DNA of 53,500 bases, taken from Chromatiaceae bacterium (GTDB lineage: Bacteria; Pseudomonadota; Gammaproteobacteria; Chromatiales; Chromatiaceae). The notes under the pieces are model-generated. The model did not search any database and was not told where the DNA came from. It worked only from the letters and a program-made list of their open reading frames with translations. The stretch covers positions 1 through 53,500 of the forward strand of contig JACDZG010000045.1 in the NCBI GenBank assembly GCA_013426805.1, written 5' to 3'. The position numbers were made by a program, and so were the translations under genes. This document shows, piece after piece, positions 1 through 53,500 of the stretch; position 1 is the stretch's first letter; every line of letters starts with the position of its first letter.

Positions 1-728
1 CTGGCCCAACTCGTATCGGTGGCGTCCAGTCGGTCGTTGCCGTCCCCGCCGATCAGGGTGTCGTTACCGCTGCCGCCGCGCAGGCTGTCGTTGCCGACGC
101 TGCCGGTCAGCGAATCCTCTCCAGTGCCGCCGTTCACTAACGCGGCGGCAGCAAAGCCGCCGATGGTGTCGTTGCCCGTTCCACCATCAATCAAGGCGAC
201 CTGGTTGAGGGTGATGCCGGTGAAATTCAGTGCATCGTTGGCCGCGGTGCCGTAAATTTCCTGCCCGTTGCCGTTGATGATCTCGATGCCGTTGGCGGCC
301 AGGCTGAAGTTGCCGGTGTACCAATGGTCGTCAACGATCTCGACGGTGTCGGTGCCGGTGCCGCCCTGCAGCGAATAGGCCTGGTCGTCCCACACGCGCA
401 GCACATCGTCCCCGCTGCCGCCGTCGAGGGTGTCGTTCTGATAGGCGAACAGGGTGTCGTTGCCGGCACCGCCCTGCAGCAGGTCGTTGCCGCTGGCCCA
501 ACTCGTATCGGTGGCGTCCAGTCGGTCGTTGCCGTCCCCGCCGATCACCGTGTCATTGCCGCTGTCGCCGCGCAACGTATCATTGCCGGCGGCGCCGTCG
601 ATCAAATCGTCGCCGGCAGCGCCCGCGATGGAGTCTGCCGCATTGGACGGGATGCCGCCGACGACGCCGCCGGTCAGATCGTCTTCGGTGATGACATCGT
701 TGCCGTTGGTGCCGGTGATGACGGCCAT
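1..728 (-). CDS. RTX (hemolysin-type Ca-binding repeat) protein, C-terminal part missing
   Basis: This is the first 242 residues of a secreted RTX protein. The gene runs off the left edge, so the C-terminal secretion signal is not visible. It starts at the ATG ending at 728, with a GGAG ribosome site six bases upstream. Glycine-rich nonapeptides such as GGAGNDTLF, GGSGNDTLI and GGDGNDRLD are spread through it. In known family members these bind calcium and form parallel beta rolls outside the cell. There is no Sec signal peptide, as expected for a type I substrate, and the exporter genes lie just upstream on the same strand. The repeats are separated by a 60-80 residue stretch without nonapeptides. 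A long-period duplication of 492 bases (164 residues) is visible. The exact activity (adhesin, S-layer, enzyme) cannot be told from this part. Confidence 0.85.
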   Translation of the reverse strand, partial: MAVITGTNGNDVITEDDLTGGVVGGIPSNAADSIAGAAGDDLIDGAAGNDTLRGDSGNDTVIGGDGNDRLDATDTSWASGNDLLQGGAGNDTLFAYQNDTLDGGSGDDVLRVWDDQAYSLQGGTGTDTVEIVDDHWYTGNFSLAANGIEIINGNGQEIYGTAANDALNFTGITLNQVALIDGGTGNDTIGGFAAAALVNGGTGEDSLTGSVGNDSLRGGSGNDTLIGGDGNDRLDATDTSWA

Positions 729-1061
729 GGTGCGCTCCTGATTTCTGGCTGGCGGCTGAGGCCGGCTGCTGTCGCCTAGGGTCCAGCCGGTTCGTGGCGG
801 ATGGGCACCGCAGGCCAAGCAGTCGGTTTTCTGATGGTAGTGCTCGGATATTAATCAGGCGCACGGCATCTGACAAGAGCTGAGCCGACAGAGCTGAGCC
901 GACGAACGGTCTCACCTCACGCCGACATCATTCAGCCACCGCTGGTGGTTCGCGGCGGTCGGTAGAATTTGGTGTCCCCCGAGGTCTTTCCCGGATGGTG
1001 CAGCGGGACGCGGGGGCGAATCGAGCCGTCGGATCGCCGTCGGCGCAGCGCTGCCAGGCGG
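729..1061. other. Intergenic region upstream of the RTX gene
   Basis: This 333-base gap separates the adaptor gene from its presumed substrate gene and must carry any separate promoter for the RTX gene. I see a 14-base tandem duplication (AGAGCTGAGCCGAC twice, about 876-903) and a short AT-rich patch near 845-860. I could not identify a convincing promoter or terminator. Confidence 0.5.
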
Positions 1062-2393
1062 TCACCGCTCGCGCAGCGACTCATCCAGCACCCGCATCAC
1101 CGGATACAGAAAATACGAGATCACCGTCCGTTTGCCGGTTCGGATCTCACCCGTCAGGGTCATGCCGGGCAGCAGCCGGGTGGGGTTCGGCAGGTGTTGC
1201 AGCCGGGTGTCGGTGAGGCCGATGCGGGTCAGGTAGTAGTAGGCCTCGGCACCCAGGGCGGACTGACGGCTGAAGGCATCGGCACTGACATTGCTGACCT
1301 TGCCGGTGATGGTGCCGTGCTTCTGGAAGGGATAGGCATCGATCTTGATGCGGGCGGCGTCGCCGACCCGGATCTCACCGACATCCGCCGGGCTGACCTC
1401 GATTTCCGCTTCCAGTGGGGCGTCGAGCGGGACCAGAATGAATAGGGCCTCGGCATTCTGGACGACCGAGCCGACGGATTTCTTGCCGATCTCAAGCACG
1501 ATGGCATCGGCCGGCGCGCTCAAGGTGACCAGTTCCGAGCGGCGCTTCGCCTTGGCGAGCTGCTCGTTGGCCTCATCGCGCTGCTGCAGCGCCGTGGAGA
1601 GTTGTTCCATGGCCTCCTGGCGCCAGGACTTGGTGAAGGTGTCACGCTCGGCCTGCGTGGCGGCAATCTGACGCTCGATCTCCGCGTGGCGGTTCACCGC
1701 CAGGGTGTGGTCGCGTTCGACCTCCAGGCGTTGCGCCTGGACCTGGAGCAAATTGGCCTTGGAACCCATCTGTTTGGTCTCCAGGGCCAGGTGCATCTGC
1801 TCCAGGTCGGCGAGCGACTTGACCTGACGGGCGAGCGCCTGTTGGTCCCGCTCGTTGGTCTTCAGGCTGGCATGCAGGCCGCGGATGGTCTCGTCGAACT
1901 GGCGCAGGCGGGCGTCATAGGCGGCCCGGCGCTCTGCCAGCAGCCCGACCTGGAGTTGTTGCTGGAGGCCCGCGGCGCGCGGTTCCCAGACGGCGCTGCC
2001 GGCCAGTTCGGATTCCAGCCGCTCGGCTTGCAGGCTCAGGGTGGCGCTGCGTGAGCTGAGCTGAGTCGTGTCGGCGCCGGTGAACGTCGGATCCAGCTGA
2101 GCAAGCACCTCTCCCTTGCGCACCACCTGGCCGATGCGCACGTCGATCGATTTGAGGATGCCGGGTTCCAATGGCTGTACGACCAGATTGGGCAGCGGTG
2201 TCACCAGCCGACCGTGGGCGACTACCAGCTTGTCGATCTCGGAGACACTGGCCCAGACTACGGCGGTCAGCACCAGCGCGAGCAGCGCATAGAGCGTGAT
2301 CCGCCGGCCGCGCGGCGGCGCCCGCTGCTCGATCGCTTGTGCGTCGGGCAGGAATTCGCCCAGCAGTGACGCGATGTGGTCGTGTTTGCTCAT
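1062..2393 (-). CDS. Type I secretion periplasmic adaptor (HlyD family)
   Basis: This is the membrane fusion protein of a type I secretion system, linking the inner-membrane ABC exporter to an outer-membrane TolC-like channel. It has 443 residues. One membrane segment lies near residues 27-45. It is followed by a lipoyl/barrel half, a long alpha-helical hairpin rich in Gln, Glu and Arg (about residues 85-290), and the second barrel half (VTLSAPADAIVLEIGKKS). The start is the ATG at 2393 because it shares four bases (ATGA) with the stop of the ABC exporter gene, implying translational coupling; a reading starting further upstream would add residues inside the exporter gene. No TolC gene follows in this window, so the channel must be encoded elsewhere. 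Confidence 0.9.
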   Translation of the reverse strand: MSKHDHIASLLGEFLPDAQAIEQRAPPRGRRITLYALLALVLTAVVWASVSEIDKLVVAHGRLVTPLPNLVVQPLEPGILKSIDVRIGQVVRKGEVLAQLDPTFTGADTTQLSSRSATLSLQAERLESELAGSAVWEPRAAGLQQQLQVGLLAERRAAYDARLRQFDETIRGLHASLKTNERDQQALARQVKSLADLEQMHLALETKQMGSKANLLQVQAQRLEVERDHTLAVNRHAEIERQIAATQAERDTFTKSWRQEAMEQLSTALQQRDEANEQLAKAKRRSELVTLSAPADAIVLEIGKKSVGSVVQNAEALFILVPLDAPLEAEIEVSPADVGEIRVGDAARIKIDAYPFQKHGTITGKVSNVSADAFSRQSALGAEAYYYLTRIGLTDTRLQHLPNPTRLLPGMTLTGEIRTGKRTVISYFLYPVMRVLDESLRER

Positions 2394-4582
2394 AGGTGCC
2401 GGGTCTGCTGCTGCCACAGATGGGCATAGATCGGGCAGCGCTGGAGCAGTTCCTCGTGCCGTCCGGCGTCGGCGATCTGGCCGCGGTTCAGGACCATGAT
2501 GGCGTCCGCGCCGGTGAGGGTCGAGAGCCGGTGTGAGACGATGATCACCGTGCGTCCGGCCGTCAGTTGACCCAGATTGTTCAGAAAGATCGCCTCGGAC
2601 TCGGGGTCCAGTGCACTTGCAGCCTCATCCAGGATCAGGATGCGCGGCTGGGGCAGGAGTGCGCGAGCGATCGCCAGCCGCTGCTTCTGACCGCCGGAGA
2701 GGTTGGCGCCGTTCTCCTCCAGCAGGGTGTCATAGCCTTGGGGGAGCCGCTCGATGAACTCCTCGGCTCCGGCAACCCGGGCGGCGGCGACGATCTCAGC
2801 GAAACCGGCGGTGGGTTGCGTGATGGCGATGTTCTCGCGCACCGTCCCGCGGAACAGGAAGTTGTCCTGCAGGACCACGCCGATGTGGCGGCGCAGGTGC
2901 GCCAGATCGATCTCGCGGATGTCGACCCCGTCGAAGCGGATGACGCCCTCCTGGACCGGGTAGAGCCCTTGGATCAGGCGGGTCAGGGTGGTCTTGCCCG
3001 AACCGCTGCGCCCGACCACACCGACTACTTTCCCCGCGGGCAGGGTGAAGGTGAGCCGGTCCAGTGCCGGCGGGGTGTTGGGGGCGTAACGGAAGGTCAC
3101 CGCATCGAACTCGATCCGCCCGTGCAGCGGCGGCTCCAGACCGCCCGAGGCGCGCAGGCCCTCCGCGGGGCGGTTCATGATCTCCCCCAGCATGCGCACC
3201 GACAGTGCGGTTTCCTGATATTCGTGAACCAGTGAGACGATCTGCACCAGGGGTGTCACCACCCGTCCGGCGAGCATCTGAAACGCGATCAGCGCGCCGA
3301 CCGTGAGCGTCTGGTCAAACACGGCATGAGCACCCACGGCGATCAGGGTGACCATCATCAGCCGTTCCAGGAAGTTCATCAGCGTGGTGGCGGTCATCGA
3401 GATCTTGCCGACCCGAAAGTGCATGTCCACGGCGCGGGCGGAGCGGTCCTCCCAGTCGCGGCGCCGCTGCGGTTCCACGGCGAGCGACTTGACCGTGCGC
3501 ATCCCGGCGATGGTCTCCACCAGCATCGCCTGGCGTTCGGCCTCGGCGTTGTAGAGTGCCTGCAGGCGCGTGCGGAAGGTGGGGATCAGAGCAAAGACCA
3601 CGCCGGCGATGATGCCGGCGAAGATCAGGACGATGACGGCGAGTGTCACTGAATAGAAAAACAGCACCGGCAGCATGACGAACAGCACGGTGGCGTCCAG
3701 GATGGTCAGGAACAGCCGTCCGGTGAGGAACTGCCGGATGCGCTCCGCCTGCTGCATGTGACGGGTGATGACGCCCGCGGTGCCGGTCTCGAAATAGGTG
3801 ATCGGCAGGCGCAGCAAGTGCGAGAAGGTCTTCTGCGCCAGTCGGATATCGATGCGGTTGGTGGCGTGGAGCAGGAAATACTGGCGCAGGAACGCGAACA
3901 CCGCGTCGAACACGAGCGCCAGGGTCACGCCGCCGGTCAGCACGTAGAGGGTCGAATAGCCCTGGTGGACGATGACCTTGTCGATGACCAGTTGCAGAAA
4001 AATCGGCACGGCCAGGGCCAGCACGTTCAACACCAGGGCACTGACCGCGACGTCGCGCAGGAATGCCCGCTGGCGCAGGAGTTCCGGGACGAACCAGCGC
4101 AACCCGAAGGGCTGTTGCTCATCATGCAGCGGATAGTCGCGCTTGAGCAGGATCAGCGCGCCGTTCCAGGCCGTGAGGAATCGCGCTTGATCCAGGAGAA
4201 AAACCGCGTTCGGCGGCTGTGCCAGGGGATCCATGACGGCGATGGCGGGGCCGGCGGGCGTGTCCTTGAGCCCCACCACGACCACGCAGTTGCCGTTGGC
4301 CAGCGGTGCGATGGCCGGCAGGGTCTCGCGCAGCCGGGAGAGATCCGTCCAGTCGAGCCGGGCGGTCTCACGCGCTTTGAGTCCCAGTGAGCGCGCCGCG
4401 GCGAGCACCGTCCCCACGGTCGTGCCCGGCCGGCCGGACGCGGGCAGATGACCGCGCCGGATCTGTTCGATGGACGTGGCAATGCCGTGATGGCGGGCGA
4501 TGGCGACCAGGCAGTGCAGGCCGCTGTCAAGGGCGGTGTCGGCGCCCGGTTCCGCGATGGGTTGTATGACCTCCGGCTGCAT
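2390..4582 (-). CDS. Type I secretion ABC exporter with C39-like domain
   Basis: This is an inner-membrane ATPase/permease of the HlyB/LapB type, 730 residues. An N-terminal C39-peptidase-like domain (about 1-130) is followed by six membrane segments and a nucleotide-binding domain with Walker A GRSGSGKTT (about 526), signature LSGGQKQR (about 628), Walker B ILILDEAAS (about 652) and H-loop VSHR. In the C39-like domain, the position of the catalytic Cys in the DCG motif is Ser (DSG, residue 20) and the catalytic His position is Cys (GNCVVV, residue 99). It should therefore bind but not cut its substrate, as in RTX exporters. I chose the ATG at 4582 because it overlaps the stop of a small upstream ORF (TGATG). 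A TTG at 4699 would add 39 residues of low plausibility. Confidence 0.9.
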   Translation of the reverse strand: MQPEVIQPIAEPGADTALDSGLHCLVAIARHHGIATSIEQIRRGHLPASGRPGTTVGTVLAAARSLGLKARETARLDWTDLSRLRETLPAIAPLANGNCVVVVGLKDTPAGPAIAVMDPLAQPPNAVFLLDQARFLTAWNGALILLKRDYPLHDEQQPFGLRWFVPELLRQRAFLRDVAVSALVLNVLALAVPIFLQLVIDKVIVHQGYSTLYVLTGGVTLALVFDAVFAFLRQYFLLHATNRIDIRLAQKTFSHLLRLPITYFETGTAGVITRHMQQAERIRQFLTGRLFLTILDATVLFVMLPVLFFYSVTLAVIVLIFAGIIAGVVFALIPTFRTRLQALYNAEAERQAMLVETIAGMRTVKSLAVEPQRRRDWEDRSARAVDMHFRVGKISMTATTLMNFLERLMMVTLIAVGAHAVFDQTLTVGALIAFQMLAGRVVTPLVQIVSLVHEYQETALSVRMLGEIMNRPAEGLRASGGLEPPLHGRIEFDAVTFRYAPNTPPALDRLTFTLPAGKVVGVVGRSGSGKTTLTRLIQGLYPVQEGVIRFDGVDIREIDLAHLRRHIGVVLQDNFLFRGTVRENIAITQPTAGFAEIVAAARVAGAEEFIERLPQGYDTLLEENGANLSGGQKQRLAIARALLPQPRILILDEAASALDPESEAIFLNNLGQLTAGRTVIIVSHRLSTLTGADAIMVLNRGQIADAGRHEELLQRCPIYAHLWQQQTRHL

Positions 4583-4677
4583 CAGGCTTGCCGCCGCGCG
4601 CGGACGGCAACGATCGGATGGCCGGCCGTCAGGTGTCCCGAAAACTGATTTGAAGGGTTTCGTTGTTCGGCACTCAT
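4582..4677 (-). CDS. Possible 31-residue leader ORF coupled to the ABC exporter
   Basis: A small ORF of 31 codons starts at the ATG at 4677, behind a good ribosome site (AAAAGGACTCAGC). Its stop TGA overlaps the exporter ATG as TGATG. The product is Arg-rich at the end (VRARRQA) and matches nothing I recognise. Its likely importance is as a translational entry point for the exporter, whose own ATG lacks a clear ribosome site. It could equally be the residue of a shifted exporter N-terminus. Confidence 0.35.
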   Translation of the reverse strand: MSAEQRNPSNQFSGHLTAGHPIVAVRARRQA

Positions 4678-4759
4678 GCTGAGTCCTTTTGGTCCTCAAT
4701 GGTCCTATTACACGTTGGCAATCACCGGGTCGATTTCGATGAGTCCGGGCCCCGTGGGT

Positions 4760-6052
4760 TCAGGCAGCCTCCCAGGCGACGCGATCCCGGCCGTCGCGCT
4801 TGACCTGAAACACCAGATCGTCGACCCGCTTGAGCCACTGATCCAGGGTCTCCGTGGGGCGGTACTCGGCCACTCCGAAGCTTGCGCTGACCGGCCCGAT
4901 CCCGGCGTCGGTCAGCGTGTGCAGCCCGACCCGGAGAAACTCCGCCAAGGTCGCCGCCTGGGCCAAGGTGGTTTCGGGGAGGAGGACCATGAATTCCTCC
5001 CCGCCCCAGCGCGCCAGGATGTCGGTGTGGCGCAGGCGCTCGCGCATTTGCGCCGCGACCGCGGTGAGTACCGCATCGCCCTGATCGTGGCCGCGGGTGT
5101 CATTGATCGCCTTGAACCCGTCAAGGTCGAACATGATCAGCGCCACCGGGCGACCATGGCGGCGGGCGCGCCGCGCCTCGACCTCCATCGTTTCCATCAG
5201 ATGACGCCGATTGAAGGCTCCGGTGAGCGGGTCGGTGACGGCGAGTCGCCGCAGTTCATCTTCCAGCAGCTTGCGCGTGCTGATGTCCTGATGGGTGCCG
5301 CACACCCGCAGCGGTCGCCCCGCCGAGTCGCGCCCGATGACCTTGCCGCGCGAAGAGACCCAGACCCAGTGGCCGCGCTGATGGCGCAGGCGATATTCGC
5401 TGCAAAAGATGGGTCGGCGATCCTCGATCAGGTCCGCAAAGGCCGCACGCAGGGCGGGCAGATCGTCCGGATGCACCAGGGCTTCCCAGTCGGCACGGTT
5501 GGGCGGGGTCTGGTCCAACCGGCAGCCCAGGATGCGCCCCCAGCGCGCGTTACCGACCAGGGTATCGCTGGTCACCAGCCAATCCCACATCCCGAGGTCC
5601 CCGCCATCCAGCGCAAGGCGCAGCCGCTCTTCGCTCTCGCGCAGGGCCGCCTCCGCACTGGCGCGGGCGCGTTGCTCCGCTGCTTCCCGCAGACAGCGCT
5701 GGATGGCGGGGACCAGCCGCAGGAAGTGGTCCTTGAGTACGAAATCACCGACCCCGCGGCGCAGCAAATCGATCGCCCGCTCCTCACCCACGGCACCCGA
5801 GACCAGGATAATCGGCACCCCCGGCCGATACCGGCGGATTAGTTCGAGCGTGGGATCGAAGTCCATGCCCGGCACGAAATAATCGGCCAGGACGGCATCC
5901 CAGGTGCCGGCGGACAGCGCCGCCTCCAAGTCCGCGGTGCTGGCCACCCGCGTGCAGCCCGCCGCCATTCCCTGTTTGCGCAAATGCTTGGTCAGCAGCA
6001 GAAAATCCGCCGGATCGTCTTCGATCACCAGCAGTTTGAGCGGGCCATTCAT
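4760..6052 (-). CDS. Response regulator diguanylate cyclase (REC-PAS-GGDEF)
   Basis: This 430-residue cytoplasmic protein is predicted to make cyclic di-GMP from two GTP. The REC domain (1-125) has the acidic pocket EDD (11-13), the phospho-acceptor Asp57 (LADYF) and the conserved Lys in LKDH. A PAS fold with PAC-like end (about 140-265) follows, then the GGDEF domain with metal site FDLDGF, active-site GGEEF (about 347) and, five residues before it, RHTD. RHTD fits the RxxD product-inhibition site. A partner histidine kinase is not in the window. It reads in the same direction as the type I secretion genes downstream, 60 bases from the leader ORF start at most, so control of an RTX adhesin by c-di-GMP is possible but only inferred. 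Confidence 0.92.
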   Translation of the reverse strand: MNGPLKLLVIEDDPADFLLLTKHLRKQGMAAGCTRVASTADLEAALSAGTWDAVLADYFVPGMDFDPTLELIRRYRPGVPIILVSGAVGEERAIDLLRRGVGDFVLKDHFLRLVPAIQRCLREAAEQRARASAEAALRESEERLRLALDGGDLGMWDWLVTSDTLVGNARWGRILGCRLDQTPPNRADWEALVHPDDLPALRAAFADLIEDRRPIFCSEYRLRHQRGHWVWVSSRGKVIGRDSAGRPLRVCGTHQDISTRKLLEDELRRLAVTDPLTGAFNRRHLMETMEVEARRARRHGRPVALIMFDLDGFKAINDTRGHDQGDAVLTAVAAQMRERLRHTDILARWGGEEFMVLLPETTLAQAATLAEFLRVGLHTLTDAGIGPVSASFGVAEYRPTETLDQWLKRVDDLVFQVKRDGRDRVAWEAA

Positions 6053-6115
6053 GGTGATTGGTTCGTACTCATGGGGGCGGTCGGTCGTTGAGCAACGGCC
6101 GTGCGACTTTCCTGT

Positions 6116-6535
6116 TCATGATCCGGTCTGATCTTTGGGGTCGAACGCCAATGATACCGAGTTGATGCAGTAGCGCAGCCCGGTCGGACGGGGTCCGTCA
6201 GGGAAGACATGACCGAGGTGGGCGCCGCACCGGTTGCAGTGGACCTCGGTGCGCTGCATCCCATGGCTCGCATCCACGGTGGTGCCGACGGCCTCGGGTT
6301 GCGCGGGCTGCCAAAAACTCGGCCAGCCGCTGCCCGAGTCGTACTTCTGCGCGGAGTCGAACAGCACCTCTGCGCAGCAGCTGCAGCGGTAGCGGCCATC
6401 CTCCTTGGTCGCATAGTACCGGCCGGTAAACGCCGGCTCGGTACCCTGCTCGCGGCAGACATGGTATTGCTCAGGTGTCAGTTGCGCCCGCCAGTCGGCC
6501 GCGGTCTTGTGGATCTTCTCGCTGTGCTCGCTCAT
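6116..6535 (-). CDS. msrB: Peptide-methionine (R)-S-oxide reductase MsrB
   Basis: This 139-residue enzyme reduces methionine-R-sulfoxide in oxidised proteins. It shows two zinc-binding CxxC pairs (the first within CSCC, the second CNRC), the GSGWPSF motif, [13 protein letters not shown] and the catalytic Cys in RYCINS near the C-terminus. The start is the ATG at 6535 (MSEHSEK), preceded by GAGG at a proper distance; the open frame continues upstream into DNA without coding character. There is no signal peptide, so it acts in the cytoplasm. It lies 63 bases upstream of the cyclase gene and reads the same way. Confidence 0.95.
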
Positions 6536-6620
6536 GGGAACCTCAGAGTCGTTGGATGGCCGGGACAGATGGTCAAACGTGATGGGTTGACCGGCCGCGC
6601 GGTCGTCGGCGCGTCCACCG

Positions 6621-6653
6621 GCGCACCTCTGGCGCACCTCTGGCGCACCTCTG
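6621..6653. repeat. Three tandem copies of an 11-base unit
   Basis: GCGCACCTCTG is repeated three times without change upstream of msrB. The surrounding 6536-6870 holds no convincing gene; short ORFs there have poor coding character. Confidence 0.8.
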
Positions 6654-6870
6654 GTCGGAACGCCGACCCCGCCCCGTCATGCTCCCATGTGGGTACGAGG
6701 TAAAAAATAGTGAAGAACATCGATCCTGACCGCGGGGACACTCGACGTCCGGCGCCTGGGTCCGTAAGATCATCGTAAGTCCCTTGCCAATCGACACAGC
6801 CTGTGGTTGCGGCTGCGCTTCATGGTCGGGGTCGCCGTGCTCTTCGTCCTCGCGCCAGGTGGTATAGGAT

Positions 6871-6975
6871 TTGACAGAAATCGCCTTCACTGCCGATTCG
6901 GACCGGGCGGGAATCGCCGCGGACCTGGCGGCGCTCCATCAATACCTGGACCTGTTGCTGCCGGAAGGAACATGA
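6871..6975 (+). CDS. Possible 34-residue ORF coupled to psd
   Basis: An ORF starting at TTG 6871 (after AGGAT) encodes MTEIAFTADS and then a leucine-rich end (ALHQYLDLLLPEGT). Its stop shares bases with the psd start (ATGA). An in-frame TAG lies just before it, so it cannot extend. Its first bases (6870-6888) recur with one mismatch at 35152-35170, where the frame closes at once. It may be a short coupled leader or the tail of a decayed gene. Confidence 0.3.
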   Translation: MTEIAFTADSDRAGIAADLAALHQYLDLLLPEGT

Positions 6976-7853
6976 ACGATCGGGAATCAAGCGTCGGTGC
7001 GCGGCTCTTCGTCGGTCTTCAGCGCGTGCTGCCCCAGCACCTGCTGTCGCTCCTGATGTACCGTCTTGCGCGCATCGAGTGGGCGCCGCTCAAGAACCTG
7101 ATGATTCGTACCTATGTGCGCCTGGTCGGGGTCGACCTGAGTGCGGCGGCGCAGCCCGAACCGACGGCCTATCCGCACCTCAATGCCGTTTTCACCCGCG
7201 CGCTGCGCCCCGATGCCCGACCGCTCGATCCGGACCCGCGGGCGGTGCTCTCGCCGGTGGACGGCACCGTCAGTCAGCTTGGCACCATCACCGACGGCCG
7301 GATCATCCAGGCCAAGGGCCTCGACTATTCGGTGCGCGACCTCCTGGGCGGGCGGGGGGAAGCGCATCACCTGTTCGACGGCGGCCGCTTCGCGACCATC
7401 TACCTGTCGCCCCGCGACTACCACCGGATTCACATGCCCCTGGCCGGGGAACTGGCCGAGATGACCTACTTCGGCGGGCGCCTGTTCAGTGTCAACCAGG
7501 CCACCGCGGCTGCGGTGTCGGAGCTGTTCGCCCGCAATGAACGGGTCCTGTGTCTGTTCGGTACGGATCTCGGGCCGCTGGCGGTGGTGTTGGTGGGAGC
7601 CATCTTCGTGGGCGGCATCGAGACGGTCTGGGAGGGGGAGGTCACGCCGGCCTTGCCGGGTCTGCGCAGCCGACGCTGGCACTATACCGGGGCGGCGGCG
7701 CGCGTGCACCTCGACCGCGGCGCGGAAATGGGACGTTTCAACCTGGGCTCGACGGTGATTCTGCTGTTTCCCGCCGATACCCTGACCTGGGACCCGGCGC
7801 TGATGCCGGGTCGGACGGTGCGGCTGGGTCAGCGTATCGGCACCTGCAATTGA
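6972..7853 (+). CDS. psd: Phosphatidylserine decarboxylase proenzyme
   Basis: This enzyme makes phosphatidylethanolamine from phosphatidylserine at the inner membrane. The 293-residue precursor is of typical bacterial length. It carries the self-cleavage motif LGST (about residue 259), whose Ser becomes the pyruvoyl cofactor, plus SPVDGTVSQLG, the catalytic-site DYHRIHMP and the metal/His region of the family. The ATG at 6972 has a strong ribosome site (GGAAGGAAC). A longer reading from 6807 adds a low-complexity extension and is rejected. Confidence 0.95.
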   Translation: MNDRESSVGARLFVGLQRVLPQHLLSLLMYRLARIEWAPLKNLMIRTYVRLVGVDLSAAAQPEPTAYPHLNAVFTRALRPDARPLDPDPRAVLSPVDGTVSQLGTITDGRIIQAKGLDYSVRDLLGGRGEAHHLFDGGRFATIYLSPRDYHRIHMPLAGELAEMTYFGGRLFSVNQATAAAVSELFARNERVLCLFGTDLGPLAVVLVGAIFVGGIETVWEGEVTPALPGLRSRRWHYTGAAARVHLDRGAEMGRFNLGSTVILLFPADTLTWDPALMPGRTVRLGQRIGTCN

Positions 7854-7962
7854 TCCCTCTGCCGCCGGGCGGCGCGTCCGTGTCGTCAACCGCGGGCGGT
7901 TGCGCGTGACCGCTGCCAAGGGGCTGACTGAACCCGCCCGGTTTTGCTGTATCCTCTCGTCC

Positions 7963-9303
7963 ATGAACGCACCATTCACCGAATTTCACCTGCCTGAGCC
8001 ATTGCTGCGCGGACTCGATAAAGCGGGTTTCGACACGCCCACGCCGGTTCAGGCACAGGTCATCCCCCTGGTCCAGGAGGGTCTGGATCTGCTGGTGTCC
8101 GCGGCGACCGGCTCCGGTAAGACCGCGGCCTTTCTGCTGCCGATGATGCAGCGTTTTCTGGACAGTCCCGCCCCCAGGAGCGCGACCCGTGCGCTGATCC
8201 TGGTGCCCACCAGGGAGTTGGCGCGGCAAATCCATATTCATTTTATGAACCTGGCAAGCTTCACCCGGCTCAGCACCGGAGTGATCATGGGTGGTGAGCG
8301 GCGCGACCGCCAGATCGCCACCCTGCGCCGTAATCCCGACATCCTGGTCGCCACCCCGGGGCGGCTGCTGGAATACATCGAAAGCGGCAGCGGGGTGGCG
8401 GATCTCGCCGATCTGGAATATCTGGTCCTGGACGAGGCCGACCGGATGCTCGATCTGGGCTTTGCCGACGACGTGCTGGCCATCATCGCGCGCACCAACC
8501 CGGCGCGTCAGTCGCTGCTGTTCTCCGCCACCCTGAACCATCGCGGACTTAGCGCCATCACCGACCGGCTGCTCCGTGACCCGCGGGTGGTGATCGTCAA
8601 CCCGGTGCGCGAACAGCACCCGGATATCAGCCATCAGGTCATCCTGAGTGACGATACCGAGCACAAGCAGCGTCAACTGCTGTGGCTGCTTCAGAACGAG
8701 CCGGCCGCCAAGACCCTGGTCTTCGTCAATACCCGTGAGCGCACGACGGGGCTCTGCGGCTTCCTCCAGGGTCAGGGCCAGCGGGTGGGCGCGCTCCACG
8801 GTGAACTCGATCAGCGTGAACGCAACCGCATCATGGGGTTGCTGCACGGCGGTCAGATCGGCATCCTGATCGCCACCGACGTGGCGGCGCGGGGGCTGGA
8901 CATCCCCGGATTGGATCTGGTGGTCAACTTCGAACTGGCGCGCAGCGGCGACGATTATCTGCACCGCACCGGCCGGACCGGCCGCGCGGGTGAGAAGGGC
9001 CGGGCTATCGCGCTGGTTGGTTCCAAGGAATGGAACCGCATGGAGAGCATCGAGCGTTACCTCAACCTCAGTTTCGAGGTTAGGGCCATCCCGGGATTGA
9101 AGGCTGACTTTACCGGGCCGACCAAGCGCAAGGGGCCGAGTAAGGGTAAGCCCAAACCCAGGGCCGCGGTGGTTGCCAAGCCGAAAGAGAAGGTCCGGGA
9201 GCGCGAACGCAAGAACATCGGCAAGCGGCGGGCACCAACCGGCAGCGTGCCGATTGATGCGGGCTTGGCACCGCCGCGCGGCAAGCTGCCTGACGGCGGC
9301 TAG
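7963..9303 (+). CDS. srmB: DEAD-box RNA helicase, SrmB-like
   Basis: This 446-residue ATP-dependent RNA helicase is probably involved in ribosome assembly. The motifs run in order: Q motif (FDTPTPVQ), AATGSGKT, PTRELA, DEAD (LDEADRML), SAT, ATDVAARGLDIP and HRTGRTGRAG. The basic C-terminal tail ends with KNIGKRRAPTGS, which closely resembles the tail of E. coli SrmB, hence the symbol. RhlE/RhlB types are the alternative. The ATG at 7963 fits the family start; the frame is open upstream to 7900. Confidence 0.9.
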   Translation: MNAPFTEFHLPEPLLRGLDKAGFDTPTPVQAQVIPLVQEGLDLLVSAATGSGKTAAFLLPMMQRFLDSPAPRSATRALILVPTRELARQIHIHFMNLASFTRLSTGVIMGGERRDRQIATLRRNPDILVATPGRLLEYIESGSGVADLADLEYLVLDEADRMLDLGFADDVLAIIARTNPARQSLLFSATLNHRGLSAITDRLLRDPRVVIVNPVREQHPDISHQVILSDDTEHKQRQLLWLLQNEPAAKTLVFVNTRERTTGLCGFLQGQGQRVGALHGELDQRERNRIMGLLHGGQIGILIATDVAARGLDIPGLDLVVNFELARSGDDYLHRTGRTGRAGEKGRAIALVGSKEWNRMESIERYLNLSFEVRAIPGLKADFTGPTKRKGPSKGKPKPRAAVVAKPKEKVRERERKNIGKRRAPTGSVPIDAGLAPPRGKLPDGG

Positions 9304-9324
9304 CCTGAGTCGCACTGACGCTCT

Positions 9325-9543
9325 ATGGACATTGGCCCGATCGTCGTCTTCGCCGGCTCCTATTTCCCGGCCTGGATCCCCAGCGTTTTGTTGGGCATCG
9401 TCGTGGCCGCGGTGACTTACGGTCTGCTCCTGAAAGTCGGTCTGGCGCAATCGATACCGCTGCCCGGTCTGTTCTACACCCTCCTGAGCAGTCTCGCGGC
9501 CATGGGCCTCTGGGCATTCCTGTTCTCCCGGTCCCTGGCCTGA
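9325..9543 (+). CDS. ytcA: YtcA-family small inner-membrane protein
   Basis: This 72-residue protein has two membrane segments. The opening (IVVFAGSYFPAW) is the YtcA/DUF1656-type motif found in small proteins encoded upstream of tripartite efflux genes. E. coli YtcA has a longer, lipoprotein-like N-terminus, which is missing here. It starts the operon ytcA-mdtN-mdtO-mdtP; its stop lies one base before the mdtN ATG. Its function is unknown but its position is conserved. Confidence 0.8.
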   Translation: MDIGPIVVFAGSYFPAWIPSVLLGIVVAAVTYGLLLKVGLAQSIPLPGLFYTLLSSLAAMGLWAFLFSRSLA

Positions 9544-9544
9544 C

Positions 9545-10729
9545 ATGAACGAGCAGGCCGCTGCCGCTGACCCCGAAGGCACCGCCCCGGCAGCGCCATC
9601 TTCGGCCGCCGCGGTTGGCGACAGCCCGGCACCGAGCCGCCCCGGACCGCGAGCGAGCGGAGCCGGACCCATGCGCTTCCTGGCCGATCGCGGTGCGCTG
9701 TTGCGCACCGTTCTGGGTCGCCTGCTGTTCGTCGCGGTCGCGGTCGCCACCGTCATCGTCGGCTACCGTCTGGCGGCGAACCTGGCGCTGTCTCCCCGCA
9801 CCACCGATGCCGAGATCGACGCCGATATCGTCCGCATCTCAGCGCCCGTGGCCGGCCGCCTGGTGGAGTTGGCGGTCGCCGAGAATCAATCGGTCGCGGC
9901 CGGACAGTTGCTGTTTCAAATCGATCCCGAAACCTATCGGCTGCAACTGCAATTGGCCCAGGCCGAGCTCGCGGTAGCCGAAGGCAGCCTGGCCGACCAA
10001 CGCCGGCTGCGTGAAGCGGAGCGCGCCAATGCTGCCGTGGCGCAGGACGAGGTGAGTCGCGCCCACACCAATCTGGACCTGGCAACGCGCTCACTGGAGC
10101 GGCTCCAGCCGATGGAGACGGCCGGTTATGTGTCCCGGCAGACCCTCGACGAGGCGCGCACGGCAGTGAGCGACGCCGCCGTCTCGCTGCGTCAGGCGCT
10201 CGGTGCCTCGAAGGCGGCCCGTAACGAGGTCCAGAGCACGCTCGCGCTGGAGGCGCAGGTGCGGGCCAACCTGACCCTGGTGGCCATCGCCCGCCGCGCC
10301 CTCGAACAGACGCAGGTGCAGGCGCCGGTCGCCGGCAAGGTGGTCGGGCTGAAGATCGCCGAGGGCGAAAACCTGGTGCCGGGCGTCCCCTTGTTCACCC
10401 TCATCGACAGCGCGAGTTGGGTCGCCAACGGGCTCTTCCCGGAGACCGCGCTGGCCGGCATTGAGGTGGGTGACCGCGCCGACGTCTTCGTCATGATCGA
10501 CCAGCGTGTCCGCATCGCGGGGACGGTCGACGGCATCGGCTGGGGGGTCGTCTCCGATGCGGAGATCGCGGCTTTCGGCGGTCTGCCCTATGTGGCGCGC
10601 ACGCTGAACTGGGTGCAGGTCGCGGCCCGCTTTCCGGTGCGCGTCCGGCTGCATGCGCCGCCGGAGCCCTTGATGCGCATCGGCGCCTCAGCGGTCGTGA
10701 TCCTGCATGAGCAGCAACGCGCACGCTGA
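9545..10729 (+). CDS. mdtN: Efflux periplasmic adaptor, MdtN-like
   Basis: This 394-residue membrane fusion protein belongs to an MdtNOP/AaeAB-type efflux pump. A Pro/Ala-rich cytoplasmic start (1-50) is followed by one membrane segment (about 60-80), the first lipoyl half ([17 protein letters not shown]), a long coiled-coil hairpin (about 125-245) and the second lipoyl half ([19 protein letters not shown]). It should bridge the MdtO permease and the MdtP channel. It overlaps the permease gene by 23 bases, indicating co-translation. Confidence 0.9.
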
Positions 10730-12872
10730 GTTGCGGTCGCGCCCCGCGGCGCCTCCCGGCGGCGGCGCGCTGTTTGCTTTGCTGACACGCGAACTGGCGC
10801 CCTTTCCCGGCCGTCTCGGCCGGGCCCTGCGCATCACCCTGCTCTGTGTCGTGACGGTTATCGTCTGCATGGCCTTTCACGTCCAAGGGGCCGCGTTGGC
10901 TGCCTACCTGATCTTCTTCGTCAGCAAAGACGATGCCGGTTCCAGCGCCATCGAAGGCGTCGCGTTGATCATCGTCGTGATCGTCGCCGTCGCGCTCGCT
11001 TTCGTCGTCACCGTCGCTACCGCCGGCACGCCGCTGTTGCGGGTCCTCACCATGGCCGCTTTGGTCTACGGCGGCCTGTTCCTGTCCAAGACGTCCAAGT
11101 CGGGACCCGTGGCGACTTCGCTGGCCATGGTGCTGGCGATGGCGCTCACGGCCCCGGACCTGGTCGGTTATCCGGAATTGATCACCCATGCCTTTCTGTG
11201 GATGATTCCGATGGTGGTGGTGCCGATGGGCCTGCTGATCCTGCTCAATCTGCTGGCTGGACGCGACCCCGTGCGACTCTATCAAGACACCCTGCGACGG
11301 CGGTTCGCGGCGGCGGCGGCGCTGCTCGCATCCCCTGGGCCGTCGCGCCGCCGCGACCTGCTCGTGACCATGCGCGCCGGCGACGGCGCTACCGCGACCT
11401 TCAATAAGATGGCGCGGCTGTTGCGTCGGCTGCCGGAACCGGCGCTGGCTGGCCTCGAGGCGCTCGAACGGCTCTCCATGCGGTTGCTGACCGCGCTGGC
11501 CGCGCTGCCGGCCGGCGCGCTGAGCGCGGCGGCCTGGGCGCGGCCGCGACTGTGCGCCCTGCGGGCCGCCCTCGATCACCGCGACCGCGGTGCGGCGCGG
11601 CCCGCGGCGGACGTCCCGCTGGTCGCGGCACCGGCCGCCGACCGCAGTGCCGACGCCGCCGGACAGGAGGTCGATCGGGTCCTCGCCGAGCTGGCCCATG
11701 TCACCGTCGGTGACCCCGCGGCCATCGCACGCGCGCGCGGCGAAACACCACCGCGGGAGCGCGAATCGTTCTTTGTCGCCGACGCCTACAGCAATCCGGA
11801 GTACGCCCGTTTTGCGCTCAAGACGACCCTGGCGGTGATGCTGTGCTATCTGTTCTATGTCAGCTTCGACTGGCCCGGTATCCACACCTGTGTCATCACC
11901 TGTTTCTACGTGGCGCTGAGTTCGGTTGCCGAGACACTGCACAAGCTCACGCTGCGCCTCATCGGCTGTTTCATCGGTGCGGTGCTCAGCTATGCGGTCA
12001 TCATCTTCGGCTTTCCGCACATGCACTCGGTTGGCGATCTGGCCCTGGTCATCGCGCCCCTGTCTTTCGCCGCCGCGTGGATCGCCATCGGCAGCGAGCG
12101 TCTGTCCTACATTGGCCTGCAACTCGCGCTCTGCTTCTTTCTGGCGACCCTGCACGGCTTTGGTCCGTCATTTGATCTGACCATTGCCAGGGACCGGATC
12201 ATCGGGGTCGTCATCGGCAATCTCGCCATTGCCGTCCTGTTCGTCTCGCTCTGGCCGGTCAGTGCCGAGGGCAAGGTCCGTGGGCATTTCCGTGCGGCAC
12301 TCGAGCGCGTCCGCGACCTGCTGAGCACGTCTGCCGGGCGCGCCGCCATCGCCCGCGTCGGTGATCGCTTCAACACCGAATTGAGCGCTGCCGCTTCGAC
12401 CCTGGACCTGCTGAACTTCGAGCCGCGGCGGATCCGGCCGCGACCCGAGCGACAGGCCGCCGCGCGTCAGTTGTTGGCGCTGTGCGAGACACTCTATCTG
12501 ACCGCGGCCATGCTGGCACAGCAGCGGGTGGTCGACGACGGCAGGCCGGCGCTGCCGGCTGCGGTCATGGCTACACTGCGCCGCTGCGATCAGGCGCGTG
12601 CCGATACCCTGACCGACTTTCTCGACTGGATGCGAGTGAACGCGGCAGCGGGGCACGGGGCGTCATCCGGCGATGCCCCGTCCGCAATGGGTGCCGATCC
12701 GCGCTTGCACCCGCGCTCCGGCAACGCCGCGGCGCCGTTCCCCGACCGGACCAGCCTGCCGGATCGCGCCGGGTCCGACCTCATCCATCTGCTCGACGAA
12801 CGGGAGCGACTCTATCGCACATTCGATGCACTGCTCGCCGACCTGTTCGCGGAGGCGCGCCATGCCCGCTGA
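10707..12872 (+). CDS. mdtO: FUSC-family efflux permease, MdtO-like
   Basis: This 721-residue inner-membrane protein of the fusaric acid resistance/aromatic acid exporter family has two membrane blocks, one at about 40-190 and another at about 370-520, separated and followed by soluble Arg/Ala-rich domains. In E. coli the MdtO relatives export aromatic compounds such as sulfa drugs or hydroxylated aromatic acids with an adaptor and an outer-membrane channel. All three partners are encoded here with overlaps, so the pump should be complete. The substrate cannot be read from the sequence. Confidence 0.88.
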
Positions 12873-14376
12873 ACGCACCGCCGGCACCGCGGCCGGGCTG
12901 CTGCTGACCCTCGTCCTGCTGACCGGTTGCGGCGGCACCGTGCCGGTGGCCGGGCCGACGACACCGGACCAGCCCTGGGTCTTGCCGGACGCCGTGCGGG
13001 CCGATGTCAAGATCGCGTTGGCGCGTTCCGGCGACCAAGCGGTGCCCGCTCGGGCAGCCGCCGGGATACGCGTCGACCCGAACCGCGACTACGCGCTCAG
13101 CGAGTTGATCGACATCGCGCAGCGGCACAACCCGGCGACCCGCGTGGCCTGGGAGGAGGCCCACCAGGCGGCGTTGGCCACCGGGACCGCGCGCAGCACC
13201 TTGCTGCCGCGACTGGCCGCCAGTGTCGTCGGCGGCTATCAGCGGCTGTCGACCCCGGTCACCCTGCCGTTGGTCGGCACCAGGACGCTGACGGCTGATG
13301 TGCAGGAAATCATCCCAATCCTGACCGTGGAATGGCTGTTGTTCGACTTCGGCGAACGGGCGGCCGCGGTCGAGGCCAGCCGCCATCTGGCGACCGTGGC
13401 CAATGTGCAGTTCAACCAGATGCACCAGCAGATCGTCTTTGATGTCAGCCGGGCCTATCATGCCGGCATCGCGGCCGCGCACAAAGAGACCGCCGCTCTG
13501 CGTGCGCTCGCCGCCGCCCGGCACATCCTGGCCGCTGCCGAGACCCGTGAGCGCCAGGGTCTCGACACCCGGATCGAGATCGCCCAGGCGCGGTTGCAGT
13601 TGGCCCAGACCGACCTATCGCTGGTGCAGGCGCAGGGCGAAGCCGCGACCGCGCGCGTGGCGCTCAACGCCGCGCTGGGTGTGCCCTATAGCACCCGGAT
13701 CCGGCTGCGCGATCCCGGCGAGCGCTTGCCCGCGGCCGCCATCGACAGCCTGGATCAGGTGATCGACCGCGCGCTGATCGAACGCCCGGACATCATCGCC
13801 GGCGTGGCGCAGCTGCGGGCCGCGGAGGCCGGCGAGCGCCTGGCAGCCGCCGGTTATTGGCCTAAAGTGGGGCTCATCGGCGCCCTCTCGACCAATGACA
13901 ACCAATTCAGCTTCAACGGCGGCAGCACCTTCGGCACACCAGTGCAGCAAACCGGTGTGCTCTTGGGCGTCACCCTGCCGCTGTATCAAGGCGGCCTGCG
14001 CGACAGCACCGTGCGCAGTGCGCGCTCGCGCGTCACGGCGGCCCAGGCCGCGGTGGCCGGCACCCGCGGTGCCGCCGCCGCGGAGATCGCCGCCGCCTAT
14101 GAGGCGCTGCGCACCAGCCTGGCCGCGCATCAGGCCGCCGACGCACTGGTTGCCGCGGCCGCCGTCACGGCGGCGGCGGCGCGCAAAGGACTCGATCTGG
14201 GACTCGGCAACCTGACCACGGCGATCACCGCTGAAAAGGATCTGCTGGAGGCCGAAGAAGCGCGCGCCGACGCCCGTCGCGATGCTTTCGACGCCGCCGC
14301 TGCGCTGGCTTTCGTCACCGCTGCCCTGACCGCGGATGCGCCGCGGCCGGACCCGGCGGCGACGCTGCAGATTTGA
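12862..14376 (+). CDS. mdtP: Outer-membrane efflux lipoprotein, MdtP-like (TolC family)
   Basis: This 504-residue outer-membrane factor starts at the ATG at 12862, behind GGAGG and 11 bases before the mdtO stop. The N-terminus is a lipoprotein signal with lipobox LTGC. Two OEP repeats with long coiled coils follow, the first at about 70-280 (ending [13 protein letters not shown]) and the second at about 300-490. This is the usual RND/FUSC channel architecture. It completes the export path of this operon. Confidence 0.9.
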
Positions 14377-14377
14377 A

Positions 14378-14536
14378 CCGATCGATCACCGCACCGCCCT
14401 CCAGTTCGTCGTCGACTGGCTGGCGCGGCGCATCAGGGGCGTGATGGTGATCGGCGCCGGTCACCGGGGCGTGGTGGGCGGCACCCGGTGCGAGTCGCCG
14501 GTGCTGATCGATGTCGCGGTGGTCGCGTTGGAGTAG
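14378..14536 (+). pseudogene. ackA: Acetate kinase fragment
   Basis: The plus frame directly after mdtP reads DHRTALQFVVDWLARR, then VIGAGHRGVVGG and SPVLIDVAVVALE, then stops. This follows the order of a conserved internal part of acetate kinase (wLl.r, aiGHRvvHGG, vlid..v.aLe). The family His in HRVVHGG is changed, and both ends of the enzyme are absent, leaving about 50 codons of a 400-codon gene. The remnant has no start of its own. The assignment rests on pattern memory, not a search. Confidence 0.55.
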
Positions 14537-14688
14537 GTGAATCCCCGGATAGTCGCGGTCGCGTGCCGCGCGTAAGGTTGCGGCTCGACCCGGTTATCAG
14601 TCATCGGGCGCAGACGACAACCAATGGTGGACCCGCGCTCCACACGCGTGGACACCGGTTGCAACAATCTCAATCAAGGAAAAGTCTC

Positions 14689-14937
14689 ATGTCTTCAGTA
14701 CAAACGGCCAGCCGGACAGAGAAGCACGGCGGCAATGGCGGATATCTCCAGTCGGTGATCGAGCCGGACCTGCAAACCATGGATGAGCAGTCCTTGGATG
14801 ATCCGCTGTCGCAGGCGATCAGCGCCGCCGCGTATTATCGTGCCGAGGCGCGCGGCTTTGAGCCGGGACATGAGTTGGAGGATTGGATCGAGGCCGAGCG
14901 CGAAGTCACCACGGCTAATCAGTCCGGTACATCGTAA
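14689..14937 (+). CDS. DUF2934 domain protein
   Basis: This 82-residue protein starts at the ATG at 14689 behind AAGGAAAAG. The C-terminal half (AAYYRAEARGFEPGHELEDW then IEAEREV) matches the DUF2934 signature seen in many proteobacterial small proteins. The N-terminal half is polar and probably unstructured. The function of the family is unknown. It stands alone, with no neighbour in the same direction within 300 bases. Confidence 0.75.
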   Translation: MSSVQTASRTEKHGGNGGYLQSVIEPDLQTMDEQSLDDPLSQAISAAAYYRAEARGFEPGHELEDWIEAEREVTTANQSGTS

Positions 14938-15025
14938 CGGTTTGCTCCGCTTGGGACCGGTTTGGAGGGACGACATCCTGGGGCCTTCATTTTCGGCCTG
15001 CGCAGAGGTGCGCATTTCCATCTGG

Positions 15026-16276
15026 TTAGCGCTTCATGAGTAGCTGGGCGGCCCGTTCTCTGATCATCCGCTCGATTGGGTGGCAGAGTTCGGGTCGGTC
15101 CGCGAGGAGCCCCGCCGCGATCGGCCACTGCGCAAGGACGCGATTGACCAACGTGAGCGCCACCTCTGCAAGATCGGCTTTGGCGCCTAACCGGCGATCG
15201 AGATCCGCGAAGTTGCCGATGTGCACATCCTCGAATCGACGCGAGCGCCCAAACCGCAGCCCCATGTCTTCCGGGCCTTGCCCCGGTGGGCGGTAAACAA
15301 AGGTGGCCACCAGGTCGTAGGCCGGCGCGAGCGTCGGGGTGCGCGCGTCACGGTAGATCAATGACCAGTTCTTGAGATGGGCATCACCGTTGCCGATCAG
15401 TACGTTGAAGGCCAAGCGTCGGGCAAATTCGCGGAGTGCCTCCGTATCGCGATTCCGATAGACGAGGGCGCCGATCGTTTCAAAGGAACCGGAGTATTTT
15501 CCTTGGCTGCGGTCCGGATCGGGGTAAAACCCTCGGACTTGGGCCATATCCTCGATGTGTATCCGTTCTCGCCGCGGTCCCCGGTCGAAACGGCGCACCG
15601 CGTAGGCGAACTCCTCGCCCCCGGGCCACACCCGGTCGGGCAGCGCTGCGACCAACTCACGGTGCACCAGCCGCGCCTCCGGCACTTCAATGCCGACCGC
15701 CCCCGCAAGCATCATCATCGCCAGCTCATTGTGCGGGACTTTGGGATGCACTGGATCGGGCAGCTTGAGTATCCAGTCGCCACCCTCGCCGACACCGGGG
15801 ACGGTCAGACGGTCACCCTGGGCCAGCATGGAGAACTTGAGGCCCACCCCGGCTAAAGAGAACGACCAGAGTCCGGTTGGTGCGTCGCCTGGCGCGGCAT
15901 CGGCGGGGTCAACCCCGGACAGGTCCACCGGCACCAGGTGGCTGCTGGGGAGGACGCGCACGGCACCGGGCAGGTCATGGCCGACGTGGGCGAGGAGTTC
16001 CATTTCCCGCCGAACCGATGTGTGTCTGGCGCTGGCGATCCAGTCCCGCAGCCGCCCTTCGGGTAGCAAGTTCGAGAACCAGGGAGGCAGGCGCATCTTG
16101 GCCTGGTGGCGTGCGTGCGGATTCTCCTCGAAGCGCAGACCCAGCACGGGACGGTTGGGGGCGCTCCAGTAGTCTTCCGCGAAGGCAAAGCGGGTAAAGT
16201 CGTCGCGGCGGTGCAGGTGGCCGACCAATTGCTCATCGAGATAAACGCAGAACTGTTCCTCACGCAAGGCTGTCAT
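15026..16276 (-). CDS. HipA-family serine/threonine kinase (toxin-like)
   Basis: This 416-residue HipA-like kinase carries the N-terminal HipA signature (FSNLLPEGRLR, 68-78), SLAGVGLKFSM (140-150), the ATP-contacting Lys in DWILKLP (171), the catalytic loop GNGDAHLKNW (295-304) and the metal-binding PAYDL (318-322). In E. coli HipA phosphorylates glutamyl-tRNA synthetase. The start at 16276 is chosen because GAGGG precedes it; it overlaps the end of the DUF262 gene by 17 bases. No HipB-type HTH antitoxin gene lies next to it. The only tightly coupled neighbour is the DUF262 gene, which is unusual for the family. Expression is probably coupled to that gene. Confidence 0.85.
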   Translation of the reverse strand: MTALREEQFCVYLDEQLVGHLHRRDDFTRFAFAEDYWSAPNRPVLGLRFEENPHARHQAKMRLPPWFSNLLPEGRLRDWIASARHTSVRREMELLAHVGHDLPGAVRVLPSSHLVPVDLSGVDPADAAPGDAPTGLWSFSLAGVGLKFSMLAQGDRLTVPGVGEGGDWILKLPDPVHPKVPHNELAMMMLAGAVGIEVPEARLVHRELVAALPDRVWPGGEEFAYAVRRFDRGPRRERIHIEDMAQVRGFYPDPDRSQGKYSGSFETIGALVYRNRDTEALREFARRLAFNVLIGNGDAHLKNWSLIYRDARTPTLAPAYDLVATFVYRPPGQGPEDMGLRFGRSRRFEDVHIGNFADLDRRLGAKADLAEVALTLVNRVLAQWPIAAGLLADRPELCHPIERMIRERAAQLLMKR

Positions 16277-17963
16277 CGCGTCCCTCATCCAGATCGTCCG
16301 GATCGTCCAGATCGAGGCTGTCCAAGGGCGGTGTGTCCTCGAGTTGAGTCGCCGCCATGACCTCCAGGAAATCGCGCACAATGTCTGCCAGGCGTTGCTG
16401 ACGGGTGTTGAGAAAGGCGGTCTTGTCACCCTGTGACAGTGCAGCGAGCAGCGTTTCGTCCAAGGCATGAGAGGCCAGGAACTCGGCAGCATTGCTTTCC
16501 CGCTCCAGGGGCGGAGAGACCAACAGATCGGCCGGGGTGCCTGGGAGTTCTTGATCCAGCACCAGGATGCGATTGGCGGCCCAAGCGACTTGGTCATTCG
16601 GCGCGCGGTTCAAAATGCGCCGCGCGATGGCAGCGGCGGTCCCCTCGGATTGAATGGACTCGGCAAGATCGCTGCGCTCGTAGGGTCGACCAGTCAACAG
16701 CGAGCATGGTCGCAGCGCCCACAGGGCCGACAGCACGATCCGGCTCGCGGCGGCACTGGTGCGAAATCCGGTCAGCGACGGGAGCCGCAGCCTTGCATCG
16801 AGCGGGGCGGCGAGCAGTTGCTGGACAGACCCGTTTTCGTCGTTCGCGCTGATGCGTGTCGCCAGGATCTGCATGGCGTTGGTCCAGCTTGAAGCGAACG
16901 GACCCGGACCAGTCATGGCCGCACGCCAGAACCAGCGGCGCAGGAGGATGCAATTGCGTGGCTCGGGCTCCGGGAAATGCGCAAAGAAGCGGGTTAGTAC
17001 CACCAATAGGTACCGATAGGGTAGAAAAGCGAAGTGCGGGACGCCCGCGTCTTCCTGAAGGAAAACGATGGCTCGCGAGAGGGCTCTGGCCCCCTCTCGA
17101 TAGGCTGTTTCCGCCTGTTCCCCACCAAAATCACGTGCCTTTTGGGTGCTTTCGGAGAACTCGACGCGAATATCACGGGTCACATTGCCGCCACGTCTGG
17201 CGAGCACGGACCTTAATACCGTGTCATCGTCTAGGAGTCCGAAGCCGCGCTCGGCCTCAATGGATTCGGCGATTTGCTGGAAGCGCGACGCCGGCTCCAC
17301 CGCGCTTCCTGGCGCGGGGTGCAGGGCGGCAAAGACCTCCGCGCGGCTCAAGCGTTTGCCGTAGTTGTTCATGCGGTCGAAGATATCGCGCAGGACCGAT
17401 TCTTCCTCCTGGCTGACCAGATAGGCCGGGACCTGGTACTCGCGGATCGCCCGTGTGACACGCGATGCCTCGTCCAAGTGCTCGCCGGCCTCCGGATGCT
17501 CCTTGGTGAACCAGCGAACCAGTCGCTGGAGATCGAAGAGGACGGGCAGGGGGATGAGGTGTCCCGCCTCCTCCCGGCTCGGATGTCGGAAGGTCTGCTG
17601 TTCCAAATCATAGGAGAGGGCGAACCGCTCATCGCGGGAGCCTTCCGCGGAGAGTGCGTTGGCCAAGCTGGTCAAGCGCTGCTGGCCGTCGACGACCCAC
17701 CAGCCGTCGTCGAACTGCCGCGCCGGGATGCGCAGCCCGCCCAGGTGAATGGTGGCCTGCGGTGCCGGACGAATCCACAACAGCAGGCTGCCGATGGGAT
17801 AGCCCTTGACGATACTATCGAACAGGCGGCGCACATCCTCCCACTGCCAACGCAGCGGTCTCTGAAATTCGGGGATGCGGATACGTCCTTTGAGCGTTTC
17901 GTCAACCAGATCGACCACGGAGACGGTCTTGGCGACCGGCTGTGAGATCGACGTGTATGCCAT
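16260..17963 (-). CDS. DUF262 protein (GmrSD-N-like), coupled to HipA
   Basis: This 567-residue protein has the DUF262 signature IPEFQRPLRW (30-39), SIVKGYPIGSLLLW (50-63) and DGQQRLTSL (92-100). In GmrSD and SspE the DUF262 (ParB/Srx-like) domain hydrolyses NTPs and senses DNA modification, and a DUF1524 HNH domain cuts. Here the C-terminal part keeps the fold-type pattern (ANRILVLD, then SHALDETLLAAL and FLNTRQQRL), but I cannot find the HNH His motif, so nuclease activity is doubtful. The start is the ATG at 17963, after GGGGAATAACC. It overlaps the HipA-like gene. Confidence 0.85.
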   Translation of the reverse strand: MAYTSISQPVAKTVSVVDLVDETLKGRIRIPEFQRPLRWQWEDVRRLFDSIVKGYPIGSLLLWIRPAPQATIHLGGLRIPARQFDDGWWVVDGQQRLTSLANALSAEGSRDERFALSYDLEQQTFRHPSREEAGHLIPLPVLFDLQRLVRWFTKEHPEAGEHLDEASRVTRAIREYQVPAYLVSQEEESVLRDIFDRMNNYGKRLSRAEVFAALHPAPGSAVEPASRFQQIAESIEAERGFGLLDDDTVLRSVLARRGGNVTRDIRVEFSESTQKARDFGGEQAETAYREGARALSRAIVFLQEDAGVPHFAFLPYRYLLVVLTRFFAHFPEPEPRNCILLRRWFWRAAMTGPGPFASSWTNAMQILATRISANDENGSVQQLLAAPLDARLRLPSLTGFRTSAAASRIVLSALWALRPCSLLTGRPYERSDLAESIQSEGTAAAIARRILNRAPNDQVAWAANRILVLDQELPGTPADLLVSPPLERESNAAEFLASHALDETLLAALSQGDKTAFLNTRQQRLADIVRDFLEVMAATQLEDTPPLDSLDLDDPDDLDEGRDDSLA

Positions 17964-18129
17964 GGTTATTCCCCGTTCCTGGAGTCGCACGAGTATTGAT
18001 CCCAGGGTACCATGCGTGGCTTCGCCAGGGAACGTTCTGTGTTATTGCTGCCCTCTGGGAATCCTGCGACATAATGCAACTGCGAGAGCGAGAACTGTGG
18101 TTTCCTCCCGGTTTCACCTGCTTTGAAAA

Positions 18130-18543
18130 TCAGCGTAAGCCTCCGTACCTGCCTTGCTCGATGCTGGTGATGCTGCTGCCGCTCACGCGAATTTCGTAGG
18201 AAAAGTGACCGGGGCCGGCATGATAGAACCATGTCTCGTAGGCCGGGCGCGTGACTGTCTGGGTTCCGGTTTGTACTTGGTAGCCATTTTTATCGTATGA
18301 ATAGACTGGCTTATTGGTCGAAGAAGCTGCGGTTTTTGATATATTGTCGGGTGATCCGCAAAGAGTGACCAAGCGGGCGACGCTGTCGCCTTGGGATATC
18401 AGGTCGCCGGAACAGCGCAAAATCGGCCCGAAGCGCGACTGCATCTGCCAGGCGCCACTCTCCGCGGGAACGATTCCCCACAACAGGGCCACGGCAGAAC
18501 CGGTGATGAGGACGCGTAATACGCGTTGCGCAGGGTGATGCAT
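18130..18543 (-). CDS. DUF2845 periplasmic protein
   Basis: This 137-residue protein has an N-terminal signal peptide (VLITGSAVALLWGIVPAES) and a DUF2845 domain: RCSGDLISQGDSVARLVTLCG, with the paired Cys, and the closing region ETWFYHAGPGHFSYEIRV followed by G. The ATG at 18543 has GGAG in front. The family is periplasmic and of unknown function; the N-terminal half resembles the SmpA/BamE-like 'G.s...v...cG.P' pattern. It is monocistronic here. Confidence 0.75.
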   Translation of the reverse strand: MHHPAQRVLRVLITGSAVALLWGIVPAESGAWQMQSRFGPILRCSGDLISQGDSVARLVTLCGSPDNISKTAASSTNKPVYSYDKNGYQVQTGTQTVTRPAYETWFYHAGPGHFSYEIRVSGSSITSIEQGRYGGLR

Positions 18544-18670
18544 ACGAAAACTCCGTTATCCAAGGTGCTGTGCGATCATGATCTAGTGCCGTTCGATCCT
18601 GGTCCCTTATTCCCAGGCTTATTACGTAGTTCCGACCCCCCGAGTTCAGGCGAGTCTGCTTCGACGCCCG

Positions 18671-18928
18671 CTACCCACGAAGCAAGCGATCATATTCTTC
18701 GTGGGTGCCGATCCAGACCCAGACGTAACCGCTTTCGTCTTCCATGGCGAGCGCTCGATGGTCACGGCCTACCCGAGCAGAGCAGAGTGTTCCAACTTTC
18801 TTAAAGCGCAATGACGGGTGACGCGGGTTCTCCTTGAGGATCTCGCAGTTCCTGCGGGCAATTTCCTGAATCGGCAGCGGCAGCGCATAGAAGCGATTCC
18901 AGAAACGCGCGGTCGTCTTATGCTTCAC
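18671..18928 (-). CDS. RelE/ParE-like toxin
   Basis: This 85-residue basic protein has the RelE/ParE fold pattern: a helix start (FWNRFYALPLPIQEIARRN), HPSLRFKKVG, a beta strand with SARVGRDHRALA, and the ending VWVWIGTHEEYDRLL. Such toxins cut ribosome-bound mRNA or poison gyrase; the type cannot be decided here. It starts with GTG overlapping the antitoxin stop (GTGA), so the two are translationally coupled. Confidence 0.75.
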   Translation of the reverse strand: MKHKTTARFWNRFYALPLPIQEIARRNCEILKENPRHPSLRFKKVGTLCSARVGRDHRALAMEDESGYVWVWIGTHEEYDRLLRG

Positions 18929-19125
18929 AGGTCGCCTAGATTCCCTGCTCTTTTCTCTTCAAGGGCTTCTTCAATAAGGAAATCAAGCTTTCCCGCGTCA
19001 GAATCTCTTGTGATTTCTTCGTCCCATGACTGCCATTCACGCTCGGACAACCAGTGTGATAGCTTCATGTACTCCCGGTGCGGCAGGGCCTCGATCTCTG
19101 ATTTGAGTTCTTCAAATGTTTTCAT
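18925..19125 (-). CDS. Antitoxin of the RelE/ParE-like pair
   Basis: This 66-residue acidic protein starts MKTFEELKSEIEALPHREY and resembles addiction-module antitoxins with an N-terminal helical regulator segment and an acidic tail (DFLIEEALEEKR) that would wrap the toxin. The ATG at 19125 follows GAGG; a longer reading to 19161 is less likely. As the first gene of the pair it probably represses its own promoter. Confidence 0.65.
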   Translation of the reverse strand: MKTFEELKSEIEALPHREYMKLSHWLSEREWQSWDEEITRDSDAGKLDFLIEEALEEKRAGNLGDL

Positions 19126-19291
19126 GCGGGAAACCTCATTTGCTCTCGGGGTGCTGGTCAAAGAAATCCTTGAAGAACCCAGGCTGATTCAACGAATCAG
19201 GATAAATAAGAACGACGATTTGGTCAATATAATACAATGGGTCCACGAGTGTTCCTAACGGCGGTATTCGGCAGCAGCGGCCTTGGTCATG

Positions 19292-19371
19292 GTTCCGGCC
19301 AGCCGAGTCGCCGGCCGACCGGAGTCCAAGGCTTCAGCCTTAGGCTCCAAATGCGCATCGCTGGCCGGAAC
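19292..19371. repeat. Nested palindromic element
   Basis: Outer 12-base arms GTTCCGGCCAGC (19292-19303) and GCTGGCCGGAAC (19360-19371) pair perfectly. Inside, 19321-19348 forms an imperfect hairpin (GGAGTCCAAGGCT with AGCCTTAGGCTCC). The design resembles the hairpin upstream of lipA, so both may belong to one palindromic repeat family. Confidence 0.65.
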
Positions 19372-19680
19372 GCTGATCAACGCCTTCTCTCGTATCAACG
19401 CTGCTCCAGTCACCGCCTCGCCGCTCCACGCTTGGTATCCTATCTATCCTATCATTCGTGCGCCGTCGTAAAAGCCTAGTCCGTACCGGACAATCCGTCA
19501 ACCAGCGAAGTCGAGATCCGCGCGTTTCGGGACTGCGATGGAAAACACTATACGAAACAGATGTCAAGCACTGATGCGGCCGACGGCTGCTTTCAGGGGC
19601 CGAGCGGAACATGGCGGGCTATTCGGATTGTCATCTCGCAGCAGAAAGACAGAGACTGAATCGCTCCTTTTTTGCCTGTG

Positions 19681-19720
19681 CTTTCCGTGTGCTTCCGTGT
19701 GCTTCCGTGTGCTTCCGTGG
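19681..19720. repeat. Four tandem copies of a 10-base unit
   Basis: The unit GCTTCCGTGT occurs four times, with the first and last copies slightly changed. No gene overlaps it convincingly. Confidence 0.8.
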
Positions 19721-19976
19721 CTATAATTCGGCGACCGGACAGCAGCGATGTGGATGCGGATCAAAGCCGTGCCGGCTTTGGTGATGATCCCCGGTGCTTT
19801 TTTGGTCGCGCGGGCGGCGGTCCGCGCAGGGGATGCGACAGACGAGGATCTCTTGGCTTGATCATTTTGGTGTCTCGGAGCACGTTTCGGGGGGCTTGAT
19901 GATCGTTCCGGCCGGTGTCTGGACGTCACGCACTCGGCGAGGCTTTTCGTGAGTAGACGCGGACGACGAGGATTCA

Positions 19977-20450
19977 ATGACAAGAACCGATGCGAATCTG
20001 CATCTGCAGACAATTTATGGCTCACCCAGTCAAGCGGCCTTCGGCAGCGCGGTGTTCTGTGACCGCGTGGCGCAAGCGGAAGACCTGGGCGCCGCGGCCC
20101 TGACGTATTACCGCCATTTCGTTGGTGCGCATTGGGAGCAGTTCGGCGAAGATGCCTGGATGTCCGGCTGGAAACCGCTTCATGTGCGTCAAGCCGCTGA
20201 CCGGCGAGGCATTGTGACCGAGTTGCGGGGCCTCACCGAGCGGGATGCACGAGCGTCGGTCGAGTTGCTGCTGGATACGATCGACGATCCCGCGGCCGGG
20301 CAGAAGGCGCTGTCGGCCGTCTACGACGACGCGGCCGTGGAGAACCTGGAGGTCTATTCCCTGGGTGACGGCGCGGCGATGTCGGGGTTGCTGATTGCCG
20401 GGCGAGATCGCAGCGGCGACGCGACTTTTCTGGTCTTTCTGCTGGATTGA
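19977..20450 (+). CDS. Hypothetical protein, 157 residues
   Basis: This soluble protein starts at the ATG at 19977 behind GAGGATTCA. It has no signal peptide or membrane segment; Ala, Asp and Leu are frequent. I do not recognise a family. It ends 110 bases before the lysozyme-inhibitor-like gene on the same strand. Coding character (GC-rich third positions, clear ribosome site) is good. Confidence 0.6.
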   Translation: MTRTDANLHLQTIYGSPSQAAFGSAVFCDRVAQAEDLGAAALTYYRHFVGAHWEQFGEDAWMSGWKPLHVRQAADRRGIVTELRGLTERDARASVELLLDTIDDPAAGQKALSAVYDDAAVENLEVYSLGDGAAMSGLLIAGRDRSGDATFLVFLLD

Positions 20451-20559
20451 GCGGCGATCTTGTCAGGAGATTCCTGACGTTGATGCCCTGGTATTGCCCG
20501 AACGCCGAACAGGCTTTACCATGGCGCGCCCTGATCGTAACCAAGGATTTTACTGCACT

Positions 20560-21243
20560 ATGAGATCGCCTGCGCTGGTGTTGCTTTGTTGTCTCGTCGC
20601 GGCCCTGCCGGTCCTGGCCGCCGACGGCATTCGCACTGAACGGGTCCACTTCAAGGCCGGGTCGACGGGTGCCACGGTCACCGGCCGCCTGCACGGCGAC
20701 CAGGACGTCGATTACCTGCTCGGGGCCACGGCCGGGCAGCCCATGAGTGTGCAGTTGCACTCGGATAACCCTCAGAACTATTTCAATATCCTGCCTCCGG
20801 GGTCGGAGGAGGCGCTCTTTGTCGGCAGCACGTCCGGCGGCCGCTTCGATGGCACGCTGCCCGCCACCGGTGACTATCGGATTCGGGTCTATCTGATGCG
20901 CGCCGCGGCGCGCCGCGGCGAACAAGCCAACTACAGCCTGAAAGTCCAGATCGGGGGCGGACATCCGCAGTCGGCGGCCCCCAAGCATGACTTTGCGGAC
21001 AGTCTTGCCGGCGGACCGGATTTCTGGGAGGTCAGCGGTGTCGCCGCCGGTGACGCGCTCAACCTGCGGCGCGAGCCGACGAGCCGGGCGGGGGTGATCG
21101 TTGCCATGCGCAACGGCACCGTGCTGCGCAATCACGGCTGCGAGATGCATGGCGGCCGGCGGTGGTGCCAGGTGTCCATGCGCGACGATCCGCAGCGTCG
21201 CGGCTGGGTGTCGGGGCGTTATCTGCGCGAGTCGTCGCAGTGA
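20560..21243 (+). CDS. PliG-like lysozyme inhibitor with C-terminal SH3 domain
   Basis: This 227-residue exported protein has a signal peptide (LVLLCCLVAALPVLAA). Residues about 30-130 match the inhibitor of g-type lysozyme family: VHFKAGSTGATVTGRLHG, DVDYLLGATAGQ, NPQNYFNILPPGSEEALF and DYRIRVYLMRAAARRGE. Known PliG proteins are periplasmic and block goose-type lysozyme. A bacterial SH3-like domain follows at about 165-227 (LNLRREPT through GWVSGRYL). The SH3 fusion could anchor it at the cell wall. The start at 20560 is favoured by the signal peptide; ATG 20521 would place 13 polar residues before it. Confidence 0.75.
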   Translation: MRSPALVLLCCLVAALPVLAADGIRTERVHFKAGSTGATVTGRLHGDQDVDYLLGATAGQPMSVQLHSDNPQNYFNILPPGSEEALFVGSTSGGRFDGTLPATGDYRIRVYLMRAAARRGEQANYSLKVQIGGGHPQSAAPKHDFADSLAGGPDFWEVSGVAAGDALNLRREPTSRAGVIVAMRNGTVLRNHGCEMHGGRRWCQVSMRDDPQRRGWVSGRYLRESSQ

Positions 21244-21466
21244 TTTCGAGTCTATCCATTCCCGTCATCTACTGGAGATCAATAAGGTCTACCGCAAGTC
21301 CGGTCTGGGCTCGAAGGGGATGATCGACGAATTCCCAGGCGAGACCATTCACATCCTTTATTGATCGGCAGCGCGGGTTGCGCGGGCCGGCCATGATCGC
21401 CGTTGCGGCCAAAGCGGCCACTTTTTCCAGGTTCACCGACTCATCCACCGGACCCGAGGGCCGCTC

Positions 21467-24442
21467 ATGTTCAAGGCGATCTCGCGCAGTCTCCTGACCC
21501 CGCTCATCCTGGCCGGGCTCTATCTGATCCCGGTCAACCTGTTGCTGAACTTGCCGGCGGCCCGGCAGTGGCTGAACAGTCGGCAACCGGACGCGCTGAC
21601 GCTGACTTGGGAGCGGGCCTGGTCCTGGTATCCGTTGCGGGTGCAGGTGCGCGGGCTCGCGGCGGATGGGCAGACCGCGGTTGAGCAATGGCAGGTGGAT
21701 GCCGGCAGTGCCGGTGCTTCGGTTTCGCTGGTGCCTTTGCTGCGCGGCCAGATCCGCATCCACGACCTGGACCTCAATGATGTGCGGGTGAGCCTGCGTC
21801 CGCGGCCGAAATCGGGGCAGGACGACCCGGCACTGCGCCCGTTCTACCCGGTGATCCGCCATCGTGATCCGACGGCTGTCGCCGCCGCGCCGCCGCCGGC
21901 CGGCGGACCGCTGGTGCTGGCGGTGGAGAATCTGCGCCTCACCGGCGAGACGCAAGCCTGGATCGGTCATCTTCGCACGACCCTCACCGGGACCCTGGGC
22001 GGCAGCTTCAGTCTGGATACCGGCACCGGACAGGTGGGGCTGGCCGATGCCGATCTGGATCTACGGCTGTCGGCGTTGGCGATCGGCCCGGACAAGGATC
22101 TGCTGCGGGACGCGGCGGTGCGCGGTCGGATCGAGGTGCAGCCCTTTGTCATGACCGCGATCAGCGGCCCGGACGCGCTACGGCTGCTGATGATCAACGC
22201 CGAGGTCGACCTGCCGGTCGATCGCCTGCACGCCCTGAGCCACCTGCTGCAGCTCGATGGCCTCACGCTCGACGGTAGCGGTCGGCTGCACGGGCGGCTG
22301 CATCTGGAGCACGGCGATCTGCGCGGCGATACGGACCTCGTGCTCGACGCCGATCGGTTGCGTACCGGGATCGGACGGTTCGGCTTCGCTGGACATGGCA
22401 GGGTGCAAGTGCTTGTCAATCCTCAGGATGAGCAGGATTTGGTGGTGCGCTTCGCGACCTTGGAGGTGCTGTTGGCCGAGGACGGGGCCGGGTCCGGGGC
22501 CGATCGCACACCGGCCACTCCCGCGCGGGGCGAGGCGCCCGCGGCCGCCCTGCGGCCGCTTTATCGCGGGCAGGATGTGGCGCTGACGCTGCACCTTGCC
22601 GCGCCGGACCGCAAACACGACGTCACCCGGCTGATCGTGGCGATCCCGGAGTTCGCGGTGCCTGATCTGTCCGTGTATCAGCGGTTCTTGCCTCCCCAGT
22701 CCGGCCTGGTGTTACACGCAGGTCAGGGTAAGTTGTCCGGACGCGCCGAGCTGTCACGCGAGACGCTGCTGCTGGATCTGCTGCTGACGGGCGCCGCTGC
22801 GGATCTCGCCTACCATGAGCAACGTCTCAGTGCCGATCTGGACCTGCGGCTGCAGCTCGCGGGTCAGTCGGCGGCGGGCGAGGGCAGGGCACCGAACCAT
22901 CGGTCGAAACGGCGGGCGAAGCCGGCGGCGGTACTGGATCTGAGCGGCAGCCACCTGCGTCTGGACCGTGTCCGGGTCACCCTGTCGGATCAGGCCGATC
23001 CGCGTCCCTGGCAGGCCGCCCTCGCCATCGCGGAGGGTCACGTTCAGTTACCGCTCACGGGTGCGGAACTGGCGCATGGCGCCATGCTGTCGCTGGCCGA
23101 GCGCATCGCTCACCGCGGGGCTGCCGCCTTCCTGGACATGACGGACGCGCGGTTGCGGGCCCGGTTGGACGCGCCGCAGCTCAACTGGATCGCGGCGCTG
23201 ATCCACCACCCCATGGGCCTCGCCTTGCGCGGCAGCGGTGCGGTGGACGTGGATTTGCGACTGGTGGACGGCTGGCTTGGCGCCGACAGCGCCTTGGTGG
23301 TGAAGACGCAGGATCTCGGTATCGATCTGCTGGATCACGCGGCGACCGGGGCGGGTGAGGTCAAGCTACGGGTCGAGCAGGGCGGGCGGCATCCCTTGCT
23401 GGCGCTGGATGCCGGGTTGACCGATGCCCGACTGGGACCCGCGGATGCCCCGCGTCCGGAGTTGGAGCAGGCGCGCTTCGAACTCGCGGTGCGGGCGCGC
23501 AATCCGGATGCGCACGGCCGGGGCGCCATCACGACGATCGAGCTGCGCGTGCCCACGGCACGGGTCAGGGACATGAGTGTCTACAACCCCTATCTCCCGC
23601 CGCAGAGTCCGTTGCGATTCGTTGCCGGCGAGGCCGATGTCAGCGCGGACCTGTCCCTGGCGCCCAATCAGGTCAAAGGGCAAGCGATCCTCAACGGCGA
23701 GCGGCTGCGGATGCAAGTGGCCGGCGAGGACATCACGACCGACCTGCGCCTGGATGTCCTGGTGCGCGACGGCGATGTCGCCAAGCGGCGCTTCAACATC
23801 GCCGGCAGCGCGCTGCGCCTGCACCGGGTGCAGGTGACCGGCAACGCGCAGACGCACAAACAGCCCGACTGGCATGCCCTGGTACAGGCGGAACGGGCCC
23901 AGGTGCAGTGGAGTCGGCCGCTCACCCTGGATCTGGCGGCGGACATCATGGTCGCCGACTCCCGCCCATTCGTTGCCGTGCTCGATCAGCAGCGCGGCAA
24001 GCATGATTGGATTGGCCAGTTGTTGACCGTCAAAGACTTGGCCGGCCGGGTCGAACTGGCCATCGACCAAGCGGGCACCCGACTGCCGCACCTGCTGCTC
24101 GGCAGCCGCGAGCTCGAGGTCGGCGTCAAGGGCCGGGCCACCGCCGCCGGTCCGGAGGGTGTGGTCTACGCTCGCTTCCACAATCTGGCCGGGTTGCTCG
24201 CGCAGCAGGGCAAGACCCGGCACTTCGAGCTGACCGACGCCCGCCGCCGGTTCGACGCCTATGTGGCGGACGCGACACCCCTGGAACAGTCCGCGGGGGA
24301 GCAGGCTTCGGCCAGTCATGCCGCGGCCGACGGTGCCAAGACGTCCGTCGCTTCCGGCACCCATCCGGGCACTTCGCACCCGGTGGTTGCCCCCAAGGCG
24401 CCGAAGCAATCGGTCAACCCATTCCTAGAAAGTGATGGCTGA
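21467..24442 (+). CDS. Large AsmA-like envelope protein
   Basis: This 991-residue protein has a single N-terminal membrane anchor (about 8-28) and a long, beta-rich periplasmic part, the layout of AsmA/TamB/YdbH-type proteins. Relatives are thought to form hydrophobic channels moving phospholipid between membranes. Two segments resemble each other ([13 protein letters not shown] at about 398 and [13 protein letters not shown] at about 702, each followed by an alternating strand pattern), suggesting an internal duplication. GAGG precedes the ATG. No operon partner is visible; exact subfamily is uncertain. Confidence 0.6.
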
Positions 24443-24797
24443 TCCTCGGGCGATTGCGCCGACGCGGAACAACGACAGGATGCGCCGAGGATCACCTTGC
24501 TGGGTTCGCGCATATAACATGGTATTTTGCGCGGTCTTCATCGCTGGCAAATGGTGCCGTCACTCGGTAGCCTGTTCACCTAACGTGGGCCTTGATCGTC
24601 GCTCCAGCCATAGGAAAACCGGAGGTCGAGGCTTTAGCCGGTCGATACCGCGCCTGCGCGGCCCTGGCCCGGCTCAAGCCTCGACCTCCAGTGCGCGAGT
24701 CCCGGCAGTGGCCGGAACGATGAGTGACGCCCTAACGTGCTGTTGTCAGACCCTGAGCCCGCCAACCGATCACTGCCCCCGAGACGGATTTTGCATC
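24443..24797. other. Intergenic region upstream of lipA
   Basis: This 355-base region holds the long hairpin at 24621-24689 and otherwise nothing I recognise. An open frame in phase with lipA runs through it, but it lacks family similarity and starts inside the preceding gene. Confidence 0.6.
24621..24689. repeat. Long palindrome upstream of lipA
   Basis: The arms 24621-24641 and 24669-24689 are 21 bases long with one mismatch (GGAGGTCGAGGCTTTAGCCGG against its complement). The 27-base loop contains a smaller GC-rich hairpin. No T-run follows in either direction, so a mobile palindromic repeat is more likely than a terminator. Confidence 0.75.
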
Positions 24798-25760
24798 ATG
24801 ACTGATATCCCCTCGCGCTCCACCCCCGACACGCACCAGCGGGGCGCCGACAAGGTTGCGCGCATTCCGATCAAGGTCGAGCCGGTCGCGGAGGTGCTGC
24901 GTAAGCCCTCCTGGATCCGCGCCCAGGCGCCGCTTGGCGAGGGTGTGGCGCGGATCAAGCGCATGCTGCGCGAGGCGCAATTGACCACGGTGTGCGAGGA
25001 AGCCAACTGCCCGAATCTGGGGGAGTGTTTCAATCACGGCACCGCCACCTTCATGATTCTCGGCGATGTCTGCACCCGCCGTTGTCCTTTCTGCGACGTG
25101 GCTCATGGCCGTCCCCAGCCGGTCGACCCGGCGGAGCCGGGGCACCTGGCGCAGTCGATCGCGGCCATGGGGCTGCGTTATGTGGTCATTACCTCGGTGG
25201 ATCGGGACGACCTGCGCGACGGCGGCGCCGGACACTTCGCCGACTGTTTGCGCGCCGTGCGTGCCGCCTGCCCCGAGACCCGGCTGGAGGTGCTGGTGCC
25301 GGACTTTCGCGGCCGTCAGGCGGTCGCCCTGGAGCAGTTCCAGGGCGCGGCGGTCCCGGATGTGTTCAACCACAACCTGGAGACGGTGCCCCGGCTCTAT
25401 GCCCAGGCGCGCCCTGGGGCGGACTATCAGGGTTCGCTCGATCTGCTCGCCGAATTCAAGGCGCGCCATGATGCGGTGCCCACCAAGTCCGGCATCATGC
25501 TCGGGTTGGGGGAGGCCTGCGACGAGGTGCTGGCGGTCATGGCGGATCTGCGTGCGCACGGCTGCGACCTGTTGACGCTGGGACAATATCTCCAGCCGAG
25601 CCGCGACCATCTGCCGGTGCGGCGTTATTGGACGCCGGAAGAGTTCGCGGCCTTGCGGCGGGCCGGCGAAACCCTGGGCTTCACCAACGTGGCGAGCGGT
25701 CCCATGGTTCGCTCGTCCTATCACGCGGACCGCCAGGCGCAGGGTTTGGTGGGCGCCTGA
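24798..25760 (+). CDS. lipA: Lipoyl synthase
   Basis: This radical-SAM enzyme, 320 residues, inserts two sulfurs into protein-bound octanoyl groups to make lipoate. The auxiliary cluster motif is [12 protein letters not shown] (CX4CX5C), the radical-SAM motif is CTRRCPFC (CX3CX2C), and the C-terminal RSSYHAD carries the conserved Ser cluster ligand. The ATG at 24798 fits the family. LipB is not in the window, so lipA is separated from its usual neighbour here. Confidence 0.97.
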
Positions 25761-25774
25761 GTCCGGCGCCCGCG

Positions 25775-26197
25775 ATGTCCCCCATGCCCGACTGGCTCAC
25801 GCTCGCGGTTGCCTTCCTGGCCTTCATGGCCCTGATCATCACGGTGCAGGCGGTGGACCGTCACGCCGCCGGGCGTTTCGGCTACCGGCCCTTCGCCTTG
25901 CCCAACCTGGCTTTCATGCTCATCCCCCACGGTCTGCTCGCCGCCTGGCTGATCACCTGGTGGTCGACCGGCCGGCCGGCCGCGGCGGTGGTCTTGGCGG
26001 CACCGTCCGCGGCCCGGTGGGTGCCGACCCTGCTGGGAACATCAATGGCGATCGGTCTGTTCCTGATCCTGTGGCGGCGTACCAGCGCCTGGATCGCGTT
26101 GTTCGGGGTTCCGGTCATGGCGGCAGGCGCCTCGGTGCTGCTGGTTTCGGGCCTGTTCGGCGAACTGGCGCGGGCTGGTGCGGGGCGGGATCGCTGA
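25775..26197 (+). CDS. Small four-helix membrane protein
   Basis: This 140-residue protein has four probable membrane segments (about 5-25, 47-65, 90-108, 113-133). It starts 14 bases after the lipA stop, so it is likely co-transcribed. I recognise no family. A second ATG (residue 4) is an equally good start. Confidence 0.55.
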   Translation: MSPMPDWLTLAVAFLAFMALIITVQAVDRHAAGRFGYRPFALPNLAFMLIPHGLLAAWLITWWSTGRPAAAVVLAAPSAARWVPTLLGTSMAIGLFLILWRRTSAWIALFGVPVMAAGASVLLVSGLFGELARAGAGRDR

Positions 26198-26231
26198 GCC
26201 TGCCGGCCGTGAAGGAAGCGCTCCGCACCCC

Positions 26232-26327
26232 GTGGGAGCGGCCTCCGGCCGCGATGCGTCCGTGCAGGGGGTCGCGGCGTCAGCATGTGCACAGCGCCGT
26301 TCCAGCGCGGACGAAGGCCGTTCCCGC
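26232..26327. repeat. Imperfect long inverted repeat
   Basis: Arms 26232-26253 and 26306-26327 pair at 18 of 22 bases, with a 52-base loop. It fills most of the gap before the ydcF-like gene. There is no T-run, so it is likely a decayed palindromic repeat. Confidence 0.55.
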
Positions 26328-26448
26328 AGGTGTTCAGCCGTACGTTTAGTGGTATTTTGGTTGCCGGACAGCGCAGCCATCCGATGACTCCCCGCCGTGC
26401 CGGAATTGCTGCCAACCTTTGTTCCAACTCAACGGGAGACCTGATGCC

Positions 26449-27246
26449 ATGACGGCCTACAGTGTGATCAAGACCCTGCTCATGCCGCCCGGAATCATCA
26501 TCCTGATGCTCCTGGCCGCCTTCTTCCTGGTCCGCGGTGTCCTGGGACGTGTGCTGCTGTTTGGCGCTGCCTCCTTGCTTGCCCTGATGAGCGTGCCGGT
26601 GGTGGCGATGCTGTTGATGGCGCCGCTGGAGCCCTATCCCCCCCTGGATGTCCGTGCGCCGCTGCCGTCGCAGACGCAGGCGATCCTGGTGCTGGGCGCC
26701 GGGCTTTACCATGACGCGCCGGAATATCAGCGCGATACGATCGATGGGTTCAGCTTGCAGCGGTCACGTTACGCGGCCTGGCTGCATCGGGCGACCGGTC
26801 TGCCGATCTATGTCAGCGGTGGCGCGGTCAAGGCCGACGAGCCGGCGGTGGGCGAGGCGATGGCGCGGGTGTTGCGTGAGGAGTTCCAGGTCCCCGTGGC
26901 CGGGGTCGAGAGCAACAGCCGAACCAGTTGGGAGAACGCGGCTTTTTCCAAGCCGATGCTGGAGCGGGCGGGGGTGTCGCGCGTGCTGCTGGTCAGCAGC
27001 GCCTGGCATCTGCCGCGGACGGTGGAGGTGTTCGAGCGGGCCGGTGTCGCCGTCGTCCCGGCCCCGACCGGCTTCATCACGAGTCCGGATTGGCAGAACA
27101 CGCTGGCCCTGGGCGATTGGCTGCCGTCCGCGGCGGCCTTCAATATCAGCTACTACGCGGTCCACGAGCATCTGGGGCGGGCCTGGTACCAGGTGCGTCA
27201 ATGGGTGTCGGGCGCGCCGCGCATGGCGCCGGCGGCCAATTCGTAG
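26449..27246 (+). CDS. YdcF/ElyC (DUF218) family protein
   Basis: This 265-residue inner-membrane protein has two N-terminal membrane segments (about 10-30 and 33-58), followed by a DUF218 domain: AILVLGAGLYHDAPEY, LPIYVSGGAVKADEP, SNSRTSWENA and VSSAWHLPRT. The order of Gly, Glu/Asn and His motifs is that of ElyC/SanA/YdcF. ElyC affects envelope polysaccharide assembly in E. coli; the biochemical activity of the family is unsettled. The start at 26449 lies somewhat far from GGGAG. Confidence 0.85.
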   Translation: MTAYSVIKTLLMPPGIIILMLLAAFFLVRGVLGRVLLFGAASLLALMSVPVVAMLLMAPLEPYPPLDVRAPLPSQTQAILVLGAGLYHDAPEYQRDTIDGFSLQRSRYAAWLHRATGLPIYVSGGAVKADEPAVGEAMARVLREEFQVPVAGVESNSRTSWENAAFSKPMLERAGVSRVLLVSSAWHLPRTVEVFERAGVAVVPAPTGFITSPDWQNTLALGDWLPSAAAFNISYYAVHEHLGRAWYQVRQWVSGAPRMAPAANS

Positions 27247-27251
27247 GGTGT

Positions 27252-27698
27252 TCAGTCGAACCGCAACGGCGCCACCGTGCCCGCGGCGCGGTAGGCCAGG
27301 TAATCGGCCAGTACGGTCGCGTGATCGAAGGCGAGTTGCGCGGGGAGCGCGTCGAGCGCAAAGACCTGCACGGCGCGGGCATCATCCAAGGCCGCGGGCG
27401 CGCCGCGCGCCTCGGCCACATAGACGGCGGTGACCGTGTGGCCGCGCGGGTCGCGGGCCGGGTGCGAATAGAGGCCGAGCAGGACGCGCAGCCGCACATG
27501 CAGGCCGGTCTCCTCCCGGGCTTCGCGCACCGCGGCCTGTTCCAGCCGCTCGCCGTAGTCCACAAAACCGCCGGGGATGGCCCAGCCAGGCGGCGGGTTG
27601 AGACGCTCGATCAACACGATCGGACGGCCGGGGCGGTCGACCAGTTCGATGATTGCGTCCGCGGTAACCAAGGGGGTGACTGGGATTGGCATGGTCAT
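27252..27698 (-). CDS. Nudix hydrolase
   Basis: This 148-residue pyrophosphohydrolase has a complete Nudix box beginning [15 protein letters not shown] and ending REAREETGL (GX5EX7REUXEEXGU). The preceding [17 protein letters not shown] is typical of ADP-ribose or nucleotide-sugar type members. The substrate cannot be specified. It converges with the ydcF-like gene, six bases apart, and reads with the M14-family gene upstream. Confidence 0.9.
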
Positions 27699-27716
27699 AG
27701 TCTCCGACGTGCTTGA

Positions 27717-28760
27717 TCAGTCGGTCCCGCGCCGCGGGACATGGTCGTTGTAGCGTTCCATGAGATAGCCCAGGCAGTCCTGGCGGATTACCGTCAGGTC
27801 GCGGGTGAGCATGGAGGGCATCACCGGGCGGCGCAGTTTGATCTCCCCGTCTTCGAGTTGAAAAAAGCGCTTGGCCACGTCCTTGCCGTCCTCGTCCAGC
27901 ACCACGAAGCCGAGTCCATGATCGCCCGTGCGCAGGCTGGCAAAGGGCGTTCCGCGAGGCAGTTCCCGAAAGTTGAAGTGTTCGATTTCCGGATTCAGCA
28001 CCAGTTCGGCCTCGGTCGGCGGCAGTCCGATGCGCAGTTCGGGCGGTACCGTCACCTGCGCGACACTGTGGAACAGGTCAATGTCGTGGGGTGCCACCGC
28101 GTGGTTCGGCACCTCCAGCAGATGCAGGGCGGCGTCGACCAGGGTGCGGGCGTGGGCGACGCCCGCCGCGTCGCCGACCTTGCCGCATTCCAGCGTGACC
28201 GCCGGGCCGAGGTCCGCGAAGGCCGCGGACTGGGTCCCGATAGGACGGGTGAAATAGACCACGGTCCGTCCGAACAGGGTGGCCAGGTGCAGTGAGCGGT
28301 GATCCAGACGATCGACGCAGGCATAGTGCGGGTTGGCGCCGGTGTTGTTGTGCAGGTCGATACTGGCAAAGAGGCCGCGGCGCGTCATGGTGTCGAAGAC
28401 GGCCGCCATCACCTCATGCTCGGGCGTGTGCGGGTGATCGCCACCAGGCCAGACCCGGTTGTAATCGGGTTGCTCCGGCAGGTGGCGAGCGCCGCCGGCG
28501 GCCGCGGCGACATTGCCGATGAACAGGCTCAGGGCGCGCGGCAGCCGCGGCTCACCGAAGCGCGCGATCCGCTCGGCGAGCAGGGCGCGCATCGCGTCCC
28601 AGCCCACCGTCTCGTTGCCGTGCAGCAGCACCGAGACGAACAGCGGCGGCTGCCGCGTGCCCGGCAGGTGGATCAACGTCGGCGTACCGAGCAGGCGGTG
28701 CAGATCGCGGCTGTCGGCCTCGAGCAGGTCGGCAGGAAGGTGATCGAGTTCTTGCAGCAT
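27717..28760 (-). CDS. M14-family succinylglutamate desuccinylase/aspartoacylase-like protein
   Basis: This 347-residue zinc amidohydrolase-like protein carries HGNE (zinc His and Glu), SIDLHNNTG (second His) and TLECGKVG (candidate catalytic Glu), in AstE/AspA order. It is longer than AstE because of a C-terminal beta domain. The ATG at 28760 lies 43 bases after the stop of the glutamate-cysteine ligase homologue. Genes of these two families often sit together with a RimK-like ATP-grasp gene; the latter is absent here. It probably hydrolyses an N-acyl amino acid or small peptide. Confidence 0.82.
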   Translation of the reverse strand: MLQELDHLPADLLEADSRDLHRLLGTPTLIHLPGTRQPPLFVSVLLHGNETVGWDAMRALLAERIARFGEPRLPRALSLFIGNVAAAAGGARHLPEQPDYNRVWPGGDHPHTPEHEVMAAVFDTMTRRGLFASIDLHNNTGANPHYACVDRLDHRSLHLATLFGRTVVYFTRPIGTQSAAFADLGPAVTLECGKVGDAAGVAHARTLVDAALHLLEVPNHAVAPHDIDLFHSVAQVTVPPELRIGLPPTEAELVLNPEIEHFNFRELPRGTPFASLRTGDHGLGFVVLDEDGKDVAKRFFQLEDGEIKLRRPVMPSMLTRDLTVIRQDCLGYLMERYNDHVPRRGTD

Positions 28761-28803
28761 GTGCGTCCGATTCCAGGTTCGTTGAATGGCGCGGCCCGGC
28801 GAT

Positions 28804-29763
28804 CTAATCCAGGGGCCAGGTGTGCACCGGCCGGCCGCCCCGCTGATGCTCCAGGTAGGCCGCGACCAACCCGCGCATGTCCGCTCCGTGACGTTCCACC
28901 CAGGCGCGTTGCCAGCCGGCGCCGGTGCGTGGTCGCTCCAGCCGGGCGTCGATGATACCGAGCCAGTGGTCGATCTCGCCGCGGTCGGCGCCGACCGCGG
29001 CGAGACCGCGCCGCGCCCGCGGCAGCAAGTCCTGCGCGAGGATATCCGAAACCGGGCGGTCATGGCCGTCCATCCATGAGATACGTGCGGCGAGTCCCTC
29101 CCGCGCACAGGCGTAAAAACCGGCACGCGTCGCTGCGAAGGGCAGCCGCTGCTCGGGCGGCCTCGGGTCCTGAGCCAGGTCCGAGACCGCGCCCAGGTAG
29201 AGCGCGGCGTTGGCCAGACAGTCGGCGACCGTGGGTCCGGCCGGCAGCACCCGGTGCTCGATGCGCAAATGCGGACACCCGGCGGCATCGAACCCGAGGC
29301 GGTCGTTGAGCGCGCGATACCGGGCGCGCGCCGTCATGGATGCGACGGTGAGATTGGCCGGGGTGACGGTCGGCAGGATGCCGATCAGCGCCACCCGGGC
29401 GTCGAGCCCTGCCGCCGCCCCGGCGCACTGCTGCAAGGTTGCGTTCAGCCCCACCGCCAGCCGGGACAGTGCATCGCCGCGCAGCGGCGCCGGGTTGCCG
29501 TTGAGCTCGACAATGAAGGTGGCCAGCTCCGGGACCACCAGGGGGTTGTCCACCCGTGCCAGGATCTCCTCGACGCGCGGGGTCGGCGCCAGATCCGGCC
29601 CGACCAGCCAGCACTCGAGCTCGAAGCCCGCCGTCGGCTCGCCGTGGTCGAAGGTGTCGTCGGCGAACCAGTGCGCGAGCAGCGCCGTCTCCGCGCGCAG
29701 ACGCGCGCGGAAGTTCGCAAGCTCCTGATCGGTAAAGGCCGTTGCAGTGATCGGCTGACCCAT
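28804..29763 (-). CDS. Glutamate-cysteine ligase (GCS2-like) homologue, apparently internally deleted
   Basis: The 319 residues open like GCS2-type ligases (GFELECWLVGPDLAP, VPELATFIVELNGNP, LIGILPTVTPANLT). They then pass abruptly from ARYRALNDRLGFDAAG to the C-terminal part (LRIEHRVLPAGPTVADCL). Family members I know run to roughly 450-500 residues; the middle, with the residues expected to hold ATP and metal, seems to be missing in frame. Activity is therefore doubtful. The ATG at 29763 has GAGG upstream. It forms a unit with the M14 gene. Confidence 0.65.
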   Translation of the reverse strand: MGQPITATAFTDQELANFRARLRAETALLAHWFADDTFDHGEPTAGFELECWLVGPDLAPTPRVEEILARVDNPLVVPELATFIVELNGNPAPLRGDALSRLAVGLNATLQQCAGAAAGLDARVALIGILPTVTPANLTVASMTARARYRALNDRLGFDAAGCPHLRIEHRVLPAGPTVADCLANAALYLGAVSDLAQDPRPPEQRLPFAATRAGFYACAREGLAARISWMDGHDRPVSDILAQDLLPRARRGLAAVGADRGEIDHWLGIIDARLERPRTGAGWQRAWVERHGADMRGLVAAYLEHQRGGRPVHTWPLD

Positions 29764-29907
29764 GGCGGGGATCCTCGAGTGATCGACACTCCAGAGTATG
29801 GACGTCGCGGACCCCGGGTGCCGAAAGATGGCCGAAGTCCGCCGGATGCGAGCAGTGGATGGTCTGGAACCAGCACGCAGAGACCATCGATCAGTCTGCG
29901 CTACGCA

Positions 29908-30891
29908 TCAACCGTCTTCCGGCCAGATCCGATGCAGCAGCGCAACCAGATCGGCATCGCCGCGCCCGGCCAGGGCGTCGGCCATGCGGCGGCGCAATCG
30001 CTGGTTGCCGCGATAGACGGCCAGATCCTTGATCAGCCGTTCGCTGATCCGCCGCTCGCCGTCCGCCACCAGTGACAGCAGCCAGTCGAACGCCTGATCG
30101 CCGCGGTGCAGCACCGCGCCCTTGAGCAGGATTTGCTCCGCGGCGCCTTTGTAGGGCGCCGCATCCCAGCGCGTGCGCAACTCAACGAGCGCCGCGGGGA
30201 CTCTGGATTCGCCCAATGCCAGGGCCGCCACTTCGCGCAGATCGGGGTCGCGCTGGTCCAGAAAGCGGCCGACGAAGGGGACGGTGGCTTCAGACTCCAA
30301 GCGCAGCAGGGCCAGCAGGCAAGCGCCCGTGACCTCGGGTTCGGCATCGCCGGCCTGCGCCTTGGTGCGCAGGACCGATTCGGCCGCGATGGGCTCGCAA
30401 CAGGCGATGGCGTCCATGACCCCGGCGCGCACCCGCGGTTCCGGGTCGATCAGCAGCGGCGTCAGTTCGGGCAAGGCGCGGGCATAGGCCGTCGCGGCCA
30501 GCCCCATGGCGGCGGTGATACGAATGTCCACCGCGGTGTCCTGACTGCCGCCCCAGGTCGGTTCCAGTTGGCGATAGCCCAGGGCGGCCAGGAAGAAGGT
30601 CACATCGGCGCAGTCCAGCGCCACCAGGGCGCGGGCGATCAAGCCCTTGGCGGTGCATTGGGGGTCCTGGGTGTAGCTGCGGTCGGCGAGTCGGCGGAAG
30701 GCGGCGATCAGGTCCGCCTCCAGTGAATAGACGAGTCGGTCGCCGGCATGTCCGGCCGCGAGTGCGACCAGTCGGTAGTTGGGATCGGCAAGCGCGGTGC
30801 GCAGCGCCTCGACCGGCACGGTGTCGGCGGCGATGGTCTCCCGCAACTCGGCAAGGCGGGTGTCGGGAGCAATGGTGCGGCGTTTCGGCAT
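29908..30891 (-). CDS. HEAT-repeat protein
   Basis: This 327-residue soluble alpha-solenoid protein is built from about seven HEAT-type helix pairs with the pattern DPEPRVRAGVMDAIA and DPDLREVAALALGESRVP. Such proteins serve as binding scaffolds. The next gene upstream on the same strand (cyclase-like protein, 85 bases away) may be its partner, but this is inferred from position only. Confidence 0.7.
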   Translation of the reverse strand: MPKRRTIAPDTRLAELRETIAADTVPVEALRTALADPNYRLVALAAGHAGDRLVYSLEADLIAAFRRLADRSYTQDPQCTAKGLIARALVALDCADVTFFLAALGYRQLEPTWGGSQDTAVDIRITAAMGLAATAYARALPELTPLLIDPEPRVRAGVMDAIACCEPIAAESVLRTKAQAGDAEPEVTGACLLALLRLESEATVPFVGRFLDQRDPDLREVAALALGESRVPAALVELRTRWDAAPYKGAAEQILLKGAVLHRGDQAFDWLLSLVADGERRISERLIKDLAVYRGNQRLRRRMADALAGRGDADLVALLHRIWPEDG

Positions 30892-30976
30892 CGCGTGATC
30901 GTTTAGTCGGGGGTCCGGTTGAGTGTCGCGTCAAAGCAAGTGAAACACGACGACGAGAAAGACACGGTAACCGCTC

Positions 30977-33310
30977 CTACCCACCCGTCGCCAGACGACG
31001 GAGGCGCGCGGCCAGCGGCTCATCGACGATCAGCTCGAAATAATGCCGCCGGTCCGGTTCAACCGGCCCCAGCGCGTCGCCGTACCAGTCGCGGACCGGG
31101 GCGTGGCGCAGCACGATCCAATGGATGCGCCCGCCGTGATCCTGGTGGTTGCCGATGAAGAACAGGCTTTCCGGGGCCTCGTGGTCGGGCAGGCGCAACT
31201 GCGTCATTGGCAGCTCCTCTTGGAGCTTGAGGAAGGCGTTCTCATCGAGTTTGACGCCGTTGACGTTGTAGTTGAGTAAGTCGCGGCCTGGGCCGGCGCG
31301 TTCGCCGCCGATGGCGTCGCGCACGACCGTGACCCGGAAGGCGGGATTGGTCGGCTGGAAGCCGGAGCGCAGCAGCAGCCCGGAACAGGACGAGAGTCGG
31401 TCGGCCTGATTGATGGCGCTGGAGATCATGATCGGCCGGCCCTCGTCATAGAGGAAGTTGGGCTCGCGTCGCGAGAACGACAGTCCGAGTCCCAACTCCA
31501 ATTCGGGCAGATCGTTCTGGCGATTGCGGACATTCTGCAAGGTCACGACCTGGAGCACCTTGCGTGCCAGGCGGCAGGCCCGGGTGACCGTCAGGCTGGG
31601 GCCGTCGTCCAGGTATTCATAGAGCGCGACGATGACCGCATCACCCTCGACGAACAGTTTGTCCGCGCCGAACTCCGGCAGTAGCTGATTGACCGGATCG
31701 AACAGGCTCAGGCTGAAATGGGATGCGGGGTTGAGTCCGCGCGCACGCAACTCCTCGGTGATCAAAGTGGAGCCGCGCACATCGACTTTGAGCACCGCAT
31801 GGGCGCGGATGCGCCGGTTTCGCGGACCGCCTTCACCGCGGCAGGGGAATTCGTAGAGGCTGCCGTTCGAGCGTGACAGACGGCACTCGTCGTCGTCTTC
31901 CACCAGGTGGATACCGTCCAGCACTTCGAAGGTCTTATAGGCAAGTTTGAGGTCCCGGCGCAGGGTCAGGAAGTCGACCAGATAGCGGCCCATGAGCGCC
32001 TGACGCTGTCCGGGTGTCTGGCGCTTGCGCGCGAGCTGCATCCGCTCCAGTAACTGATAAACGGCGAGCGGGTCCGGGCCGCCGCGTAGCGTGGCGAGGC
32101 GTTGCGCCAGCGCGCGGCGGCTGAGGCGCTCCTTTGCATAGTCCATTACCAGCGCGAAGGGCAGGGAGTAACCCAGTTGGCGGCGTAGCGCGGGCAAGGC
32201 ATAGGTGCACTCGATGGCATCGCCTAGTCCGGCAACCTCCAGGCTGGCGACGAGTTGCGCGACCAGGTCGTGTTGAAAGTGGTCCCAGTCCGGATACTGC
32301 CAGCGGGCGGCGGTGCCCTGCGCCCGGCCCTCGCCGCCCCCCTCATCGGCGGCCGGCCCCGCGTCGAGAAAAAGCCGCAGATTGGCCGGCTCGTCGAGCC
32401 AGGTGGTCAGCCCTTGGCGGTATTCCACCCGTGGGACGAACCCGGCGAGCAGGATCTCGGTGGCGACGAAGCCGCGCAGTTGGCCCTGATCGCGACGCCC
32501 CGAAGCCGACGGGTGTCGGTCTTGCGGTGCGGGCGGGTTCGCCCCGGTCAGCCAGGTCGGCAGATAGTCGGCAAAAATCGTGGTCAGGCAGGCCGCGGTT
32601 CGCGTCAGCCAGTCGTCGATGCCGGACTCGGCCATCCAGCCGATCGGATAATCGGCGGCGAGAGCCAGCCCTTCCCCCGCATCGGGGATCAGCAGGATAG
32701 GGTTGAACAGGATGCTCTCGGGCACCGGCCAGTGTTTGCCGAGGACGGCGGCGCGCAGGGCCTGGACCTGGACGGTCTCGAACTTGCGGATCTGGCGAAA
32801 CAGAATTTGCGCCACCCGCCGCTGAATGCCCTGCGCCTGGCGGGTCACCAGCACCAGTTGTTCATGCAGGCCGATCTGGTCCGCTACCGTCCCGTCCGGC
32901 TCGGACTGAAGCTGAGCCTTGAGTGCCTCTTGGAGGGCCAGGGGTTCGCGCGCCGTCAGTTGCAGGAGAAACTTGAGTAAGGCGAACTGAAGCAGCACCA
33001 CCTGGTCGCGCGAGTCTTTATCGGGGCGGCGCTCCAGCGCCGATTCGAACAAGCAGAGGTAGGTTTCGCGTAAGGTCGCCAGATCGTCGCTGCCGACCAA
33101 CTGTTCGGGGATGCGCCGCGACAGGCTGAGGGCGTCTTCGCGGACCAGCTCGCGAACGGTCGCGACGGCCTGGTCGCGGAAGCGCGCGCTGAGCAGACAG
33201 TCGATGTGGGCGTTGTCGATGCCCTTGCGGCATGCGTCCAGTGAGATACTCCACGGATAGGGGCGAACCAGTGGCTCAGAGAACTCCGCAAGACTTGGGC
33301 GCCAATGCAT
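30977..33310 (-). CDS. Large protein with class III nucleotide-cyclase-like domain
   Basis: This 777-residue protein has no signal peptide or membrane segment. Residues about 1-480 are helical and unassigned. Residues about 510-690 resemble a class III adenylate/guanylate cyclase or GGDEF-like palm: VLKVDVRGSTLITEEL with a first metal Asp, ADKLFVEGDAVIVAL with a second Asp, and ELGLGLSFSRREPNF. The last part is unassigned. If active it would make a cyclic nucleotide in the cytoplasm, but the substrate-selecting residues cannot be judged. It sits directly upstream of the HEAT-repeat gene. The ATG at 33310 lacks a clear ribosome site, so the start is uncertain. Confidence 0.55.
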   Translation of the reverse strand: MHWRPSLAEFSEPLVRPYPWSISLDACRKGIDNAHIDCLLSARFRDQAVATVRELVREDALSLSRRIPEQLVGSDDLATLRETYLCLFESALERRPDKDSRDQVVLLQFALLKFLLQLTAREPLALQEALKAQLQSEPDGTVADQIGLHEQLVLVTRQAQGIQRRVAQILFRQIRKFETVQVQALRAAVLGKHWPVPESILFNPILLIPDAGEGLALAADYPIGWMAESGIDDWLTRTAACLTTIFADYLPTWLTGANPPAPQDRHPSASGRRDQGQLRGFVATEILLAGFVPRVEYRQGLTTWLDEPANLRLFLDAGPAADEGGGEGRAQGTAARWQYPDWDHFQHDLVAQLVASLEVAGLGDAIECTYALPALRRQLGYSLPFALVMDYAKERLSRRALAQRLATLRGGPDPLAVYQLLERMQLARKRQTPGQRQALMGRYLVDFLTLRRDLKLAYKTFEVLDGIHLVEDDDECRLSRSNGSLYEFPCRGEGGPRNRRIRAHAVLKVDVRGSTLITEELRARGLNPASHFSLSLFDPVNQLLPEFGADKLFVEGDAVIVALYEYLDDGPSLTVTRACRLARKVLQVVTLQNVRNRQNDLPELELGLGLSFSRREPNFLYDEGRPIMISSAINQADRLSSCSGLLLRSGFQPTNPAFRVTVVRDAIGGERAGPGRDLLNYNVNGVKLDENAFLKLQEELPMTQLRLPDHEAPESLFFIGNHQDHGGRIHWIVLRHAPVRDWYGDALGPVEPDRRHYFELIVDEPLAARLRRLATGG

Positions 33311-33571
33311 GTTTTCGTGTTTTGCGTCAACGGCTGGTGGGGTCGCGGGTAGACCGGCAGTGTGTGCTCCGGTCCCCCAACGTTCGGCGTGCGCAATCGC
33401 TGATCACCCGGCGTCGGGGCCAGGCGGTGCCGGCGGCGGGGTCTGCTAGACTGCGCGCGTTCACCCGCACCATCGCGCGTGCGGGCTGGAACCGGATCAT
33501 ACGCGCTCATTCACCAGGCGGTCACCGGATTGCCGGGGACCGCCGCCTCGTCACCAGTGGTGCCAAGTCCC

Positions 33572-34282
33572 ATGTCAGGTCCAATTGTCCGCGGATTCAC
33601 CGAAGGAGGCGTGCCGATCGCCGGTCCCCGGCCGTCAGTCCACAGCGGTCGCGCCGCGGTCGATGCGATCGGCCTCGGCGCTGCAGACAGCGCCGCCGGT
33701 GAAGGAGATCAGGTACCGCCGCGATCTTGCGGCACCCGGCGGCGGCCGGGCCGCTTCACCCTGTGGTTGTTGGTCTTGTTGCTGCCGTGGTTGCCCGGGT
33801 TGGGAGCCGAGGGCAGCGCCGGGCGGGAGGCGATGGCGGACGCCATGTCCCGCATGATGGAAGCCATGGGTCTGCTGGGCTCCGGTGGTGAGGCGGCCCG
33901 GGCGATGACCAATGGGGGCGTGCCGGGGATGCCCCTTGACCAGGCCGGTGAGGTGGGCCGACAGCTGATGGAGGGGATGGCCTCGGGAAGCGCCGGCGCG
34001 GGCCGGATGCCGTGGACCGGTGCGGCCCTCGGGGGTATCTGGGAGTCCGCCGGGGGCGGACTGCTGATCGTCGAGGGTGGTCATTACCGACTCTACGCCC
34101 CGAACTGGGCCTTCGTAGACGGCACGCTTCAGGTCGCCGGCGACCGGGTGCGGATGGTCAGCCGCCGCTCCGGTTTCAGTCTGGAGTACGAGTTTGCATT
34201 GGACCAGGGGCGACTGGCGCTGCGCGATACGCAGGGTCAGGTGTTTCTCTACCGCCGGCTGGTGCTGGACGGCGGGGGTTAA
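33572..34282 (+). CDS. Exported hypothetical protein
   Basis: This protein has up to 236 residues, with an internal hydrophobic segment (FTLWLLVLLLPWLPGLGAEG) that looks like a signal peptide preceded by an Arg-rich stretch. The true start may lie closer to it than the ATG at 33572. The mature part is Met/Gly-rich (DAMSRMMEAMGLLGSG) and ends with a beta domain (GIWESAGGGLLIVEGGHYRL through QGQVFLYRRL). I do not recognise a family. It diverges from the cyclase-like gene. Confidence 0.55.
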   Translation: MSGPIVRGFTEGGVPIAGPRPSVHSGRAAVDAIGLGAADSAAGEGDQVPPRSCGTRRRPGRFTLWLLVLLLPWLPGLGAEGSAGREAMADAMSRMMEAMGLLGSGGEAARAMTNGGVPGMPLDQAGEVGRQLMEGMASGSAGAGRMPWTGAALGGIWESAGGGLLIVEGGHYRLYAPNWAFVDGTLQVAGDRVRMVSRRSGFSLEYEFALDQGRLALRDTQGQVFLYRRLVLDGGG

Positions 34283-34327
34283 GCGATTTCGGTCGACTGC
34301 GGTGCTTGCGGATCAGGTCGACGCGCA

Positions 34328-35122
34328 TCAGCTCAAAGCCAGTCGCACCGCGACCAGCAGCAGGAAACAGCCGAAGGCGCGCTTGAGCAGCCCCACCGGG
34401 AGGCGGTGGGCGAGGCGCACGCCCAGCGGGGCGGCCGGCATGCTGGCGACGAGCATGATCAGCACCGCCGGCCAATAGACGAAGCCGGTACTGAACGCCG
34501 GCAGTCCATCGCGCCCCCAGCCGACCACCAGGAAGCCGATGGCCCCGGCCACGGCGATGGGCAGTCCGCAGGCGGCGGAGGTCCCGACGGCCTGGCGCAT
34601 CGCCACCCCGCAGCGGGCAAGAAAGGGCACGGTGATGGTCCCCCCGCCGATGCCGACCAGGGCCGACAAGACGCCGGTACCGCCACCGACCGCCCAGAGC
34701 CCCGCCTTGCTCGGGAGCGGCCGTTGGGTTGCCGAGCGCGACGGGATCAGCATCCGCAGGCTCACATAGAGCAGGAAGGCGGCAAACAGGCGCTTGAGCC
34801 AGAGCTCCGGCATGACCCCGGCGATGGCCGCGCCCGCCCAGGCCCCGAGCACGATTCCCGGTGCCAGCCCGGCCACCAGGTCCCAGCGCACCCCGCCGCG
34901 GCGATGGTGAGCCAGGGCCGAGGCCGCGCCGGTGCCGACGATGGTCGCGAGCGAGGTTCCGACCGCCAGATGCGGCACCCAGTCGCCGCCGATCCCGAGA
35001 TGGCCGAACAGGAATATCAGGGCCGGCACCATGATCACGCCGCCGCCGACGCCGAAGAGGCCGGCGAGGAGTCCGGAGAGCACGCCGGTGAGCAGGAATC
35101 CGGTCAGGTCGAACAGTGGCAT
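34328..35122 (-). CDS. TauE/SafE-family membrane transporter
   Basis: This 264-residue protein has about eight membrane segments in two related halves, each opening with the Gly-rich family motif (GLLAGLFGVGGGVIMVPAL near 17-35 and SALVGIGGGTITVPFL near 150). The family exports sulfite, sulfoacetate or related anions, which would suit a sulfur-oxidising host, but the substrate is not shown by sequence. The start is ATG 35122; the upstream open frame covers non-coding repeat DNA. Confidence 0.85.
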   Translation of the reverse strand: MPLFDLTGFLLTGVLSGLLAGLFGVGGGVIMVPALIFLFGHLGIGGDWVPHLAVGTSLATIVGTGAASALAHHRRGGVRWDLVAGLAPGIVLGAWAGAAIAGVMPELWLKRLFAAFLLYVSLRMLIPSRSATQRPLPSKAGLWAVGGGTGVLSALVGIGGGTITVPFLARCGVAMRQAVGTSAACGLPIAVAGAIGFLVVGWGRDGLPAFSTGFVYWPAVLIMLVASMPAAPLGVRLAHRLPVGLLKRAFGCFLLLVAVRLALS

Positions 35123-35151
35123 GATGGCAGGGCGGAGTAATGTGTGGATCG

Positions 35152-35170
35152 TTTGACGGAAATCGCCTTC
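35152..35170 (+). repeat. 19-base sequence shared with the region upstream of psd
   Basis: TTTGACGGAAATCGCCTTC here matches 6870-6888 with one mismatch. In both places an open frame would begin M-T-E-I-A-F, but here it stops after seven codons. Both copies lie in intergenic DNA. Confidence 0.55.
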
Positions 35171-35295
35171 GGGTGATCGCCGGGGATGGAGACCCCGCCT
35201 GGGCAAGCCTCGGAGATCCCTAGGGCTGTAGGGCTGTAGGGGCGACTTCAGTCGCCCCAAAAAATATGCTGTCATCCATATCCCAGGGTCACCCT

Positions 35296-35461
35296 CAATG
35301 CCATTAAGTTAAGCCATTCCGGCTCCCACGCTCCTGCGTGGGAGCACGTGCGGGCGCTCCGCGTCCGGCGCCAAGACCGGACGCGGAGCGCCCGCCCGGC
35401 ATTCCCACGCGGAGCGTGGGAACGAGAAGCCGCGCCGTCGGCGCTTAACTTAATGGCAGTG
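35296..35461. mobile_element. MITE-like element, copy 1
   Basis: This 166-base non-coding element is bounded by inverted repeats CAATGCCATTAAGTTAAGC and its complement (one mismatch at the right end). It is flanked by an 11-base direct repeat AGGGTCACCCT (35285-35295 and 35462-35472), a probable target-site duplication. Three internal hairpins are perfect here: 35322-35345 (9-base stem), 35350-35395 (19-base stem) and one near 35402-35422 (9-base stem). It differs from copy 2 (48666-48831) at five of 166 positions. It inserted at the very 3' end of the methyltransferase gene. No transposase is inside, so it would depend on one supplied in trans. Confidence 0.85.
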
Positions 35462-35470
35462 AGGGTCACC

Positions 35471-36658
35471 CTAGAGCCGGTCACTCAGATCGCGCACCGA
35501 GAACCCGCACCAGGGTCCGGCGACCCCGCGGGTCAGCCCCAGGACCTTGAAGCGCTCGCCCATGGCGCTGGGCAGCAGGAGCTGTTTGGCGGCCTGGGCC
35601 TGGTTGCGCGTGTCCTCGATGGAGCCTGACTCGATCGTCAGGAAGCGGTCGATGCCGCAACCGATCAGGAAGTGCGCCTGGGTGGTGAAGCCGGCGATCG
35701 CGAACCCGGCGGCCAAGCCGGCGCGGGCGACGGCACTGAAATCGACATGGGCCGTGATGTCCTGCAGCCCGAGCTGCCGATAGGGGTCGCCGTGGGCCTG
35801 GTGGCGCCAGTGGCACATCAGGGTCCCCATGGTGCGGTCGTTTTGGTAGTAAGCCGCCGCCGGGTAGCCGTAGTCGATCAACAGGACCAGACCCGCGGTC
35901 AGGGCGTCGCCGACCGCGGCGAGCCAGGGACCGGCCCGCAGGTTGATCTCGGAGCTGTAGCCCGGCACGCGGGCGAAACCGGCGGCCTGGATCGCCGCGA
36001 GAGCGGCGGCCAGCCCGACGGAACGGATGGGTGCCGCGACCTCGCTCAAGGTGCCGTCGCGCTCGGTGACGAAGATCTCGAGGGCTTCACCGTCCGGCCC
36101 GATGCGGAAGCGGTGGACGGGCATCGCGTCCAGCACCTCGTTGGCCAGCACCACACCGCGCAGGTCGACCGGTAGTCCGGTCAGCCATCGGCAGCGTTCG
36201 ACCAGGTGCGGGACCGCGGCGCTAAGCCGTTCTTGTTGGCGCGCCTGGAGATCCGGGCTCGGCTCCAGGATCAGATAGCGGTCGGGGAGGGCGCCCAGTT
36301 GGTCCAATCGGGTCAGCACCGCCGCGGCCAGGGCGCCGCTGCCGGCGCCGAATTCCAGCAGGTCTCCCCCTTGCAGTCGCTGCAGGGACTCGGCACACTG
36401 GACGGCGACGCAGTCTCCGAACAGCGGCGAGAGCTCGGGCGCCGTGACGAAATCACCGGCGCGGCCGAACTTGGCGGCACCCGCCACGTAGTAGCCGAGT
36501 CCGGGGGCATAGAGCGCCAACTCCATGAATTGGTCGAAGGGCAGCAGGCCGTCGGCGTCGACGAGCGCGGCGCGGATCCGTTCGCGCAGGCGGGTGCTGT
36601 GCCGTTCGGCATCCGGGTCGGCGCCTTGGGGCCGTGACTGGGTCGAGTGCTGGTGCAT
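35471..36658 (-). CDS. MidA/NDUFAF7-type SAM-dependent methyltransferase
   Basis: This 395-residue protein has the family opening (LPFDQFMELALYAPGLGYY), GDFVTAPELSPLFG, the SAM-binding LLEFGAGSGALAAAVL, the acidic loop LANEVLDAMPVHRF and LVLLIDYGYP. Mitochondrial NDUFAF7 methylates an arginine of respiratory complex I; the bacterial role is less certain. The stop codon (35471-35473) lies inside the target-site duplication of the adjacent repeat element, so the element sits immediately behind the last codon. Confidence 0.88.
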   Translation of the reverse strand: MHQHSTQSRPQGADPDAERHSTRLRERIRAALVDADGLLPFDQFMELALYAPGLGYYVAGAAKFGRAGDFVTAPELSPLFGDCVAVQCAESLQRLQGGDLLEFGAGSGALAAAVLTRLDQLGALPDRYLILEPSPDLQARQQERLSAAVPHLVERCRWLTGLPVDLRGVVLANEVLDAMPVHRFRIGPDGEALEIFVTERDGTLSEVAAPIRSVGLAAALAAIQAAGFARVPGYSSEINLRAGPWLAAVGDALTAGLVLLIDYGYPAAAYYQNDRTMGTLMCHWRHQAHGDPYRQLGLQDITAHVDFSAVARAGLAAGFAIAGFTTQAHFLIGCGIDRFLTIESGSIEDTRNQAQAAKQLLLPSAMGERFKVLGLTRGVAGPWCGFSVRDLSDRL

Positions 36659-37152
36659 GGTGCGCGGCGTCGGTCGGGATCGTTCAGCCGTCGATTAGAC
36701 CCGGCTTGCAGGGTCCAACGCAAACCAGGACAACGCTGGGCTTTGAGCGGGGCGCAACGGCCCCTACCATTGGGGGCTTGGTCAGTTGGCCGCCGCGCGG
36801 CGCCGGCTGGTCGGGCCGATCGTTGGGGCCACGATGCGTTGGTGCCGGGTTCTCCGGGTCGTTGCGGGGTAGCGTTCGGGCCTGAAACACCGCGCTGCGG
36901 CGGGCGTCAGGGGGCCGCTCCCTTGGTGTTCCGGTGCTGCGTCCCGCCATTCCGACATGTCCGGCGATGCGGAAAAATGACTTAACTTTATGTATTAAAA
37001 ATAATTATTGAAAATTTATCAGGTTTTAGAAACAATTCTTCGTATTTAGTTCCTCACTAGAGGGCAACCTCTGCGACAATAGGCCCGCGATGACGCGCGG
37101 GCTGCAGACCCGTATCCCCAAAACCACCAAGCGAGAGAGGTTCAGCAGAGCC
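36659..37152. other. Regulatory region upstream of ppdK
   Basis: The first 300 bases are GC-rich without a convincing gene. From about 36975 to 37075 the sequence turns sharply AT-rich, as expected for a promoter region of the dikinase gene. Confidence 0.6.
37008..37036 (+). promoter_or_regulatory. Candidate sigma-70 promoter of ppdK
   Basis: TTGAAA (37008-37013) and AACAAT (37031-37036) are separated by 17 bases within the AT-rich patch, about 115 bases before the ppdK start. The -10 box matches the consensus at only four of six positions. Confidence 0.3.
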
Positions 37153-39927
37153 ATGTCAGCAGATAGCAAAAAACGCGTATTCGCTTTCGAGGAAGGTGAC
37201 GGCAAGAACAAGCACCTCCTCGGCGGCAAAGGCGCCAACCTGTGTGAGATGACCCAAATCGGCCTCAACGTGCCGCCCGGCTTCGTGCTCTCCACCGAGG
37301 CGTGCCTGGAATTCCTGGCCTCGCCGACCAAGGAACTGCCGGCGGGGCTATGGGAAGAAGTCCAGACGCAGATGACCGCGCTGGAAAAGAAGACCAAGAA
37401 GGGCTTCGGCAGCGCCGAAGAGCCGTTGTTGGTCTCGGTGCGTTCCGGCTCGGCGATGTCCATGCCCGGCATGATGGACACCATCCTCAACCTGGGCCTC
37501 AACGCCAAGACGCTGCAGGGCGTGATCAAGGCCACCGGTGACGAGCGCTTCGCGTACGACGCCTACCGCCGCTTCATCCAGTTGTTCGGCAAGATCGCGC
37601 TGAACGTGGACGACACGTTTTTCGATAAGCAGTTCGAAATGGTCAAGAAGGCGGCCGGCGTCAAAGAAGACGTGGCGCTGTCCGCGAGCGACCTGAAGGA
37701 TGCCGCCGAGCGCTTCCTGCGCGTGGTGCAGGAACAGACCGGCCGGCCCTTCCCGGAGGACCCCTACGAGCAGCTCCTGATCGCCATCAAGGCCGTGTTC
37801 GGCTCCTGGGGCGGCAAGCGCGCGGTGGACTACCGCCGCCAGTTCAACATCACCCCGGCCATGGCCAACGGCACCGCGGTCAACATCTGCACCATGGTGT
37901 TCGGTAACCGCGGCGACGACTCCGGCACCGGCGTGGGCTTCACCCGCGACCCCGGCACCGGCGAGAACGTTCTGTACGGCGAGTACCTGGTCAACGCCCA
38001 GGGCGAGGACGTGGTCGCGGGCATCCGCACCCCCAAGCCGCTGGTCTCCCTCAAGGCCGATATGCCGGAGATGGCCAAGCAGCTCGACGCGCTGCGCGAC
38101 CGTCTGGAAGGTCACTACAAGGAAGTGCAGGACTTCGAATTCACCATCGAGCGCGGCATCCTGTACTGCCTGCAGACCCGCAACGGCAAGATGAACGCCG
38201 TGGCCCAGGTGCGCACCTCGGTCGAAATGGTCAAGGAAGGCATCATCGACAAGCAACAGGCGCTGCTGCGCGTCGCCCCCGACAGCCTGGAGCAGATGCT
38301 GTTCCCGCGCCTGGACCCCAAGGCCAAGGCCACCCCGGTGGCCTCCGGTCTGCCGGCCTCTCCCGGTGCCGCCTCCGGCATCGCGGTGTTCGACGCCGAC
38401 CGTGCCGAGATGCTCGGCAAGGAGCAGGGGTTCAAGGTCATCCTGGTCCGTGAAGAGACCAAGCCCGAGGACATCCACGGCTTCTTCGCCTCCGAAGGCA
38501 TCCTGACCTCGCGCGGCGGCAAGACCTCGCACGCGGCGGTGGTCGCCCGCGGCATGGGCAAGTGCTGCGTGGCCGGTGCCGAGGGCATCCACGTCGATGT
38601 GGACAAGCGCATCGCCATCGTCGGCGATACCAGCTTCAAGGAAGGCGACATGATCACCCTGGACGGCACCTCCGGTAAGGTCTACCTGGGCGAGATCCCG
38701 ACCGTGGAGCCCGAGTTCACCGACGAACTGGTCACCCTGCTGACCTGGGCCGACGAAGTGGCGCGGATCAAGGTCATGGCCAACTCCGACACCCCGGTCG
38801 ACGCCAAGCGCGCGCTCAAGTACGGTGCCGTCGGCATCGGTCTGGCACGCACCGAACGCATGTTCAATGACCCGGCACGCCTGCCGATCGTCATCGACAT
38901 GATCGTCGCCGACACCCCGGAAGAGCGCCAGGAAGCGCTCGACCGGCTGCTGCCCCTCCAGCAGCAGGACTTCAAGGCCCTGTTCGAGGTGATGGCGCCC
39001 TACCCGGTGGTCATCCGTCTGCTCGACCCGCCGATCCACGAGTTCCTGCCCAACGAAAACACCCTGGTGCGTGAGATCACCGAGCTGCAGCAACTCGCCA
39101 AGAACGCCCATGGCCTCACCGCCCTGGGTGCGGCGATGACGCTGATGCAGGCCCCGGACAAGGTTCGCGCCGACGTCGACGGTCTGCGTCGGCAGCTCGA
39201 CCCGATGCTGGTGGAGTCGGTCATCGTCAAGAAGGAGCGGATGCTGCGCAAGGTGCGCTCGCTGTTCGAGACCAACCCCATGCTCGGCCATCGCGGTGTG
39301 CGCCTCGGCATCAGCTTCCCCGAGATCTACCAGATGCAAATCCGGGCGATCCTCGAAGCCGCCGCCGAGTGCCAGGCCGCCGGCGTCGAAGTCCACCCCA
39401 AGATCAAGGTACCCCAGGTCTGTACGGCCCAGGAACTCAAGATCGTCAAGAAGTGGGTCGATGCTATTCATGACGAGATCAAAGCCCGCACCGGCAAGCC
39501 GGTGAAGTTCCAGTTCGGCACCATGATCGAAGTCGTGCGCGCCTGTATGCGGGCCGAGACCCTGGCCGAAGAGTCGGAGTTCTTCTCCTTCGGCACCAAC
39601 GACCTGACCCAGGCCGCCTTCTCGTTCTCGCGCGAAGATGCGGAAAACAAGTTCCTGCCGCTCTACACCGAGTCCGTGGTCCTGCAGGACAACCCCTTCG
39701 AAGTGCTGGACGAGAAGGGCGTCGGCAAGCTGATGGAACTGGCGGTTCAATGGGGCCGTTCGGTCAAGCCGGATCTCCTGGTCGGCATCTGCGGCGAGCA
39801 CGGCGGCCACCCGGCAGCCATCGCCTTCTGCGACAAGATCGGGCTCGACTATGTGTCCTGCTCGGGTCCGCGCGTGCCGGTCGCCCGGCTGGCGGCGGCG
39901 CATGCGGCGCTGAAGGCGGCGAAGTAA
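37153..39927 (+). CDS. ppdK: Pyruvate, phosphate dikinase
   Basis: This 924-residue enzyme interconverts pyruvate, ATP and phosphate with phosphoenolpyruvate, AMP and pyrophosphate. The N-terminal ATP-grasp domain begins VFAFEEGDGKNKHLLGGKGA and contains SVRSGSAMSMPGMMDT. The swivelling domain carries the phosphohistidine in GGKTSHAAVVARGMG. The C-terminal PEP/pyruvate barrel ends with FGTNDLTQ and the catalytic Cys in GICGEHGG. The length is typical. The ATG at 37153 matches the family start. It is monocistronic and closed by a strong hairpin. Confidence 0.97.
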   Translation: MSADSKKRVFAFEEGDGKNKHLLGGKGANLCEMTQIGLNVPPGFVLSTEACLEFLASPTKELPAGLWEEVQTQMTALEKKTKKGFGSAEEPLLVSVRSGSAMSMPGMMDTILNLGLNAKTLQGVIKATGDERFAYDAYRRFIQLFGKIALNVDDTFFDKQFEMVKKAAGVKEDVALSASDLKDAAERFLRVVQEQTGRPFPEDPYEQLLIAIKAVFGSWGGKRAVDYRRQFNITPAMANGTAVNICTMVFGNRGDDSGTGVGFTRDPGTGENVLYGEYLVNAQGEDVVAGIRTPKPLVSLKADMPEMAKQLDALRDRLEGHYKEVQDFEFTIERGILYCLQTRNGKMNAVAQVRTSVEMVKEGIIDKQQALLRVAPDSLEQMLFPRLDPKAKATPVASGLPASPGAASGIAVFDADRAEMLGKEQGFKVILVREETKPEDIHGFFASEGILTSRGGKTSHAAVVARGMGKCCVAGAEGIHVDVDKRIAIVGDTSFKEGDMITLDGTSGKVYLGEIPTVEPEFTDELVTLLTWADEVARIKVMANSDTPVDAKRALKYGAVGIGLARTERMFNDPARLPIVIDMIVADTPEERQEALDRLLPLQQQDFKALFEVMAPYPVVIRLLDPPIHEFLPNENTLVREITELQQLAKNAHGLTALGAAMTLMQAPDKVRADVDGLRRQLDPMLVESVIVKKERMLRKVRSLFETNPMLGHRGVRLGISFPEIYQMQIRAILEAAAECQAAGVEVHPKIKVPQVCTAQELKIVKKWVDAIHDEIKARTGKPVKFQFGTMIEVVRACMRAETLAEESEFFSFGTNDLTQAAFSFSREDAENKFLPLYTESVVLQDNPFEVLDEKGVGKLMELAVQWGRSVKPDLLVGICGEHGGHPAAIAFCDKIGLDYVSCSGPRVPVARLAAAHAALKAAK

Positions 39928-39993
39928 GAGGAGCCGGGGCGTCCCGCCCGGGTGACTTGGCGGGGGCGGGGATGCCCCCGCGTTCCCACCGAC

Positions 39994-40033
39994 CCGCCCG
40001 CGCATCCGCAAGGATGCGCGGGCGGTGTCGTTT
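39994..40033 (+). terminator. Probable ppdK terminator hairpin
   Basis: CCGCCCGCGCATCC (39994-40007) pairs with GGATGCGCGGGCGG (40012-40025) around a GCAA loop, 66 bases after the stop, followed by GTGTCGTTTT. A very similar hairpin and tail occur at 51051-51082, so the structure is also a dispersed repeat. Confidence 0.65.
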
Positions 40034-40035
40034 TG

Positions 40036-40535
40036 GGGGTACGAAGTGGCGACCTGTTCACCTTATACGTGAGAGTCTGAGATCTCTTTGGATTCCAAAG
40101 TCCTTCTCGCCGCCCGGCAACGGCCTCTCGGGGCGTCCCAGGGAGCGTCTGCACTGAGCGATGTCGTAGTATGCGCCCGATTTCTTTTCCCATTCCTTTT
40201 CGTCGTCGCAGTCCAAATCAGCAGGCACTCGCTATGACTTGCGAATCCAACGTGGTCATCAAGCGTGATCGCAACAGACGACTATGTGGTATCGTTTGCG
40301 CTTCTTCTCGGGTGCAGACCCTAGGCTAAGCCGCTTGACGTCTTGATGGAACGTATCCGCGAAACACTCGTTCTGTGAACGAAACTCAAGCAGGAAGACG
40401 CCTACTCAGTCAATTACTTTGGTATGGAGCAAGTGATGATCTCGGTATGAACAAATTGTTTCGCATGACCGGACCGGAAACGATTGTTGCCATGCGTCGT
40501 GCCGGACTCTAGATCGTTCCCGTTAGAGAACGCCT
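40036..40535. other. Gene-free stretch between ppdK and the defence-type block
   Basis: This is a convergent gap. GC content drops from about 40180 onward, marking the edge of the AT-richer block. Only short ORFs without features are present, and I recognise no gene or RNA. Confidence 0.55.
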
Positions 40536-42209
40536 TTACTTCCAAACATCATAGATTTCGCTGCGCCTCTTACTGGCCTCCTGTTCGCTTTTCCACTGTG
40601 CGCTATCCCACGCATCTAGCACTTTCGCTCGCCTATGAAGAAATGTTTCAAAGTCTCCCGCGCGCAACGCAGCCAGCGCTTCCGAATCTACAAAATGCGC
40701 AGCCAATGCCTCATCTGATAAATCGGGACCTTTCAATAAGCGTTCTTTGAGAATAGGCTGATCACTTGGGTCAACAAGAAATCGATTTCCTGCCCCTTGG
40801 AACAGTTGTCTAAGAGTTGGAGATGCCTTTGGTAATGCTGGAAAAAGTCGACCAAACGCCTCGCGTCCATGGTTGAGAAGTAAACTGCGACCATCCTCTG
40901 GACGGCCATTTGCATCTACAACCGGATTATGTAGAGCAAGGCGAAGCATCATAAGTCGAACTCGAGCCGAACGGAAATCGAAGCGTTCAGGAAGTGCTTG
41001 GTCACGAGACCACGTTACATCATCTGCTATATTTCCTGCAGCGTTCCGAAGTTGCTCTTGTTCGGACTTAATTTGGCGATATGCTCCCGTTCCAAACACC
41101 CCTGACCAGCTTGTACGCCAAAACCATCCTAGCACGCCTTCATTGAATAGCTGTTTCCCTGTAAGTCGGTCTACTTCAACTGCTAGCAGTACCAGTTGGA
41201 AAGCGTAGGGCAGCAATTCCTGATTGGCTATAGCGGCGTTGGCAACAAGCCAGTCTACTGCGCGCATAAGGCCCGCTCCGGCCCGATCCAATAGCGTCTT
41301 ATCATCAGTTAGCTTCTTTACCAACTCATTTTGCCCAGCCTTGGTCATATCCAATCCGCTAAGTCCCTTGCATACCTGCAAATAGATCGCCTCATCAATG
41401 TTTCGCCATCCAGAAGGTAGTGTGTCCCGTAGATCAGCAACCCGTTCTCTTAAGTCAAAATCCGAACTCCAAGTCAATGCTGCTACAAAATGAGCCTCGT
41501 TCATCGGCGTTCCGAGACTATTAATCCGCTGGAAAGTTTTTGCGGCCAACTCAAGATCATCAGTAACCATAACAACTATTGGGATACGGCACTGCTGGAA
41601 TCGGTATGATAGTTGGTCTGCCAGCACATCCCATGCATCGAGATTCCCTTCAGTCCAACCTTCACTCTTTGCGCGACGACGCAGTTCACGCATATGCTTA
41701 TTTACAAGCCGTCCATCAAAAAGAGTCCATAAGGGAAGCAATGGCCGCTTCGCGCTTTTTTTCGAAGCGATTCGCCCAAAGACAAAGTCATTCTCCATTA
41801 AGTCGTATTGAATATCCCAGTCGATGACAGCCTCGTCAGCTAACTGATTTTCTAAACTGAGCGGCTCAGGCGGGAGCAACAATCCGAGGAGTGTGGAAAC
41901 TCGTTGGTGACCATCGAGCAGGTATTGCCATCCCGTTGCGGGCGCCTTATCTATAATGGGTGGAATGAGATGAGGTCCGACTGTCGGAAAAGAAGCGAGC
42001 TTAAACTTTATTGTCCGCCATACAAGTAAGCTGCCAATTGGCATGTTGTCGCGGACCGATCGCAGTAAATCCAGACGCTGCGAATCAGACCACACAAAAG
42101 GCCGCTGAAAGCGCGGCACACGGATGTGACCGCGCACGACGTCTTCCAGCAGGCTTCTCAAACTCGGATTTAAGTTCTCTGAAGCAAGCGCGGTCAGGCT
42201 TTCGGACAT
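40536..42209 (-). CDS. DUF262 protein, third gene of a candidate defence operon
   Basis: This 557-residue protein has the DUF262 signature RVPRFQRPFVW (30-40), SVRDNMPIGSLLVW (51-64) and DGHQRVSTLLGL (99-110). The last replaces the usual DGQQR by DGHQR. The C-terminal part (FVDSEALAALRAGDFETFL then HRRAKVLDAW) resembles the end of the other DUF262 protein in this window, and again I see no HNH motif of DUF1524. It may thus act as an NTP-dependent sensor or regulator and not as a nuclease. Its ATG lies 13 bases after the TOPRIM-like gene, with GAGG upstream. Codon use is AT-richer than in the flanking chromosomal genes. Confidence 0.85.
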   Translation of the reverse strand: MSESLTALASENLNPSLRSLLEDVVRGHIRVPRFQRPFVWSDSQRLDLLRSVRDNMPIGSLLVWRTIKFKLASFPTVGPHLIPPIIDKAPATGWQYLLDGHQRVSTLLGLLLPPEPLSLENQLADEAVIDWDIQYDLMENDFVFGRIASKKSAKRPLLPLWTLFDGRLVNKHMRELRRRAKSEGWTEGNLDAWDVLADQLSYRFQQCRIPIVVMVTDDLELAAKTFQRINSLGTPMNEAHFVAALTWSSDFDLRERVADLRDTLPSGWRNIDEAIYLQVCKGLSGLDMTKAGQNELVKKLTDDKTLLDRAGAGLMRAVDWLVANAAIANQELLPYAFQLVLLAVEVDRLTGKQLFNEGVLGWFWRTSWSGVFGTGAYRQIKSEQEQLRNAAGNIADDVTWSRDQALPERFDFRSARVRLMMLRLALHNPVVDANGRPEDGRSLLLNHGREAFGRLFPALPKASPTLRQLFQGAGNRFLVDPSDQPILKERLLKGPDLSDEALAAHFVDSEALAALRAGDFETFLHRRAKVLDAWDSAQWKSEQEASKRRSEIYDVWK

Positions 42210-42222
42210 GGAAACCTCAAGG

Positions 42223-43224
42223 TCAGAGGAGACGCATCAGGCGAGGTAGAGTATCGAATGCCTCTTGGCGTGCCTCGGCATCCCAGTCGAATTCATAGGT
42301 TAGTGCTTGCTGGTATTGATCAGCAAATTTTCTGCCGAACCCTTCATGCAATAAAACACGATCAGCATTGGCAACCCCGACGTAAAGATCGAGACAACGG
42401 TGCCTATTTTCGATAGACTCATCACCCTTGAAACCCTTTTTCATATTAAAATACCATCGTGCATGCTGGCTCATTCGAAAAAATGCGTTGACCGCATCTG
42501 CGCGATTGTTTAGCATCGCTTCTTTGTTCATTTCCGATTCAGGCATGTACGACTCGATGAAACGGCGCTTTAGCATCCAATGGCGCTGCTGAAGTTGTGG
42601 ATGCAACAATTTCTGAATCACAAATCCCTGGCATGCCTCGGTGCGAGTGGGTTCCCATGTGGCGGTCAACTCGTCAGGATGCCGCCGATCGCTATCAAAC
42701 ATCACGAACGTACGGAGAGCTTCCTCCTGTCTTTCCAAACGCCTTGGTAATTCCGTTCGCAAATTGCTTCCTCCACCATGAAGAGGTTTAGCCCAACCCT
42801 TATCTACGGCCTTGCGTATTCTATCGCGTTCAGAAGGACGCATTATTCCGAGAAGAAAACACCAATCATTTGTGGCATTTTCCATAATTATGCCAAGCGG
42901 TACAGAAAGTGCGGCGAGCGCCCTATCCAGTGGTAGCACGGCCAATGGGTCATCCCAAGACGGAGACGCGGTATTTTCAATACGTATCGCAGCCGCATTG
43001 GCAGGAAGTTGGGCTGCGACCCGTTCCATTTGACCAAGCGCTGTCGAGTAAATTGAGCGGCTTCCCGCATCTATTGTATTCAGGCACTCGTTTAGAGCGG
43101 ACGGCGTGTCGAATAATACAACATGGCGCCCTTCGCAAGCAAATAGCAGTAATTGATGAAGTTTCAATAAATCGCGTGTCCCAATGGCAGATGCCACGAC
43201 GGCTTGTGATATATGCACTTTCAT
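42223..43224 (-). CDS. TOPRIM-like protein, second gene of a candidate defence operon
   Basis: I do not recognise this 333-residue protein as a named family, but it shows a TOPRIM/OLD-like order of motifs. These are an acidic start IIMENATND (Glu115, Asp120), a Gly-rich turn HGGGSN (149-154), FVMFDSDRRHPDE with the Asp-x-Asp pair (177, 179), and MLKRRFIESYMP (217-228), which resembles the 'rr.iEnYl.p' segment of OLD and DUF4435 nucleases. If correct, it is a metal-dependent nuclease. Its ATG overlaps the ATPase stop by four bases (ATGA), so the two are made together. Confidence 0.55.
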   Translation of the reverse strand: MKVHISQAVVASAIGTRDLLKLHQLLLFACEGRHVVLFDTPSALNECLNTIDAGSRSIYSTALGQMERVAAQLPANAAAIRIENTASPSWDDPLAVLPLDRALAALSVPLGIIMENATNDWCFLLGIMRPSERDRIRKAVDKGWAKPLHGGGSNLRTELPRRLERQEEALRTFVMFDSDRRHPDELTATWEPTRTEACQGFVIQKLLHPQLQQRHWMLKRRFIESYMPESEMNKEAMLNNRADAVNAFFRMSQHARWYFNMKKGFKGDESIENRHRCLDLYVGVANADRVLLHEGFGRKFADQYQQALTYEFDWDAEARQEAFDTLPRLMRLL

Positions 43225-44420
43225 GAAGATGCTCTCTGCATCTGCAGTTGCCTCGCAATCAACTCCTGACCAAGTAGAACGGCCTCGCCAAATGCGCCGA
43301 TAAGGGCTGTAGTTAAGGGACGGCCTTGAGCGTCAAAGTCTACAGGGATGGCATCGCTGGTACCATCCGTACGCGACTCAACCCAATAAACGCGGACCAT
43401 TTCAGGTCTAATGGCCTCGCTTGCGATAGCAAGTTGGACACTGGTTAAGAGAACCTCAGAGTGGGTTTCAACCAAGATACGGGGTTGCGGACTATGCGTC
43501 GCTGACTCCACCAATAGCTTTGAAAACTCAGCTTGCGCGCGCGTATGTAGATGCAGTTCGGGCTGCTCCAGACAGAGTATACGTGGCCCTTCGCCGATAC
43601 GCGCACGCGCCAAGGCTACCAAGACAGGTAATACCTGGGCATAGCCTTCACCTGTATCGCAAAGGCTTACATCGACTTTAGGAGCGCCAGTGGGTCGCAA
43701 CAGAACACGCCACACGCCGCCGATTGGGTTGTCGAGAACTAGCTGTTCACCAAGTGCGGAGAAAAAGCTTCCTGTTGCATCCAATAATGGGTCTACCGTG
43801 CTTCGAAGCTGTGCCGCAATAAGGTGGGCTACTGCATCCTCGCCATCCGAGCGAAGAGTCGATGGAGCACCTCCACCATATGTTGCGACGCGAGGCGGAC
43901 GTACTCGGACACCGCTAACCCATTGTATCTGCGATGATAGGAGTCTAAGCCGTGATCTAAGCAAATTTAAGGTACTTATTGAATCCTCGTCGTCACCAGT
44001 CCAAGGAACTAGGCCGGTTGTGCGCGCCCCAACTACGTTTTCATCATCAAATGAACGCTGCAAGTCGCCGGATTTTACTGACAGTGATTTCGTTTCCTGC
44101 CATCGCCCTTCAAGGTCTCCAGCGATTTCCCACTCGGCATTGATGGGGTTTCCATCGGACCAGGAAAGAGCAAACCGCAAACTACCACGCGAGGTTGTTT
44201 TACAAACCAACTCGGGCCATGTTGCATGACGGCCGACGTCACCTGCTAGCCAAATGGGAGGGCCGGCTGTAAAAATCGACTCAGCAAGAAGCGGAAGAAA
44301 GCGGATGAGCGCACTCTTGCCACCGCTGTTCCAACCGAAAAAGAGTGTAAGTGGTCGGATTTCAATATCTTGCCGTCGCGAGAAAGCCCGATAGTTTTCT
44401 ACCGAGAATGCAGATAACAT
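43221..44420 (-). CDS. OLD/AAA15-type ABC-ATPase, first gene of a candidate defence operon
   Basis: This 399-residue SMC/ABC-like ATPase has Walker A GWNSGGKS (29-36), Walker B ILCLEQPELHLH (281-292) and the switch His in VETHSEVLL (317-325). It starts with the typical strand pattern SAFSVENYRAF. Proteins of this group act as sensors with a separate or fused nuclease in OLD, Gabija, PARIS and Septu systems. The ATG at 44420 follows GGAG; a longer reading from 44486 overlaps the broken antitoxin gene further. It is coupled to the TOPRIM-like gene. Confidence 0.85.
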   Translation of the reverse strand: MLSAFSVENYRAFSRRQDIEIRPLTLFFGWNSGGKSALIRFLPLLAESIFTAGPPIWLAGDVGRHATWPELVCKTTSRGSLRFALSWSDGNPINAEWEIAGDLEGRWQETKSLSVKSGDLQRSFDDENVVGARTTGLVPWTGDDEDSISTLNLLRSRLRLLSSQIQWVSGVRVRPPRVATYGGGAPSTLRSDGEDAVAHLIAAQLRSTVDPLLDATGSFFSALGEQLVLDNPIGGVWRVLLRPTGAPKVDVSLCDTGEGYAQVLPVLVALARARIGEGPRILCLEQPELHLHTRAQAEFSKLLVESATHSPQPRILVETHSEVLLTSVQLAIASEAIRPEMVRVYWVESRTDGTSDAIPVDFDAQGRPLTTALIGAFGEAVLLGQELIARQLQMQRASS

Positions 44421-44879
44421 CCAGATACTCCATAAAACGAGATAGTTTGGTAGCCTGCGAGATGAAGCATTGAGGATGGCCTGCACTTGCGGATGGTGGT
44501 CGGCTGCGGGAATCGACGATCAGGGATAATCAGACTTTCCGCCGGAATCCCGAGTCCCCGATGCAGTCGCCGAATCATCGCGAGGCTCAACGTGCGTTTG
44601 CGCGCCAGCACTTTATGGAGCCGATGGGGCGGGCCGATATAGGGTTTCATATCGGCCACCGTCAGGCCCTGCTGCTCCATCCTGAACTTGATGGCCTCGA
44701 TCGGATCGGGTGGCGGCACGCGATGATGTTGCGCTTCATGCGCCTGCACCAAGATGGGCTAGTACGTCCAGGCGGTTAACCTCAGGCGTGCCGGGCAGCG
44801 GATCTTTACCCATCAGCGAGGCGATCTCGTCCAGAGCAGCTTCGTAATCGGGCTCAGTCCGGATCGGACAAATAGCCAT
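44399..44879 (-). pseudogene. higA: HigA-type HTH antitoxin with a frameshift
   Basis: The N-terminal frame from ATG 44879 (ribosome site AAAGGTGA) reads MAICPIRTEPDYEAALDEIA and on to LDVLAHLGAGA, then stops at 44736. The following frame continues with the normal HigA sequence from VQAHEAQHHRVPPPDP through the HTH (LTVADMKPYIG, LARKRTLSLAMIRRLHRGLG) to its stop at 44399. One extra G near 44751 explains the break (CTTGGTG where CTTGTG is expected). No HigB toxin gene is adjacent. A sequencing error cannot be excluded. The gene lies between ietS and the ATPase gene, on the same strand. Confidence 0.75.
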
Positions 44880-44935
44880 TGCGGTCACCTTTCTTTCACC
44901 GTTTCGGTATCGGTACGGACATACTTGCCTATTCA

Positions 44936-47533
44936 TTAGGCGTTTATGGGTATGGCTGCTCGCAGCAGTTGCCGAACTTGCTCGTACACTTCCACCGGAA
45001 CCGCTTCGCCCACCTCAAAGCTGACGACCAGTCCATAGTCGATTTCCTCATCCAATCCGGCGGCGTCTTCCCGGCAGTTGACTTGGATACGCAGGGAATC
45101 GCCGTCAGCGAAGTCGCGGGCCTTGTCGCCTTCAAACACTTCATGTTGGACGGTCCCGCGCCTCACCAAGTCGTCGTCATAGCCGTTTGGACCGCGCGTA
45201 ACGCCGATCAGGTCGCTTGCGTCGGTGGTGAACCAAAGCTGCGCCTTGCGGTAGCGCTGCTGGTGCGGGGCTATCGGCGTGAGCCAGGCGAGCGTGATAG
45301 TGACTCTGCGCAGCCCCCCGATTCCCCTGAGGTCCGAGGGCAGGGGCAGTGCGAACATATGGGCGCTACCGTTGATCAAGGACCCGAACCCGAGCAGGGT
45401 TGCCCGTCGCTCCGTGCACCCAAGGACGCGTTCCGGGTCAACGAGACCGTAGCCCAAGAACCTACCCGTCAGTTCCTTGATCTTATGCCCGCCGACCTCT
45501 TCCTTGAACAGACCCCGCATCCGGTCGCCCGCCTCGGCCCAGCGCGCACCGTGAACTAGCAGGGCCTTTAGCAGCACGGCGTCATAGCGCGGGGGCAACG
45601 CCGCGCTATCGGACTCGGATCGAAGGGTTTCCAGCATCTCGAACAGTCGCGCTCCGAGGCGTGTTGCCAGGGCGGTCGCGTTGCTGGTTCCGCGGAATCG
45701 GAGGGTCTTGTTTGTCTCGCCCGGCAACGAACCAGGAACTGCCGTCTTCTGCCCGGGTGGTCCGTAGCTCTGGACTGGAGCGAGGCGGACGTTCGGCGAG
45801 CCGGTCCCCAGCGCATCTTGGTAGATCTGTCGCCCGCCGGGCATCAGGATTTCAGGTTTGACCGAGCGAAGAAAGCCTAGGCCATTGGCGCTGATCGGAC
45901 TTGCCAGCGATCCCGTCCGCAACGGATCACAGTGATAGGCCGCGTGCGGGCCTTGCGAACAGTTGTCTGAATGGGCGGCCCCGATGGTTAGGGCGTTGAT
46001 CGATTCGGCCGGCGATAGGATGCGGCGGTTGCGTGCGTTAGATTTCAACGCGCAAAGGACCGCGGCTTCGCGCGTCACCGCATCGGTGTTGGGCCAGGCC
46101 GTCTTCTCAATGTTCAAATCGAGTTCGGCAGGGTGGTTGCCCGCACTCACGATAAAGAGAACCCCGTACTTGTATGACAGCCAGTCGAGGAGTCGCGCCC
46201 AAGGGCTCAAGCCCTGCATGAAGGGGCGGGACGGATCGCCAATAGACAGGTTGACGATTCGGACCTCTGGTGCCATGGCCTCGGTTGGCCCGTCACCTTC
46301 AAACAATCGTCGCACTGCTCTATGAACCGAGTCCACGGGCAGCACGCCGTCCGGGATATGTTCCCGAGGATCACGGGCGCCCAGTTCGGGTAGCATGATT
46401 GGACGGCAGTAGATGGGGCGGGACAGCGGCGGCTCGGTCGCGTCGAGTTCGCCATGGATGATGAGCGACGCCATCGAGGTTCCATGCCTCCGCTGTTGGG
46501 CAGGCGCGTCGGCCTCAAAGCCGTCTGGGTCGTCGATGATCAGTCGGCCGTTGAGCAGTTGGTGTCCAGCGAGAGGCAGTCCGTCGAGCAGCGCCACGAC
46601 CGGCGGCAAGGCAAGATCTGGTAACGCTACAGGGAGTAACGCGGACTCTCCGGTCCCCGGTGTCAGGATCAGGGGGACCGCGCATTGCCCGACTGGGCGC
46701 ATGAGCCAGAGGTCGTTGCAGCGCACAAGCTCGATGTTTCGATCTTCACCGAGCAGTTGCGATGCCGCAGCAGCGGGGATGTTCCCGAGAATCGCGTGGT
46801 AGCGGATGTCAGCGAGTTGAAATCGTCTCGAAACTCTCCCGCCCAACGCCCTGATCAACCGACCGACCTCTGCCTCGGCCAAGGCGCGTCGTTCCGCGGT
46901 CTGCCGATACCAGAGTTCGGCCTCGAAGGGCATGGTTTGCTCGCCAGCTTCGATACGCTCGGTGAGGTCCTCCAGCACACCTGTCTCGCGAAGGCGATCC
47001 TCAATTCCCCAAGGGCGGATATCGACGATCAGCGGAAAAACGTCTCGCCAAGCCGTCTCCCCGTAAGGCCAGACAACGCTGGGGTCGTCCCGCCAGCGGC
47101 GCCAGCGGCTCAGTAACTCGTCGAGTGCCCGACGGTCGGTCATCGTGAGGAAAAGACGTCCGCGATAGGGCTTGTCCAGGCGCTGCCCTTTGGCGTTGAG
47201 GGGATGGATGGTTTCGCCCGGGTCGAGGTCTACCTCGTCCTCGGCGAGCCACTCGAGACCGATCATCCTCGCGGCGGCCACGAAGTTGTTCGGATTGGTC
47301 GCAAGCTCAATGACTAGAGCCATTTCGGGCTCGATCCCTGCGGCGCTTGCCTGCAGCCGCATACGCTCGTTCTCCAGCGCCTGTTGGAGTCGTGACAACT
47401 TGGGATCGAGGTAGCTGACGACCTCGTCGCGCGACCGTGGGTTGAACTTGGGGCGACCAAAAGGGCGCGTCGGCTTCGTTGCCGGAACTGGCTTTTGAAA
47501 CAGCAGGAGAGGCAGGCGGTCCGTATTGCTCAT
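44936..47533 (-). CDS. ietS: IetS: subtilisin-like serine protease of an IetAS system
   Basis: This 865-residue S8-family protease has its triad in order: Asp317 (VVALLDGLP), His350 (RRHGTSMASL) and Ser near 617 (RGTSNATALATRL), with the oxyanion Asn in IVSAGNHPAE. It has no signal peptide, so it acts inside the cell. A helical N-terminal region of about 300 residues precedes the protease. The start is ATG 47533, overlapping the ietA stop by four bases. AAA ATPase/S8 protease pairs of this layout are known as IetAS, first described from an Agrobacterium Ti plasmid and later reported as anti-phage defence. Confidence 0.85.
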   Translation of the reverse strand: MSNTDRLPLLLFQKPVPATKPTRPFGRPKFNPRSRDEVVSYLDPKLSRLQQALENERMRLQASAAGIEPEMALVIELATNPNNFVAAARMIGLEWLAEDEVDLDPGETIHPLNAKGQRLDKPYRGRLFLTMTDRRALDELLSRWRRWRDDPSVVWPYGETAWRDVFPLIVDIRPWGIEDRLRETGVLEDLTERIEAGEQTMPFEAELWYRQTAERRALAEAEVGRLIRALGGRVSRRFQLADIRYHAILGNIPAAAASQLLGEDRNIELVRCNDLWLMRPVGQCAVPLILTPGTGESALLPVALPDLALPPVVALLDGLPLAGHQLLNGRLIIDDPDGFEADAPAQQRRHGTSMASLIIHGELDATEPPLSRPIYCRPIMLPELGARDPREHIPDGVLPVDSVHRAVRRLFEGDGPTEAMAPEVRIVNLSIGDPSRPFMQGLSPWARLLDWLSYKYGVLFIVSAGNHPAELDLNIEKTAWPNTDAVTREAAVLCALKSNARNRRILSPAESINALTIGAAHSDNCSQGPHAAYHCDPLRTGSLASPISANGLGFLRSVKPEILMPGGRQIYQDALGTGSPNVRLAPVQSYGPPGQKTAVPGSLPGETNKTLRFRGTSNATALATRLGARLFEMLETLRSESDSAALPPRYDAVLLKALLVHGARWAEAGDRMRGLFKEEVGGHKIKELTGRFLGYGLVDPERVLGCTERRATLLGFGSLINGSAHMFALPLPSDLRGIGGLRRVTITLAWLTPIAPHQQRYRKAQLWFTTDASDLIGVTRGPNGYDDDLVRRGTVQHEVFEGDKARDFADGDSLRIQVNCREDAAGLDEEIDYGLVVSFEVGEAVPVEVYEQVRQLLRAAIPINA

Positions 47534-48540
47534 GAGTTCGGTGTCGGCTCCGTCGGCAGCTCGGACTCCATAGGCTTGACGCAAAACCGCTGCTGCCAAG
47601 CCGCAAGCCTGGTCTGCACAATCCGCTTGAGGTTGCTGTCCGGCAGGGCAAGCACATGCCGTCGCAGCACATCCTCACCGAACTGTTCTGCTTCAGCGAA
47701 GCTCAAGCCCTTGAGGCGCATTGCGAGCGCACGGGGCGTCCAACCAAGCGGCTCGCCCAAACGCTCTTGGAAGCGGCGGAACCACTCTTCGAGCATCGAC
47801 TGACTCGGGGGCGGCAGTTCCAGGCGCAACTGGAATCGTCGCCAGACCGCGCGGTCCAGCAGTTCGGGGTGGTTGCTGGCGACGACCGTTACCGCGTGAC
47901 TTGGCAGGGCATCGATCTGCATCAGGAGGGTGCTGACGACGCGCTTGATTTCCCCGGTTTCGTGGGTGTCGCCGCGTTCCTTGCCCAGGGTGTCGAACTC
48001 GTCGAAGAACAAGACACAGCGTCGGCTGGCGATATGCTCAAAGACCCGGCGCAGGCGCTGCGACGTCTCGCCGAGGAAGCTGCCGATGACAGACTCGTAG
48101 CGGACAACGAACAGCGGCACCATGAGCGCGTCGGCCAGGGCCTCGGCCAGCGTCGTCTTTCCGTTGCCCGGCGGGCCGGCCAACAGCACACGATGTCGCG
48201 GTTCCAGATTGTAGGTCCGCAACAGGTCGGTCCGATGCTGCTCTTCCACCAACTCGTCGCAAGCCATGCGGACGACCGGCGGCAGGACCAGCGAGTCCAG
48301 CGATCGGCGCGGTACGATCTCGTGCAGCAGATCGAGCGCCTTCTCGTCGGGGACCGCCAGTCCGAGCGGCTTGCGGCCGTTGCCGTTGAGGTTCAGACCC
48401 TGGATCAGCCGGTCAGCGAGCAGCGCATGGTTCTTCGCCCGCTCCTCGGCGGCCATGGATTCGACGAGGCGCACGAAAGCCCCCCGGTCGCCCCGGGTGC
48501 CGGCTTTAACGAGATCAACGAGCAAATCGGCGCGTGACAT
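47530..48540 (-). CDS. ietA: IetA: AAA+ ATPase of an IetAS system
   Basis: This 336-residue AAA+ ATPase has Walker A AGPPGNGKTT (121-130), Walker B VLFFDEFD (176-183) and a sensor/arginine-finger region LDRAVWRRFQLRLELP. It has a small helical N-terminal domain. It is taken to start at ATG 48540 and not at the TTG one codon upstream; the ribosome site is weak. It is translationally coupled to ietS and is expected to control the protease. Its start lies 125 bases from the second MITE-like element. Confidence 0.87.
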   Translation of the reverse strand: MSRADLLVDLVKAGTRGDRGAFVRLVESMAAEERAKNHALLADRLIQGLNLNGNGRKPLGLAVPDEKALDLLHEIVPRRSLDSLVLPPVVRMACDELVEEQHRTDLLRTYNLEPRHRVLLAGPPGNGKTTLAEALADALMVPLFVVRYESVIGSFLGETSQRLRRVFEHIASRRCVLFFDEFDTLGKERGDTHETGEIKRVVSTLLMQIDALPSHAVTVVASNHPELLDRAVWRRFQLRLELPPPSQSMLEEWFRRFQERLGEPLGWTPRALAMRLKGLSFAEAEQFGEDVLRRHVLALPDSNLKRIVQTRLAAWQQRFCVKPMESELPTEPTPNS

Positions 48541-48665
48541 CAACGCTATGAATTAGATAAATAAAAATGATTTGTGCCGAAGGTTTCGCAAATCTGCGTA
48601 AGTGCGGTTCCAATGTGCAATCGGCGATGGTCCGCGACGTTTCGTTCGGCTCCGGGGCTGCGGCT

Positions 48666-48831
48666 CAATGCCATTAAGTTAAGCCATTCTGGCTCCCTCG
48701 CTCCTGCGTGGGAGCAAGTGCGGGCGCTCCGCGTCCGGCGCCAAGACCGGACGCGGAGCGCCCGCCCGGCATTCCCACGCGGAGCGTAGGAACGAGAAGC
48801 CGCGCCGTCGGCGCTTAACTTAATGGCATTG
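48666..48831. mobile_element. MITE-like element, copy 2
   Basis: This is the second copy of the 166-base element, in the same orientation as copy 1. The terminal inverted repeats CAATGCCATTAAGTTAAGC are perfect over 19 bases. It is flanked by a direct repeat GGGCTGCGGCT of 11 bases (48655-48665 and 48832-48842). Two of the three internal hairpins have one mismatch each compared with copy 1. It occupies the gap between ietA and the PIN-domain gene. Confidence 0.87.
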
Positions 48832-48977
48832 GGGCTGCGGCTGCCACGATCCGCCGGGCCTTCGCACATGGTACGACAGTCAGGACCCACGGGCTGTTTC
48901 GTTTTGGGGCTACTGGCGACCTGAATTGGGTGCAGGCCATGGTTGACTCCTTGGCTTCTGGTGATATGATCAGCGAT

Positions 48978-49409
48978 ATGACTCTAACCCGCGTCGTTCT
49001 GGATACTAATGTCTTGGTGGCCGCTTCCCGCAGCCGCAACGGTGCCTCCTTTGTGCTGCTGCAAGCTTTGCGCGATCGGCGCTACATCGCGCTTGCCTCG
49101 GTTCCGCTGCTGTTGGAGTATGAGTCAGTGCTCAAACGGCCCGCGCAGATACAGGCCGCAGGACGTAGCGAGGCCTTGACCGACGCCTTCCTGGATGCCC
49201 TGTGCCTGCTTGTGGAACCGGTTCATCTGTATTTCTTGTGGCGCCCCCAGGCCCGCGACCCTGCCGACGATATGGTGCTGGAAACTGCGCTGAACGGTCG
49301 GGCCACGGCGCTGGTTACCACGAATGTCAAAGATTTTGGCGCGGCCGAGCGGTTTCGGCTGCCGGTGCTGACCCCGGGCGCCTTTCTGCGCCAACTGCGC
49401 GAGGAATAG
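48978..49409 (+). CDS. PIN-domain toxin
   Basis: This 143-residue PIN ribonuclease of the VapC-like/DUF type has its acidic residues in place: VVLDTNVLVAA (first Asp), LLEYESVL (Glu), DPADDMVLETA (third acid) and TTNVKDF near the end. The starts at 48966 and 48978 are both possible; I use the one that places the Asp at the usual distance from the N-terminus. It overlaps nothing and is followed five bases later by the antitoxin gene, the reverse of the usual antitoxin-first order. Confidence 0.85.
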   Translation: MTLTRVVLDTNVLVAASRSRNGASFVLLQALRDRRYIALASVPLLLEYESVLKRPAQIQAAGRSEALTDAFLDALCLLVEPVHLYFLWRPQARDPADDMVLETALNGRATALVTTNVKDFGAAERFRLPVLTPGAFLRQLREE

Positions 49410-49414
49410 ACCTG

Positions 49415-49657
49415 ATGGCCAACTATGCACTGCGTGTTCCCGAGTCCCTATTCGCCTACGCCCGCCAGGTGGCGGAGGAAGAGCAGGTGTCCATGAACCA
49501 ATTTTTCGTCACGGCGATTGCCGAGAAGGTGTCCGCCCTCAAGACCGAGGCCTATTTCCGTGAGCGCCAGGCCCGCGGTGACCTTGCGGCTTTCGATGCC
49601 TGGCTGGCCGGCAGTCCCGATGCGCCTGCGGCGGCAGGGGATGCCTTAGACGATTGA
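49415..49657 (+). CDS. Ribbon-helix-helix antitoxin of the PIN pair
   Basis: This 80-residue protein has a ribbon-helix-helix N-terminus (YALRVPESLFAYARQVAEEE then VSMNQFFVTAIAEKV) like HicB/CopG-type antitoxins. A flexible acidic tail (AAAGDALDD) could enter the PIN active site. The GAGGA ribosome site is inside the last codons of the toxin gene. It probably represses the shared promoter upstream of 48966. Confidence 0.8.
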   Translation: MANYALRVPESLFAYARQVAEEEQVSMNQFFVTAIAEKVSALKTEAYFRERQARGDLAAFDAWLAGSPDAPAAAGDALDD

Positions 49658-49777
49658 GTGCCGTCGGGCGCAACGCGCAGCGGTTCCGCCACCTTGCAGG
49701 CGGATCGGCCTGCGGCCATCCGCCCCATGCGGGTTTGGCCCCAACCCGGCAACGGGATGAAGCATCATCCGGTCGTG

Positions 49778-50928
49778 TTACGCCGAGACCACCTGTACCA
49801 GGTCGGCGAGCCCAATCGCCTCGATGTTGTCGGCCAGGGCCAGGCGGCGGTCCCCCGGGTAGACGACGACCAGCCGGTCGAGCCGCAGGGTGTCGATGGC
49901 GGCGCGCATCGACTTGGTCACGCGCGGAGTGGCGGTGTATTTGATCTCAAAACCAAGCCGCTGGCCGTCAGCCGTCACCAGCAGGTCGAGTTCTGCGCCC
50001 GCGTGGGTCCCCCAGAACCAGACCTCTTCGGCGCCGACAGCGAGGGCGCGAATCGTCTCTTCCAGGGCAAACCCCTCCCAGGAGGCGCCGAGCTTGGGAT
50101 GGTGGAGCAAGGCGTCCCGGTCGGCGATGCCGAGCAGGGTGTGCAGCAATCCCGAGTCGCGAAAAAAGAGTTTTGGCGACTTGATCTGCCGCTTGCCGAC
50201 GTTCTCGTACCAGGGTCGCAGCAGGCGCACCATGAAGGTGGCCTCCAGGATGTCCAGATAACCCCGCACCGTGGTATCCGCGGCACCGAACGAGCGCCCC
50301 AGCTCCGAGAGGTTGAGTAATTGTCCATGGTAGTGCGCCAGCATCATCCAGAAGCGGCGCAGGGACTGTGGCGGGATGCTGATGCCGAGCGCGGGCAGGT
50401 CGCGCTCCAGGAAGGTGGCGACGTAATCCTTGCGCCACTGCCGGCTGGCGCTGTCATCGGTCGCCAGAAACGCGGGCGGAAAGCCGCCCCGCTCCGACAG
50501 TGGATAAAGCGATTCGGCACCGGTCTCGCCGAGTTGCAGGGGTGTCAACTCCAGATGGCCGATCCGCCCGGCCAAGGTCTCGGAGGATTGGCGGATCAGG
50601 TCGCGCGAGGCGCTGCCGAGGATGAGGAAGCGCGCCGGATTCCCGGGGCGGTCGACGAGCACGCGCAGGAGCGGGAACAAGTTCGGGGCACGCTGGATCT
50701 CGTCGATGATGACCAGCCCGCCCAGCCCCTGCAGGGCCAGCTTGGGTTCGGCCAGGGCCGCGAGGTCGGGTTTTCCAGGTCGAAGCGGGTGACCGAGGTG
50801 TCGGTCAGGCGGTCGGCGTACATGCGTGCCAACGTGGTCTTGCCGCACTGCCGCGGGCCGAGCAGCGCGACCACCGGCGCAACCGCGAAGCGGGCTTTGA
50901 GCTTCGACAGGTATCGGTCACGTTTCAT
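49778..50928 (-). pseudogene. AAA_14/DUF4143 ATPase with a frameshift
   Basis: The N-terminal frame from ATG 50928 reads MKRDRYLSKLKARFAVAPVV, then Walker A GPRQCGKTT and RFDLENPT. The rest, from DLAALAEPKLALQG through IIDEIQRAPNLFPLL (Walker B), the linker and the DUF4143 nuclease-like domain (AELDLLVTADGQRLGFEIKY), is in another frame. The junction near 50762-50772 is explained by loss of one GACC from a GACCGACC pair. The family consists of cytoplasmic ATPases of unclear function, often linked to mobile DNA. As written the gene is broken; a sequencing error of four bases is less likely than of one. Confidence 0.78.
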
Positions 50929-51278
50929 ACTAGAATATTCGGCGATCGAAGCAGAAATATCAATGATAAAGTTCGTCAGATAGGACGGTTGAACCGTGGT
51001 GATGCCGGGCGGGGGTGCGATCACGTCCGTCGGCGGGAGGGGTCGAGAGACCGCCCGCGTATCTGCAAGGATGCGCGGGCGGTGGCGTTTTGGGGTGATC
51101 CTTGGCCTCATCGCCATTTCGGTTAGCGACCCCCGGCTCTTGTGACACCGCTCCAGAGATTGGGCACGTATTCGTTGTAGGTTGCCGTGAAAGCCATGGG
51201 GGCGCCCCGGAGCCTGGGGACAATAGTAGCGTGCCGCCGCGGTAGCGACGGTATAAAACCTCGGGTCGACCAGGGCGA
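50929..51278. other. Intergenic region left of the IS110 transposase gene
   Basis: The gap holds the hairpin at 51051-51082, and its right part should contain one end of the insertion sequence. No other gene is visible. Confidence 0.5.
51051..51082. repeat. Hairpin related to the ppdK terminator
   Basis: CCGCCCGCGTATCT with GGATGCGCGGGCGG forms a hairpin with two weak pairs, followed by GTGGCGTTTTGGGG. The sequence is nearly the same as 39994-40038, including the tail, so this is a dispersed repeat that may serve as a terminator at either site. Confidence 0.6.
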
Positions 51279-52496
51279 TCAGGCGGTCTGCGGCAGCAGG
51301 CCGAATTTTTTCAGTTGCCTGATCCAACGCGGTGCTTTGCGCTTCACCGCGAGTGCTTCGTAGTCGACCGTGGAATCGCGATAAGGCACGCCGCGCGCCA
51401 GTAGCACGTAGACGATCTTGAGCAGCTTATGGGCGATGGCGACAATCGCCCGCTTGGCTCCCCGACGAATCACCAAGGCTTGATAGCGGCTCTTGAACTG
51501 GCTGGCGGTGCGGGCGGCAGACCAGGCGATCTCGCACAACAGCGCACGCAGGTATCGGTTGCCCTTGGCGGTCTTGCCGCTTTTGCGCTTGCCGGCGGAT
51601 TCGCGATTGCCTGGACAGATCCCGGCCCATTTGGCCAGTTTTTCGGCGCTGCCGAAGGCACTCATGTCCTCGCCGATCTCCACCAGCAGTTTGGCGGCGG
51701 CCAGGGTATCGACACCCGGTAGGGTCATCAGGAGGTCCATGGCCGCCTGATAGGGTTCCAAGTGGGCGACGAGCGTACGCTCCAAGGCCGCGAGGTCGGC
51801 CTCCAGGACATCGAGATGGCGACGGATCATGCGCGCGACGAACAGGTGCTCTTCGCTCAGTTCGCCCTCCAGGGCGGCGGCCAGTTCCTCGCGCGGTGCC
51901 CGCAGCCGTCCGGCATGCGCGAGCGCCTGTTGCGGGGTCCCGCCGTCGAGCAGGCAATCGATCATGGCGCGCGCCGCGACCCCGTGCGGATCGGAGACCA
52001 CGGCCGTGAGGCGGATGCCGGCGTCGCCGAGCACGCGCACCAGCCGGTTCTTCTCGGCGGCGAGCATCGCGGTGACGCGCTGATGGTGGCGCGACACCTG
52101 GCGCAGATTGCGCAACGGCTCCGGCGGAATGAAGCTGCCGCGCAACAGTCCGGCGCGCGCCAGCATGGCCAACCACTCGGCATCGCCCACATCGGTCTTG
52201 CGGCCGGGGACCGTTTTGACATGGTGGGCGTTGACCACCAACGCCCGAATGCCGAGCCGTTCCAGGTAGACGTACGGGCTCTTCCAATAGATGCCGGTGC
52301 TCTCCATGACCACCGTCTCCGGGGCGAACCCGGCGATCCATTGGGCCATCTCCAGCCGATCGCGGCGGAACCCGCCGAAGCGGCGGCGATGCACCTGTGC
52401 TTCGCCGCTGGCGTCCTCGACGATGGCACAGACTTCAATCAGATTGAGGTGGACATCCATCCCCACCGCACTTCGACAGATGGGACGCAGGTCCAT
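51279..52496 (-). CDS. IS110-family transposase
   Basis: This 405-residue DEDD recombinase has an N-terminal RuvC-like domain with Asp in GMDVHLNLIEV, Glu in VVMESTGIYW and the pair in GRKTDVGDAEWLA, followed by a coiled-coil linker. The C-terminal Transposase_20 domain reads LMTLPGVDTLAAAKLL, then KLAKWAGICPGNRES and TAKGNRYLRALL; it carries the catalytic Ser expected in this family. The start is ATG 52496, after a perfect GGAGG site; a reading to 52631 is rejected. The gene looks intact. The ends of the element are not resolved. Confidence 0.92.
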   Translation of the reverse strand: MDLRPICRSAVGMDVHLNLIEVCAIVEDASGEAQVHRRRFGGFRRDRLEMAQWIAGFAPETVVMESTGIYWKSPYVYLERLGIRALVVNAHHVKTVPGRKTDVGDAEWLAMLARAGLLRGSFIPPEPLRNLRQVSRHHQRVTAMLAAEKNRLVRVLGDAGIRLTAVVSDPHGVAARAMIDCLLDGGTPQQALAHAGRLRAPREELAAALEGELSEEHLFVARMIRRHLDVLEADLAALERTLVAHLEPYQAAMDLLMTLPGVDTLAAAKLLVEIGEDMSAFGSAEKLAKWAGICPGNRESAGKRKSGKTAKGNRYLRALLCEIAWSAARTASQFKSRYQALVIRRGAKRAIVAIAHKLLKIVYVLLARGVPYRDSTVDYEALAVKRKAPRWIRQLKKFGLLPQTA

Positions 52497-52971
52497 GGTA
52501 ACCTCCACGTAGACGCGATACAGCGCATCGGAACGGAGATCTACCGTGGTTTCGATGGATAACCTGACCATCCGCAGCGTACCCATGGGCAGCGCCGCGC
52601 GACGGTCGGCGTGGTTGCCGTACGCGCTCAAAGGCAGCAGTCGGGGGTCCCGGTCGAAACCACTGGCTCATGTTGGGCTTCGCAGTCGCGCTGACATTCC
52701 TACGACGGCCTTGCGGTAGCACCTCCGCTCGCATACATGGCTTTCATGGGCGGGGGTGTCAAGGGCGCCGACATGACCGTTGGGCTGAGGAACGAAGCCC
52801 AACATGCGCGCGAACGCAAGGCGCTGAAATGTTGGGGTTCGTTCCTCACCCCAACCTACGGGGTTGCGTTGATTTCGCGCTCGGGCGGAATACTTGCCCA
52901 ATCTCTCCAGCCAGGTCACGCCTGCCACAGACGCTGTGCGCCGCGCGCACCGGCGGCCGGAAAGCGGACGC
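52497..52971. other. Non-coding region upstream of the IS110 transposase, possible bridge-RNA region
   Basis: No gene is visible over these 475 bases between the transposase start and the truncated GGDEF gene. IS110-group elements carry a non-coding left end upstream of the transposase that encodes a guide ('bridge') RNA, so part of 52497-52740 is a candidate. Further right, CATGTTGGGCTTCG (52669-52682) and its complement (52793-52806) form a wide inverted repeat. The boundary of the element was not determined. Confidence 0.4.
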
Positions 52972-53500
52972 TCAACGTGATTGGTGAGGAATCGGCTGTG
53001 CCACTTCGGCCAAAGGGGCGGCATAGACCCAGGCTTGATCGCGGCCATTCGCCTTGGCCTGATACATCGCCAGATCGGCCTGTCTAAGAATGTCCTCGGC
53101 GGTGTCGTCTATTCCATTGAAGAGAGCGACGCCCAGCGAGGCGGTGCAGCGATGTTCGATCACGGTGTCGGCTTGCCCCGGCCGCGTGATCGTCAATCGA
53201 TAGGGCGCGGATAACCGGCTACGCACCTTCTCGGCAAGGCGGCCGACTTGCCGGGCGGCGCTCGCCTCATCCGCGCTCAAGTCGCCGATGAGCACGACGA
53301 ACTCATCGCCGCCCAAGCGTGCCACGGTATCGTCGGTATGTACGGTCAGGGTGAGGCGTCGCGCGACTTCGATCAACAGCAGATCGCCGGCGGCGTGCCC
53401 GTAGTCGTCGTTGAGCGGCTTGAAATTGTCCAACATGCCTATCCGGTTATACTTGCTATAGGCATAAATTGCGGTATTATGGATAGCAGATTTCGTGCGA
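52972..53500 (-). CDS. GGDEF-domain protein, truncated
   Basis: The frame is open to the right edge. From 53436 downward it matches a GGDEF domain: LDNFKPLNDDYGH, ARLGGDEFVVL, CTASLGVALF and ADLAMYQAKANGRDQAW. The usual strand FLDLDNFK is shortened to MLDNFK, so the first metal-binding Asp is missing or displaced. The codons before it are AT-rich and do not look like a GGDEF domain. The inhibitory RxxD site is also absent (HTDD). It is likely a fragment rejoined to other DNA, unless the missing part lies outside the window in another arrangement. Confidence 0.7.
   Translation of the reverse strand, partial: RTKSAIHNTAIYAYSKYNRIGMLDNFKPLNDDYGHAAGDLLLIEVARRLTLTVHTDDTVARLGGDEFVVLIGDLSADEASAARQVGRLAEKVRSRLSAPYRLTITRPGQADTVIEHRCTASLGVALFNGIDDTAEDILRQADLAMYQAKANGRDQAWVYAAPLAEVAQPIPHQSR

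Follow-up and report, generated by a model that had tools for sequence, protein, structure and literature searches.

PARIS and Menshen are the nearest described systems to the locus analyzed here. For PARIS, a split layout with ATPase and effector as separate genes is described (PMC10568477), and the ATPase is reported to sense while the effector cuts tRNA (PMC12409363). An OLD TOPRIM domain is ascribed to a Menshen component in PMC10952713, a statement that the two Menshen third proteins inspected here do not fit. In ptuXYZ, ptuZ is presented as a PIN-like/YoeB protein (PMC11980606), and DUF262 has been portrayed as an NTPase switch (PMC10952713).

Locus layout and neighboring genes

The window, a stretch of 53,500 nucleotides from a Chromatiaceae contig (JACDZG010000045.1), carries three consecutive reverse-strand ORFs at 43221-44486, 42223-43224 and 40536-42209. 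Gene A (43221-44420, reverse strand) encodes an OLD-type ABC ATPase of 399 aa, gene B (42223-43224, reverse strand) a TOPRIM-like protein of 333 aa that is predicted to be the nuclease and probable effector, and gene C (40536-42209, reverse strand) a DUF262 (GmrSD_N) protein of 557 aa. For gene A, the ATG at 44420 is a better start than the ORF start at 44486, because it has a GGAG 8-11 bases upstream and agrees with the A protein of another locus (L060), whose start lies a single residue further upstream within the same context. Genes A and B share an ATGA (43224-43221) and B is separated from C by 13 bases, confirming the three co-directional, tightly packed genes of an earlier, sequence-only reading of this DNA. 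Its remark that the trio lies in AT-richer DNA was likewise borne out: in 1-kb steps GC content lies between 0.49 and 0.53 from 40 to 44 kb, reaches 0.55 in the 44-45 kb step and 0.56 at 18-20 kb, and ranges from 0.61 to 0.71 everywhere else in the window. The DNA of the trio has ~50% GC against roughly 65% for the contig. Between 39900 and 45200, promoter-like sites showed no excess over shuffled sequence (3 versus 4.1), and terminator-like sites were in excess (11 versus 4.9) but scattered. A search of the window for tRNA genes gave none.

Directly upstream of the trio, two short overlapping reverse-strand ORFs (44399-44752 and 44736-44936) match positions 44-119 (1.8e-27) and 4-44 (1.5e-6) of the 402 positions of PD-Lambda-2_B. 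Together (44399-44936) they are the remnant of a PD-Lambda-2_B-like HTH gene lying between ietS and gene A, and probably stand outside the trio system. Beyond them lies a known defence system, ietAS, with an IetS-type S8 protease at 44936-47599 (reverse strand, 1.5e-304) and an IetA-type ATPase at 47530-48543 (reverse strand, 1.5e-144). Type I restriction, methylase and DRT genes adjoin some other copies of the trio, and CBASS cyclase families also occur among their neighbors; 12 of 20 singly scanned neighbors had no PADLOC match at 1e-20. The defence setting proposed for the trio is thus upheld by the adjoining ietAS and by the restriction, methylase and DRT genes at some other copies.

Catalogue identity, gene order and distribution of the trio

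The best PADLOC-DB 2.0.0 models of the three proteins were PDC-M55A (1.9e-51), PDC-M55B (6.1e-28) and PDC-M55C (2.9e-76). The combination, unfamiliar to the earlier reading, is not an unknown one: the 2023 PADLOC-DB already lists it as PDC-M55A/B/C, and Menshen and ptuXYZ are related trios of a DUF262 protein, an ATPase and a third protein. The PDC-M55 entry is that of a phage-defence candidate and gives no mechanism, and the name was not found in the literature searched; no feature setting the trio apart from this entry came to light.

Homologues of gene B were sought in sampled genomes of one phylum. Gene A lies directly upstream and gene C directly downstream in 19 of the 20 B-like places (the window and 18 others), the twentieth (L046) being a one-piece OLD protein. 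C is present at all 19 M55 places, once as a fragment. Because 19 of 20 B places read A-B-C, this order is more than chance. Adjacency of the homologues had been set beforehand as a test that could refute a single three-gene unit, and the observed constancy speaks for such a unit. The A-B-C order also occurs in L011, L060 and the plasmid L061, whose B protein matches PDC-M55B at 1.6e-32; the carriers of this order include a plasmid, a viral contig and a Pseudomonas. Pairwise distances of the three proteins were correlated, with r=0.87 (A-B), 0.85 (A-C) and 0.76 (B-C), values reached by 0 of 2000 permutations in each case and uncorrected for species kinship. B-like places are sparse, found in 11 of 398 genomes of the phylum and 6 of 93 relatives, where the window genome counts in both sets and one of the 11 is the OLD protein. 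A gene trio of an ATPase, a PIN-like protein and an RNA ligase was also encountered in this analysis.

Conserved residues and family assignments of the three proteins

Gene A (ORF 43221-44486) matched NsnB as its second-best PADLOC family (1.4e-31) and AriA at 3e-18, the latter scoring below PDC-M55A, NsnB and HEC-03B; OLD models were matched as well. AAA_15 was found by Pfam (2.7e-16), and a PDB sequence search returned the OLD-family structure 6p74 (2.4e-6). Across the 19 loci, the P-loop residues G29, N31, G34 and K35 are kept in 19/19 and S36 in 18/19, and P287/E288 and E318 T319 H320 are invariant. The earlier reading of gene A as an OLD-type ATPase is supported.

An E ... DxD arrangement followed by RxxExY is the pattern of OLD-type TOPRIM nucleases. 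The B proteins carry these metal-binding residues and the RxxExY in 18-19 of the 19 loci: E115, D120, G151, G152, D177, R221, E224, Y226 and P228 are kept in all of them, and D179, the second Asp of DxD, in 18, the exception being L038. The same pattern is seen in the one-piece OLD protein L046, inside which the PDC-M55B model also matches (4.8e-4), as does a B profile built without that model (8e-5). When compared by hhalign with seven OLD TOPRIM domains, which had been chosen with a motif pattern, B scored 34.3 (p 3.9e-4; range 34.3-37.3), whereas 60 shuffles reached at most 17.0 and two additional sets, each of 60 shuffles, at most 14.0 and 15.3. Residues 100-240 alone gave 34.6 (p 5.7e-5), and an earlier run under other settings gave 22.5-24.9. 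OLD TOPRIM was the best of 11 families compared, followed by PIN-like proteins at 28.8 (p 0.0027; shuffles at most 17.7). A PIN-like N-terminal domain in B, an idea prompted by this 28.8, found no support, as residues 1-104 alone scored 14.5 with shuffles reaching 14.8; the similarity to PIN-like proteins comes mainly from residues 100-170 (22.5).

The profile test is not clean: besides the PIN-like score, the lower scores under other settings and the motif-based choice of the OLD domains, DUF4435 proteins compared with ATPase profiles as a control reached 28.6 and 30.4. Because scores of 28.8-30.4 arise between other families, our confidence in the best explanation was lowered to slightly above even. 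PDC-M55B was the sole PADLOC match of B, Pfam detected no TOPRIM, OLD-like_TOPRIM included, in any of nine B proteins, and only chance matches came from searching PDB sequences, whether the query was the single B protein or a profile of nine B rows. Against five DUF4435 proteins, the family to which we take AriB to belong, the B profile stayed at background (15.5 versus a shuffle maximum of 18.7), in a weak test where OLD against DUF4435 itself gave just 20.0. No relatives of B were found in phage records. Overall, the conserved residues and the profile preference for OLD TOPRIM domains support the TOPRIM-like middle protein proposed earlier, and on this sequence evidence B is probably a TOPRIM nuclease.

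Gene C matched GmrSD_N (1.1e-19, Pfam) in addition to PDC-M55C, and the DUF262 NTP motif D99 G100 Q102 R103 is present in 19/19 loci. GmrSD_C gave no Pfam match up to E=1, no His in the C-terminal half is kept in at least 18 of the 19 loci, and neither Pfam nor the 19-locus alignment revealed an HNH/DUF1524 nuclease domain, as expected from the earlier description of a DUF262 protein without HNH. C-type proteins also exist without B. In one genome a C-type protein is fused to TIR-NB-ARC-WD40, and in the source genome a C-type protein stands directly before a HipA-family gene at two places, one of them within the window.

Proposed mechanism and comparison with described systems

Judged from its sequences, the trio probably protects the cell from viruses through a metal-dependent nuclease kept in check by two energy-using partners. 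On balance we favor, by a narrow measure, one anti-phage system of PDC-M55 type in which an OLD ATPase holds back a TOPRIM nuclease and DUF262 serves as NTP-dependent sensor or switch. PARIS illustrates the working of a split OLD ATPase and TOPRIM pair (PMC12409363). We infer a complex in which A, the OLD-family ABC ATPase, would assemble and hold B, the putative two-metal TOPRIM effector, and C, a ParB/Srx-fold (DUF262) NTPase lacking its own nuclease, would act as sensor or switch. The phage feature that C recognizes would be either a phage factor or modified DNA. NTP binding or hydrolysis by C would lead A to release or activate B. B would then cut nucleic acid, which may be DNA, or tRNA as for AriB, and infection would be stopped, probably through halting of the cell.

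Three-part modification-dependent restriction is an unlikely alternative: C would bind modified phage DNA, the A-B pair would cut that same DNA and the cell would survive, as in GmrSD or BrxU with TOPRIM in place of HNH. DUF262 is indeed found in GmrSD, BrxU and SspE, which are readers of DNA modifications, and that of Dazbog is tied to methylated DNA (PMC10952713); moreover, C has lost its HNH and is adjoined by a nuclease-like gene in M55 loci. Against this, in PARIS, a studied split OLD pair, it is the ATPase that senses and tRNA that the effector cuts (PMC12409363). A second alternative is an alarm of the PARIS kind: A by itself would detect a phage protein and free B, leaving C as regulator or self-protection factor rather than sensor. 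The matches of A to AriA and OLD models and the PARIS-like gene layout (PMC10568477) fit such an alarm, but C, present at all 19 M55 places and co-varying with A and B, does not, nor does a B protein not measurably closer to DUF4435 than chance, and we consider it distinctly improbable. A DNA-repair or cell-cycle role outside defence, for which an archaeal OLD-class ATPase acting in the cell cycle provides a precedent (PMC12796447), is very hard to reconcile with the patchy occurrence, the plasmid-borne copy and the one in a viral contig, the AT-rich block and the adjoining defence genes.

The preferred reading, of a restrained nuclease with a DUF262 switch, turns a catalogue entry without explanation into a testable machine, with E115, D177 and D179 of B as the probable active site and DGHQR of C as the probable switch. 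More speculatively, PDC-M55, Menshen/ptuXYZ and the ATPase/PIN-like/RNA-ligase trio might share one chassis, in which an OLD/NsnB-like ATPase would keep in check a nucleic-acid effector that can be swapped (TOPRIM, PIN-like or PIN-YoeB) and is often triggered by a DUF262 NTPase, itself a portable sensor. If C-type proteins are general sensors plugging into nuclease, TIR or HipA effectors, this would help explain the role of HNH-less DUF262 proteins.

With GmrSD, BrxU and SspE, the trio shares a DUF262 domain with the DGxQR motif, but no HNH/DUF1524 was detected in C, and the TOPRIM-like protein presumed to act as nuclease has a gene of its own. Class 1 OLD proteins and Gabija GajA combine the same kinds of ATPase and TOPRIM domain as A and B, a pair that looks like the two pieces of a single OLD protein (compare L046); here, however, the domains are split over two genes, there is no GajB helicase and a DUF262 gene is added. 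Menshen (NsnA-NsnB-NsnC) and ptuXYZ likewise join an HNH-less DUF262 protein to a related ATPase and a third protein, but in the order DUF262-ATPase-third protein rather than ATPase-TOPRIM-DUF262. B matched no NsnC model in PADLOC-DB and showed no profile similarity to the few NsnC-position proteins compared (L052, L053, L059, L065), and in trees the NsnA and NsnB rows form clades of their own; gene order, NsnC comparison and trees led us to reject the idea that the trio is Menshen. PARIS (AriA-AriB) also keeps an OLD-type ABC ATPase and a TOPRIM nuclease as separate adjacent genes, but has two genes without DUF262, and B, matched in PADLOC-DB by PDC-M55B only, has no significant similarity to DUF4435 proteins. 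PARIS and Menshen form a clear comparison set for the trio.

Layout of the locus and its neighbours

The ORF search placed gene A at 43221-44420 (-), gene B at 42223-43224 (-) and gene C at 40536-42209 (-), with A and B overlapping in an ATGA and C following B after 13 bases, which is the co-directional arrangement described in the sequence-only reading. For gene A, the ORF finder chose a GTG further up (44486), and the ATG at 44420 has GGAG 8-11 bases ahead. GC is 0.49-0.53 at 40-44 kb versus 0.61-0.71 in most other 1-kb steps of the window, bearing out the remark that the trio lies in AT-richer DNA. The window is the entire contig C282 of a 7.6-Mb genome in 349 contigs. A second AT-richer stretch, at 18-20 kb, contains a ParE-like toxin gene and a small partner ORF (18671-19161, -).

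Upstream of A lies the anti-phage pair ietAS (44936-48543, -; PADLOC-DB IetS 1.5e-304, IetA 1.5e-144), both matches spanning nearly the whole models. Between ietS and A is a broken, truncated HTH gene (44399-44936, -), whose two overlapping ORFs match consecutive parts of PD-Lambda-2_B (4-44 and 44-119 of 402). Past C, the opposite strand carries a 945-aa ORF (37090-39927) that presumably encodes pyruvate phosphate dikinase. The window also holds a PIN-domain protein (48930-49409, +), a DUF4143/AAA_14 protein matching PDC-S01 (49778-50848, -), the beginning of an AAA_14 protein read in a different frame (50596-51327, -) and, at 51279-52631 (-), a transposase of IS110 type.

When 85 neighbour ORFs (of 98) from 16 loci were pooled and scanned at 1e-10, 148 PADLOC families matched, all loci taken together; among the 25 of these listed were a CBASS cyclase, 2TM effectors, type I restriction subunits, a DNA cytosine methylase and reverse transcriptases, each with one to three members over the pooled loci. 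Individual scans of 20 neighbours at 1e-20 gave PADLOC matches for eight and none for 12. The eight comprise a type I restriction enzyme and specificity subunit (L039), methylase and DRT-type genes (L040), a subtilase (L048), and partial matches to mad2 or mad3 at L035 and L037 (two genes). Defence-type neighbours thus occur at five of the individually scanned loci and, with ietAS, at the window; the other loci are without them at 1e-20.

A conserved three-gene unit

The best PADLOC-DB 2.0.0 models were PDC-M55A for A (1.9e-51), PDC-M55B for B (6.1e-28) and PDC-M55C for C (2.9e-76), so A-B-C is a phage-defence candidate already listed there. The combination, unfamiliar to the sequence-only reading, is therefore not new, and the window trio is a new member of the listed candidate. 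A full-text literature search, with preprints and most subscription journals beyond reach, did not return the name PDC-M55.

The PDC-M55B model matched 11 of 398 genomes of the phylum (15 places) and six of 93 relatives (seven places, two of which, in the window genome, had been counted already), giving 20 distinct B places in 16 genomes. When the surroundings were scanned with A, B and C profiles built from the window proteins, A was directly upstream and C directly downstream on the same strand at 19 of the 20, including a second copy in the window genome (C138, L045). At the remaining place, L046, the gene encodes one 593-aa OLD protein, and residues 438-539 of it match the B profile (8e-5). 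Three of the 19 places contain fragments (the first of two L034 copies, C of L043, and B of L050, in two ORFs). Pseudomonas sp. S37 (L011), Magnetococcales bacterium HCHbin5 (L010, apparently the L037 stretch itself), one IMG/VR contig (L060) and Paracoccus yeei plasmid pYEE5 (L061) share this order; on the plasmid the annotation reads 'AAA family ATPase / hypothetical protein / DUF262 domain-containing protein'.

Covariation was analyzed in 19 loci, comprising 15 of the 19 places, L010 (standing for L037, not counted twice), L011, L060 and L061, with the three fragmented places dropped. Raw pairwise distances, kinship included, correlated at 0.87 (A-B), 0.85 (A-C) and 0.76 (B-C), values attained in none of 2000 label permutations (maxima 0.355, 0.387 and 0.370, respectively). 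Several subgroups appear in both the A tree and the C tree: L045/L048/L049, L040/L044, window/L010/L011/L041/L060 and L034/L035/L036/L038/L042. M55 was not resolved as a single separate clade in either tree; one long-branched OLD protein sits among the M55 rows of the A tree, and the base of the C tree is open. Overall, A-B-C is a real, stable three-gene unit.

Assignment of the three proteins

Matches of gene A to AAA_15 (2.7e-16), OLD-family structure 6p74 (2.4e-6), NsnB (1.4e-31) and AriA (3e-18) identify its predicted product as an OLD-type ATPase, as first proposed. A-type matches at 1e-15 occur in 53 of the 398 phylum genomes. Among 18 such regions without B retrieved for neighbour reading, the next gene starts by eye like a PIN protein (V.DTN...) in 13; of the others, two run into a contig end, L156 differs, and at L146 and L152 the next gene is not in view. 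Pfam PIN matched one of five scanned next genes weakly (L154, 0.0079, below cut-off), and the third gene was an RNA ligase in both cases scanned (RNA_ligase 2.7e-34, 2.7e-32). ATPase, PIN-like protein and RNA ligase (L140-L155) make up another recurrent ATPase trio, perhaps an RNA cut-and-repair system.

For gene B, a Pfam scan of nine members returned no TOPRIM match. Residues E115, D120, G151, G152, D177, R221, E224, Y226 and P228 are present in 19/19 loci and D179 in 18/19 (L038 has DNE instead of DxD), and they align with VEG..D, GG, DSD and KREIENY of the OLD protein L046. In an HHalign comparison, 20 B proteins scored 34.3 (36.4 with L046 added) against seven OLD TOPRIM domains, picked by motif pattern among 11 loci of a Pfam OLD-like_TOPRIM search. 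Sixty column-shuffled versions reached at most 17.0, two further sets of 60 had maxima of 14.0 and 15.3, and the reversed version scored 15.1. HHalign's own probability was 36-56% (66% for residues 100-240 alone, p 5.7e-5), and a first run under other settings gave 22.5 and 24.9, the latter with one aligned column. High scores also arose between other real families (DUF4435 against A-type profiles, 28.6 and 30.4). Among 11 families compared with B, OLD TOPRIM scored best, followed by PIN-like proteins (28.8) and the remaining nine (13.4-17.8). With the motif residues, the profile comparison and both matches inside L046 (by the PDC-M55B model and by the B profile) combined, B is very probably a TOPRIM protein, as first proposed.

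Gene C carries GmrSD_N, with DGxQR invariant and no conserved His in the C-terminal half across the 19 loci. C-type proteins also occur without B: five of seven matches in the window genome (one being the Menshen NsnA of L059) and nine regions of other genomes, of which the L163 region begins inside C, its neighbours lying outside. The C tree groups nine of the 11 lone C-type rows in a single clade (97/96) and the two beside HipA in another (99/92). One such gene lies in the window at 16260-17990 (-; PDC-M55C 3.8e-64) and runs 17 bases into a HipA-family gene (likely start 16276; ORF 15026-16597, -; HipA_C 3.4e-44). The same genome has a similar pair at another site (L057:6031-7713 and 7714-8931, HipA_C 1.1e-51). 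DUF262-HipA is possibly a defence pair; a literature search returned no paper about one. At L041:684-5930 (-), C runs on into a 1748-aa ORF of DUF262, TIR, NB-ARC and WD40 repeats, adjoining full-length A and B. Arrangements of these kinds hint at a portable DUF262 partner.

Function and comparison with known systems

That A-B-C is an anti-phage unit appears likely. For the fuller mechanism, in which the ATPase would restrain a TOPRIM nuclease and the DUF262 protein would act as sensor or switch, we lean only slightly in favor. Beyond the catalogue entry, the analysis contributes a controlled TOPRIM assignment, negative results in the tests for Menshen and AriB, and the hint of a portable DUF262 partner.

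B scored 15.5 against five DUF4435 proteins (from seven loci), a family we take to be that of AriB, versus a shuffle maximum of 18.7; OLD against DUF4435 was itself weak (20.0). The window genome has a Menshen locus (L059:4319-7460, NsnA-NsnB-NsnC; 4.1e-111, 6.6e-97, 3.7e-60), its NsnC match extending into a second ORF. Four Menshen third-position proteins were unlike B by profile (5.0 and 15.5), and two of them, from L059 and L065, were also unlike OLD TOPRIM (12.8-14.3). By these comparisons, M55 appears to belong to neither PARIS nor Menshen.

In the literature, PARIS is described as a hexameric ABC ATPase sensor, AriA, sequestering AriB, a TOPRIM tRNase with two proposed metal ions (PMC12409363); class 4 OLD as ATPase and TOPRIM encoded by separate genes (PMC10568477); ptuXYZ as DUF262, a PtuA-like ATPase and a PIN-like/YoeB protein (PMC11980606); and OLD-ABC ATPases around BREX as paired with TOPRIM, HNH, PD-(D/E)XK or PIN nucleases (PMC12839542). 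The nuclease half of M55 thus has its closest counterpart in PARIS, and the ATPase and DUF262 half in Menshen.
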